Part shown: positions 1 to 64,000 of the stretch, one piece after another
How positions within the stretch are numbered: position 1 is the stretch's first letter
How the letters are laid out: every line of letters starts with the position of its first letter
Assembly: GCA_029204225.1 (NCBI GenBank)
Contig: CM055096.1
Location: forward strand, 44,685,967 to 44,749,966
Source of the DNA: Diphasiastrum complanatum
Lineage: Eukaryota > Streptophyta > Lycopodiopsida > Lycopodiales > Lycopodiaceae
Direction of reading: 5' to 3'
DNA length: 64,000 nucleotides
Translations under genes and position numbers: made by a program
Notes under the pieces: generated by a model
Database searches by the model: none
The model's input: only the letters and a program-made list of their open reading frames with translations
Told to the model about the DNA's origin: nothing

Positions 1-711
1 CACAAAAATACTCTTCAGTGTAAAACGCAGAAAAACTTGTCTGGAGGGATGAAGCATTTACATCAGATTAGATAAGGCATAGTCATAGTTCAATCCATCC
101 AACAGGGTTGCCTCAGGGCATCCAAAGTTTCTTTGATACCAGGTTCAAGCCCCCCTTGGAAACCAAGATGCATAGTCATAGTTTAAAGAAAAAGAGTAGC
201 ACGCATGTGTAATGCATCCACAAACAATCCTAGTAAGAACTATGGGTTGCAACACATTCTGCAGCCCACTCTCCCAACTTCGGCGAAACTAGTTTTGAAG
301 CTTAGAAATATAAGATAAATTTGGTTTGATCATTGTCCAACAGCAGCTTCAAAACTTGGAATGAAGTCTTGCATAATGACTACCTTTTAGAACTCGTCTC
401 AATCATAGGGGCCTACACATGGTGTATCTTGGAAGCTTTCATGCAATTTTGGAAAAATGGAATACTAATAAGAACGAAATACAAAGTGTCACCAACTAAA
501 ACTTAAGAAAAACGAGGGATTTTTGAATATTAGAGATCAAAGTATTAGTACCTTGGGCTTATGATAAATAAAGTTCAAGATCCTGTGCATGTTTCCTATA
601 ATACCACTAGGGTTTTGATCTTTCTGGAACCACCTAATATTTAGATATTGTTTAAACATTTCAGCATCTTACCACTAAATCTATAATGTTATGTTTTGTG
701 GCATGTGGCAG
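1..711. other. No recognised coding sequence (probable intron)
   Basis: AT-rich sequence with stops in all frames. The first recognisable exon begins at 712 in the middle of a codon, so at least part of this stretch is probably the intron before it. I looked for upstream exons of the phosphatase (its N-terminal RHG active-site block) and did not find one. Confidence 0.4.
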
Positions 712-3700
712 GAGCTGGCAATCCACACTTTTTGGAAAGAGCAAGGCTTAGATTTGCACATGCAGAAACAGTTGTCCCTTTTGTGTGTCTGCTTGGACTT
801 TTTCTAGAGGGTGCAGGTATGTGATTTATAGCAGAATTCTTTCAGCAAAAATAAATTGTGGAATGGTTCCAGGGTAAATTATCGAGTTCAAGGGGGAGTC
901 CAGCAACTGAACTATCTATATTTTGCTGGCTTCTGCAGTGTGTTCTTTACCCACCAATCTAAAAAGATAGCAAGATGGGTTCAGATATCATTTGGACTGA
1001 AAATACAACAATAATATTAGGAATCTTCTGTTTAGAATGCGCCGTTCGTAACTGTAGCAAAAATCTAAACACAGCTTACTGAAGCCTATTCTGGAGTTTA
1101 TACCAACAGCTGGCAATATGTTTATCCATTCTTAAGCTCACCGTAGTTCCTTTTGCTGAGAAAAATAAGATACAAGTAAAAAGAATTTAATTGTATTCAC
1201 AAACAAAAAGATCTGAAATTTGAATTATTATCACATGAAAGGTGACATTTAAATCATATAGCCTCCCTAATGAGCTGCCTGAAGTCTATTTCTATGGCTT
1301 CAGGGATCTTGAAAAGTTGGAGTAGACAGTTCTTGCTTATAGAACTTTCCTATTGAACTGTTAATACAACCTCTCATTTCACAACTCAAAAAGTAGGAAA
1401 TTTGTACCTGGAATGAACCTTGACCTCAAAGTCGGTATAGCCGAGTGATGAAGGTTAACTCTTTAGGCACCACCTATAGCATTAAGGGCAATGAGCTTGA
1501 CGATTTTAGATTCATGTAGCATGCTATTTATGTACCTATGGTGTGCCTTAAGAATGAAAGCTTTTTGAGCTTATGAATGAACATGTTCTGACATCATGAT
1601 ACATGAAGATAATAAACTTAGTGTGCAAGAATGACTACGTAAGGAATGGCTGTATTATATGTATGGCTTCCCTGGTAAGAAGTTCCCTACTAAGAACCAT
1701 GAATTAGACCCAGGGAACACTGAATGATGTTGGCTCCAAGGACTTGAGTTCTCTTGGAATGAGTTGCAATGGTCTAAGGAAATGAGAACTCATTCTGTAT
1801 CTTCTATTGAGGGTTGAGGGTATGGGGTTTTCCAGAATTAATGAGAGAAAATGCATTTTTATTGTTGTCATTGGCTACATTCATGGTAGCAACCAAAAGG
1901 CTTGCAAAAGTTGTCAATTTTGCTGTTTTGTGAAATAAACTGCCTATCAACTCTTATAAAAAATATCACATTATGGAGCGTAGGACCACGCACAACCTTA
2001 TGATATCATTATAAAATGTGACCAATAAGTGCAAATAGGTGTTTTTGTTCCTTTCAAAGAAACAGAATTTAAAAAGTTTAGTTTCTCAACCAACTCAGTT
2101 TGGTTGCTACTATGGCTACATTATTTGTTAAAGAGTTGTCATCTGCCCCCGCTACGTGCTCATCAGAAAACATAACAGTTCCTTGTAATTGAAGACAATA
2201 ATACATAGTTCTTGATCTCCTTTGTGCCAGCGTGTCACAATGGCACCAGACATTGACAATTTCATGTACTAGACTATATGGTGTTGCACTGTTGTCCGAA
2301 CACTGTTTCTATTTTCAAAGTAGATATAACTTGACGATCACAGTTTGGCAGTTTTTGCCTTAATGCAATTTTTTGTTACAGTAAGGCTAAATATATTTTA
2401 TTTTAACAATATTTTTGCTCATATTAGAGTAATTTTTTAAAATAAAGGTGAATTATTTTGTAATGTTTCAGAATCAGTAATCAAATTTTTTTAGTATAGT
2501 TAGTGAAAGACAAACTTTGAGCAAGAAAATACAAAATTTAGCCAAAAAGTAAATTCCTAGGGCTTGCAACAGCCTTTGACAATGTAATTGTGGGGCAGAC
2601 GTGAAAACGACGGTTCAAGAGGAAAAACCTGTACTGCCTCCTCCAAGTCCACCATTGCCACGCTTGTGGCGAGGCAGTGTGGTCGCTCCTTTTGGTGTGA
2701 ACACTATGCTTGTACTTTACAAGTGTTCTTCCAAGGTCGAGGGTGCAGAAATGAACATAGACAATCTTTCAAAAGGACCTTCTACTTACTTGGTACAAGC
2801 TCTGCATAATGAGAAGCCTGTTCCCATGTCGGTGAGTGAAACCCAATGCATATATGTAGATCTTTAGTTATATTTGTCTCTTTGATACTGCATGGTGTAC
2901 ATTTATCTGATACTTCTAGGGCTTGGAATAAAAGAAACATTTTGGCTCAAGAAGCATTGCAGCTATTCAATTATTTTTTCTGACAGTTCAAATCGTAATA
3001 CAGAAAAAGAGAATAACCTTTTTTGATTGATTTCAAATAAAGCAACTGATTAGTTGTTTAAAAAAAAGAGGTTCCATAAAAGTTTGGTTCAATTGAAATG
3101 ATTCAAATTGATTTGGAGCGCTTCGAATCATGGTTCTTTGCTACTGTGAAGCTCCTAGAGGTAATGAATTGTAGAATAGCATCTATCCTTCAATTTTGTT
3201 TTGTGAAATGAAAGAGGTAAGAGCAGGTTTGCAAATGGATCCATTTCATGCTACCCATTATGCATTAAAATCAGCAATTTTGGGATTATATCATGATTTT
3301 TGATAATTAACATGACAAATATTTGTAGATGCATAAACATATTGACAGACATTCTTCTTTTTTTTCTAATGAAATGAAAAAGGTAAGATCAGGCTGGCAA
3401 ATAGGTCCCTCTTGTTCTATCAATTATGCACAGTATATGCTATTTTGAGCTTATATGAGAGTGATTATAACCATGAAAAATGTGAGCCTTCTTCCCCTAC
3501 ATTCTAACATGTTGAGTGCATCTGCAGGCTTGCAACGGAACTCCATTTTGCCCTTTTGAAGTGTTTAGGGTGAGTTTCTATTCCACATAAGTGATTCATA
3601 TGATTTTTTGGGTTTAGGGTTTATGAATATTCATGCATAATTTCCATATTCTGGATATGCGATTACATGATAGCAATTTCATCCAGCAATTTAGTACTTT

Positions 3701-4053
3701 GGGAATTGTTTGGTCAAATTTAACTCTTCATGACTTCATATCAGAACCAATCCTTGTAGCAGCTATAGATCCACCAATCTTTGTATTATCTCTAGTAGTT
3801 CTTGCTTGTGTTTTTTCTGCATCCGTTGGCTGCATCTGCTTGTTTTTCTTTTAAGCTGGCTCCATTTTGCCTCTACAACCAGGATGCTGTTGCTGCTCCT
3901 CACTTGAAGCACAGTTTTGAGGGGCTTTGTTCCATCAGAAGCATACCGCCACAATCTTGGCTTCAATGGGCTTTGGGATATGCCCGAGGAATGTTTTATC
4001 AACCACCTGCTTTGGTGAAAGAGATTTATGCTCACAATCACTTGGACTTATGA
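712..4053 (+). CDS. Multiple inositol polyphosphate phosphatase-like histidine acid phosphatase (3' part of gene)
   Basis: Four exons read through with matching phases: 712-816, 2599-2831, 3528-3569 and 3883-4053 (TGA). All introns are GT-AG. Exon 1 encodes NPHFLERARLRFAHAET, which contains the family's HAE signature; in this family that His and Glu contribute to catalysis. Exon 2 gives WRGSVVAPFGVNTMLVLYKC and LVQALHNEKPVPM. Exon 3 gives CNGTPFCPFEVF. Exon 4 gives APHLKHSFEGLCS and ends AHNHLDL. This block order is that of plant MINPP/phytase-like proteins, which remove phosphates from inositol polyphosphates, usually in secretory compartments or outside the cell. The N-terminal half with the RHG motif is missing, so the gene starts left of the window or beyond a long intron. 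The segment joining exon 1 to exon 2 makes one Asp codon across the splice. Family assignment is firm; exact substrate is not shown by sequence. Confidence 0.88.
817..2598 (+). other. Intron of the MINPP-like gene (1.78 kb)
   Basis: The intron starts GTATGT and ends in CAG. It is AT-rich with no ORF of note and no recognisable element. Two shorter introns follow at 2832-3527 and 3570-3882. Confidence 0.8.
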
Positions 4054-4877
4054 TGGTAAAAGCAAGAAAACCCAAGCCCACAAAAAGGTAACAGTGATTC
4101 CAGGCTTCAATGTCTTCATATTATTTTGAAGAGCTGCCAACATGAGATACTGGGGGTCAGCCTTTTTGGGTCATCTTAAATGCTAGCCTCAGTATGGAAA
4201 GATTTAGTCGTCGGTCACGTACGCTAACATAGTGATTTGCTGTCTGCAATCAGATACATAATTCAGGACTAAAAAGGGTATACTTCAATTGTTCACAGGG
4301 TATACTTGAATTGTTCCTGTTCTATAGAATAACAGGAACTGAGAGATTGAGAGAGGAAGGCAAATTCATGTATGAGGTTTCCATGGATATACTACATGCA
4401 ATTTGTGCTGGAAAAAATTGAGCTTGCAATTGCCAAGTCGCAGTGGCAACTGGGCCACAGGATGTCTCTCAGCCTATGAGCTCTTGACCCATTGCCACCA
4501 ATAATTGCCCAAAAAGTTCTTTAACCAAGGTGTATGTCATAGCTCTTTTTGGACATGGGACAAAAAAAAAATTAATCAATTAATTAATTAATTATGCCAT
4601 GGTTCACACGCTTCCCCCACAAGAAAATTGTGAACCGTACGGTTCACAGTACAGTTCTGAGAACCGTACTGAACCGTTAACGGTTCATTATTTCTATGAT
4701 GTGTATCTACATAATGCACTAACCATATTCCCATACATTAAGCATAGTCAAAGCTTTTACCTTCAAAACTTAATTTCTGAAATTTTCGCTATGGAAAAAA
4801 TTGAATCAACTAAAACCATGGCTGAATCTGCTAGTAGATAGTAATAAATAAACTGCATCAATTTTCAGCTAATCTGC
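4054..4877. other. 3' flank of MINPP-like gene; two perfect palindromes
   Basis: Presumed 3' UTR and downstream DNA. It contains an 18-bp perfect palindrome at 4630-4647 (GTGAACCGTACGGTTCAC) and a 16-bp one at 4671-4686 (GAACCGTTAACGGTTC). Both are built on the same GAACCGT word. No gene seen. Confidence 0.45.
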
Positions 4878-5173
4878 TGCAATCCATGTTCCGGCATGAA
4901 TGTGAGTGTTCCGGGCAGTGGAATGCTGTCCGAAGTGCTTTTTTTTTTCATATTTATTTTTTAACTCTAAATGGAATAGTAACCAATAAAAACAATCAAG
5001 AACCAATTCAAAACATTTTAAAACATTTTTCTCCTTTACCATGAACCTCCATAAAAACTTATAAATACCAATAAAGACCACTTGATATTTTAAAAAACCC
5101 AAAAAATACCATTGCAACTATCCATGAAACCCCAATCAGGTTCCTTGGATTGTGTTCCGGAACGCTTATTGCA
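4878..5173. mobile_element. Candidate MITE with imperfect terminal inverted repeats
   Basis: The left end TGCAATccatGTTCCGG (4878-4894) is the inverted partner of the right end CCGGAACgcttATTGCA (5157-5173). The roughly 260 bp between them are AT-rich and non-coding. Size and layout suit a miniature inverted-repeat element, but no target-site duplication was confirmed. A similar GTTCCGG-rich element lies at 19.9-20.7 kb. Confidence 0.35.
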
Positions 5174-7951
5174 TCCATGTCACATATACGTAGCTTCGGA
5201 GATTCACAGGCTATAACCCTGCCCTTGTTGATATGTGGAACCAATTTTTTCTTACTGAATGCAATCCCGCACCAAGTAACTACAAATATGTGTAGTATTC
5301 TAACTGCATGTATTTGTGTTAAACAAAAGTTGCCAAATTCATCTGCTGAATTTGAATTATGATGGTAAAATCTTAGATTATTGTCTGTAGCCTTGAGCTA
5401 TGGGAAGAGGTAATCCTCCATTCCCCAAAACACTGAATAAGCTTGACCTTGCTGGAAAGATTGGAGTCATATTTATGGTGATGTGAGACCTGGAATCTGT
5501 GATAAATATGCAAAATTTAGCTTGATTAAGGCCATAATTTATGTACACAATGTTATTCCACACATGTGGAGCCTATTCCCACGTGTGAAGCATAGACATA
5601 GGTTAGCTTGTACATAATCCCAAGAGCCATTAAGGCAAATAGTAAAGTTTTCAAAGCTAAACTGCATTTTCCTAGATGCTAGCTTTTGTTTCAAGAGGTG
5701 CAATTTGATTGGATGGCCATAGATTGGTATGAGACTTTAGGAGGAGCCAAAGCACAAGTGGATGTACTATCCCACACGTGTGAACAGGTCAGGTCAGTCC
5801 AAGCCTCAAGCTTTTTGTATATACTCCAATTTGGAGCTCATTTGGTAAGAACAATTTGAAGAGATCTTGAGGATTTTGCATCAAGGTAGTCTGTTTCTTT
5901 ATTTGCATGCATTTTGTGGATCCAATGCTTTGACTAGTGTTAGCACTTTGCTCTCCGGTCTCTGTCCGTACAGTAGGTTGGGTTCACACGTGTAAAGCCT
6001 ATTTGATCATTTACACTTTGCTTTAGATTGCTCTTACTTACATATCAAGATAGCATCAATTCTAGCTTGCATTTAGTGATAAAATTGTTGATAGTAATGC
6101 AACCAATCACTCTTGTGGATTGAATGAATCCATCTATGGTCCTGATTGTACTTTTCTTTCACATTCGATGATGGAATTACAAACCTTTTCTCCCTAAATC
6201 TGCAATCTCTGAGCGCGTCTATTGCTTACTTATGAATGCCATTTATCCAATCCAATTTGTTGCATAGTTTTTCCCAAAGAACTCACCATTTCTATGGGAA
6301 CACCATAGGATTGATTTTGCTTATGTTATATAAGTGTCACTGCAAGCTATGCTCACATTTGAATGTTATGCTCCTTCAATGGAAGTATTTTAGGGGTGAT
6401 GATTTGTTTGCATTGCTGAAATGTCTAATACTTGATCTTTTTAAAAAAAGCATGATTTCTTTTTAAAGTCTTTTTATTTAATTTTTCTATCTTGATTGAC
6501 TAGCATTTGTATGTCTTGGGTGGATGAGCCCAGGGTTTTTGTGTTGTATAGTTCCATTCAAATTAGAAAGCGAATTATATTTGAGCTTTCTATGATAAGC
6601 ATACAATAATGTCAAATAGCAAAAATGCAAAGCTGAGCTAAGGTTACAAAACGCAATCAAAGATGAGTGGAGGTGTGGTAGCATAACATTGTTGTTGTTC
6701 AAAAGGTTCATTATGCATTGTGTGTGTATTCCTGGGTTAAAAATCAGACTTTCTATGAATATTGGATATCTTTTTTGATTTAGGCAAGAGCCAGAATTGT
6801 GATCTTTCAAAGAAAATATTAATTTGAAGAATATATTTTCTACGTCATGATGTAAAAATAATACTAAAAAGGGTCGTTTAAAATTCTTGTTAGATATTTT
6901 AGTTTTTGGCAAAATGGCTTAAAACCAATATTCATAAAAAGGTCCCCAATTGACGTGGTTGAGGTGTTGCTTGTGAATCCAAAGCAAATAAACCAGAATG
7001 GCACACTACACACGGAGTTGAACAATCTTAATAGAGAGGGCACACACACCACCCATGAAGGTTGCTAAGAATCAAAGGTGTGTTGATAGCGATAAAATGG
7101 GCTAAAAGCATGTATGATAGAACCATGTCAAAAAAAACTTGGAATGTTTCCATGAAATACCTTGTGGCTATGAAAGTTGCAAATGTACTAGAGGAGGCCA
7201 AGTCTAGATAAGTGAGACCTAAAAAAATTGATCAGTAAAGAAAGAGTGTTCCTTCAAGGGATAGATTTAGTTGATTGGATTGGGAGCATATAATGAGAAA
7301 GAGAGGCCACACAACTAGGACAAAAGAAAATTTGCCAATGGATAGAAAGATGCTAAACCTATGTAAAACATCCACGGGTTAGTATGGCATGGATTTGATC
7401 TAATATCGTTGTACGTGTGTCCTTGCTCAACCTAAAAACTCTTTTCGTAAAAACGATTTGCAAATGTTTAGCAAGCGTCTTTTTATTGATTGAATATATA
7501 TATTAAAGCTTGTTAATTGATATGGACTACACTGATCAGCATGGCTTTCGCCTTGATACGGTAATATGATGACTTAGCTATCGCTAAAAATCACAAGTGA
7601 ATGGGAAGATTGGACTAAGAATTTTTCATTTTAAACTAAGTTGTTAAGTAGCAATGTTTATTTTGTACATGGATAACAACTGACATTCAACGTTGACACT
7701 TGTGGTTTTGTGTTGTGGGATGGTGGTAGGTACCAATTGGATATCTTGAAATAAGTCTTGCTTTATGGTGCTTTATTGTACTATATTTTGCTTTTCAGCT
7801 ATATTTTACCTTGTTGGCTTATGAATAAAGGTTTCAAACACTAGAGGAGTTACAAACATCAAAAGGGTCGTCTAAGAAATGCCACGTAGGACCAAAAAAA
7901 ACGTCGGATTTTGGAAATCCGACAGATCAGGTACGCCATGGATGAAGAAGA
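5174..7951. other. Intergenic, no supported gene
   Basis: Only short ORFs without recognisable domains, including a 141-codon minus-strand ORF at 6487-6912 with no family resemblance. Between 5560 and 6000 there are four CACGTGT-type words (CCCACGTGTG, CCCACACGTGTG, TTCACACGTGT and a CACATGTGG variant). The same word marks copia LTR ends later in the window, so this may be an eroded LTR. Confidence 0.4.
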
Positions 7952-9565
7952 GTGTCTATTTTTTTTTTGGTCTATCAGCTGATGTTTGCGGAGATGTCTC
8001 AGTTTCATCTACACATTGTTCTCCCTGCCGAGAATGCTTTGATAGCTAAAAGAGGAGTAGTGAAAGAATCCACAGTTTCTCCACTTGATATGATCGCTCA
8101 TAGAATCAACCAAAGAAAGAACTACGATTTGTGGATTGACGGAAGTTTGTATCCATTGGATCCGAGCTCGATGCAAGCTCCACAATTCCAATCCATCAGA
8201 CAATTAATAAAGTTTTTGTGTGACGGAGAAAACGGTTTACTAGGTTATTTTGAAAGATTGACAACTTATGGTGTTGCAAACTTGGTTCAGAAAATACAGA
8301 GTTTAGAATGTATGTTAAATGGTTTGCTTGCTGACTATAGAGAAAAAGAGACTGCATTATTACAAACAAAAGAAGATAATGCACGTTTACATAATATTAT
8401 GTTAAATTTGAATGCAAGTAACGATCAATTCCGACAAGTTGTTCAGACATTACATATATCAAATGACTAGTTAAAAGAAGAAACTCGCATATTAGATAAG
8501 AAATTAAAAAGAAACAAGCGAAAAAAAAATTTGAAGGACATTGATGAGCTTTCAATAAACGGAGGCCAATGAAGAAAAAGGATTCAAACTTTCAAGTAAG
8601 GATTTGATTTGAATCATTTTATTTTTGTTTTGTGAAATAGCATGACCTTTATTATGTGGCCTATTTGGGTTTCTTGATTTTTATAATCATTTGCATATCA
8701 GCATTGGTTGCAAATGAGCATCTGAGGGACAATGACATGATCAGAAAATCATTGAGTTCGGTATTGACAACCAAGTCCACAAAGTTTTTATTGGACAATA
8801 ATCGATATTCTCGAATCAAGTCCAAGATCATTGAGGCTTTGATGAACGATGTCGGTAAGGTAATCGATCGAACGTTAATTCATGTGATTTCTCAGGTATT
8901 AGCAAGGAGGCATATGCCAATATATTTGAAATTACTAAAGAGGCTTTTGGACAATTGCATGTAAGAAAATTTCCCATTCCTCGCCCTTTTTAGATAAGAT
9001 TGGATAGAGATGTATTGAATAAGGGTATGCAAAACGTCATTGGAATTCCTTTTCACATCAATGAGATTTACAATTTAAAGTCTGACAATTTGTCATATGA
9101 TTCTACCAACAACTGATTTGTGGATTTGAATCATTTATTGAGATTTATAGTGAAATTCTATAATATTACAAGTGTTAGTATGAGCAAACTTATTCTGGTG
9201 GTCAAGCTAGATGAATCGGAAGTTATAAAAGGACAAAAGTTGGAAAGAGTTAGTATTACTCTCATGAATGGAGCATTGAACAATGCAACAAGCTCAAGGG
9301 ATCTCAACTTCAGTGTGCAATCAGAATACAACATATAGTGGCTAGTATGTTTTCAAGTAAAAAATGGTTGTTATTCATGTGCGATTTCTTTTGGTAATTG
9401 TTTTGAATATATAAAAACTTGTGATTCCATATGTTGGACAGGTTATCAAAGAGGATCACGATGTTCTTTCTTGGATTTTTAGCAGAACAAGTTATCCATA
9501 TATCATAAAGGATCATATGTTTTTGACTTCCGTAGTTACCATTGGCGTGATGAATTTTACCATCT
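7952..9565 (+). pseudogene. Decayed intron-bearing transposase-like gene, copy A
   Basis: Plus-strand coding blocks in order: a 172-codon ORF (7952-8470) ending in a coiled-coil-like Glu/Leu/Asn-rich stretch; a likely intron near 8595-8699; KFLLDNNRYSRIKSKIIEAL (from about 8785); IGIPFHINEIYN (about 9040); MSKLILVVKLDESEVIKGQK (about 9180); LNFSVQSEYNI (about 9303); then an intron 9357-9441 and VIKEDHDVLSWIFSRTSYP. Several frame breaks and stops separate the blocks, so it is not functional. The block around 9300-9565 matches copy B at 53.4-54.9 kb on the other strand, including the intron position. It breaks off near 9565, where gypsy-related sequence of opposite orientation begins. I infer a transposase of RNase H-like type from the acidic-residue layout (VKLDE here, AGDLK in copy B). 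I cannot name the superfamily. Confidence 0.55.
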
Positions 9566-9734
9566 TTGTCTTTTGTTATGGTTTTACTTGTTTGCACGAG
9601 GGTATCTTTGCGTACTTTGGGACTTTTGCCAGATTGTCCTCTTTGTCACTCGTTTCATAACCCGTTGGTGCCAAGATTTTTTTATTATAGTGCGTTCGAG
9701 GTGGAAGGGTCACCACAAGTGCATGTTGGTCTAC

Positions 9735-10674
9735 CTAGGCCAAATGCCTCCTAACTATTTGTGAATTTCTCATCGGGCAATCTCGGCATGGATGATTAAC
9801 TCCACATTGTGAACACAAGGGATCAAATGTTGACGGATCCCCTCGGTGTGGACATTTAGCACGACGGTGTTTTCCTCCGCATCCATAACACCTAACTGAG
9901 TACAGTATGCCATCACGTCTAAGTTGATAGGCATAGACCGGTAACAGATTCTCCTTAGGATCTTCCACAAAATAGATTGGTAGGCTGTTATGGTCCTCCA
10001 TTGAGTTCGGTGACATGCAAGAGGATATAACCAAAACTTCTACCTTGCCACTATTTTTTTGAAAAAACTCGTGATTTAGATGGATCAATCTGACATCCAT
10101 CCTTCTGGTGAGCTCCTCGTCAGTGTTGCTCTATATTTTGTTCTTTTAATAAGCGCGAATTCTTGGTTGGACACTTGGTACTTGGATGATCTCCAAAGCA
10201 GAAGGTACATTTTTCCTTTTCAAGAAACTTAATAGAGCGAGCATAAGCTTGTTGATAGCTTGAAGTACAAGGTTCTTGGTCTTCCGCTGCACTTGATCTG
10301 CTTGACTTTGCTGCACTTTGTTGCCTTGCATTGGATTCCATTCTTGTTGAATCATCGCTCGTTGTCGACCTTTGTTCCTCTGATTTTCCATCTGACGATT
10401 CATCAGAGTGATAGGGAAAATCCTTCTTCCCGAGTGAGATTTCTATCAAGGCAACATCCTTACAAAGTTGTGCAAGCGACGCATAGGATGCTAACTCTTC
10501 CATACTAGATCTGATCCTTTTGGGCAGTCCGGCATAGTATTTTGCCATGATGATCTGTTGGAAAATCGAGGGATCACAATCCTTCACTAGATGATAGATC
10601 TGATAGGTGTAGTCTCGGATTGTTTCATCATGGAACTTTTTTAATTTCGATAATCCTACAAGGGCGGTCTCCAT
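9735..10674 (-). pseudogene. Gypsy-type LTR retrotransposon gag with zinc knuckles
   Basis: Two minus-strand ORFs (10120-10674, 9735-10100) form one broken gag. The first has the retrotransposon-gag helical region (MAKYYAGLPKRIRSSMEEL), a Ser-rich linker and a zinc knuckle CTFCFGDHPSTKC. The second adds CYGCGGKHRRAKC and CSQCGVNHPCRDC. Gag coats the element RNA in virus-like particles inside the cell. The ORFs are separated by a stop and frame shift near 10110. Downstream protease, reverse transcriptase and integrase are missing: plus-strand copy A sequence replaces them to the left. The matching primer site and LTR lie to the right at 11.7-12.8 kb in the same orientation. Confidence 0.7.
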
Positions 10675-11085
10675 AGTTCTGAACTAGAATGTTGCAAAGT
10701 AGCTGGTTGGTGAATTGCTTCAAGGTTTGCTCAATGACGCTGGTGTTCCAAACATTTTTTTTTTTTAAGAAGAAGAAGAAGAAGAAGAGAAAAGAATCGG
10801 TGAATGGTGGATCAGTATGGATGAGAATAGAGACAAAAATGGATTTAACAAATGAGCACGATAAAAGTTACACTGTTAAGAGAAGATAGAGATGAAACAA
10901 AAGAGTGATGGATGGATGGTGGCTGATATGGAAGTCACTCACCACAGAGGCTTGGGCTACAATTATTTTTGGAGTTTTTTATATTTTTTTTTTACGTTCT
11001 ATTTTTTTTCTTTTTTTCTTACAATTTTTTTTTCTTACGACTTTTTTTTTACGGTTTTTTTCTTTTTCTTACGTTTTTTTTTTTT
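10675..11085 (-). other. Gypsy element untranslated leader, T-rich on the plus strand
   Basis: This lies between gag and the leader repeats of the minus-strand element. It contains a purine run on the plus strand at about 10770-10790 and long T-rich tracts at 10965-11085. No coding signal. Confidence 0.45.
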
Positions 11086-11450
11086 GGGAATAGAACCGTC
11101 GCAGTCGTGGGAGGAGGCTATCTGAAAGATAGAGTCGCTCACCAACGAGGCTAAGATTTTTTCTGATTTTTTTTTTTAAGGAATAGAACCGTTAAAGTCG
11201 TGGGAGGACGCTATCTAAAAGATAGAGAAGACTCACCACGTTGAGGTTTTTTCTTCCAATTTTTAGTTTTTCTTTTTTTTTTAAAGGATAGAATTGTTGC
11301 AGTTGTGGGAGGAGGCTATCTGAAAGATAGAGTCGCTCACCAGCGAGGCTTAAGTTCTTTTCCAATTTTTGGTTTTAAAGGGAATAGAACCGTCGCAGTC
11401 ATGGGAGGAGGCTATCTGAAAGATAGAGTCACTCACCAGCAAGGCTTAGA
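11086..11450 (-). repeat. Four-copy tandem repeat in gypsy leader (93-105 bp period)
   Basis: Copies start near 11088, 11181, 11286 and 11382. Each has the core GAATAGAACCGTCGCAGTCG, then GGAGGCTATCTGAAAGATAG and CTCACCA. The segment CTATCTGAAAGATAG can fold into a 6-bp stem with a 3-base loop. The array sits between primer-binding site and gag of the minus-strand element. Confidence 0.75.
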
Positions 11451-11622
11451 TTCTTTTCCAAATTTTTTTAGTTTTTATTGTATTTTATTTTCGTACAAGT
11501 AAAAAAGAAAATCACAAAAACGGCAAAATCTCAAAAAAACGGCAAAACTAACATGAAATCACACTAATTCAACCCCAAAAATTCTGATTTTTTTGTGTGA
11601 AAAAAGAATGGTGAGAGAGAAG

Positions 11623-11625
<3 letters not shown>

Positions 11626-11701
<76 letters not shown>
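11626..11701. repeat. (GA)n microsatellite 1
   Basis: Near-perfect GA dinucleotide tract immediately next to the gypsy primer-binding region (outside the LTR). Confidence 0.95.
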
Positions 11702-11703
<2 letters not shown>

Positions 11704-11726
11704 ATGCAGCGAAGCGACTGTGTGGC

Positions 11727-11746
11727 GCTCCCCGACAACGGCGCCA
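11727..11746 (-). promoter_or_regulatory. Primer-binding site, tRNA-Asp type
   Basis: On the minus strand this reads TGGCGCCGTTGTCGGGGAGC, one base after the LTR end. It matches the 3' end of plant tRNA-Asp (CCCCGGCAACGGCGCCA complement) with one mismatch by my recollection of that tRNA. Such primer sites are common in Athila/Tat-type gypsy elements. It fixes element orientation and the LTR edge. Confidence 0.75.
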
Positions 11747-11816
11747 CTGTTGTGTCGACGATGTAGTATAAAGGTTCGTCGCTGGGAGCGACAACCTCGC
11801 CTTCACCTGCATAGCA

Positions 11817-11820
<4 letters not shown>

Positions 11821-11902
<82 letters not shown>
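11821..11902. repeat. (GA)n microsatellite 2 (inside LTR)
   Basis: GA dinucleotide tract inside the gypsy LTR. Confidence 0.95.
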
Positions 11903-11906
<4 letters not shown>

Positions 11907-12055
11907 CCAAGAAGCGAGAGGTTTGGGAAGCCCAAGCACCTTTCCCAAACTATTCGGTCGCTACTTAGAGAGAGGAGAGAAGCGAGAAAGGGAATGCCTA
12001 GGTTGAGAAAGACCTTGGGGGCTCGAGCGCCTACCCAAAGTTATTCTATCCCAAC

Positions 12056-12056
<1 letters not shown>

Positions 12057-12144
<88 letters not shown>
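12057..12144. repeat. (GA)n microsatellite 3 (inside LTR) between duplicated cassettes
   Basis: GA tract flanked by two copies of a ~50-bp cassette (about 12011-12058 and 12162-12210) that share GGGGGCTCGAGCGCCTACCC and ATTCTATCCCAACGTAG. The tract and cassette were duplicated together with a ~150-bp period; a weaker third relative lies at about 11920-11970. Confidence 0.85.
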
Positions 12145-12148
<4 letters not shown>

Positions 12149-12781
12149 CTTGGTTGAGAAAGACTTTGGGGGCTCGAGCGCCTACCCAAAGCTATTCTAT
12201 CCCAACGTAGGGAGAGAGGGAGAAGAGAGAGGGAGAAGGGAGAAGGGAGAAGAGAGAAGAAGAGAGAGAAAGAGATGGAGATGGAAAACCCAAGAGAGTT
12301 TTATTAGAATGAGAATGGAAGATGATACAATACAAAGGAAATGGCTCCCTCTTATAGAGTTTAGAGGTGAGCCTCCTTCACTCTCATTGGCCACTTCATT
12401 GGGGCAAGGATTCTAATCCAAGCCTTTAAAATAAACACAACTTAAATCTAATGGAACTAAGAAAGCACAAGGGCACTCACATGATTCAGGTGAGTTCTAC
12501 TTTGTGCAACTTAGATTCCTTATTTTTCATCTTGACTTTGTGAACTTGGGCCTCAAACTTATTTATTTACACCTAGGGCCCAAGTTATTAGAACACAACT
12601 TAATCTTGTTAGCTGGTGTGCTCATTGGGTTGGGCTTACACACGCAGGACGCCAGTGCCCTTGCACTTATTATTCTACTGTACACCGTACTGTGGCGGGG
12701 CCCACTAGTTAAGGCTTGGCCAGCAATATTTTAAGTGGTGGGACCCACTTGTTTATTATTGTGCAGGAAATACCCACAACA

Positions 12782-14650
12782 GTAAATTGAAATTTACAGG
12801 TGAATGACCATATAAAGTGAAGGAAATACTATCCTGAAGTAGTTATTTTGGAACATCGGGATGGAAGACGATTTTTAATACTCCAGTGAATGGCAGCCAA
12901 CTACGCAAGTTCTGGCAGCCAGTTCAACCAGCTTGATCACATATAAAAAAATGATAAATAAAATAAAATAAAATAAAGAATAATGAGCAAAAGTCAAAAA
13001 AGTCATCAGATAAGAAAAAAATGAAGGAAAGTATTTTCAGGAATCCAATTTTGAATTAGTTGATGACTGAAGGAGCAACTTTGAGTTGGGCGAAGGTTAT
13101 TTTGCAAAATAAGTACATGTTTTGAAGCCAGACGAGAGTTTATAAACTTATCACCAACTCGACGTTAATGCATGCACTTTTACTAAGGTAAATAGATGAG
13201 TTCAAAGGCTGGAGACATTATGGCAGTCTAAGACACCTCAATTATCTCTGACCAGTTACATTATCTTTTACCTATAGCTTCGTATTAGTAATAACCAATT
13301 TTGCAAGATTCTTAACGTATTGTTTAGATAGGTTTTTCCCTGTCAGTAATGGTGGATTAGAATTTGTTGTTCATCATAGTTCCATTAGTTGTTTGAATTT
13401 TCTTTAGGCAACTCTTATCATTGGAGGATACTTTCATGACCTATTGTTTCCAAGCATATATCTACTAGGGAATCAAATCTTGCAATACAAGATAGGGTCA
13501 CATCAGTATTGCACAAGATTCAGTACATATTTATATTGGAAGAAAATGTGATTCAAGTGTTAGTAGATAAATAAAATTTAGTTGAGGTATAAGAAATTAG
13601 ATTTCTAGTTGATACATGATCTTCAGTGTATGTATTAGCGAATAGAGTATTAATGGCTAAATGGTCTTTTATCTAGACATTTGTGACTATGTATCAGTAG
13701 CTAGATGGAGGCCACTTAAGGAGTCTACTTCTGGGGGTTCCTATGTGGTGAGGTGTATACTAATTAGGAGTGCAAGATATCCATTTAAGGAGTCTACCTT
13801 TGGGGGTTCCTATGTGGTGAGGTGTATACTAATTAGGAGTGCAAGATATCACAGATGACGACAATTAAATAATGACAAATGTATATTATGATCAAATAAC
13901 AGGTGGTGAGGTGTATAGTAAATTGGATTAATCAATGATAATAGGGAGTATGTGCACATCAAGGAATAGGCCATGGTCTACAATGTCCACAGTCAACATT
14001 CATGAACTCATTGAGCTAGAGCTTGCTGCTTAACCAATGTGCAAGTGAATATATTTTCTAGCTACACCATAAGAAAACTGTGATAACTATTAGCTCATTG
14101 TGGAACCATGTGCATGTATGCTTACACTCTCAAAATTGGGGGCTAAATCTTGAGGGTGCCAAGCCTCATATCGATGATGCACCATAGAGGTTATTATTAG
14201 TAACACTTGCACTTATCCAAGTCTTGCATGTGAAGAAATGACTTGCAAAAGCAGGTTGTTAAGTTGCTCGCGAGGTTTGCATATTTAATGCTTGCCATTG
14301 ACCAATTTATTTTTCCATTTGTCCCATAAGCAAGATTCTACTCAAACTTTAGTGCTACATATGTATATTTTTGGAATATAAAAATTTAAAGAAAACTAGC
14401 AAAAAAGAGTTGGAACAAGGTTGAGGTGCATGCAGCATCCCTCACATGTGAATGGAAAGTCCGTGTAAACACGTGCGCATGATTCTAAAACAACTTCTAT
14501 TCTCGAATGCATTATCTTGTTTGACCGACACATATCATGCCAATAGAACGCAATGTGTGCATGCGATAACCCCTAGTACTACTATGTCGGCTGTTGCATT
14601 TTAAGCAAGTCCATGGCAACGTGGCAGCTTTGCATTGGTGCGGGCATTGA
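12782..14650. other. Intergenic between gypsy LTR and RBM39 gene
   Basis: AT-rich, with no supported gene. It contains a 69-bp tandem duplication (listed separately) and a partial third copy of its GGTGGTGAGGTGTATA part near 13900. Confidence 0.5.
13716..13853. repeat. Two-copy 69-bp tandem duplication
   Basis: TTAAGGAGTCTAC starts at 13716 and again at 13785. The copies are nearly identical through GGAGTGCAAGATATC. The period is divisible by three, so an ORF runs through both, but nothing suggests a real protein. Confidence 0.85.
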
Positions 14651-14948
14651 TTGTGGCAAAGCATGGCCATAAAGGACTTGGAGGAAGCTGGCTGGTCAAT
14701 GACCCTGCAAAAGTGGCGGGTGACTTCTCGAGCCCGTCATTTTAAGCCGCCACAGGACCCAATTCTCTCTCATATGTATCGTCCTCTTGCCTTTGGAGCA
14801 CTCAATTCCTGTGGAGGAGGAGGAGGAGGAGGAGGAGGAGACGACGACGACGACGGAATAGCTCGATCGATCGACGGAAGAGGCGCTAAATTAACCAGTG
14901 TCACACAGCAGATGTAAATTAGCGTTTATTGGATCGTAACCCTGCAAG
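14651..14948 (+). promoter_or_regulatory. Putative promoter-proximal region and non-coding first exon of the RBM39 gene
   Basis: Sequence becomes GC-richer and contains a (GGA)n run followed by (CGA)n at about 14811-14855. It ends in a plausible splice donor CAAG|GTACAT at 14948. Downstream, a good acceptor (TTCTTCTCAG) occurs at 17093, just before the RBM39 start codon. The arrangement resembles a 5' UTR exon, but no transcript supports it. Confidence 0.35.
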
Positions 14949-14984
14949 GTACATGGATCATAGCTAGGGTTTCCTTGCTTTTTT

Positions 14985-16440
14985 CAGCCAAGCATGGCCA
15001 CCATGCCTTCTTTTCTGTTGCCGCTAAAGTTTTGTTTCGGTTTTCCACTTACTTATTTTGTTCTGTTTTCAGTTTGTTCTGTTTCGTTGTCTTGGCTTAA
15101 AGGAGTGCTTAATTGTTTACTATTAATTTTATGAGAGCCTTCAGGGTTTGATGCTTTCTTCAGCCAAGCATGGCCGCTATGCGTCCGTTTCTGTTTCCTC
15201 TTCCTCCTCTTTTTGTCTTTTTTTCTATTTCTTTGTCTCAGCTCGAAGGAATAACTTTATCAATTTTTGATTTCTTTGATTTTTTTGGGACGAAAGCCTC
15301 CACATCCATCTAAGCTAGGGTTTGATAATTGTTTCAAGTTCAACCGCCGTGTCTTCTTTTCAGTTCCCACTCTAATCGCTCTGTTTCTTTGCTTGGAATA
15401 AAGGAATTCGTCTTAATTGTTTACTTTTTTTCATGAGAGCCTCCATATCCATCTAAGCTAGAAACTGATAATTATTATTAAAAAATCATGGCCACCGTGT
15501 CTTTTTTTTCTGTTTCCACTTGGTTTTTTCTGTGTGAATGTCAACCCGCCCCCCCCTTCCCCCTCCCTCCTTTTTGTTTGGGCTTAAAAGAAAGTAATTC
15601 TTTTTTATTTGCTTACTTTTTTTTATGGGAGCTTTTTATCCATATAAGCTAAGGTTTGACGCTTTTCTCATCCCAGCATGGCCACCATGCATTCGTGTCT
15701 ATGTCCACTTGCTTATTTCCAGTTTTTTGTCTCAGGAGTCACCTCATAGGAGTACCGTTTTCAATTTTTTACTCTTAGGACCATATCCATCTAAGTTAGG
15801 CTTTGATGACTTTTAAACCAAGCATGGTCGCCATGTTTCCAGTTGCTTTTTTCTCTTTTTAAGTCTGTTGCTGCCCTTTTTTATTCTGTTTTTATGTTTG
15901 GGCTTATGGAATACCATTCTGATTTTTTTCTTTTGTTTAAGAAGCCTCCATATCCATTTAAGCTAGGGTTGGATCAACCAAACATGACCACCAGGTCTTT
16001 TTTGTTTTCACCTGTTTTTTATTCTATTTTTGGGTTTTTCTTTTTTCTGTTTCTTTGTCCTGGCTTATTAAAGGACAAAGAAACAGAAAAAGAACAACAG
16101 CAAAGCCTGGCTTATTAAAGGACAACAGCAAAGCCTCCATACTGATAGTATTTCAACCAAGCATGGCCGCCATGTCATGCCTTCTCTGTTTCGCTTGCTT
16201 TTGCTTTTGGCTTTTTTTTATTCTGTGTTCTGGAATTAATGATTACCATTTCGCTGTTTTCTGTTGAAGCCTCAATTTTCATCCAAGCTAGGGCTTAATG
16301 CTTTTTTCCAACCAAGGATTTCAGCCACATCGTTTTTTATGTCCACTTTTCCTTTATTCTGTTTGCTATTTCTTAGTTTTATCTTAAGTGAGTACCACTT
16401 TGCTGTGTTTTGATAAAAGCCTTCATGTTCAAATCCTGAT
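14985..16440 (+). repeat. Degenerate ~165-bp tandem array in presumed 5' UTR intron
   Basis: About nine copies of a unit with three landmarks: GCCTCCATATCCATCTAAGC, then TAGGGTTTGATGC, then CCAAGCATGGCCACCATG, followed by TTTCTGTTTCCACTTGC. The CATGG anchors fall near 14993, 15169, 15338, 15487, 15678, 15823, 15983, 16162 and 16315 (spacings about 145-191). Copies are diverged. A local duplication of TGGCTTATTAAAGGACAA lies at 16060-16130. Confidence 0.75.
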
Positions 16441-17093
16441 CTGGCCCATTTTCATTTAATATTTTTACAAACCAGCTTATTTGTTTGTGTTGTTTTCATT
16501 TTCTATGTTGTATACAAATTTTGACGGAGTACGGCGCTCACTAAAATGTTTCCGCTTATTAGGTATGTTGCACGAAAATTCTGGACGGAGGATCTAACCT
16601 CCTTTGATTCATTTGGATCTTTAAAATGTTTGTGTTTCTATTTTGCTCTTTTTTCTTCTGTTTCTTTGCTTGGGCTACTGCTTTGTTTTTTTCTGATAAA
16701 CATTCAAATCCTGACCTTGACGGACTTATTTCACACTGTTCCCCTATGTGCATCGTGGAACAATCTGCATTCCGTTTCTGAACACAGTTAAGATTGCTAT
16801 TTTTAAAGTTGAGCTAAATGTTTCTTTTTACAAAAAAGACATTTTTCAGTGTTTCAAGAATTGAAACGCTCTTTCCAAAATGAGCATTCTGGATTGCTTC
16901 CGTTTTGGAATGCCGATCTGATGCAAACTTGTGAGCAATTCCAAAGTCATCATTGTGCTGTGAAATTTGTGTTGATGTCGAAATAATTTGTTTTGTAAGT
17001 ATCTTTGCAGCTAGTAAAGCTCAAATATTCATGTGTCTCATTGAAGTAATATCTACCAAGTTCTAACTTACTGTTATGAATTTTTCTTCTCAG

Positions 17094-17283
17094 CTGGATG
17101 AGCAATATTTTTTGTAATCAAGTGAATATGTATCGACATCCTGAAAAGACATAAGCTACGAGGATGCTCCAGTTGCGTATGTGTGCTATTCATGAGTGAA
17201 AGGTTGAAGGCATACCCTTAGACTTATTCAACAAATCTCGTTTGAAAGAGAGTGACAGCTTATAAAAGAGTTCTTGATAAGCA
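17094..17283 (+). promoter_or_regulatory. Presumed 5' UTR with three short upstream ORFs
   Basis: If the exon begins after the acceptor at 17093, three uORFs precede the main start: 17098-17154 (18 codons plus stop), 17164-17199 and 17192-17221, the last two overlapping. An in-frame TAA at 17278-17280 lies just before the main ATG at 17284, so the coding start cannot extend upstream within this exon. Confidence 0.45.
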
Positions 17284-20200
17284 ATGGATTTTGACGAGTA
17301 TGAGTATCTCGAAAAAACAGTTGAAAACCCTGATTTTGTAAAGGAGGCCAATGGAGATGGAGGAGGACGTGACAGAGAGCAGAGGGAGTATTCAAGGGGC
17401 TCCAAGAGGAGAACGGATGAGGACACTCATGGCTACGACTATGTTCGCAAAAAGAGTCGGGTGGAAGAGGAAGATAGAGGTGACAGAGATAGGGGCCCAA
17501 GAAATTCAGATTATCGTTCCCCTTCAGAACGCCGATCTCGAGATACAGAGAGAGAAAGAGATCGCGAGAAGGTGCGGCCTGATCGGGACAGGGGAGATAG
17601 AGAGCGAGAGAAGGGTGATAGGGATCGAGACAGAGAAAAGACTGAAAAGGATTCAAGAGAAAGAGAGAGAAGCAGTAGAGATAAAGAAAGAGAACGCATT
17701 CGGGATAAGGAAAGAGAGAGGGAAAAAGACAGAGAGCGAGAAAGGTCTCGTGGAAAGAGCAGAGAATCTGATCGACACAGGGACAAAGAGAGAGATCGTG
17801 AAAGAGAGAAGGAGAGAGAAGCACATAAAGAGAGAGAGGACAGCCATCGAGACATGGATCGGGAAAGAGAACATAGGTATGGTGCATCTGTGTCTTAGTG
17901 TTGTTCTAAGCCATTGAGGGGAACGGAGATTTCTGTATAATGGTACTTGTGCAATACTTATTTAAATGTATTTTGGCCATTGAATCTTCTGTTGCACAAG
18001 CCAAGATTATGTCCACTATAAATAATCTTCACGAAGCCCCTTTGCAAAATGTTGGCTTTTCTAGTTACAGTTGGAGATTTGATATCCAGACATGCAAAAG
18101 TCTTGTTTTCTTTTTCCTTTTGAAAAGACATCATTCTTTTTCTGGCATTTATGTGTGCTGGATCCTTTTTTTTCAGCCGTTCCAGAGAAAGAAGAGAGCG
18201 GAAGGAAGAGCCTGCTTCAGCTGAACCTGAAGCTGATCCTGAAAGAGATCAGCGAACAGTGTTTGCCTACCAGGTAGCATATATGAAATATCAACTTGAT
18301 GATTTGAATATTGATTCTGAATTACTCTGTTTGAATGTGATGGTCGTCATTTTAAGTGAATGCTATCCATTGCACCATAGCAATTCTATTTTCATAGGCG
18401 ACAAATAACTTTGCATTGTTGTGTGTGGCTCAGATTAGTTTGAAGGCTGATGAAAGGGACGTCTATGAGTTTTTTTCACGTGCTGGAAAGGTAAGAATGA
18501 GTAAGTGATAGTTCAAATGTTTGTTGTTTGTTGTTCTATACAAGATCTCTCAAACAGGGCTGAATGGACAAGCAACCTGGATATTAGCTATTTGATGTGT
18601 TGTGTTTGCATCTGAATTTTTATGCTTATGACTATCACACTCTTGTTTTTGAAGTTTGGATATCATCTATCTTAGTTTCTGACTCCTGTCCAGTATTTGA
18701 TCTTCAGATTAAAGGTTGTAGCATGAGTGCCAAGTTTAATAGAGATTCATAATGTAACATATTATAATTCTTTGAAGAACACTCATTTCAAATTTGACAC
18801 TTTTTTTGGAATTGCTTTATGCTTTTCCTGGTATATGTGTTTTCGTCTTAGTGTTCAGAGTTGATGCATGCACGTTTCAAATCAATGCATCAATCTAGGT
18901 TGGCTACTAATCACTAATTGTGTGATAGGTGCGTGATGTTCGTCTCATCATGGATCGGAACTCACGAAGGTCAAAGGGAGTTGGGTGAGTTGAGTTTGCT
19001 CTCTGTAAATAAAAATGTTCCTTTTTTGGTCTAGCTTTGAACTGGCATACTCTTAAGGCTGTCTTCAGCGGGTTAATTCAGTACAAGTTTCTAGTTGGAG
19101 ATGAATCATTGGAGAGAAATTGCACCAACCAATGAATGCTTCTTATTATTCCTTTCTCTTTGGAGCAGTGACACAATTGGAATGCTTGCAAGGCTTTGGC
19201 TAAAACCAAATTTGGTGGAGTATTACGATGTACATATTTTTAATTCAGTTAAAAGTTCGATCATTATGGTGTAGGTCTTGGCTTTAAGTGTTGAATTCTG
19301 TTATCTATGATTGCACCAAGTTTGACTGTTGGGAAATTTAGACGTTTAAATCTTTTCAATTTGCTGAAGATTGTTTGAATTATTGTAGCATGGAGATCTC
19401 GGTATGGTGCTAAATGAGATGCTTATATACTAGCTAGCTATGAATTTGGCGTCAAGAGTGTAACAATGCGCTAAAAGGTGGTAGATTAGGGAATTGGCAC
19501 ATGAGAAATTGTCTGTTAAATGTGAGAAATGTGTCAGCTGCTTACTTTTGAGAGTTTATTTAGGCACAAAAGGCCTATTTTCATTCTGGCATTGGCTAAT
19601 AATGTCACAATGTTCTCTGAGATGGTTTATTGAGTGACATAAGGCCGTCTTCGTCTTGTTCAGAATTTTCTTTCAACTTCTACCATAGTTTGTTGCTTGG
19701 CATTGTGCTAAAACACATGCTCTCTTGTGAGCTCTTAGCTATGACAATTATAAATGAGCTTACGATCATGGTCATTATTAGTCAAGTTGCTCTTCATATT
19801 GTGCCATGAACTAAATGGCTGGTTTTGCAGTAACCGACAATCAATGTGGGGACGTCCCTTCAAAGTTCAAACCTTAGAAGCCTGTTCTGACCATTCCATA
19901 CGTTCTGGAACGTTCCGACCGTTCCGGAACGTATTGGGTTGGAACGATTTTTTGGAAGTTTAAAAAAAATTGTAAAACGACCCTGCTGGCCCGTGCATTC
20001 TGCATTTGCATTTCACAGATAGCGAGTTGTCATACTTCTAACGAGGACATGAAGGTGCCATGGAAGCCATAAGGCACCCTGGAAGGAAGCTTCACAGAGG
20101 CGATGAGCTCCAACGATTCTTCCTTGAAATTGAGCAAACTTTTCTGTACATCGATGACTGACATATTTTATGGTCATCTTTAAGTATAAAATATTTTATG

Positions 20201-22611
20201 CTCATCGATGACTGACATATTTTCTAATTTTACCTGTTGTTTCAAAAAGCAATTGCTTTCATGAAGAGATTGACATTCTTGCTTGAGAATCGCCCTCTCC
20301 TGAATTCATCAAGAAAAAGATAAAGTGAATACTGAAGAACGGTCTATAATAATCTACAATGCAGCTCAGTCAAACTGACTCAAAGGAAAAAGAACAGTAA
20401 ATCACTCGGCAAATAAAATGACAAACATCGATTGGACATAAAAAGCTCGCATATCATGGACGTGGTCCAGGAGTTTCCAGCGATGGTGAGCTTGCGGAAA
20501 GAAAGCAGGAAGCACCTTTGATTGAACACACACCTTAGATGCTCCTCAAGCTTCCTTAGATATTATGGTTTTTTTTTCCTTTGTAAAAAGACGTATTTTT
20601 TTTTGAGGGTGGTCTCGTTTCGGAACGAAACGCGTTCCGTTCCGGAACGGGCAACTAAGGTTCAAACCTAAGGAAGTGGATTCTGGGCGCGGACGCGCGT
20701 CCGGACGCAACGCCTCAGGGGTGCGTCCGGGTCCTAACGCGTCCGCCATTTTGCAATTTTTTTTCCCAAAAAAAAAAAAATACATGCCCCTCCCCTCACG
20801 GTCCCACATCCCCAAAATGAAATAAAAACAATTTTCCTCCCCCTACCACCCACCCCCCCCCCCCCCCCCCCCCCGGGATTCATTATCAGAGAGTGTCTGG
20901 CACATACCTGCCCCCTCATGTTAAAAAAATGATAAAGGTACCTAAAAAAAATTGAATTTTTTTTTGCCAGAAACCTTACCCCATTGCCCATGCCTCCCAT
21001 AACTGAGATATTACCAAGCAACGATGACTAATGAGCAGTCCATAAAATATTATGAACTAAGCTTAAAAAAAAGAGAAAATAGTGGCAAAGAAAGATCTAA
21101 AAAAAGTTTGGAGTGAAGATGATGGTTTACATGGCATAGAGATTACTGGTTTAGGGTTTAGGGTTAGCTTGGATGAGAGCGAAAGCTTGGAGCGTGCATC
21201 AGTGACTGTCTCAAAGAAGTGAATGCTCACCAGAGGATTTGGGAGAAGTGAATGCTCACCAGAAGAGTGACAAGCTCTCAGGACCATAAGTTTTTGGGAG
21301 GAATGAATGCTCACTAGAAGAGTGACAAGCTCTCAAGACAGGGAACCACAAGACCCACACACTACTGTCTTATATGATGAGATCGGTTTTCCCCCGGATG
21401 AACTTCAACAGCTTAGTAATCACTTATGCAAAACTGTGCCATTCACTACAGGTAACCACAAGACCTACACACTACTATGTCTTGGTTGATGAGATCGGTT
21501 TCTCCCCAGATGAACTTCAACAACTTACTAATCACTTATGTTACAACTTCAACATGCTGCAACACACTGTCGAAATTTTGCGTACCAACACTGGGGCTCC
21601 AAAACATCTCCAAGTTTTCAGGTCCCGTCTGGACGAGGTGTCCCTGAAGCCCGGTTTAACGTCAAACTTCAGACGGCGGACATTGCGGATTGATCGTCGG
21701 TTCGTTCCTCGTCTTGTCTGTTCCCACTGGTTCCTATTGAGGTTGTCCACTGGCCGAAACAGACGACACCTTAAACAGACCCTGTTTGGATGAACGGGGC
21801 CGTCGAACAAAAAGCTGCAAAACTAGTCCATTTCGCTAGACCTAATTGCGTTTCTCTCCCGTCGACGGGCCATTTTGACCGAACGATACCCGATTCGAGC
21901 CAGGCTCGATCCCTTGGGTTCGTATCGGGATCACGAACCTGTGTATTCTTGGACCATTTTGGTCGATTCCAAATGCATTCTACGCAAGTTCAAGTGTATG
22001 CTACACAAGTGCTACTCTGATATTGAATTTGCACATACTAATCTGCACATACTTGTGGTGCAATGCCTATCACACACTGAGGATGACTATCTTTGCCTTG
22101 TTTTGATGGTTATGGCTGTGGGGTTGTGGGTTCATGATATGTTAACCGTGCGATTTGTTAGGGTTTAGGGTGTTGTGTTCAATGATTGGACATGATGCAT
22201 ATGATATGAGAGACATGAAGATGTGCTGGTGTAAAACAATAGGTGCAGCATGTATAATTTCCATACTACGTCCGCCCTCTCTCTCTCTCTCTCTCTCTCT
22301 CTCATCTTGCACAGAGCAAACCATTTCTAACTAACCATTCAAATTGCGCAGAGTAAACCATTTCTAACTAGCCATTCAAATTTCACAGAGCTAACCATTT
22401 GTAACCAACCATGTTAAATTAGCCATGACACGAATAAATTGTAAAAAAATATATGCATCTCATTTCCCGTAGCGTCCCCCTGTGGGTCGGACTCGCAATC
22501 CCCCCATGTGCTCGGACCCGAGAGGCGTTCCCTGTGAACTGCTTTCGACAAAAAGGGCAACGCCACTTTTTGTCAGGCAACAACTCCACCTCATCCCAAA
22601 TGGGACGAGCG

Positions 22612-22678
<67 letters not shown>

Positions 22679-25600
22679 CTCCACGCGGATCTGCTGCTGC
22701 TTCGTCTGCTGTCCCTCGCGCCACATCCTCTCTCCCTCCACCTCGGACCACCTGCTCCCCCATCGCTACTATCTCCACCCCCCCCCCCCTCGCGGAACCA
22801 ACACCCTCCCCATCGCTGAAAAATACACCCTCATCGCTGGAAAAGGCACCCTCGCTGAAAGCAACACCCCCCTTGCTGAAAAGAACATCCCCTCCTCCCC
22901 CCTCGATGAAGCCGACATCACCTTCACCATCTTCGCTGCCAATAGATTTGTTCTCCGATGCAAACTCCTCGCTGCCTTCAGATTTGCCGTCCCCCTCGCT
23001 GTCCTCAGATTTGCCATTGCTATGTATAAAGGATGTGGCACCCCCTTCTTCTTCTTCCTCTTCTTCCCCACTCTCAGTTTCTTCCTCCTCCTCTTCTCTC
23101 TCCTCTGCTATTCCTCCCTCTTTTCATCTTCTTCTGCCTCTTCCTCGTCCCCAGTCTCCCACCCTATCGCTCTGGCCATCCCTACCGGCCTTCTTCCCAT
23201 CCCCATTACCCAAGAACCCACAACTCCCCAATTTGCGGTACCCATCCCCTGCCATCTGGAGGTGTACCAAGAAGGAGTTTATAAGTAGGTGCACTAACAT
23301 TATCCACCCCATCCATAAGAATGGTGACCCCATGATTCCGAGTAACTACCGCACCATCATGATTGGGCATGTCCTGGCGAAACTATATGGTAATATACTA
23401 CAGTCTGTTGTGAGCTCAGAGGCGGAGACTAGGAGACTACATGCCATGGGTCAGGTTGGTTTCCGAGCCCATTATTCTACTGTAGATCACATCTTCACAC
23501 TGCGAGCCTTGATTGAGGAGACTAAGCACAGGAGAGAGAGGGTTTACTGTTGTTTTGTGGACTTCAGGAAAACCTTTGATTCTGTTCCTCGCTCATTGCT
23601 CATCGAGAGGCTCCGAGACCTGGGCTCCTCCACCGACATTGTTCTTGCTGTGATGGCACTTTATGAGCGGGTGCTGGGTTGTTTTCGACATAGCAGTGGC
23701 ATATCTGATCACATCTGGAGCACTATTGGGGTGAAGCAGGGTTGTTCCCTCTCACCAGTCCTCTTTGGCTTGTATATCGATGAGTTAGAGAGAGTCATTA
23801 CAGAGGAGTGGTACTGGCTGCCGGTTTGGTGACATCTTGATTGCCATCCTCCTTTATGCCGATGATGTGGTATTGGTCTCACCGACCAGAGAGGGTCTAC
23901 AGCGACAGGTGGACTGCTTACATGGGTTTTGCACCATATGGGGCCTAGGGGTAAACATTGGGAAGACCAAGGTTTTGTGGTCCCTTCCTACACATACCTG
24001 GGGGTCCTTTTCTCAGGTCCTACTTTTAGCATGAGACAAGCCGCTACCACTCGACTTGGGAAGGGACATGCCTCCCTTGTTCAGCTGGAGCGATTTTGCT
24101 TTTGGAAGTCCATCCAGGATGCATGGAGGATATAGGTGTTACTAGAGATAGACAGGCGATACACATGTTGCACTATCCTCCTCACAGCGTCTTCACGATC
24201 GGGGCTACAGGTTATCATGGTTCTCTCAGGCCTCTCACCTCCTGCTTGCGTCATTTGGCATCTCCATCACAGAGCTCCCCTCAGGCACACATCAGTATAT
24301 CAGACGCTTCCTCTATCACACATATTGGCACAGGATGCTTTTACATGGGATACAACAGAGGGTGGAGATGCTTGTGCCACAGTGGGAGGGATTGATGGTG
24401 TGCAGGATTCACAAGCCCCTGCAGATGTTCATGTTGATGATGATGTAGATTGGACCTGCCGTGTTCGCCAGAGGACCATGTCAGACCTCAATAAGCAACT
24501 CGCAAAAAAGAATTGGAGCTTCTGTGCTGATAATCTAAATTCAAAACTTTATCAAGCATTATACCTTGAAGTTCTATCTTGAAACTTAGGAGACTGAGCA
24601 ACAAGGTGGAGGATCAATCTGGCAAACCGAGTAGTGGTAGACTGATCCTAGCAAAAAATGTGGCTCTTGAAGCTGGAAACTTGAGCCCTAGCTTGACTTA
24701 TAGGAGATTGAGTAGCAAAGTAAAGATTAGTTTGGCAAAACAAGCAGGGGTGGCCTGTTCTGTACGTATAAGCTGACTTTTGAAAATTGCCAGAAACTGT
24801 AAAAGAGCCCTAAATTTTAAGGTTTTAATTGAATTTCTTTTGCTACATTGTGGACGTTCGTACATACAGAATGAAACGTTTTGTACATTTTGCCCTATTA
24901 ATTAGGATGAAATGAATTTTTTCTTCTTGTGTTTTGGACATACAGAATGATATGTTTTGTACCAAAAGTTATGGGCATGGCTTTTATAAGAAGTGTCTTT
25001 GAGATGGATTTAGTTCGTATATTTTGTATATTGGACTTTTGATATTTTTTGTACAGTATATTGCAATGGAAGCGGGGACTGGACGCAGACGCTCGTCCGC
25101 GTCCGGACGCGGACGCCTCAGGGGTGCGTCCGCGTTCGGACGCGTTCCCCCATTTTCAATTTTTTTTTTTTCAAAAAAAAAAAAAATACAGGCCTTTGCC
25201 CTCACTGTCCCACATCCCCAAAGCGAAATAAGAACAATTTATGACCCTTGCACCCCGCCCCCCCCCCCCCCCCCCCGGAATTAATTATCAGAGGTTGTCT
25301 GGCACCCACCTGCCCCCTCCTGTTAAAAAATAGGAAAACAGTACCCAAAAAAAAATTGCAACAAACCTAACCACTGCCCCCATGCCTCCCATGTCACGAA
25401 AGAGCAACAATTTATATTTTTTGAGTCTCCAATACTCTGTAGACTCGTGCCCTCGCTAGCTCTCTCTCCTTGACGAATCTATATTATACTATTATATAAA
25501 TACAGGTAAACAGTGCGCTCCCCGGATGAACCTCAACGACTTACTAATCACTTATGCTCCACAATGTCATTCAACACAGGGAAGTTCAAGACCCACACAA

Positions 25601-28600
25601 TACCATCTCATCACCCTAAACCCTAAACCTATCCCATCACATAGGCCCTATGTGATGAGATAGGTTTAGGGTTTTGGGAGGTACAACGTCACATGGGCAA
25701 CAAATCGGGGCAGGTACATTTTGACAGGGGCACTGTGGGGGAGCAGACCACGGGCCCAATCGGAGTGCAGCACGTGGGGAAGCTACACATGGGGGCCGGT
25801 ACAATAGCATATGGGCACTGTGGGGGAGCAGGCCATGGGGCCAATGGGAGTGCGGCACGTGGGGGAGCAACAAATGGGGGCAGGTACAACGAGATCATCA
25901 ACAACTGCACATGGGGGAATGGGCTGTGGTGTTAAATAGGCACTCACGAGGCTGTGAGAGCCAGGAGCTGTGAGGCATTGTGAGAGAGCCAGTGAGAGGC
26001 TGTGAGAGCAATAGGACGTCGTGAGATGGGCGCATACCACCGAAGCCCGAGGGCGAAGCCAGGAGGCACCCGCCCCCGCTGTCGCCCCTGCCCCCGCTGT
26101 CGAGCTGGATTTGGATGAGCAGATTGGAATGAACTTCACACGACGACAATTCATCATGGTCAGGGAAAGGGCGGCCCGCCGTCGGGCTAACCAGGAGGCA
26201 GCTCGGCTACATGATAGTCTGTGTGTATCAATATCTACGAGTATGTGCTTAAAAAATCATCCCTCTGCGTGCCAAATGCATCCTCAGGGGTGTCAAATAC
26301 AAAGTTTGGCTGACAGTTTGGAGGCATCTGGGACTCCTCCAAGTCTGGGCCAATGCCTGCCAAGAGACGACTAGAAAAATCATCGGTGCGTTTCCTCTTG
26401 GCTGGCCTGCCGTTGGGTCTGTCGGAAGGAACCCTCTGTGGTACACTCTTGCCTGGGGGTCTCCCTCTGCCACGAGGGGGTCTCTGAGAAGAACCGACTG
26501 CCTGTGATGCTCTGAATCGTCTCTGCGCAATTTGTCTCTGGGCGGCAGCCTCTGTCTCCCTCGCAAACTCTGACCAGCCATCATCTGAAAGGGGGCGTGA
26601 TGCGGGAGTATTGGGTGGGGCACGTGGACCATTCCCTGCAAGGTCGACCGTCTCGTCTGAATCATATGTGGGCTCATCATCAGAGGAGGGCAATGGAACG
26701 TCAGCAGGAAGGGGGGTGGTCTCATCGGGATCAGCATCATCCTCGGGATCACCCCGTAGAGCACGCCAAACGGCATCGTCTGGATCAACCTCTGGCTCTG
26801 CCTCATGATCGGCCGCTGCAACCAGGCACTCATCGGGATTGACCTGCAGAAGTCAATCATTCGTGAGAATAGCCGAAGCAACCGTGGGGGCATTAAATTG
26901 AATGTCTTATACTAATACGAAAGCAAACTATAGAGCATAGACATATACCTGCAAGAGTAGGGAGCCCACTTCCTGCCCTCATGTTGTCCGTGATGCGTCG
27001 AACCACCCTGGTGTTGGTGTTGCAGTACACCAAGTCATTACATCGCTCAGTCGTCAGATGGTTCCGCTTGTTCGTGTGAACAAGGCTGAATGCTGACCAG
27101 TTCCACTCGCACACGCAAGCAGAACAGTCCTGCATTAATTGGCAACCACTCGAGTGAGTACCAACCTTGTAGAGAAAATGCGAAAACTGGTTGGATGAAT
27201 GAGATTAGACAACATACCTATGAAAGGACTCGGAACGCGAGTGTCCGTAGCTCTCCCACCATGATACAGGCAAGAGCCTGTTCTCTCGGACACGTGCAAG
27301 GTCCTCGCCGAACAACCCCAGACAGTGCCTGCAGTTGAGCAGCAATGTGTGTGAGTACACTTGAGCCCGCGCATAGAAATTGAGCGAACGACAGAGCAAG
27401 AGTTTACCTATAATCAAGCCTTTGCTCCTTGGGCCTGCTGCGGATACCAGTGTCGCTGCTAAGGAGGTGGATGTATGAGAACCAGTCCGCACGCAGCTCT
27501 GCATCGTCATACTGCCTCTCGCTTTGAAACAGCGGATGCAGTATGTGGGCCACACTGTGAATGGGCCGGTGAAACTTATCCCATCGTCGCCACCACAACC
27601 GTCTGATAGGCTCCACCTTGTGGGCCATCCCATGTGGAGGCAACAATTACATACCATCGTGTTGCGGCAACAAGACGAAATAGAGTGCGAATTGGAAGAA
27701 AGGATGGTGAGACGGAAAACAGTTATACTTGGCAGGGTCCAGCTCAAAACGCTGAAGAGACTGGCCTATGCGGTCCATGAACTCGTAAATGAGGCCCATC
27801 GTGCACCCCTCGCGATCAACGAGCCTCAGAACAGAGTAGATGGGGCGCATGACGTCCATCAGCTGCTGCATATCCACCCAGAAAGGCTCCATGAAGAGGA
27901 TGTCGTGGAAGGCCTAGCCCTTTGGGGTCGTGGACAGGTCCATGGCGGTGAACTCTGCAGAAGTAGCCATGCGCCGCAAATCACCCTTGAGCTTGTGTAG
28001 CCGCTCAAGCATGATGAACTGGAAGGCGAAGCGGGTGCGAGCGGGCTTCTTCAAGTCGAGCCTGCATTGTCAAATGGAATGAGAGGCAAACGAGCCAAAA
28101 AAAAAGAAGCATCTTGAACGAGCCAAAAAGTAAGTAGCATCTTATCTGCTGAATGTGCGGAAAAGGGCAGTCATGCGGCGCTTGCGTGTGACGAAGTCCA
28201 CAACCGCAAGTGCCCTCGTGAGAATCTCATTGACCCAAGGCAGGCGCCCGATGGAATGCAGGAGGAGGTCCAGTGAGTGTGCGGCACATGAAGTCCACAC
28301 AATGGAGGGGTACTCTGCCATAAGAAGCTCCCCCATACCGCGGCAGTTGGACGCATTGTCCGTCACAACGTTTCGCGATACGTTCACACGATGAGTTCAC
28401 AGCTTGAAAACACATTGCAATCAATCAAAAATTACGCAAAACTTTTGTATCAACATTAAGCAGTAAATGACCAAGCAACTAATGAAAGAAAATTGTACCT
28501 GGACAACGCGCTGTGGCCCGACCTCCTCTATCGCTGTGCGGATGATGCCGTAAATGTACTCGGCCGAATGCACTCTTCCTGCCTCGGAGGCGTCGATGCT

Positions 28601-29330
28601 GCGCAGGAACATGGAACCGTAACAACGAGAAACAATCACGTTGATGAGTGGACGTTTATGGCGATCAGTCCACCCATTAGCCATGATGGAACAGCCGTAT
28701 CTATCCCAAGCCTCTTGTAGTGCGGCTAGTCTCTCTCTGACGGATGCAACCCGCTCCTGGAGCAAAGGGCTGCGTAGTGCGTCGGCTGTGGGTGGTGTGT
28801 AGCTGGGCCTGCAAACTGCAACTTTCGAGATAGCCTTTCGAAAGATGCGGGATGATGCCATGATCAGGTCATGTAGGTGCGGAAGCGGAGGATGTGGACG
28901 GACCATGCAGATCTGACGGTGGTGGCATAGGCGTAGGTGCAGCAGTGGCGGCTGTGGATCCATGGGGAGTACTGGCGGAGGGGGCGGGTGCGGCTGCGGA
29001 TGCGGCGGCGGGGGTGGGGGCGGCGGCGGTGGGTGTACCAGTGGCAGGGGCGGTAGCAATGGGTGCACCAGTGGAAATAGAGTCTGCGGCATCTATGGAC
29101 GGCTCGCCGGGCTCAACACCTGGCTCAGCATATGCCTCGAGAATGCATCTCCACAGAGGGGATGACCATACAAATGCTGATCCCGTAGCGTCCCCCCGTG
29201 GGTCGGACTCGCAATCTCCCCTAATGTGCTCGAACCCGAGAGGCGTTCCCTGTGAACTGCTTTCGACAAAAAGGGCAACGCCACTTTTTGTCCGGCATCA
29301 ACTTTACCTCATCCCAAATGGGACGAGCGG

Positions 29331-29395
<65 letters not shown>

Positions 29396-29642
29396 AAGTA
29401 CGCAAATCTAATATCTCTCTCTCTCTCTCCTCCTAAACCCTAAACCCAAGCACGCAGACCCTAAACCCTAAACTCACACACACACCATGTCTTGTACACA
29501 CGCACACACACAAATCCTCTCTCTCTCTGTCACTCACACTCTGTGTCTCTTCCTCTCTCTCTCTCTCACACAGATCACCACACACATCTGTGCATACACA
29601 AATCAATTAACCCACCACACACACACACACACACAGAAATCA

Positions 29643-29678
<36 letters not shown>

Positions 29679-29685
29679 ACCATAG

Positions 29686-29752
<67 letters not shown>

Positions 29753-32700
29753 GCCCTCCCTCTTTCTCTCCTCTCTCCTTCTTGGGCTTCTGCGGACTGT
29801 TTTGCTGCCCGCGCGCCCCCCCCCCCCTTTTTTTTTAAATGAAAAAACGCTTCCGGGGTCCGGACGGTCCAGAAAAAAATTTAAATTTTTTTTTAGGACG
29901 CGTCCGACCCCGCGTCCGGGGGTCAGACGTGTCCGGGTCCGGGCGTCGGACGCAGACGTGAAAAGGCTGCGTCCGGCCCGGACCCTCATGTCTGGCTACT
30001 ATATTGATATTTTCTTCCCTTTTTTTTTACTTCTTAGTTGTTGTTGATGACTGAAGAGGTTCTGGAACCTTTTGAAAGTAGATGGCAACTGACGAGGCTT
30101 TGAAAGTAGCTGGCACCTTGATGCTTGTGTAGTTAGCGCTCATCGATCATAATTGATACTTGGTCAATAAGAATTTTTCTGTTGGGTGCTTGATTTTTTG
30201 TTATCAAAATTCTCCATTTGCATTGGCTATAAATCATTTGAGGCGCCGAGCAGGGGGTAGAAGACTTAGAGAGAATAAAAGAATGTTGGGACAGTTTACC
30301 GTACATGGGTTTGTGATGGTATTAAAGATTGAAGTACATCGTTCCTTACATTTTAAACCTGGTCTCATGAATTGGGACTTGAACTAGATTATTTTTTTTT
30401 TGCTTTCGTGTCCTCTTATGCTTGAATGTAGCAATGAAAATTAGTGAAAATGATATCACAAGCAGCACCCCGTAACTTGTAGGTAAACCACTGCGCTTGA
30501 AAGGTTCATGTTTTTGAAAGTCACTTTATCAAGGAACAAAAGCTTTTTTGCTTGCGATGTTTTACAGTTGGAAGGAAGCTTAGTGTACCCTGTTTAATTT
30601 GTGCTTGTGTTGTTCCGGAACATAGGCTTCAACAAGTTATAAAAGGATCACAGTGTTAGGGATATGAGAGTTTTTCTGATATGGGGCTTGGAATGTAGGC
30701 TGTTTATCGAATTATGAAGAAGTATGCTATTTTTTGGTTCAGTGAAAACATTATGGAGAGTATATTGATACTGTTTTTTTGGGTTCTTGTCCAGGTATAT
30801 TGAATTTTATGATGCCATGTCTGTTCCTATAGCAATTGCAATGTCGGGTCAACTCCTCCTTGGCCAGCCTGTTATGGTAAAACCTTCAGAAGCAGAAAAA
30901 AATCTGGTACAGTCCACTGCTAGTGCTGCTGGGGGTGCAGGGTACACGGGGCCATATTCAGGTGGAGCTAGGCGTTTATATGTTGGCAACTTACATTTCA
31001 ACATAACAGAAGACCAATTGCGGCAGGTGAATCACATGCTTAGTGACATTTTTGGTGGAGTTTCTGTCAATCTCACAGTTGCAATAGTGCATGCAATCAG
31101 TTTATCTACTATTTAGCTTTCTTATTACTATGACGAGCTAATCCAACTCTAAATTTGGCTTAATCACTTATTTACAAGTGTACAAGTGGTTTTGATAGAG
31201 GACCCCCAAACCTCAAGACAGATGAGTTTTACAATTTCACACTCCTCAAAAGATATCTATCTACTTTAACATTGATCTTGGAATCAAGCCAAGATTAGAT
31301 CTAAACTTGATGAAGGCACTATTGAGCTATGGTTTGGTGAGGAGATCGGCAATACATGATGATGATCCAATATGCTCCAAGTTGATTTTTCTTCCAATGA
31401 CCTTTTCCCTTACAAAGTGGTGTGCATTCTCAATATGTTTGCTTCTTGCATGGAAGATAGGAATGTTAGCAAGAGCTTGAGCTGACATGTTGTGATTTCT
31501 TATGTCTGTTATCTTATATGCATAAGACTATACAACAAGATTTAGTTTTCACAATTGTTGCCTGGACTAAAAAATAACCTCTCCTAGCGCAAGCTATATT
31601 GACATTAATTTGGAAACAACATAAAATTCATAAAACTGGGCTGATGATTGAATGGTTCTGGCATTGTTCTTTGAATAAAAGAGTGATAATATCAGGTCAA
31701 AAGGTAGAATTTAGCAAAATTAGTTTGCTGAACAACCTTTTAGACGACGATTTAGATCCTATAGTTCAATCTGGAAATGGCATGTTTTTTAAGCGTTTGA
31801 TTACTTGATCATTGTTCTGTTATGTATTCATTGGGTACTTATTTTTTTCAGTCATAAGTGTCAGTATGTACTGATCTTTTTGGACTGCAGGTATTTGAAC
31901 CATTTGGTCCAGTTGAGCTTGTGCAGCTGCCAACTGATCCAGAAACTGGGCTATGCAAGGGGTTTGGTTTTGTTCAAGTGAGTGATTCTCCTCTTAAGGT
32001 TTATTGAATTTGAATAATCTGTCTTTTAGTATTGTAGATGATGCACATGGTCCCTCGCTCAGATATTGATGTTCTATCTGTAGTTTTTGTAATTTTCTGG
32101 TTAATTTAGATAGTAGGCTGAGATAATTCTGCATGCAGTACCAAAAGCTAGAAGATGCTCGTGCTGCACAGCAGGCTTTGAATGGGGTGTTGGAGCTTGT
32201 TGGTCGTCCTATAAAGGTCCGTCTTCTGTCTTTCACTACATTCCATTTTTGGAGTACTTAAATTTTTTAAGATAATTTTTTTTGACATCCTGTATACAAG
32301 CCAAAGCTTGGATAGTATTGGAATATTGCTACAGAGAACATTTTTGTCACTTTTCCAGGTTTAGATTAGTTGTTTTGTTGTGCTTAATGCTACATGGGAG
32401 GTGGCTTATTTGCAGGGATTCAAGTAGGTGGGTATTTAACTGTTTTTGTTTCAGCTATCAAATCAGATAACAACAATTGATGGCTATTTTGGATCCCGTG
32501 CAGGTTTCGGCTGTATCTGATCAGTATGGCATGCAAGACATGGGGCTGACTCCTGGAGATCTGGATGATGATGAAGGAGGCGGCCTGGTAAATTAAGTAT
32601 TTTGAATACAAATTTAGTCATTGGGTGATGGCAGACTGGAACAGTCTGGTGCACCTTATATGCTAGTTTGTTCTGAACATTAACAGATATTGATGACTTG

Positions 32701-34774
32701 TTTGCAGTCACTGAATGCTCGTTCCAGAGCGCTTCTGATGCAAAAGTTGGATAGAAGTGGAACAGCAACTGGGTATGTTGACCTTTGTCCATGCCTTGTT
32801 CTATTTTCTTGTGTCTTTTCATTGAATAAGAAATTGTTGGAATATATACTTGTAAAATTCTTCACTCTAAGATACTTTTCAAGTATCTGAACCCATGGAT
32901 TGCATTATTCCAAACCTCAAAGCAATGCAAGATCTCTTCAAGAAGTTTTTCTAACACCATGTCTTCAAATTGTCCTGCTGCAGAGCTATTGGTGCAATAG
33001 CCCCTAGTCCCATTGCTGCTCCGTCACCTGGTCTACTGGGTGCTACCGTCCCTGGAATAACTCAAGCTGTGGCGCCACTAGTATCAACGCCAGTGATTGG
33101 TCAAGCTCTCCCTGGAGTGACACTTGCTGGAATCCACAGCCCAGGAGTAACTGCACCTGCATTAGCTCCCGCAGCTCAACCTTTTGGAGTGCCCAGTCAA
33201 TACCTGCAATTGAAAAATATGTTTGATCCCAAGACAGAGGTATGCATTAGTTGGTGCATTTCTTGTTAATACATAACTTTGCAACTCTTGCAGTGTTTTT
33301 TTGTTGCTTTTCCTTCAATGTATCCTGATAATTTGATTTCTTTTTGACAGACGGAGCCAGACTTTGATTTGGATATCAAAGATGATGTACAAGACGAGTG
33401 CTCAAAGTTTGGCGTGGTGAAACACATTTATGTTGACAAGTAAGTGGGGCTCGATTTATACTTTTATAAAGTTGCTAGGTTGAATTGTTTGCTAGAAGAT
33501 TTTGAGATTAGACTCCTGGCTTCATATGGTCGAGGCATTTCATTAGAAAACTGCAAAGGACTCACTAAATTAAAATTTGCACTACTAACTCATAGGCATG
33601 CTGATCGCCAACATATGATTTGCCTCCAGGGACTCTTGGTTTCTAGCTGAAAAGTACATCATGCTCAACCAAGTTTCAAAATGCGCCTTGCAACGTGGCC
33701 TTAATTCTAACATTTGTGGTTTGGCTATAATATGTGGGACAAACCTTTTCCTATCTTAATGATTGAGCTTTTTGGTTCTTTACTATGATGTAGGAGGCGA
33801 GCCCAACTGGGCCTAGCCTCTTACATTATTTACAGATTGACATTCCACGGGTTTCCTTCTGTGAGCCACTGGTAAAACGTGTGCCTGCCTTTGGATGTCA
33901 TTGAGCTGCAAGAAAAGCTCTTTGGTGTTTGCTCACCTTTATATGTTCCTTGCAGTGTTGTGAAGATTGGCTGGCACAGTGCTGCTTTATGTAACTCCTG
34001 CAAGAACCATGTTAGAGTGAGTATTAGATTTAAATAGTAGAGTAGATATAAATATCATGTTGGTATCCCACCCTTTCAGCTTTCTGGACTGGCATTAGTA
34101 TGATGTCCATGAAAGTCAGCGGATGAACTTTTCAACAAAAAGATGTAATGTAGCAATGGGCGTACTATAATTTTATTGGTTTGCAAGCCAATAAAAACTC
34201 CCTTTTCACAGGTTTCATTTCTTGAATGTGCAGAGGACTGCCCATTGCCGGTTATCTTACGGCGGGAAGCTATCAATCATTTCAAAATTTGCCCTGTTCT
34301 ATCTACTGCCTTTGTATTCTCAAGTGTGGCATGATTGTTTGATTCCATGAGTAAGCTGTGTATAATATATACTCAGGTTGATGGACAGGGTAATGCGATC
34401 TGGGTGTGGCAGCTTATGGTTCCATTAGTCATCAGCAACTACTATTTTTCTGCGTATGTATCCTATAGTTTGAGCTATCAGTGACCATCAGTTCTGACCA
34501 CAAAAAAATTGAGTGCTTGCTTGCAGGAATAGTGCTGGACATGTTTATCTTCGGTTTGACGGCATCACAGCTGCAATGAATGCTCAACGTTCTCTCCACG
34601 GACGCTGGTTTGCAGGAAAGATGATCACAGCAACTTTTATGGTATGTTATTTCCTTTCCAGTGACACCCTGATTGTAAGCTGAATAGCTGAATTTGGTTA
34701 TTGACAAAGTTTTGTGTATATGTTGTATGCAGACACCCCTTGCATACCAGACAAAGTTTCCAGAGAGCAGATGA
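17284..34774 (+). CDS. RBM39: RBM39/CAPER-alpha (CC1-like) splicing factor, 13 coding exons
   Basis: Exons: 17284-17876, 18177-18273, 18434-18490, 18929-18984, 30795-31026, 31891-31977, 32139-32216, 32504-32587, 32708-32772, 32984-33239, 33351-33439, 34527-34641, 34733-34774. All are GT-AG, phases agree, and the total is 1,851 nt for 616 residues. Residues 1-220 are very rich in Arg, Glu and Asp with few RS dipeptides. RRM1 (about 224-303) has RNP2 VFAYQI and RNP1 SKGVGYIEF. RRM2 (about 327-402) has LYVGNL and KGFGFVQY. An Ala/Pro/Gly-rich linker (about 450-520) leads to a UHM-type RRM (about 524-610) with [10 protein letters not shown]. The family acts in the nucleus as a splicing factor; its UHM binds ULM peptides of U2AF65/SF3b155-type partners. 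The RRM1 codons are split by the 11.8-kb intron 4. Domain order and length are normal. The gene symbol follows the animal orthologue. Confidence 0.95.
19885..20660. mobile_element. Candidate non-autonomous element with GTTCCGGAACG-rich ends
   Basis: The left end holds GTTCTGGAACG and GTTCCGGAACG (about 19900-19930). The right end holds CGTTCCGTTCCGGAACGGGC (about 20634-20653). Outside them GTTCAAACCTTAG (about 19867) and GTTCAAACCTAAG (about 20658) look like duplicated flanks. The interior shows no ORF. Inverted ends are imperfect. Confidence 0.35.
20688..21540 (+). repeat. CGGACG-rich dispersed repeat, copy 1
   Basis: Order of parts: GC-rich block with GGACGCGCGTCCGGACGC, the phrase CGCCTCAGGGGTGCGTCCG, a T-run/A-run, TCCCACATCCCCAAA, a poly-C tract (about 20851-20875), ATTATCAGAG, GTCTGGCAC and CCTGCCCCCTC. 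It continues to GATGAACTTCAACAGCTTAG, where a 110-bp segment is tandemly duplicated (AACCACAAGACC at 21344 and 21454). The same order of parts recurs at 25072-25610. A double TTTAGGG lies at about 21160. Confidence 0.7.
22275..22303. repeat. (CT)n microsatellite
   Basis: Short CT dinucleotide tract between the first CGGACG repeat and the BED fragment. Confidence 0.9.
22466..22620 (-). pseudogene. hAT transposase N-terminal BED zinc finger fragment
   Basis: The minus strand reads [18 protein letters not shown] then [19 protein letters not shown]. This is the BED-type finger (Trp, CxxC, His) that opens many plant hAT transposases and binds DNA. The rest of the transposase does not follow here. 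The same segment, about 90% alike by eye, starts the fuller hAT copy at 29183-29340. In both copies a (GA)n tract sits directly upstream of the Met codon. Confidence 0.7.
22615..22676. repeat. (CT)n tract upstream of the BED finger ATG
   Basis: Dinucleotide tract; on the minus strand (GA)n runs straight into ATGGCCGCTCGTCCC. Confidence 0.95.
22680..23277 (+). other. Low-complexity Pro/Ser-rich stretch before LINE RT
   Basis: C/T-rich plus-strand sequence, open in two frames, encoding Ser/Pro/Leu-rich low complexity. One frame runs on into the LINE RT. It may be an eroded 5' part of that LINE or merely an open frame caused by C/T composition. No domain seen. Confidence 0.35.
23278..24135 (+). 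pseudogene. LINE (non-LTR) reverse transcriptase relic
   Basis: RT motifs in order: [20 protein letters not shown] and [20 protein letters not shown]; motif [15 protein letters not shown]; motif [21 protein letters not shown]; then a one-base frame shift near 23815 and motif [10 protein letters not shown] (from about 23846); then TYLGVLFSG in yet another frame (about 23990). The protein would copy element RNA into DNA at the target. The catalytic Asp residues survive, but at least two frame shifts kill the ORF. Sequence to 24582 may be an eroded C-terminus. Sense orientation matches the host gene. Confidence 0.85.
24136..25071. other. LINE-derived tail and unassigned intron sequence
   Basis: An open plus-strand stretch to 24582 follows the RT without a clear motif. 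GGAGACTGAGCAACAAGGTGG (24588) and GGAGATTGAGTAGCAAAGTA (about 24702) mark an imperfect ~113-bp duplication. The remainder is AT-rich. Confidence 0.4.
25072..25610 (+). repeat. CGGACG-rich dispersed repeat, copy 2
   Basis: Same parts and order as 20688-21540: CGCCTCAGGGGTGCGTCCG, T-run/A-run, TCCCACATCCCCAAA, poly-C (about 25257-25277), ATTATCAGAG, GTCTGGCAC, CCTGCCCCCTC, then CCCCGGATGAACCTCAACGA and ACTAATCACTTATGC. It contains a 22-bp perfect palindrome at 25094-25115 made of GTCCGC/GCGGAC words. It is in direct orientation to copy 1. Confidence 0.7.
25618..25674. repeat. Near-perfect 28-bp-arm hairpin with TTTAGGG units
   Basis: Left arm 25618-25645, a single central base 25646, right arm 25647-25674, one mismatch. 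Each arm contains CCCTAAACC, a telomere-type unit. The sequence could fold as a cruciform or RNA hairpin. Confidence 0.85.
25675..26239. other. GC-richer sequence downstream of hAT transposase
   Basis: It contains imperfect repeats of [18 protein letters not shown] and CACGTGGGG (25730-25890), for example CACTGTGGGGGAGCAG at 25731 and 25816, and GTGAGAG repeats (25945-26020). This is probably the 3' flank or subterminal part of the hAT element; no terminal inverted repeat was confirmed. Confidence 0.4.
26240..29330 (-). pseudogene. hAT-superfamily DNA transposase, intron-bearing, near full length
   Basis: Minus-strand blocks in order: BED finger [21 protein letters not shown] (about 29290-29210); Pro-rich stretch; DUF659 region with [20 protein letters not shown] and [11 protein letters not shown] (about 28690-28560); [20 protein letters not shown] and [19 protein letters not shown] (28365-28270); [14 protein letters not shown] (about 28020); [18 protein letters not shown] (about 27850); WWESYG (about 27260); the hAT dimerisation block [17 protein letters not shown] (about 27110-27060) and [11 protein letters not shown]. 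An acidic/basic tail follows (26693-26240). The family cuts and pastes its element with an RNase H-fold catalytic core. A stop after TTPKG (about 27915), one in the BED region and further frame changes indicate decay, though some gaps look like introns. Terminal repeats not identified. Confidence 0.85.
29183..29340 (-). other. BED-finger segment of the hAT copy, shared with 22466-22620
   Basis: The minus strand reads [14 protein letters not shown], then the CPFC...RVRAH finger. A TAG directly after RVRAH interrupts this copy. The duplicated segment ends on both sides at comparable points: a (GA)n tract upstream and TGCGAGTCCGACCCAC downstream. Confidence 0.7.
29335..29390. repeat. (CT)n-(CA)n compound microsatellite
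   Basis: CT tract 29335-29360 passing directly into a CA tract 29361-29390. Confidence 0.95.
29435..29475. repeat. Short telomere-like CCCTAAA run
   Basis: CCTAAACCCTAAACCC at about 29432, then ACCCTAAACCCTAAACTC at about 29458. Two short interstitial stretches. Confidence 0.8.
29610..29750. repeat. (CA)n and (CT)n microsatellites
   Basis: CA tracts at about 29612-29635 and 29644-29680, then a pure CT tract 29687-29750. Confidence 0.95.
29850..29995. repeat. CGGACG-rich dispersed repeat, copy 3 (GC block only)
   Basis: Dense GTCCGG/CCGGAC words: GGGTCCGGACGGTCC, GACGCGTCCGACCCCGCGTC and CGGGTCCGGGCGTCGGACGC. It resembles the GC block of the copies at 20.7 and 25.1 kb, but the flanking parts are not recognisable. 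Confidence 0.5.
31200..31480 (-). pseudogene. Copia RNase H C-terminal scrap in RBM39 intron 5
   Basis: The minus strand reads [40 protein letters not shown] and CIADLLTKP, then a stop and [14 protein letters not shown]. This closely matches the copia element at 48.6-48.8 kb ([18 protein letters not shown]). The relic lies antisense in the intron and includes the start of an LTR-like TTCACACTCCTCAAAAGA stretch. Confidence 0.8.
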
Positions 34775-35440
34775 TCTCGAGAGAGTATTTGGTGTCGCCA
34801 ATCCCTTGGGTCACAAATAAGCCAGGCTTTTCTTGATTGATCTGCTCAGCTGTATGAATAAGCTATTATATTGCTATTTGGGCTCCAAGGTCATTTGAGC
34901 CTATCTGCCCAATCAATCTGAATTTGGAAGTACACCAAGTCACTCTTGTCCCTTGAATGTAACTGCACATTGTTTCTTATATTTTCATGGAATTTTCTCC
35001 TGAAGAGTGCATCGAGGGTTTGCAAGGGAATTAATGCTCTTGCATAAGGCCAACTAATGGAAACTCGTCATCTCAAGTATTGAACAGTTTCCTCATGCTA
35101 GATTGAGGATTGTGTTATTTTTTACATTCTATTTATTTGTGATGTTTCGAGGAACATAAAGATTTGACATAATTTTTTTTTTTAAGGAGAGAATTTTGTA
35201 GTCCACTTTCCTCTTTACCTGTCTGGAAGTGTAGTTTGATCACGTTGGTTTACTGTTCTGTGATGCTCTTGCATTAGCGTTGAACCTGTGGGGCTTCGGT
35301 ATTTATTTGGAAGCTTTACTTTTGTCAATCTCAATATTCTCACTTTGGACCTGCTGAAGTTGCTCTCTGGGGAACTGAAACGGAAGGATGGAGTAGGGCA
35401 GGAGAATAACACATTGGTGGAGTCAAGTTGAATCATGAAC
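34775..35440 (+). other. 3' UTR and downstream flank of RBM39
   Basis: Directly follows the TGA. No ORF or repeat of note; a poly-A-signal-like GAATAAGC lies at about 34857. The transcript end cannot be fixed. Confidence 0.4.
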
Positions 35441-35845
35441 ATTTGGCAAATGATGCCTACTAGCCTCTTATAAGTTCCCTTGTACAGATACTGACATTCC
35501 CCACTTGTCAAATTCATAAGCAAATGCTCAGCTGTCCTGTGTCTTTCAGTGCAACCTTCAAAACACAATTTGCCTCTGAATGAAATAATTTCACCTTGGA
35601 AATATAGATGTAGAGTCTGAATATTGATAATGATGATGTTAGTGCAAAGCAATATCTTTACAAACAAGTAATTGTTTGTTGATGGGTGAGTGCAAATGTA
35701 AACAGATTCCAGAAAGAAAACTCTCTTATAAGACCCTTGTACAAATACTGAAAATTTCCCATTTCTCAAATTCATAAGCCAAGTGCCTAACCCCGCTTTG
35801 TCTTTCAGTGCAACCTGCAGAAACCCAATTTGCCTCTAAATGGAA
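35440..35845. repeat. Direct duplication, ~265-bp period
   Basis: CTCTTATAAGTTCCCTTGTA (about 35464) recurs as CTCTTATAAGACCCTTGTA (about 35724). Matching TTCATAAGC, TGTCTTTCAGTGCAACCT and CAATTTGCCTCT follow in both. A minus-strand ORF of 186 codons (35215-35775) spans part of this, with no family resemblance. Confidence 0.7.
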
Positions 35846-36719
35846 AGAACATCAACTCTCAAATCAAGAAAAGAATCAGGCTAATATTACAGGGTAACAA
35901 ATCTTGTAATATTCTCATTTTCTTTCATTCCATTACAGCACACTAGAATGTACTTACGCTCATCATGAATAGGATTAAAGTTGATCGAAATCAAAAGCCA
36001 TTATTCTAATAGTAGATTTTGGGTGTCAACCTAATATATTGTTGTGGTGTGCAGCACAAGCTTCCTTTTGGGGAGTTTTACAAAAGTGTGCCATCTCAAG
36101 CACCTTTTGAGAAACTGTAATTCGTCTCGAATTATCTTCAATCTATGCCCTTCACATGCATGCTCTTCATATCATATGTACACGAAGAGATTCACAAATA
36201 TCGATTATATTTGATTGTAAGCAAGATATGATAGGTCAAACAAGTGGGGTTTGTTTGGATGAATATAATAAATTATCTTTGTTTTTTTATGGTCATCCAC
36301 TCTAAAAAGTCCTCCAATACCATCAGCATGACCTCCAATATTTCTTTTAGATATGGAGTATTGTGGTGGATGATTTGTTGAGGTGAAAGTTTGCCTGTGT
36401 GAAGCATTGAATTATTCCTGGACCAACTCTCTCACCACACTGAATTATTCCTGGACCAACTCTCTGACCACATTATTGATTGCGAAGATTATAATCCAAA
36501 ATTTCAACTCTCAGTCAGTATTTTGAAGCTAATGAATGGTAAACAGGTTATGATTTGCCAAACATTGGGTTTTGTTCCAATTTAGATGAGATTTGGGGTG
36601 GGAGTAGAAGAAACTTCTTGTTTTTATTAATAAAAGATGGGAAAACCCATCAGAGTACAAAGGATTGCATGTTGAAAGCGTAAAAGCCATAAGGCGAATT
36701 GAGATATTGTACAGCTATA

Positions 36720-37554
36720 ACAAAGCAACAATCTCACAGAGAGTATCTACATAAAGCCTATTGCTTGGTTAAGTCGCTAGTGCAGGAAGCTGTGAAGTAG
36801 CCGTTCCTGCAACTACGGCATGTCGAAGTATTGCAAGTGTCTGAGTGCGTTGTAAAGTCATAGAAACTTGTTGACGATAATAAGCCGTAATGATAGATAA
36901 AGGTGAGGCACTATGTCCTTAAAGTTTCGGTGCAAAACCTGCACAAGATTATAGAAAATCATCGAATTTCTTATGCAGGCATCCATATGTTTCCAAAGCA
37001 AAAGGAATAAAGTCTTCTTTAGGAGTGCAATGTGAATTATCTCGTTCTTTATCTAGAGCTGCATGAGAAGCAGCGGCACCCTGAGTAGTTGAAGCACGAC
37101 GAAGGAGGTCAGGCCGTGAAGGATCAGCAACAACAACATCCCCAAGCATGCGGATTCCCTCGCGCGAAAGAACAAGATCAACTCGACGCCGAGGCGATTG
37201 TGAATCAGACACAGAAAAGATGTGGGTCTGCTCCCGGACAACATGAAAGCCGCACTCATGTGCAATAGATGCCAATACGTCACGAATGGAATCATAAGTC
37301 GCAGTGCGCTCTCCGCCAGAAGGGCAACGCATGAGATGAGTGCCAATAGGATCAACAGGGTGACCACAAGAACATTTTGTCAAACCAGCCAGCATTGGAT
37401 GAGGGAGACTCAACCTAACTCGAAGAGTGGTGAGAAACAACTTTGAAGAAAGGCGCAAGTGTGGAACAACAGGGCATGCAACAAGCCAAGCACCAGCACC
37501 TTTTATATCTGTCTGAAAATCGTGGAAGAGCCAGCAAAAGTTCATGACACACAA
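36720..37554 (-). pseudogene. LINE C-terminal domain with zinc motif and restriction-like endonuclease-like block
   Basis: A 201-codon minus-strand ORF (36949-37554) contains GAGAWLVACPVVPHLRLSS, a CxC-x9-H-x3-C motif (from KCSCGHPVDPIGTHLMRC), then RRRVDLVLSREGIRMLGDVV and VADPSRPDLLRRAS, and KEDFIPFALETYGCLHKK. After the stop, frame-matching LSIITAYYRQQVSMTLQR and ATSQLP continue to about 36730. Such tails follow the RT in a group of plant LINE-like ORFs. A Cys/His knuckle ahead of an R-x-D...D-x-x-x-A-D block resembles the PD-(D/E)xK restriction-like endonuclease of some non-LTR elements. The endonuclease reading is my inference. No RT remains next to it. Confidence 0.6.
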
Positions 37555-39051
37555 TATGAATCCTTAGTTGGTTTTTAGCTGATCAATCTTTACATGCCAA
37601 CTTTTAATCCTAGAGGTAATTTTGCTAATGTGATCTGGCAGCTTTTCAAACTAGAATTAGTTTCTTGTGTGCAGATCAATCTTTGTCTGTCGATTTTTTA
37701 TCCTAGAATTCAATCTGTATTTGACAAGTTTTTAATCTCAGAAATCATTCTTAACACTGTTGATTAGTTTCTATTTATCAAATTTTCATCCTAAAATTAG
37801 TTATGTCCTGATCTAGATGCCCACGTTTTTGTCAAAGTTTATGTTTCTCTGACTTTGCTATGAATCTAGAATGGTTGTAACAAGGTCTATGCACAAAAGA
37901 GCAGAGATTGAAAGACAAATTTCGGAAAGAGATTTTCTATTCATGGACTCCCAAGCAGAGATGTCAAAGTTAGATTTAAGTAGAACTATTGTGTTACTGC
38001 ACTGTGGGTCCTATTAGTGGATAAAGACTAGTTGGCCTCGCCACGAGGTGAGTCGGCAGGACATGTGTCTCGTCAACGGCAACCTGGGCCATGCATGGGT
38101 TGCCATAGTGAAAAACTATATGTACAGTGTATTTTTGTTTTGAGAAATACATTTGCTACGTGAGCTTCGAGTGGAGAGTGCTTTCTGTTTGTGTTATTGT
38201 GTTGCATGATCTGTAATCTTGTTTGGAGAAAATTCTAAGTTGGTATGAAAGTCATACATGGAGTGTACACACTATAGTGTAGCCGTTGAAGAGAGCTTCG
38301 GGAGAAGAGTTTTTCGAGAGTTTGGGGTTTACGATGGGTAGAAAGTGAAAAGTGGTGCACAATTTCTAACATACGGAGGCTTTCCAAGCTCGGAACTGTG
38401 AATGGATTCGGAGACATGTGTTGTCAGCTGAATCAAAACTTTAGCCAAACGGAAATATGAAATTTCGTAGGAAGGCTGCTTGGAGTTTGTGATCGATGCG
38501 CAATCAATTCTCGACTGATTGATGAACAGATTGAAGCATCAAGGAGGTGTGCAACTGCAAGAAAAAGCCCAGAGAAGAGTCAAGAATAGGCTCTGAGCAG
38601 AAGCTATTTTTTGAGCAAGGGTTTTTTCTCTCCATAGTCACGACAGAATCAAGTGTTGTAAAGCTATAGATGTGGGCGCCCTAGTGCAAGGAAAACTATT
38701 CCCAATGGTCATGGAAGGCCATGCTGGAGATAGAGCGCTGGATCAAATGTGAGCAGGCGCAAAAATCCCATCCATAGCTTAAAAGCTCCAAGGATCAAGC
38801 AGAAGTAGGAGGAGGAGGGTCGCGACCAACCCCGCATGCAACCAGGGGGAAGGAAGCTGTAGTGCTCTGAAGCTGCCAGCGCATTTAGGAGAGAGTATAA
38901 ATGCTCAAATTTGCTTAAAACCATTGGATTGAGAGGGCATGTTCCTCAACGAAGAAGGAGAAAGCAAACCAAGCCCACCAAAATCTAGCTTGGTATTTTT
39001 TATGATAGAAGTTTGTAAGTGAATCTCACATGTGTGGAGGATGTTCCCACG
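37555..39051. other. Intergenic, probable eroded retroelement
   Basis: No gene. At 38235-38260 TTGGTATGAAAGTCATACATGG follows a stretch that reads like a plant LTR end, reminiscent of a decayed initiator-tRNA primer site, but too weak to call. Confidence 0.3.
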
Positions 39052-39778
39052 TGTGGAGAATTGTAAAGTAAATAAAAATGTTTGATATAGGGGTCTCATA
39101 GAATTTCATAGTCAAGCATCTAGGTGTAGGATGTTGATAGGACCAAATTTGGCATAGTGGCAAATTATCCATTTCCACTTGTAATGCCACTATTTAGCCA
39201 AAATAGAGTAAGAGGCTAAACTCGTGCCAATTAGAGTGTAGACAAGTGTAATACTTATGTTTGATGAAATTTAAGAGGTCCACTAGGATTTAGAGGTGGA
39301 ACCTTAAGGGGTCCAATAGAATTTGAGGTTTGCTTAAAAATGGTCCAATAGAATTTAGAGGTGAATGGATCAATGGTCCAATAGGATTAACATGTGGCAA
39401 AAATGTGGTCCAATCATAGTTAAGCATAGTGGTAGCTCGTGGATCTACTAGTATCATTGTACTTCTCATTTGGATCTAATTGATTTTGAGATTGAGTGGA
39501 TTTTGTGAGTAATTGGTTTTCTAGCTTTTTCTCTCTACCCAAGAGCTCATGATGATTTTCTCTCTCTACCCGAGGAGAGCAGCTTGAGATAATTTTTGGA
39601 ACACTTCCCACACATGTGAGTGAGAGTTGGAAGTGATTGAATGCATGTAGTAGTGTGTTTTTGCCATAGAATCAAAGATAGATCTTGAATCTCAATCTAG
39701 TCTTGATCTTGGTGCATCTACACACCTTAGGAGATCACAAGTACATGTTGTGGACAGTCCACACGTGTGAATTCAACA
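39052..39778 (+). mobile_element. Relic LTR of the copia family (solo or truncated)
   Basis: Aligns along its length with the LTRs at 45144-45850 and 48827-49562: starts TGTGGAGAATTG, ends CACACGTGTGAATTCAACA. It shares GGTCCAATAG repeats, the pair of CTCTCTCTACCCGAG-type words and the AATGCATGTAGTAGTGTG block. The flanks (CCACG, AAGAA) do not match, so no target duplication; no primer site follows. Confidence 0.7.
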
Positions 39779-40734
39779 AAGAATTCATCACTTTCATTTG
39801 TTATATGTTTGTTGCTATTTTACAAAGATTTCAAAGGTGACTCAGGACCTTCGACATGACACCAAAATCATGTCATTTGGACATATTTGCCAAAATTGGC
39901 TATTTTAGGCTAGTGGTGCCCTAAAATTGGGTCCTAAGTCCTAGAGAGAGGAGAGAGAGTCATCTCTTTACCTATATCAGGATGAATCTCATGGAGAATT
40001 AGGTTGAAGAAACTTATGTACTATTTCATTGAGATGAATAGATCATTGTCAGTGTTTCTTCCTCCTTTGTGAGCATTGTTGTGTGTATTGTCTTCAAGCT
40101 CTTGTGTATGATCTTAGGTGCTTTCCCAAAGTGGTAGGCTATTGTTGTAGGGCTGGTATGATGCTATTTTTGGCCGCCCTCAGTACCTTTGAATAGTTTC
40201 TTGAGTTCTTAGAATGCTTGTTCAAGTTCTTGTGCATCAAAGGTAGCATTAGGATGCTTTGCCATTTCTAGCTTTTGTAGCTTGTTGTGCAAAGATCTTA
40301 GCCAAAACATTTGGGATCTTAAGTCCATTTAAGGTCCACTTTTTTCATAGATTTGAAATCTAGATTAAGGCACTAGTGTTGTTACCAGTCGCTATTGGAA
40401 AAAATTTGTTCCGTTGGAGATTCTACAAAAGTCACAGGACCGTGAAGATAGATGGCCGACTCGACAGTCAACATTTAGATCGACATTTGACGACGATCGA
40501 CTCTAGCAGCTTCGACAATTAGCGAGTTGAGTGTTTTTGATGGGTCAATCAGAGTGGCTTTGATGATTGTCAACTCGAAGTATGTCGAGCTGATACCTAT
40601 TTACGATTTTCATGTACTAGAGTCACTCTCCTGATCTCAAATTTAGTATTGCAGGCTAAATGAGGCATATGTCAAGCCCAATCTATCTAATAGAATATTT
40701 CATATTAGACAGTTTGGTACTACTGTTAAAGAAA
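39779..40734. other. No gene recognised
   Basis: AT-rich sequence between two LTR relics. A short GTCGA-rich stretch lies at 40440-40600. No coding signal. Confidence 0.35.
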
Positions 40735-41102
40735 TGTTGAATTTCACATGTGTGGAACAGCCCAAAAATGTGTTTGATCTCCTAAGATGTAGGTGATTGC
40801 ACAATTGATCAAGCATAGATTGAATTCAAAGATTTAACTCACAAATCTAAGCAAGTGAAACATGCATATATCACTCTCAAAAGTACATTCACACGAGTGA
40901 GAGACGTGTAATGAAAAAACTAAGTAAGAAACAACCTTTCTCTCGGGTAGAGAGAGAATCCAACAACAAAAACTCGAGTAGAGAGAGAACTAACATGATT
41001 ATGACTATTTTCCACACGTGGGAACATGCTCCACACGTGTGAGATTTTCATACTTGCAAGAACTTGTAAAATATTCAAACTAGATTTTGCCAATTTTTAA
41101 CA
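40735..41102 (-). mobile_element. Copia-type LTR, minus orientation (368 bp)
   Basis: The plus strand runs from TGTTGAATTTCACATGTGTGG to CAATTTTTAACA, giving TGTT...AACA ends. It carries CTCTCGGGTAGAGAGAG-type words, CCACACGTGGGAAC and CCACACGTGTGAG, as in the family LTRs, but it is shorter and diverged. On the minus strand a purine-rich TTTTTGAGGAA precedes its start, and copia coding relics lie upstream, so it is the 3' LTR of a minus-strand element. Confidence 0.6.
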
Positions 41103-41181
41103 TTCCTCAAAAACTAGCTTGATGAGATACTAGATCCAGCAAGAAACTTGTGAAACTTGTTGAGTGGATCCTTTGGATCCT

Positions 41182-43000
41182 TCATAGCATCAAACTCTCC
41201 AAATCCATGATAGGATAGAAATCAATTGCCAACTCCTTTGAGGAGCATTCCACCAATTTGCCACCATTTTCTTGTGTTCTCTCTATGCTTGAAGATGATC
41301 TTGAGCTTGAAAGCTCCACTTCCTTGAAAATAGCTGCACCATAAGGAGAGAAATCCAAGGCCTCCATGCCTCATGATGACCATGCATATTGAGATCACAA
41401 AATGGACAAAAGTGTTGATTTCCAGGATTTTACATACTAGCTTGACTGGTCCTCAAGCTATGAACTTTTTGCATGATAGATCTAATCTTGAAATCAAATG
41501 CTATCTTGATCTTATTGAGGCTACATACTTGCTCAAGGATGTAAGTGTCATGTTTGGATGATTCACCTAATCTCAAAAGAAGTTTACAAATTGCCTCACA
41601 AAATGGAGAAACAAGATTTTTCACACTATGAGAGATTATCTCATACTTGCTCTTACAAGATTCAAGAGCATACAATTGATGACACAACCACTTACTTTTT
41701 AGATGATTTGGAATCATATCTAAGCCATCAATGACAAGAAATATGTCCATACAAGAGGCATCATATAGGACTTGTATTGTCTCACTCCAATTTTGAGATG
41801 TAGCATCTCACTAGAGCAAGATGGTACATCAAATAATCGAAGAGAAACAAAAGCGAATATGTTGAAGTAGATACCACCTGAAAATTGCCCCTCTTTTCCA
41901 TGAATTGTGAGCCACTTAGACTCGGCCTTGCCTCTTGAAGATCTCCTTGGAACCATGTGTTGAGGAGACTCCTCCTCAGGCCTTGGCAAATCTCCATCAT
42001 GCACTTGAATGTTTGGTAGATTTGAGAATTCTACCATCATCCTCTTGATTGAGATTAGATCCTCCTTGCTCCTTATATGCAAAGGAATATTGACAAAAAA
42101 TATGGATCTAAAGATCCCCAAAGTATCACCTATTACAATCTTCAAATCAAGCACCATTGATAAGAGATACCTCCAATTGAAGAAGTCACATGAAAAAGCA
42201 CCACCTTTGCTTCTACTTGATGAAACAAGATCATCTATATGAACAAGATAAGAAAATTGATGAGAATTAGAACACCTTCGCAATAGCTCTCCATCTGCTT
42301 TTACCAAAGCACCATCTTCATGAGCCTCACCATCATGGAACATGGGTTGAGATACTCCAATTGCCTTCTCCTCCTTGAGATGATCCAAGCTCCTCTTGAC
42401 CACACTTCCACAAGGATTAGATTCCAACTTGAAAAGATTCCCACTTCTAGTTCCTCTTGCTACCACATTGCCATCCCTCTTAACCAAGCAAGCATATTTT
42501 CCAAAATCAACATGGAAACCATCATCCACAAGGAATCTGTGCATTGCTTTAATTATCCCCTCGTGCTTGGTGTTGTTGATTAACTCCACTTTGATTGAAA
42601 TTCGCCCCCTGCGTTTTGATTTTCCATAGCCCTACCTCTCAATGAATCCAAGCATGTTGCAAGCCATGTCTGCTCACTATTTGTGACCCCTTATTGTGCC
42701 CCCTTGTGCATTGTCTCCTCTTCTGATAGGATATCTAGAATTCGCATATGACGATGGCAATGCATTCATCATAATACTCATCAAATCAATTTCGGACACT
42801 ATCTTCTTGACAATTCCCAAATGATCCTAATCAAGAAATGTGTGAGTGGTTCTGATTTGTCCATGCAAATTGTAAGAAACTTTTGTTTGAGAAATCACAC
42901 CCTTGTGGCATTGACCAATTCATACATTGATTATAGGATTGTCTAGCTTTGATTTGGCTTAGTAGCCAATGAATTATGCAGGATCATGTAGTCATGGACC
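41182..43000 (-). pseudogene. Internally deleted copia gag-pol relic
   Basis: Minus-strand blocks: MNALPSSYANS (gag-like, about 42750); HRFLVDDGFHVDFGKYACLV then VARGTRSGNLFKLES, the stretch before the integrase zinc finger; later VPRRSSRGKAESKWLTIHGK, the linker between integrase and RT. They are joined in one 289-codon ORF (41720-42589), so protease and most of integrase were deleted. A further ORF at 41430-41750 and one at 41182-41367 lack recognisable RT motifs. The 3' LTR is at 40735-41102. Confidence 0.6.
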
Positions 43001-43245
43001 AACATATTTATCATTCCAAGGAATTTGGTAGCTCCATGATCCCAATCACTTTGCTTCAATGTTAGCTCCTACAAATCTTCCTCATTCGGTTGACATGCAG
43101 TTTCATAAGTTCAAACACCCTCTACTAGTTCCACCTCATGGTCTCTATCATCTGGAAGATTCCATGAATAAAGGAGCCCACTACAAAAATGTTGGCCACT
43201 ATGACCATTGTGAAGGACCAGCAAATCATTGCATTCAAATATATA

Positions 43246-43941
43246 GATTTGAATTCATAATCTTAAGAAGCAAAAAGAGAACAAATTTTGACAAATATAA
43301 GGAGATTGTCTTAAGACCTCCAACAACACCACCCTTGTGGAGATGTGACTTAGTGAAGAACAATACTATCTCGATTTGAATTTGTAATCTTAAGAAGCAA
43401 AAAGAGAACAAATTTTGACAAATATAAGGAGATTGATCTCCAACAACACCACCCTTGTGGAGATGTGATCTAGTGAAGAACAAATCCATTTCTATCGCAT
43501 TCACCAATGTGTTTGCATAGTAGGGAAAATATTTTTGTATGTAAATACATAAAATGTAAATTTGTATGTTCATTTTTCATAAAGTAAAATATCTAAAAAT
43601 TGTCAAAAAATATAAGGAGATTGTCTTAAGACCTCCAACAACACCACCCTTGTGGAGATGTGATCTAGTGAAGAACAATACTATTGCACATATCTAGATT
43701 TGAATTCATAATCTTAAGAAGCAAAAAGAGAACAAATTTTGACAAATATAAGGAGATTGTCTTAAGACCTCCAACAACACCACCCTTGTGGAGATGTGAT
43801 CTAGTGAAGAACAAATCTATTTCTATCACATTCACCAATTTGTTTCATAGTAGGGAAAAGATTTTTGTATGTAAATACATAAAACGTAAATTTGTATGTT
43901 CATTTTTCATAAAGTAAAATATCTAAAAATTGTCATAAAAT
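43246..43941. repeat. Higher-order tandem repeat (A and B units)
   Basis: Unit A (GATTTGAATTCATAATCTTA ... GACCTCCAACAACACCACCC ... TGTGATCTAGTGAAGAACAA) occurs at about 43246, 43375 and 43698, with a partial copy at about 43607. Unit B (TTTCTATCGCATTCACCAAT ... GTAAATTTGTATGTTCATTT ... ATCTAAAAATTGTCA) occurs at about 43486 and 43817. The A-B block repeats with a ~331-bp period. Copies are highly alike, so the duplication is recent. Confidence 0.85.
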
Positions 43942-43989
43942 ATGACTTCCAAGACCTACTGTTTACCTATTTTTGAGGTAGGAAAACAC

Positions 43990-44400
43990 TTGTTTATTTT
44001 ATTCCTCCTGAGAGCGAGTTGTCCATATCTTCTTGCTTTCTTTGCCATAATCCTTTGGTACCTTCTCCTTTTGTCCCCATCACTGGTTTTGAGCAACCCG
44101 GCCATAAATCATGAGATCACACTAGTAGGGGTTCATTGTCCCTTTGACTTCTTGACCCTTTCGATAAACTCTCCAACGAACTCTTTGCTCTTAATACGCA
44201 CTCGTCTGAGCTATAAGAGAGGATCTTCCATGAATGTAGTGGTCTTGAAGTGCAATATAAATGCCCTTCGTACAAGTAGTCCAATCTTCTTTTTCAGCGG
44301 CCTCTAGACTGCAATACCAATCATTGGCATAATTAGTGAGGCATAGATTAAAATGCTTCCTCCGATGATTGCTCATCATTCATTCCACAAGTCTCTTAGG
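43990..44400 (-). pseudogene. Gypsy-type gag fragment
   Basis: The minus strand reads HFNLCLTNYANDWYCSLEAA, EKEDWTT and IALQDHYIHGRSS, the helical gag core of Ty3/gypsy elements. It is broken by stops soon afterwards (after AQTSAY). No LTR assigned. Confidence 0.5.
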
Positions 44401-45048
44401 TTTTTCGTACATCTAGAGAAACATGGTGGGGTCTCCTTGGCCGTTAAACTTAGGTAACTCTATCTTAGGCAAAACCTTTGTTTTGAGCCAGTAGGGCATT
44501 CCCAATGTTTGCCATGATTGGAACTACCACTGGGGGAATCGGTTGCATTGGGTCTGCAATCTCTAATACACTAGATCCAGTGGACGCTAAAAATCGCGGA
44601 GATCGGAGTCTTGTGACTCTTTTTCCTGATCGTAATTGCATTCAGATCTAGACGTGAAGGTAAGACTATTTTTGTGTTTTTCTTAATTTAAATAACCTTT
44701 CTCTTTGCCTCCTAGGTTTCATTGTCATTCTCCTTAATTCTCATAGTTGGATTTGTGAGTAGGGTTTTCCTTCCCTAATATACCTATGTTAGGTTACTAC
44801 TAACAACTATTCATTGTGTGCGAGGTTATCAATATCGTATGGCAAGTAAGCTTTAGGCTATATAGAACATTATATATGTGTTGTCTCATACTTTGACATG
44901 CAAAACAAGAATTTCGAAGACCCAAAAATTGACTCTTGTACAAAAATCTCCCAACTTTCTAGCTATGCGTATTCTATCAAACCTTCATCTATCCTCCAAA
45001 GCACTCAAGCCCTTGGGAACTCGAGCTAGTTAGGCTTGTATATAGGCT

Positions 45049-45143
45049 TGTGACACTTGTGTTAATGTAATTTGAGTGTGATCAAGTCAAAGTGTTGGCT
45101 TTGGTCAAAGGGTCCAATCAAAATTAAGAAATCCTCATGAAGG
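45049..45143 (+). mobile_element. Left piece of an older copia LTR (interrupted)
   Basis: Probable LTR start TGTGACAC at 45049 by symmetry with the TTTCACA end at 50011. It is split by insertion of the 45144-49562 element; the rest continues at 49568. The exact start is uncertain. Confidence 0.4.
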
Positions 45144-45850
45144 TGTGAAGAATTGAAAAAGATTATCTATGTTAGATATAGGGGTCTTATGTTTTTTACA
45201 TCAAGCATCTAGGTGTAGGATGTTGATAGGAATAAATTTGGCATAGATGGAAAATTATGCATTTCCACTTGTAATGCCACTATTGAGCCAAAATAGAGTA
45301 AGAGGCTAAACACGTGCCAATTAGAGTGTAGACAAGTGTAAATTAGGATTTAGAGGTGGAACCTTGTGAGGTCCAATAGGAAATTGAGGTGTGCTTGAAT
45401 ATAGTCCAATAGAATTAAGAGGTGCATGGATCAATGGTCCAATAGGATCAAGAGGTGACAAAGTATGGTCCAATCATAGTTAAGCATAGTGGTAGCTTGT
45501 GGATCTACTAGTATCATTGTACTCCTCATTTTGAAGCTAATTGATTTGGTGATTTTATGGATTTTGTGAGTTATTGGATTTCTAGCTTTCTCTCTCTACC
45601 CGAGAGCTCATGATGCTTTTTCTCTCTCTACCCAAGGAGAGCAGCTTGTTTTTACTTAGATTATTTTTTGAGTACTTCCCACACGTGTGAGGGAGAGTTG
45701 GAAGTGATTGAATGCATGTAGTACTGTGTTTTTGCCATAGAATCAAAGATAGATATTGAATCTCAATCTAGTCTTGATCTTGGTACATCTACACACCTTA
45801 GGAGATCACAAGGACATGTAGTGGACAATCCACACGTGTGAAATTCAACA
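45144..45850 (+). repeat. 5' LTR (707 bp) of nested copia element
   Basis: Starts TGTGAAGAATTG, ends GTGTGAAATTCAACA; directly followed by the primer site. Confidence 0.9.
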
Positions 45851-45867
45851 TGGTATCAGAGCCTACC
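45851..45867 (+). promoter_or_regulatory. Primer-binding site, initiator tRNA-Met type
   Basis: TGGTATCAGAGCCTACC immediately after the 5' LTR. TGGTATCAGAGC is the classic plant copia primer site complementary to initiator tRNA-Met. Confidence 0.92.
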
Positions 45868-46602
45868 TAAGGTTACCATGCATTTTGATCCATCTAAGTG
45901 AAAATTTTTCATCAATCTTGAGCTAGAAGTTGTCAAGGCCCATTTTCCTAGCTATCTTGTTCAATCCTGGATCAAAAGAGATCAAAAGGACATTGATTGG
46001 GTCTGACCTGGTATTGTACGGAATCAGGTGCTCAGACACGTGTGAGGAACATCCAATTTCAGTTTGGAAGTTCTCTCTCATGCTTGATCCATTTATCTTG
46101 CTTGATAGCTTGTTTTGAAGCTATTTTTGTCTAGTTTCTGATGCAATCAGTTTCATTCCATTTGGTTGTGCCAATCAAAAGTTAAAAGCTTTTGAAGAGG
46201 GTTAGGTAGGGCACCTAGACCTGGGTGGACACATTTGGTTTGGTCAAGAGATTGCTTGTTTGATCCAAAATCACAGTTGAATGCTTACCAATCTCATCTA
46301 TATGTGATCTAGGCACTGTTTTAAAATCTTAGCCATTTTGTTTTATGCAATATCATTGTATTTGAGTCAAATTTGGTTTCTTAGTGTATTTCACACGTGC
46401 TAAGAGTATTTGATCCTAACTTTGCCTATACTCCATCATTTGATGTGAAATAGATCGTTTTAGAGAGATTTGTGTAGCTAGTGAGAATCAATTCACAAAT
46501 AGTTGCAAGATCTTTCATAGGAGGAGATAGTACTCTATTATTGGATCCTATTGAGAGTGTGTAGCAACATTTATTGTTCATCATTTGAGTTTTCTTCACT
46601 TC

Positions 46603-48811
46603 AAATGTCTTCAATGGGTTCATCCTTGTTGGAACCAAGTGAAAGATTGACCACTTCAAATTATTCAATTTGGAAAATGAGGATGGAGTCCATCTTGATC
46701 CTTCAAGACGTGATGGACATAGTTCTTGGCCTTGAAGAAGAACCACAAGTTCTTCAAGAGGTTCAAAAATACAAAAAGAGAGCTAGGATGGCTCTCCACT
46801 ACATTAAGATGAATGTCTCTAATGAGATATTGAGGGAGATAGGTACTTGTACAACAGCCAAAGAAGCTTGGGATTGTCTGTTTTTGGATGCTTATGCTTT
46901 GTCCATATTCCCTTGGAAACAAGGAAGAAGGAAGATCCTAGTGCATGCAAAGGGATCATGGTTGGATACTCATCCACCAAGAAGGCCTATAGAGTCTTTA
47001 TACTCTCTACTTCTCAAGTTATTGAAAGTAGAGATGTTGTCTTTCATGAAGATCAACACTCATTTTTTGAAGAGGCCGAGATCAAGAAATCTATGGATGC
47101 ATCATCAATTATTGATTTTGAAGACAATCATGATGTGATGGGGTCGAGATTTGAAGAAGACTCTCCTCGGATTTTTTCACCAAGAAGATCCATGAGAGAT
47201 AGATCCGAGTCTAAGAAGCTCTCATATGTTGACAAAGGCAAACAAGTGGATCTTGATTCCACTAATTATGTTTTTTATGTCTCTCATGAAGAGCCAAAGA
47301 ATGTACAAGAGGCACTCAATACCAAGGAGTGGTATGATGCCATGAAGCAAGAGTATGATGCATTGATCACCAACAATACTTGGGAGCTTGTGGATCCTCC
47401 ATCCAACAAACATGTGATTGGTTGCAAGTGGGTATTTCGGATCATGTTCAATCATGATGGCACCATCAACAAGCATAAAGCAAGATTATGTGCCAAAGGA
47501 TTTGCTCAAATCCATGGTCTTGATTATGAGGAGACCTTTGCACCCGTTGCAAAGATGGTGACAATAAGAATTCTTATTTCTCTTGCTTGTTTTTTCAAGT
47601 GGAAGGTGTTCCAATTAGATGTATCCAATGCTTTTCTAAATGGTTATCTTGAGGAGAAGATCTATATGGAACAACCTCAAGGATTCATCAAGGATGAGTC
47701 CAAAGTGTGCTTGCTCTTCAAAAGTCTTTATGGACTCAAGCAAGCACCAAGATCATGGTATTCAAGACTTAATTCTTTTCTTATCTCACTAGGATTTACT
47801 CTTAGTGACTACGATCCTTCCATGTATCTAAATTTTGTTGATAGCAATATTGTCATTCTTCTAATTTTTGTGGAAGTTGTATCAAGCTAGTTGATGAAAC
47901 CAAGCTAGCACTTGGATGTGAGTTTAAAATGCAAGATCTAGGAGAGATGCATTATATCCTAGGCCTAGAAATTGATTTTTATGAAAATCATGTCTTTATA
48001 TGCCAATCTAGATATGCTCACTCTATGTTAAAAAAATTCCATATGGAAAATTCTAAGAGCATAGATACTCCAATGGAGCAAATTGTAAAAGATCCTAATG
48101 AAGGTGATGAAAGATCCTTTGAGGACATCACACTTTTTAGGAGTCTTGTAGGCTCCTTGATTTGGCTTACCATTACTAGGCCCGATCTAAGTTTTTGTGT
48201 GCACAAATTGAGTCAATTTATGCAAGATCCTAAGATCCATCATTGGAAGATGGCCAAGAGGATTCTAAGATATGTATCTTCATCTTGATTATGATCTACT
48301 CTATAAAAGTGAAGGTCTATCCATTATTGGCTACTCGGATTCGGACTTTGCAAGTGACAAGATGGATCGAAAGTCTATTAGTGCATACACTATCTTTCTT
48401 GGAGGCAATCTAATATCTTGGCTTTCCAAAAAGCAAGATACTATATCTCTCTCTTCATGTGAGGCCGAGTACGAAACACTCACTACAACTACCAAAGAAG
48501 TGCTTTGGATCAAGAGGTTATTATTGGAGCTAAAGTGCATCAAGGAGGATGATCTACCAATGATCAAGTGTGATAACATCTCGGCCCAAGCTCTTGCCAA
48601 TAATCCCATATTTCATGCAAGAAGCAAGCACATAGAAGTGGCACACCATTTTGTGAGAGAAAAGCTTATTGGAGGAGAAATCTATTTGGAGCATGTCAAC
48701 TCGTCCTCTTGTATTGCCGATCTACTCGCCAAGCCTTTGAGCAAAAGTGCTTTCATCAAGCATAGATCTAATCTTGGAGTTATATCAAGATCAATGCTCA
48801 AATCTTCATAG
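46603..48811 (+). pseudogene. Copia gag-pol, internally deleted and frame-shifted
   Basis: Gag opens MSSMGSSLLEPSERLTTSNY and runs to AKEAWDCL. It is then fused near 46874 to the integrase C-terminus in another frame (FGCLCFVHIP, GIMVGYSSTKKAYRVF). RT follows: NTWELVDPPSNKHVIGCKWV, DYEETFAPVAKMVTIRILIS, QLDVSNAFLNGYLEEKIYME, SLYGLKQAPRSWYSRL. The catalytic YVDD box is absent: ILLIFVEVVSS then a stop at 47888 replaces it, with a short deletion. RT resumes at 47929 (MQDLGEMHYILGLEIDF), shifts again near 48280, and RNase H ends with YSDSDFASDKMDRKSIS, SLSSCEAEYETL and [18 protein letters not shown]. It cannot be autonomous. Confidence 0.92.
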
Positions 48812-48826
48812 ATAATTTTTTAGGAG

Positions 48827-49562
48827 TGTGAAGAATTGAAAAAGATTATCTATGTTAGATATAGGGGTCTTATGTTTTTAGATCAAGCATCTAGGTATAG
48901 GATGTTGATAGGAATAAATTTGGCATAGATGGCAAATTATGCATTTCCACTTGTAATGCCACTATTGAGCCAAAATAGAGTAAGAGGCTAAACACGTGCC
49001 AATTGGAGTGTAGACAAGTGTAAATCTTTTGTTTGATGAATTCCAAGAGGTCCAATAGGATTTAGAGGTGGAACCTTGTGAGGTCCAATAGGAAATTGAG
49101 GTGTGCTTGAATATAGTCCAATAGAATTAAGAGGTGCATGGATCAATGGTCCAATAGGATCAAGAGGTGACAAAGTATGGTCCAATCATAGTTAAGCATA
49201 GTGGTAGCTCGTGGATCTACTAGTATCATTGTACTCCTCATTTTGAAGCTAATTGATTTGGTGATTTTATGGATTTTGTGAGTTATTGGATTTCTAGCTT
49301 TCTCTCTCTACCTGAGAGCTCATGATGCTTTTTCTCTCTCTACCCGAGGAGAGCAGCTTGTTTTTACTTAGATTATTTTTTGAATACTGCCCACACATGT
49401 GACTGAGAGTTGGAAGTGATTGAATGCATGTAGTAGTGTGTTTTTGCCATAGAATCAAAGATAGATCTTGAATCTCAATCTAGTCTTGATCTTGGTGCAT
49501 CTACACACCTTAGGAGATCACAAGTACATGTAGTGGACAATCCACACGTGTGAAAATCAACA
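48827..49562 (+). repeat. 3' LTR (736 bp) of nested copia element
   Basis: Matches the 5' LTR nearly throughout, except for extra bases near 49025-49060 and minor changes such as AAAATCAACA at the end. Followed by the GAAGG target duplication. Confidence 0.9.
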
Positions 49563-49567
49563 GAAGG

Positions 49568-50011
49568 GTCCAATAGAATTTCAAGATGGATGTATCACTC
49601 ATCCAATAGCATTAGAGAGGCTAGGACTAGGGGTCCAATAGAAAGTAGACATAGCTCTCCATGATATTCATATGTACTCTCATTACCAATCATAATCTAA
49701 TTGAGTTTTTGAGTCATATTGAGTGCAATCAAGTTTTGCTTGTATTTCCTTCTCTCTCCACCCGAGGACAAATTGGTCTATTCTCTCTCTAACCAAGGAG
49801 AGGAGCTTAATTTTACTTAGTTTTTCATGAAGTACTTCTCTTACATGTGAAAACACTTTGGTTATCAATCTATGCATCTATCTTTGTCTCTTTGCCTTAG
49901 ATTTTGATCTAGTTCTTGGATTTCAATCTAGTATTGATCTAAAGTGATTAAGCTTTGCTTAGGAGATCATTTACACACATTAGGGCATTCCCACACATGT
50001 GAAATTTCACA
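49568..50011 (+). mobile_element. Right piece of the older copia LTR
   Basis: Continues the LTR interrupted at 45143, with GGTCCAATAGA, CTCTCTCCACCCGAGG and CCACACATGTGAAATTTCACA at its end. TGGTATTAGAGC, a primer site with one change, follows at 50012. Confidence 0.65.
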
Positions 50012-51370
50012 TGGTATTAGAGCCTACCTAAGTGTTTGATGCTTGTTTCATCGAAAGTTTTGCAAATTTCATGAAAATCAAGATCTAGAGAGAGTGGTTT
50101 GCATCTCCCATGCCATCTCAAGCAAATTTGGATCAAAAGGGGTCATCATCATAAGGATTGAATCATTTTTTATATTGTACAAATTTTTCTGCTCAAACAC
50201 ATGTTAAGGATAGCCCAATTCAATTTGGTGGTTCTCTTCCATGTTTGATCCAAATCTAGAGCTTGATAGGTAGTTTCAAAGCTATTTGAGTCTGGTGTGT
50301 GTAGCAATTGATTTCATAGAGATTGGATCTCCCAATAAAAAGTTATAATCAATTGAATCAAGTTGGGTAGGGCACCCAACCTGGTTGGATGCTTTTACTT
50401 TTGACTCTATCATGCTTGTTTGACCAAAAATCTCAATTCTAAGCCTGTCAATCTCATTTTCTTAAGATGTAGTCATCATTTTGAGGTCATAGCCAATTTC
50501 TTTCATACAATTGGCTTGTATTTGAGGTGAATTCTTGGAGTGTTTCACACGTGACAAAGATAGCTTAATCCAAACTTAGCCCATACTTCATCAATTGATG
50601 TGAGATTGATCTAGATCAAGAGAGATTGGAAAAGCTAGTGAGGTCCATCTCACACTTCGTTGCAAGATCTTGCATAGAAGTTGGTAGTACACCATTATTG
50701 GATCCTATAGTGAGAGAGAAAGCAACATTTTCTTGTCCAATTATCACTATTACATGCATCTATGGGTTCCTATCCGATCTAGTGAAAGGCTATCTACCTC
50801 CAACTATTCTATTTGGTAGTTGAGGATGGAGTCAATTATAGCACTCCAGGATGTGATGGACATTGTACTTGGGATTGAGGAGGAGTCTCAAGTCCTTCAA
50901 GAAGTACAAAAGTATAAGAAGAGAGCTAGGATGGCTCTCCATTATATCAAAATGAATGTCTCCAATGAGATTTTGAGGGAGATTGGTGCTTGCACATCGG
51001 CCAAGGATGCCTGGGATACTCTCAAAGCAATTCATGAGGCCAAGAATACCTCAAGACTTCTCACTCTTAGAAACCAAATCTTTCAAAGTTCTCAAAAGAG
51101 TGATGAGAGTGTCACTAATTATGTGTTGAGAGTGAAAGATACTCATAGGGAGCTTGCTTGCATTGGAGGATCTATAAAATAAAGTGAGCTAGTACAAGTC
51201 ATACTTAATGGCTTGAGAGATGAGTATGAGGACCTTGTCCAATCCTATGCCATAAAGGAGGATCTACCTACTTTGGAGGCTTTGCAGGGAGTGCAAATGG
51301 ATGAAAGAATCAAGGCATGAGAACAAGCTATTAAGAATGGAGGGCTCAAGAGTGAACTGTCATCACAAAA
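50012..51370 (+). pseudogene. Older copia element: primer site, leader and gag relic
   Basis: Primer site TGGTATTAGAGCCTACC at 50012. Gag matches the younger element over MRMESI..LQDVMDIVLG, QEVQKYKKRARMALHYIKMN and NEILREIG, then extends to the UBN2-type gag stretch ARNQIFQ-like TLRNQIFQSSQKSDESVTNY and LNGLRDEYEDLVQSYA. Stops occur at 51180 and 51318. It ends abruptly near 51370 where unrelated minus-strand exons begin, so pol is absent. Confidence 0.75.
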
Positions 51371-51453
51371 CACAAGAATCAGCAAATTACAAACAATGAT
51401 AGTAGAAAAATATAAATCAGAATGAAAGGAACTATAAATGAACAAAATATTAC

Positions 51454-52142
51454 CTTTTCAGTATCTACATCCACTTGTAAATTATACCACTCAAAAAATA
51501 GCTTTGTATTGTACATGACGAACCATGCACAACTAAAAGCGTCTTTTTGTTGTACACACTGCATATATAGAACGAAAATCAGTAATATTATGATAGAAAT
51601 TTTATTTATGCTATGACGATACATTTGAATTAAAAAAGGAATACATGCATATCAGAGATACATTGAATATACCTTGAGAGATCTAATGGTTATCTCTCCA
51701 ATTGAAGTTGTCGTTGTCGGTATCTCCCAAATGACATCATGAAGTAGAGAATCAAATTCTCTATGTGTATTTGCAGCTGAGTTTAATTTTACACACAGAA
51801 AATTTGATACTCCCTCCTTATTTATCTTTACAAAAAGAATGTTCAGGCTCCAATGCCGACTGCAACAACCAAAATACAAATATCGATAAATTCATATTTA
51901 TGAAAAAATTTCTTATTAAAGCAATGAAGCATGCAACAATCCAAATTAAAGCAACAAAAACAAAAAAACAATCCTTACCTATTTTCATATGGAATCATAT
52001 AGACTTTCGCCATAGGACTGCATTCGATAAAATAGACAGCCTTCTCAAAATTGGCTTCTTTCGCCTTTACCACTCCCATGAAAAATGGTCTAACAACAAA
52101 AACTATACCATGGGAATCGAAAACTAATATTATTTTGCAAAA
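51454..52142 (-). CDS. Ulp1/C48-like cysteine protease fragment, three spliced exons
   Basis: Minus-strand exons with matching phases and GT-AG borders: 51979 up to about 52142, 51673-51859 and 51454-51558. They encode FFMGVVKAKEANFEKAVYFI and VYMIPYENS, then RHWSLNILFVKINKEG, and CVQQKDAFSCAWFVMYN. The HW...L block, the Gln before the last block and the FSCAWFV Cys sit where Ulp1/adenain-type peptidases carry His, Gln and the nucleophilic Cys; the usual Asp appears to be Asn or shifted (CVKLNSA). These proteases cleave SUMO-type substrates, and many plant DNA transposons carry a copy. N-terminal and C-terminal ends are lost: a copia LTR scrap abuts at 52146. No stop interrupts the three exons. 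Confidence 0.6.
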
Positions 52143-52145
52143 AAT

Positions 52146-52314
52146 AAGATCTACTAGTATCATCGTACTCCTCATTTGGATCTAATTGATTTTGAGATTG
52201 AGTGGATTTTGAGTGTAAGTGATTTTCTAGCTTTCTCTCTCTACCCGAGAGCTATTGATGATTTTCTCTCTCTATCCGAGGAGAGCAGCTTGTTTTTACT
52301 TAGATTACTTTTGG
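52146..52314 (+). repeat. Partial copia-family LTR
   Basis: Matches the family LTR interior from CTACTAGTATCATCGTACTC through the two CTCTCTCTACCCGAG words to GCAGCTTGTTTTTACTTAGA. It is cut at both sides and separates the protease exons from the plus-strand ORF. Confidence 0.85.
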
Positions 52315-52318
52315 CTTG

Positions 52319-53432
52319 AGAGTGTCCCCTCTACTTCTGAAGCAGCTTCTTCTAGTAGTACAAAGTCTGAAAAGTCAAAGATTGTAGATATAGATACTTT
52401 TTTTATTGATACGAGTGTTAATTTAGATGATTGTTCTGATTTTGATCCTGCTTGAAATAGGACTACGTTTATTGGCCCTAGAACACCCACTACCCTTTCT
52501 CCTTCTGATAAATCTTTGATTACTTTGCCTACTTATGTTATAGATAATAATTCTTTTTTGACAATATCAGATATATCGGATCTTTTTGACTTCACTGAAG
52601 CTGAGACTCTTTGCATTTTGAGCAAAGAGCTTGATGAATTTTCGGATATAATTGATTTTGATGCTGATGATCTTCTCCTTGGTGTTGACGATGTACATAA
52701 TAAGTTTTATTCAGGGAAAGATTGCTTGAAAATGGTTGTGGAGGAAATGCGCAACAAAGAAGATGATCTACCTTCTGAGGAGGAGTTTCTTACAATCCAA
52801 AGTCAACTTGGTTTTCCACACCCAACTGTCTATTCTCCAACAATATTGACATCGAAAGGTGGACATAATATTGATGGAGAGACAATAATCAGGGAAGACA
52901 AAGCCGAATGTGTAAGTTTTTGTATCTTATCAAGTACTAGTAGATTTGTTATGTCAGATTATATACTGGAGCTTACTTTGTATTTTATCATTTCAGGAAA
53001 CAATTTTCCTTGATGATTTCGCAATTCGTCGAGGAGGGTAGAGATCTTCTGCTGGAAGATTTTCAAGAGATCATGCACTGGGGCACTATCTGAAGTCCTT
53101 CAAGAATAATGGGATAAGTGTTGCCCATTCAACTTCATCAACATGGTGAAACTATGATTATGGCAATCAAGGCACTGTCTCATTTTCTTGGAGGACATAA
53201 TTTCAATCAGGTGCATAAAGTAATTTTTGTAAAGAAAACTATTGCGGTTAAAATTTTAGGATATGGACTTGTGAATTTCATGCTCAGATTATCTCATTTT
53301 GCATTGTATGCTGCTTACGTTGATCTGAGTAAGCATGAAAACTATGAGCTATTGGATCCATACGAAAGAAAAAAATTGTTGCATGATTCTAAGTTGCAAC
53401 TTTCATTGGAGAAAATATCGAAAGTAGATTAG
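52319..53432 (+). CDS. Unknown acidic protein, possibly transposon-encoded, broken
   Basis: The upstream stretch EAASSSSTKSEKSKIVDIDT ends at a stop (52453). The main ORF then starts at 52516 and runs in frame to 52911 with an Asp/Glu-rich protein (DDLLLGVDDVHNKFYSGKD, RNKEDDLPSEEEFL). A GT-AG intron at 52912-52996 is in phase and leads to ETIFLDDFAIRRGG and a stop. Later blocks HALGHYLKSFKNNGISVAHS and, from 53118, LGYGLVNFMLRLSHFALYAA to LQLSLEKISKVD are in shifted frames. I do not recognise the family. It converges on copy B, whose 3' end meets it near 53400, which would fit two genes of one element. Confidence 0.4.
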
Positions 53433-54867
53433 ATAAGATACTGCTAAATTGTACTTTGTAAATATTTTTATTTAATATACAAAATTTTATTGTGTGTCTA
53501 TAGTCTACTGGCTTGTATAAATTTGCATGCTTTTTGAAATTTTTTATACTCCGTCGATTTTGTATTATGACAAATTTGGATTCTTCTGTAAAACCATTGG
53601 AAAAGTTGCAGTATATAGCTATTTTTTGTGCTAGTCCCGCCATGTTGTTTACTTTTATGAAATGCTGCTCTTGCTTGCCAATGAGATTTTGCCATTCCTT
53701 GCGATGACCATATGCTAAGACTTCCACTATTTCTTGCAAAGAATGTCGAATGATGTCGTAATATGTGCTGCATGTCATAAAAACATAATCTAAATCAGTA
53801 CCAAAAGTATCTAATTTAATTGCACATATTTGTCTATCGTAGTGTAAAATCAAAATCTTACCATATAATGTGTTATATGATCAACACCCCATGCACTTTG
53901 AACTGCATCCACAAATTCATGGTTGTTTTCTGTATCATTTGTACATCAGTATTTGAAAATTTATCTTTTCTCAAGTATCTTACCATGTTGTCTAACTTTT
54001 TCCAAACTTCTACTTTGTGTATACGAGTAGAACCTTCTTCTTCGAAATCTTGAGTTGCTGCAATAATTTCTTTCCAAACCGTGTATTGATCCTTAGATTG
54101 TTTGCCAAAATAATTTGATAAAAATCTTTGAGCTTTAGATCCTCCAATGCTCGGCTTGCATGGAATATTTCATGTTTTATCTGATAGCTTGTCTTCTTTT
54201 TTTATTTTAACGTGGCCTTTATGTAAGCCTGCTTTGGACAACACATCCTCTAATTTGGAAATAGCTTCCTTCGCAGAGGCCTCTAGCTTGGAATTCCATA
54301 CAAACAAGATGTGAAGATATATATATTTTTTATAATACGCACCTCCGCATGCAATGTACATACATGAACATTTCGTAGAGGAATTGGTAGTACAAGTTTT
54401 CAATTAAAATCTTCTCGATCTCTTGATAATCCTGTACTCCTTGTCATGTCTTTTGCTATTTTCATGCAGTACAAACAAGGGTGTTTAGAGTTAGCGCCAT
54501 GAGATACATTGAACATACATCTCTTCAAATCTCCTGCTAAATGCCATTCAATGTTGAAAGTGCCAATTCTAGGAATATTGAGTGGAACTCCCTCCATGTG
54601 ATTTTTATGGTGGCAGGATATGATGTTCTATTAAATATCCATGAGAGAATGTCATGGTCTTCTTTCAGCACCTATAAGAGAATACAAAAATGTGATTAGC
54701 CTCATAATATTAACACAGAAGATTTTCCATATGAAATCCATATTCAAATGATTATCCCTATTTATTATGCGAAAGAACTGCTACACCTGAAATGCTGCCA
54801 ACCACCAGATATCATTTTCTGATTGAACACTGAAATTGAGGCCTTCTGAGTCTTCTAAATTTGAAAG
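53389..54867 (-). pseudogene. Intron-bearing transposase-like gene, copy B
   Basis: Minus-strand blocks: LNFSVQSENDIWWLAAFQ (54840-54787), intron 54672-54786, VLKEDHDILSWIFNRTSYP (54671 down), FNIEWHLAGDLKRCMFN, HGANSKHPCLYCMK, VLPIPLRNVHVCTLHAEVRI (about 54395-54330), LHILFVWNSKLEASAKEAIS, NIPCKPSIGGSKAQRFLSNY, FGKQSKDQYTVWKEIIAATQ and EVWKKLDNMV; then to 53400 ICAIKLDTFGTDLDY and EWQNLIGKQEQHF. Three or more stops or frame shifts break it. Copy A (7.9-9.6 kb) shares the first two blocks and the intron at the same codon border. The AGDLK acidic residue, the C-x-x-C pair and CTLHA suggest an RNase H-like transposase core with a metal-binding insert; that is inference. The 5' part is cut by the LTR at 54868. 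Confidence 0.6.
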
Positions 54868-55466
54868 TGTTGAATTTTACACGTGTGGATTGTCCACAAC
54901 ATGTACTTGTGATCTCCTAAGGTGTGTAGATGCACCAAGATCAAGACTAGATTGAGATTCAAGATCTATCTTTGATTATATGGCAAAAACACACTACTAC
55001 ATGCATTCAATCACTTCCAACTCTCACTCACACGTGTGGGAAGTATTAAAAAATTATTCTAAGTAAAAACAAGCTGCTCTCCTCAGGTAGAGAGAAAAAA
55101 ATCATCATGAGCTCTCGGGTAGAGAGAGAAAGCTAGAAATCCAATGACACTCAAAATCCACACAATCACCAATTAATTAGATCCAAAATGAGGAGTACAA
55201 TGATACTAGTAGATCCACGAGCTACCACTATGCTTAACTATGATTGGATCACACTTTGTCACCTCTTAATCTTATTGGACCATTGATCCATGCACCTCTT
55301 AATATTATTGGACTATATTCAAGCACACCTCAAATTCCTATTGGACCTCACGTGGTTCCACCTCTGAATCCTATTGGACCTCTTAGAATTCATCAAACAA
55401 AAACATTACACTTGTCTACACTCTAATTGGCACGAGTTTAGCCTCTTACTCTATTTTGGCTCAATA
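54868..55466 (-). mobile_element. Copia-family LTR, minus orientation, truncated
   Basis: The plus strand begins TGTTGAATTTTACACGTGTGG and shows the reverse complement of the family LTR: TAGATGCACCAAGATCAAGA, two GGTAGAGAGA words and TATTGGACC repeats. It stops at TTTTGGCTCAATA, so the LTR's first part is missing where CACTA sequence begins. Confidence 0.85.
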
Positions 55467-57321
55467 AATCATCTTTTGGACCCGATGCACATATTCAAGA
55501 ATGTCGGGAGCACGATTTGGGAGCACTTGACCGGGTCGAAAGATAAAAAAGACGCACGAGATGACTTAAAAGAAGTAGAAAAGATGGCCGATTTATGGCC
55601 ACAAACGGTGGGGACTTCAATTGTCCTCCCAAAGGCCCCATGGATCTTCTTGAGGAGAGAAGAGACCATTGTAAAGAAGGCAATAACCTTATTTTAAACT
55701 CCGACAGGACACATGCGATGCCTAAAGGGTGCCTTCACAAGGGACAACAAGCTAAGTGGTCTATGGTATCATGACTGGCATACATTTTTACAAGTTTGCA
55801 ATGTTGCTTCCACCTCAACATTGTAGATTACATTTTATAGCATGTCTTGTAATTTTATAATAATTTCATTGCGCATATATGTATCTCAATGACCAAATTA
55901 TTTTTGTGCATGTAGTTTGTGCTTCCCTTGGTGTTGAGAGGGTTTTTGACAGAGGAGTTAAGGAGTGCAATCTACAAAATCAGTGGTTTGGTGATGTATG
56001 GTGAATGCGACTCACATCATTTTTTCTTGGGATGATTCAAGATGATGATTTTACTAACGCGTATGTCATTGTTGTTTACTTTTTTTATGAAGATACATTT
56101 CATCCAAGGAGATACCGCTGGCATCGATTGAGGCGGCAAGACAAAGCTCCATCGAGGCAGCGTGTTTGATCGAGAAGCACTTTCCCACATACATTCTCAC
56201 CATTCAAATACATCTCATTGTGCATTTGGTAGATGAGGTGGCCATTGTAGGTACATCATTTACTTGCATAATTGCCTATTCTTAGTCCATCCTAGACTAT
56301 TGCTATTGTAGTAATTCCCATGTTCTCTCATAACATTGATCCATTTTTTAAATTCAGGCATTGTCCATAGCTGTTGGATGTTTTTCTTGGAACGATTCAT
56401 GAAAACATTGAAAGATTTCGTGAGACAAAGAGCAAGATCTAAGGGTATCATGGTGGAAGGATGGCTAGTGCAAGAGTCCATGGTTTACATCACGAGGTTC
56501 CTTGCTCATAGCGATCCTTTTATTCCTCGTCTATGGGAAAAGAAGGATGATGAGCGTGTTGTTGGGAAAGTTCCTCAAGGAAAAGAAGCGACCATGAGAA
56601 TGAGTGAGTCCTTTAGGGAGAAGGTAAATAAGTTTTGCATTCTTAATAGCAAGAACATGTGGATTTTGCTATACGAAAATTCCAAGGCTCGTAGACAAAC
56701 CGCTCGAGCCATTTCAGAAGAGGGCATAGAAGACAACCATATCCACCTGACCTTGCCCTTCTACCCAAGGAAATGACACTTGATTGGCTGCGTGATGCCC
56801 ATAGAGAAGCCTCGACAAACAACCAGGAAGTAATAGAGAGAGAGCGAGAATATGCAAGGGGGTTTACATGTAAGCTATGATGATCATCATTCACATTTGT
56901 ATGTGCAATTTTGTACATGTTTGTTGTATCCCTAACACATTTAGTTCTATTTCGTTCAATACAATACAATGCACTGTGGACGCATGGATGACACTTTCGT
57001 ACGAAGCGCATTGACAAAAATAGAAACATGTACGATTGTGGAGTCATGGCAAATTTTACCCAAGAGAGTCGAGCAAGCATGACGGACATCAATTTACTCT
57101 CTTATCAGCTTGATTATTGTGGGAAAATCAATGACATCCTCGAGGTTGGATTTAGGCAATTCAGTTTTTTCATATTTGATGTCAAATGGTTCAAAGTTAT
57201 TTGCAATGGTCCCAATGCAACTGTCAGGAAAAATGAGAGTGGTTATTTTGCCATTGACTCTACCGAGCTTTCAAAGCAATACATTTGTTGTCTACCAAAT
57301 TTGACTTTTGAATGTAATTGA
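55467..57321 (+). pseudogene. CACTA (En/Spm) TNP2-type transposase, C-terminal half, with introns
   Basis: Plus-strand blocks: LLDPMHIFKNVGSTIWEHLT (TNP2-type LDxMHIxKNV signature); KAPWIFLRREETIVKKAI; YHDWHTFLQ (SHDxHxxxQ box); LPLVLRGFLTEELRSAIYKI (about 55922); IEAACLIEKHFPTYILTIQI; an intron 56251-56357; GIVHSCWMFFLERFMKTLKD and VEGWLVQESMVYITRFL, the heart of DUF4218; then from about 57010 DUF4216-like CGVMANFTQESRASMTD, YCGKINDILEV and FFIFDVKWFKVI. TNP2 proteins cut CACTA elements at their ends. A stop (KLSGL*YHD) and a frame shift near 56755 show decay. The N-terminal half is replaced by the reversed copia LTR. Confidence 0.85.
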
Positions 57322-57339
57322 GATGGATGCAAATCAGTA

Positions 57340-57990
57340 GCAGTATTGGATCTAGCTCGTCGAATGCAACTGCCGGTTCTAGACTGTCGGATACAGTCAT
57401 CAGATCTAGACTATCGAATCTAGCTCGTCGGATGCACCATCGATTCTAGGTCGTCAAATGCAACTGTCGGTTCTAGGTTGTCGGATCTAGACATCGGATG
57501 CAACTATCGGTTCTAGACTATCGGATGTAATCTTCAAGTTTGATCGTTGAATATGAGTATCAAATCTGTCATCGGTTTTGATAGTTTAATAACCATCGGA
57601 TATAGCATCGACTAATGGACTCGCTGGATGGACTCGTCGGATATAGATGGACTCGACGGATGGACTCATCGGCTAATGGACTCGGCAGATGCACTCAGCA
57701 GATGGACTCGTCAGATGCAAATTCAAAAGCAAAATGAGTTGCCCACCAAATCTGACTATCAGATGTAATTGAGATGTCCGTAGGATGTAACTGTTGGATG
57801 TAAATCAGTAGTAATATCGGATCTAGCTCATGGGATGCAACTACCGGTTCTAGACTGTTGGATCTAGCTCGTCGGATCTAGACTGTCAGATCTAGCTCAT
57901 CAAATGCACCATCAGATCTAGCTTGTCAGATGCACCGTCAATTCTAGGTCGTCGGATGCAACTGTCGGTTCTAGACTGTCGGATGTAATC
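57340..57990. repeat. Subterminal-type short repeats downstream of the CACTA transposase
   Basis: Dozens of copies of short words GTCGGATGCA, GTCGGATCTAGCTCGTCGGA, GGTTCTAGACTGTCGGAT and GATGGACTCG in near-tandem order. Position right after DUF4216 and high copy number fit the subterminal repeats that CACTA transposases bind. A 5' CACTA terminus was not found. Confidence 0.65.
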
Positions 57991-58435
57991 TTCTAAATCC
58001 TTGTAGTTTTTATCATTAAAATTTATTCCCGTGGCTTTTTTCAACTTTTGAAAAGAAGATTTTTTTTGGACTAATTCAACAATAGAATAATCCAAACCTC
58101 AAGAAAAGTACAATTAAATAGATTCAAATTGACTTGTGATGGTTGCCATTGAATGTTTCTGTATAAGCAAATTTGTTGTATAACTATTCAAGAAAAACAT
58201 GTGGATTTTGTTGGCATATGGTAGCACTTGAGAGACGCCATTCCACCATACACCATGCTGACAAAATGTGTTAGACAATTAAATAATGCACCACTCAGTT
58301 TAGTAGTCACTTGTTAACCGTGAGCTCAGATCTGTAAGGCCCTCGTTATGAGGAGAAGCCAATACTGAGCACGGTTGTTAGTATAGGGTCTACTGTGAGA
58401 CCATGATGGTTATGAGATGGCTAGATTACAGTTTC
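57991..58435. other. No gene recognised
   Basis: AT-rich flank after the CACTA repeats, with no coding signal. Confidence 0.35.
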
Positions 58436-58449
58436 TATATGCAGCAAGT

Positions 58450-58535
58450 CTTGGGGGGTTGGGGGGGCGGTAGCCCCCCGAGAAACGGGGGGTCCGGGGG
58501 CGGTATATATATATATATATTTATATATATAAACT
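58450..58535. repeat. G-rich inverted block followed by (AT)n
   Basis: TTGGGGGGGCGGTAGCCCCCCGAG can pair with itself (GGGGGG...CCCCCC). It is followed by ACGGGGGGTCCGGGGGCGG and an AT tract at 58503-58531. Confidence 0.6.
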
Positions 58536-58784
58536 TATGTACACTTTTGCGCATGTGTATGGGTGCACCCATGCATCCTCTTCTCCTCACCCATACATCC
58601 TCTATTTTGAACTAAAAAGTGAGGCAAGGAGGATGCATGACCCTCCTCATGCATGCACAATCTATCCTTGTGTGCCCCACCTCCTCCCATTCAAAATTCT
58701 ATTTTTTCCCTTCCCACCTCCCCAATTTAAACACCCCTTTTTCATCCTGTGTGTGGGCCCACCTCTAGAAATTTGAAATTCATA

Positions 58785-58790
<6 letters not shown>

Positions 58791-58873
<83 letters not shown>
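58791..58873. repeat. (CT)n microsatellite
   Basis: Pure CT tract of about 41 units. Confidence 0.97.
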
Positions 58874-58876
<3 letters not shown>

Positions 58877-59092
58877 TTCATAGACAATCCAAACACCTTA
58901 TATAACAGGGCTCCTTAAGAAGAATGACCTATGACATATAGGACAATATATACTAATTTTATTACTTCCTTCTGAGTCTAATAGTGTTATGGGTACTTTG
59001 TAGATGTTAATAGCAATGTGTTTAATGGACCTACAGAAACTTCATAGATGTAGATGTTGAAACCTCTTTGTCTCTCTAATAAATTTCAATTT

Positions 59093-59690
<598 letters not shown>

Positions 59691-59696
59691 TATCCG

Positions 59697-60145
59697 GTTT
59701 ACTCATACAACTCAAAGCTGGCAGATGAATACAGTCCTTCGTGTAGGAATTGTAACACTGCCATGACTAATTTTTCATCATCTGATTAATGGGGGGGGTT
59801 GTTGGAAATGTTTAAGCTTCTTTCTTAGTATTGCTTATTGACATATGTGGTTCACTCATACAAAGCTCAACGCTAGCAGTATCAGCACTGCCATCACTGA
59901 TTGTTCATCATCTGATTAAGGTGGGCATTTTATTGAAAATGTTCAAGCGCCACTGACAGTACAGTTCAAAGCTGACAGATGAATATGTATCAACACTGCC
60001 ATCATTTGATTAAGGGAGGAGATTTACGGTTGGAAATGTTTAAGCTTCTTTCTCAATATTGCTTATTGACATATGCGGTTCCCTCATACATCTCAACGCT
60101 GGCAGTATCAGCATTGCCATGACTCAAGCGCCACTGACAGGTTAT
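59697..60145. repeat. Degenerate tandem repeat (CTCATACAACTCAAAGCTGGC type)
   Basis: Recurring words: CTCATAC-AACTC-AAAGCTGGCAG, AACACTGCCATGACT, TCATCATCTGATTAA, GGAAATGTTTAAGCTTCTTT and TATTGCTTATTGACATATG. Full or partial units begin near 59701, 59852, 59960 and 60080. Confidence 0.7.
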
Positions 60146-60149
60146 AGCA

Positions 60150-60305
60150 CTGCCTGACAGTGCTTGTACATAGTATTCTGAACATAGATTGACACATAAT
60201 TTTCTTGAACATAGATTGACAAGCATCTGCTTGAACATAGTATTCTGAACATAATTTTCTTGAACATAGATTGTCTAGCAGTGCTTGAACTTAGATTGAC
60301 ATTCT
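60150..60305. repeat. TTGAACATAGATTGACA minisatellite
   Basis: At least six imperfect copies of CTTGAACATAGATTGACA or TCTGAACATA. Confidence 0.75.
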
Positions 60306-60544
60306 AACAAAGCATATAAATTAGAAGCTCCCATTTCTCTACTTTTATGTCTCTAGAGAGTACTAAGGCATTAATAGAATAGAATGTAAAGAACTCTCTC
60401 TCTCCCTCTCTGCCAACCTGATGTGGATGATAGGATGTTTCTCGGAGTAGGTAACGAAAACATCCGATCACTTTACGTGATCTATGAGCTTTTTTGGATA
60501 GCATTATCGTGGTGGCAAATTACATGAGACCCCTTAGTGTTGTC

Positions 60545-60766
60545 CATCTTAAACCGAAAACTCACAGATCAACAACTATCATTGGTCGCCACCTACATCA
60601 GAAAATCATCACCGGTCAACAACATACTGAATTTCCAAATCATCGGCCTTCACCTAGATCGACCGCCATTGCCCGTCAACAACGGGCACTCACAACTAGA
60701 TCATCAGTCGCCACCTAGATCGGCCGCGATCACCCGTCAACAACGGGCACTCTCTTTACTAGTATG

Positions 60767-60804
<38 letters not shown>
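60545..60804. repeat. GTCAACAAC-containing short repeats ending in (AT)n
   Basis: CAACAAC with TCGCCACCTA/CCTAGATCG partners recurs at about 60571, 60618, 60677 and 60737. CCCGTCAACAACGGGCACTC occurs twice and contains a CCCG...CGGG stem. A pure AT tract follows at 60770-60804. Confidence 0.7.
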
Positions 60805-60807
<3 letters not shown>

Positions 60808-60829
60808 AAGACCCTCAAGGATTTCCCCT

Positions 60830-61290
60830 AAGATGAGGATAGGAGAACACAATAGGAGAGACAATGGAGCCAAACCACCCAACCAATCCTAGATCAGAAC
60901 TACTGCCCCCAGGCCATGCCATGTGAAGCAAGAGGAGAAGAAAGAAACTTGTAACCTAAACCCAATATGTCGACGGAAAAATCCCCACCTCCTTGTATAG
61001 AGAGTAGAGTCCTGTGCATGTAACCATGCAATCCCCATGCAGGTCCACTATAAATAGATCACATCTCTTCCTGCAGTTCTCCTGCCTCTATCTGTCACAC
61101 AGACATGCAATACTCCATATGTCTCAACTAGAGTGTCTAGGTCCTCTCAAGGTAATTAGTCACAAACAGGCCTTGACATGAAATTAAATCACGACGTGAC
61201 CAATAATTTCGAGTACTGGAGGGCCGGTCTACCATATTAGGACTATTCCAGGCCCTTAACCGAATATGGCCATAACATTCTTTCCTCCTT
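60830..61290 (-). mobile_element. Possible 3' LTR edge of a minus-strand retroelement
   Basis: On the minus strand a purine tract AAGGAGGAAAGAATG (about 61279-61293) precedes TTATGGCCATATTCGG, a layout like polypurine tract plus LTR start. The sequence also carries TATAAATAG (61041) and no ORF. No partner LTR is visible. Confidence 0.25.
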
Positions 61291-64000
61291 AAACTGCTTC
61301 TATCCTTAGAAGCTCCTCAAAACATGAAAGAATTACAAGAACAATTCCTTTAACTTTCAATATTAACCGAGGAAAACATTATTCTTAGTCTAACTTCCAT
61401 ATCAAACAAGTACTCAGAGATAAACCTATTTCCAATAGTTAATCTCTGTTCTGGAGTACGACTCAAGTTTGAAAAAAGTACACTAAGCAATAAATTTCTC
61501 AACTAGGTTACACTCAACACAAGTTAGTAATATCACCTTCATGTAAAACACTTACATGAACCACTGAGTGAAATATTCCCTAACTTAGGAGATTAAAGTT
61601 AAAGAAAAGAAATAATAATTATAGTCTAAAATTATCCACAAACTTTGGCAGACAATTTATAAAAAACTTCCAAGTACAACTATCCTTAGAATCCAATTCT
61701 AAGATATGATAATTCATTCAACTAGAATCTCTAGGAGAATCATTAAGATATAGAATGATTAAAACTCAACTCTGAGTATCCCAGATATTCTTTTGAGTTA
61801 AATGCTCTTATTTCTAACACCAAATGCCAGAAAACAACATTCATTCATCTTAATAGACTTGTCTGTCTCCTATGATAACTGGAGATCCAATCAAAAGAAA
61901 AACTGTACTCAAGCATCTAAAGAAAATATACTATAGTAGAATAGCATCCACTAGATAAATTGAATTCTCTATAAGTAAAATAACTTTCCTTGTGAGAATT
62001 TCTGTGAGATCCATAGGTTATCAATTAAAATACTGGAGTAGAGAGATTCAAAACACTGATTTGAATTCTTACTCAATTAATGGACCAAGACTTAATCGTC
62101 ACACCTAAGAATCATCACAATTCCGAGTAATCCTCTGACAATAATTGAGTATCTATTCATGATCCGTTAATCATAAATATTTAGATTTGTATGAATCATT
62201 CCAAAATCTTTCCACTTAGAAAATAATGGATTTAGGAATATTCTTCAAACATGATTCTTTGACTGAAGTGCAAGATTCAAGTTCTATAAATCACTGGTAA
62301 TTAAAGACTGAACGCATACCAAAATGACAATCATCTTCAACTACAAAAACTTTAGATTACAATCTAGAATCAAATCTAGATACCCAAAGTCCTGTTGAAT
62401 ATCAATTCAGATATTATTCTTGGATTCATTATGATTTGTTATCCAATTGAGCGCTCTGGGGGGATACAATCACTAATGAGTTGAGTCCCTTCCTTAACTA
62501 AGGAATACTCTATTCCAAGAATACTGTATATCCAATGCACACAATTTTAACTGATGAACCCAAATGATTCACTATCGTGCATCTTACAAGCAATATAATT
62601 CAAAAACCATCAGTTCCCAGTGAATCCACATCACACTGATTGTTTTATCAATTAACTTCATCCTGGAGTAATCAACTACTCAAGTTAATTGCCAATGATT
62701 CAGAAATCTCAAATGTCTAGGTGAAGAACTCAATTATACTAGTATGACACCACATTTAGATCCTTATCCAAATTATTTATAAGTTAATCCATAAATCTTC
62801 CATACAAAGATTTGTTAACCCTGCAAGTATCTGTCGAAACAATACTTGATCATATGTTCATGTTCACCGACTAGGTTAAGTGCACTAAATAACTCTAGTA
62901 ACCAGGAATACACAGTAGATTCATACAAGATTAATCGTGCACATATGTGAATAATCTCATTATGACCCAGTACATAAACACATTTTTATCTGGCAGATTC
63001 CTCCAAAACCCACATATGTTACTCACATATCTCACTGAGATCTTGTAACTCATCTACAAAATAATTTCTATTTCTCATGAGTAAATAACATATTCGAGAA
63101 ATCTCTGCGACGAATAACATTCGCTCTCAGCAGTTTTCCAATCCAACTTACCTTCTAATTACATAATTTCTTCCACTCAATCAACTCCTCTCTGAGGCTA
63201 GTACTAAAATAAGATTAGGTTGATCCAATATAGAACTCTTAGACTTAAATTCTGATCAAGCTTACTTCTATTCCAATCAAAATGCAATTAGTAACCTTTG
63301 ACCTTTCATTGTACTACTTATAGATAATGATTCAAATATCAAACTTGTTCTAGTTCCAGATTGTCCACACAATCCCTAGAGAATTTCTCTTTCTCAAAAA
63401 GTTCCAATTAGGTATTTTACTCTGAGTCTATCCGAAATTACTTTCAGACCAAATCTCATTTCTATACCACAGTTGGTTCTCTTCTGAAAACTATGCAACC
63501 CACAGATTCCAAAATAGAATTTTATCCCACCACTTCACCCCTCCTTTTAAAAAAATTATAAGTTTTATTAAAAGTTAACTGGAAAGATGATATATGAAAA
63601 TATCTAAATCCAAGAAAAGTCAGTAATAAGTAATTCCACTAAAAGATTCACTCTATTACAACAAAACTTTTCCTTCAAATATTTTCAACCCGAGTGATAG
63701 AAACTATCATTCCATCGAAATCCATTTATGCACAAAGAGATATTCCAAGGTTTAAGAAATTGAAATATTTTCAATTTAGAATTTATCTAAATTCCAAGTG
63801 CACTCCCACAAGTAGTAATTTATATGACATAACAGTCTTTCAGAAGAATAACTTCATGCTGGAAAGAATTCGTATAAACTAGTCTGATGTCTTCTATTCA
63901 AGAAATTATTAAGAAGTAAAAGATTAATTAAGTAAGCGAGAAAAAGATTTGAGGGCCTCTGATTTTGTAAATAATGAGATACCACATTGGGATCTAGATT
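61291..64000. other. AT-rich non-coding stretch to window end
   Basis: About 2.7 kb without an ORF longer than about 62 codons on either strand and without recognisable repeats or motifs. It could be a decayed retroelement interior, but nothing proves it. Confidence 0.4.

Follow-up and report, generated by a model that had tools for sequence, protein, structure and literature searches.

Two decayed copies of an intron-bearing, transposase-like gene and a motif spacing that resembles RAG1

Two broken copies with a common intron position

To which kind of gene or mobile element do two broken, intron-bearing coding segments belong that lie 45 kb apart, on opposite strands, in one stretch of DNA? 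The whole stretch that we analysed, here called the window, is 64 kb long, and its gene and element content suggests that the host is a plant. The original prediction had joined the two segments, copies A and B, into a single transposase-like family. In our analysis the translations that it gave for both copies proved right, and a tblastn search of the window with the copy A query recovered copy B as linked pieces with E = 1.7e-12. The remaining tblastn matches of the pieces had E values of at least 0.048, so that no third copy was seen in the 64-kb window. The parts of the two copies are as follows.

7946..8470, +, copy A, N-terminal open frame, 174 codons between stops, with its first ATG at 7982
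8707..8859, +, copy A, segment VANEHLRDNDM..., probably the next exon, placed by eye without a confirming relative
8898..9356, +, copy A, exon that holds VVKLDESEV and LNFSVQSEYNI*WLVCFQ, interrupted by three stops in frame
9357..9441, +, copy A, intron, GT-AG, phase 0, 85 bp
9442..9510, +, copy A, part of the last exon that matches copy B, VIKEDHDVLSWIFSRTSYPYIIK, similarity detectable to 9510
54787..54867, -, copy B, exon ending in LNFSVQSENDIWWLAAFQ, truncated at 54868 exactly where a copia LTR ends
54672..54786, -, copy B, intron 1, GT-AG, phase 0, 115 bp, at the codon boundary of the copy A intron
54331..54671, -, copy B, exon with VLKEDHDILSWIFNRTSYP, a frameshift, WHLAGDLK, PCLYC and CTLHA, one TGA
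53885..54319, -, copy B, segment of 145 codons in the part from the second Asp to the C terminus, one TGA
53862..53894, -, copy B, AWGVDHITHYM, directly before intron 2, not in the frame used at 54319-53885
53768..53861, -, copy B, intron 2, GT-AG, 94 bp, new here
53498..53767, -, copy B, C-terminal exon, HILRHHSTFFARNSGSLSIWSSQGMAKSHWQARAAFHKSKQHGG..., stop TAG at 53500-53498

What the two copies have in common is a segment of 41 codons that is interrupted by an intron. In copy A it begins at 9303 with LNFSVQSEYNI and WLVCFQ and continues, after the intron (GTAAAA...GGACAG), with VIKEDHDVLSWIFSRTSYP; in copy B it runs from LNFSVQSENDIWWLAAFQ at 54840 across the intron at 54786-54672 (GTGTAG...TTATAG) into VLKEDHDILSWIFNRTSYP. 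Both introns are GT-AG introns of phase 0 and fall between the same codons, just as had been predicted, and this common position points to descent from a common gene. The intron sequences themselves are alike weakly at best, without clear similarity: their alignment scored 6.0, compared with a mean of -2.1 (sd 3.9, maximum 13) for 300 shuffles. The residues originally given for copy A as LNFSVQSEYNI...WLVCFQ are correct, whereas the dots stand for an in-frame TAG where copy B has TGG (W). The interval first assigned to copy A, 7952 to 9565, likewise holds as far as 9510, where similarity to B ends in the tblastn alignment (perhaps 9519 by eye), but not for its last 45-55 bases, in which homology with B was not detectable.

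Over the 41 codons A and B are identical at 86 of 123 nucleotides (70%). First, second and third codon positions account for 8, 7 and 22 of the 37 differences, and of the 26 codons that differ, 16 encode the same amino acid in both copies. This third-position bias indicates that A and B both derive from working protein genes, and since the differences are those left by two lineages selected for their protein, the copies must have split long ago. A and B are thus old, separate lineages with past selection on the protein. Both are broken genes now, copy B by stops and frameshifts. In copy A the N-terminal frame, followed by a TAG and then by a lysine-rich continuation to about 8569, is the longest in 7500-9700, and its length was reached in 1 of 1000 shuffles. 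A search for terminal inverted repeats (TIRs) around A found none in 6500-10200, where the 13 inverted-repeat pairs (arms of 12-23 nt) look like chance, and target duplications were not found around A either. The sequence CACTA occurs at 7004 and 7839 within 7001-8000 (+), both times without a partner, and no end of A was located.

Motif spacing of copy B compared with RAG1

The motifs on which the original prediction was built are where it had put them: AGDLK, CLYC and CTLHA of copy B lie at 54597-54331, and VVKLDESEV lies in copy A, where the codon at 9210 encodes the candidate first catalytic Asp. WHLAGDLK of copy B contributes the candidate second Asp (codon 54531), and PCLYC is a zinc-type C(2)C. 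Neither the C-terminal exon of B nor the convergent second gene described below was part of that prediction. When intron 2 is spliced out, HITHYM is joined in one frame to HILRHHSTFF...SSQGMAKSH. By its position the segment 53885..54319 is predicted to be a zinc-binding insertion region.

This fuller copy B can be compared with mouse RAG1, for which the residues D600, D708, C727, C730, H937, H942 and E962 are given in PMC4914335. A C(2)C and an H(3-4)H between the second D and the E are described as common to the CMCT lineages (CACTA, Mirage, Chapaev and Transib) and RAG1, which belongs to the same clade, in PMC12730594, where a figure legend gives '2C and 3H' for CMCT. With the first Asp taken from A and the second from B, the distance between the two is about 96 residues, compared with 108 in RAG1. 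From the second Asp to the first Cys it is 18 in B and 19 in RAG1; C(2)C and H(4)H are present in both; the last His is followed by the Glu position after 20 residues in both; and the second Asp and the Glu position are about 248 residues apart in B versus 254 in RAG1. The stretch HYMHILRHH across intron 2 is His-rich and gives both an H(3)H and an H(4)H. The H(3)H ends one residue before the H(4)H, and the residue 20 positions on from it is a Met. The His of CTLHA, which lies 39 residues after the second Cys of B (read without alignment), may supply the third His. Where the last catalytic Glu would be expected, the C-terminal exon of B encodes an Ala (GCA, 53692-53690), so that the triad is incomplete in B, the sole copy that reaches this far.

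How much weight does this spacing carry? The layout without the Glu was found in 7 of 5000 full shuffles of a 513-residue composite, and with the Glu in none. When the shuffling was confined to blocks of 40, 20 and 10 residues, the layout without the Glu appeared 78, 94 and 200 times per 5000, and it was absent from all 47 E. coli stop-to-stop frames of at least 300 aa. The full pattern with the Glu fails on the real sequence, where the only copy that covers this position, the pseudogene B, has Ala. The spacing ranges were set after B had been seen, that is post hoc, and the match is hence moderate evidence. To this moderate degree the acidic residues, the C(2)C and the H(4)H of B appear to be spaced as in mouse RAG1 and the CMCT transposases. 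The CACTA-type relic in the window resembles B in having an H(3)H (HLIVH) with an E, that of FFLERFM, 20 or 21 residues after its second His, counted over two frames joined by eye. It differs from the A/B family in its DUF4218 match (4.4e-20) and shows no significant alignment with B, the score of the His-to-Glu region against it being reached by 426 of 2000 shuffles. AlphaFold models of two pieces from the window (P0001 and P0003) had mean pLDDT values of 39 and 48, that of the piece with VVKLDESEV being 39, and were therefore unusable.

Relatives, the convergent gene and competing explanations

That A and B belong to a single protein family of acidic, transposase-like layout, as first proposed, is supported. 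The further statement that this family could not be assigned to hAT, CACTA, MULE, PIF, Kolobok or KDZ agrees with the Pfam scans at E <= 10 and was too strong with respect to layout, since the spacing of B, once the C-terminal exon is included, resembles the CMCT clade. At E <= 10 the A and B pieces gave no transposase model in Pfam, only scattered sub-threshold matches, and the 513-residue read-through composite drew no transposase model at the same threshold. The Pfam matches listed at E <= 10 included none of PF02992, PF06869, PF06918 and PF12940, which are tied to CACTA, Mirage, Chapaev and RAG1 in PMC3985635. Nor did hAT models such as DUF659 match the A/B family in Pfam. XPC-binding, DUF1815, CbiC, C4_MG1, GINT1_N and Orthopox_F6, all scattered and below the Pfam cut-off, were rejected. 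As positive controls, the same Pfam searches detected DUF659 in the hAT relic of the window (4.7e-26), RVT_2 in the copia element (1.3e-49) and DUF4218, which we take to be a CACTA marker, in a 325-residue composite of the CACTA relic (4.4e-20). A 109-residue piece of the CACTA relic alone had no Pfam match at E <= 0.01; a Pfam miss is thus not proof.

A sequence search of the PDB returned no transposase, RAG1 or Transib chain. Two rubrerythrin chains (E 1.1-1.2) were rejected, and the best PHROGs match (0.014) was taken as chance. The searches for relatives covered prokaryotes, viruses, phages, plasmids and E. coli. Phages gave no relative by tblastn at E <= 1. Among viral contigs the protein queries pointed to 7 stretches for the C-terminal exon of B, 12 for the second gene and 8 for the N-terminal frame of A, with none confirmed; of the degenerate patterns one gave 2 stretches, which were read and are unrelated, two gave 0 and one gave 7. 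Of these last 7 stretches one (L010, tblastn E 0.004) was rejected as chance, its frames resembling phage structural genes, and the other six had tblastn E values of at least 0.10 or nothing. Prokaryotic genome contigs yielded 10 stretches with a protein query, 0 of them confirmed, and 0 with a degenerate pattern. As these collections are prokaryotic and viral, missing relatives in them say little about plants. We noticed no description of the A/B family in the literature, among the matches listed, and it may well have been published or entered in Repbase already. Similar unnamed proteins may occur in non-seed plants and cnidarians.

Copy B and a second gene that faces it from the left are together bordered on both sides by pieces of copia LTR.

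52148..52312, +, fragment of a copia LTR next to the second gene, the gene pair being cut at 52312
52313..53432, +, second gene, convergent with B, probably spliced, 5' end cut by the copia LTR fragment
54868..55466, -, copia LTR terminating copy B, 93-94% identical to the LTR at 48963-49562, other end truncated

The second gene has an in-frame TGA at 52453-52455, then an open frame at 52456-53013 (185 codons) that is the longest in 52313-54867 and whose length was reached by 0 of 1000 shuffles. An intron proposed by eye (52912-52996, GT-AG, 85 bp) lies within this frame, which continues through it, and the last exon is broken and ends with TAG at 53430-53432. The second gene and the transposase-like gene of B meet tail to tail, with 65 nt from one stop to the other, and B is accordingly half of a convergent pair. 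For the second gene Pfam at E <= 10 listed one family, Orthopox_F6 (0.0088, 16.6 bits versus a cut-off of 27), and no Kelch match. The inverted repeats around B were considered as TIRs and rejected: they are oppositely oriented pieces of one copia LTR, and hence not the ends of the element itself. The LTR at 54868-55466 (-) recurs at 39078-39781, 45143-45850 and 48826-49562, and the piece that ends at 52312 is a further fragment of it.

We consider A and B, with a probability of about one half, to be relics of a decayed two-gene DDE transposon with a CMCT-like layout, unplaced as to superfamily. Two old and broken copies in a window dense in transposable elements fit a transposon. A and B would then be decayed remnants, each from an old lineage of its own, of a eukaryotic cut-and-paste DNA transposon whose transposase may have been a DDE enzyme of RNase H fold, with its first Asp in VVKLDESEV and its second in AGDLK. 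A putative zinc-binding insertion would be formed by the C(2)C that follows the second Asp together with the H(4)H towards the C terminus, and the catalytic Glu, which B has lost to an Ala, would have stood 20 residues past the last His. By analogy with the clade, such an enzyme would cut the ends of the element through its DDE site and paste it into a staggered target, and the Cys and His pairs might fold the insertion between the second Asp and the Glu on a zinc ion. Elements of this clade would be expected to have 5'-CA..TG-3' termini and target duplications of 2-5 bp. The B element would also have carried the convergent spliced gene, perhaps as a helper of transposition.

It might be possible that the transposase belongs to a named CMCT lineage (plant Transib, Chapaev, divergent CACTA, ESTA or Lanisha) and is too decayed, or too distant from the Pfam seeds, to be recognised. 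The layout fits the clade, 39 Transib-like proteins are reported from plants (PMC9435367), and Pfam has its limits, as the 109-residue CACTA piece, missed at E <= 0.01 until a longer composite was used, makes plain; yet the 513-residue composite drew no transposase model while the CACTA and hAT relics of the same window reached 4.4e-20 and 4.7e-26, and we hold this explanation to be unlikely. With RAG1 and the CMCT transposases A and B have in common how D, D-x17-C(2)C, possibly another His and H(4)H follow one another and how far apart they stand, and likewise the 20 residues up to the Glu position, whereas they have no Pfam or PDB sequence match and B has Ala for Glu. Because both the last acidic residue and a sequence match are missing, we do not file the family as a CMCT member. 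A DDE superfamily outside CMCT, such as Sola, Academ, Dada or Kolobok, with a RAG1-like spacing by chance, seems rather unlikely. The spacing does turn up in 1.6-4% of block shuffles under ranges chosen post hoc, and we know of no Pfam model for Sola. Sola elements are DDD transposons and are reported from the moss Physcomitrella (PMC10741241), but they are placed in clade E with RNases H1 and retroelement RNases H (PMC3985635), an RNase H-like clade apart from RAG1 and CACTA, a comparison made by description only. The same source assigns RAG1 and DUF1280 to clade II and DUF1258 and Transposase_21 to clade III. Dada, for its part, is described with a DxxH after the second D and with CCCC and CCHC fingers (PMC3706591), none of which were seen here. 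Could A and B instead be pseudogenes from a gene family of the host, perhaps one of domesticated transposases, with the convergent gene as an unrelated neighbour? The kept intron position, two copies at 70% within 64 kb and the failure to find TIRs or target duplications would suit such a family, but both copies are broken, lie among relics of transposable elements and carry a transposase-type motif layout, which makes this improbable.

For the two-gene transposon reading, the pairing with the second gene is a question of its own. The second gene has no recognised domain, and the region is rearranged and flanked by pieces of copia LTR; rearrangement may therefore have joined genes or elements that were unrelated, with the second gene outside the B element. 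Against this, the stops lie 65 nt apart, tail to tail, with no boundary visible between them, and we regard an unrelated second gene as doubtful rather than improbable. Convergent tail-to-tail genes, several exons and a zinc-type layout are also described for protoRAG (RAG1L-RAG2L; PMC9885083, PMC9435367), from which the present element differs in a second gene without Kelch and in having no detected sequence similarity. The likeness to protoRAG is one of arrangement only and may be coincidence; opposed genes are reported from other elements as well, for example IS3EU (PMC12730594). A plant lineage of two-gene elements that combined a RAG1/Transib-type layout with an unrelated tail-to-tail helper, as an independent protoRAG-like pairing, would be quite an unlikely outcome. 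If intact copies were to confirm the layout, the family would represent a further deep plant branch of the transposase clade from which RAG1 came, with a convergent partner, and would bear on how often pairings of transposase and partner arose. Genome annotators would also gain a profile with which to recognise relics that at present go unclassified. If not, A and B would be ordinary worn transposon fossils.

Other elements in the window

Several other elements surround the two copies. A copia retrotransposon occupies 45143-49562 (+), with LTRs at 45143-45850 and 48826-49562 (about 97% alike) and matches to RVT_2 and gag_2, and further copies of its LTR lie at 39078-39781 and 54868-55466. A second, related copia relic (49750-51182 and 52148-52312, +), about 73% identical to the first over the 5' part, matches gag_2 at 50820-51182 and retains a piece of LTR at 52148-52312. 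The CACTA-type transposase relic (LDPMHIFKNV...) extends from 55467 to about 56780 (+) and adjoins the truncated side of the copia LTR. At 28421-29092 (-) lies a hAT-type DUF659 relic (4.7e-26), and at 22438-23832 (+) a LINE-like reverse transcriptase (RVT_1, 1.2e-14) in a single open frame with low-complexity sequence. The segments 17281-17898, with an RS-rich N terminus, and 30973-31029 (+) look like one gene spread over more than 13 kb, presumably an RBM39-like splicing factor; the frame at 17281-17898 had no Pfam match. At 11600-12290, long GA-repeat arrays alternate with the copies of a duplicated sequence, which is about 165 bp long.
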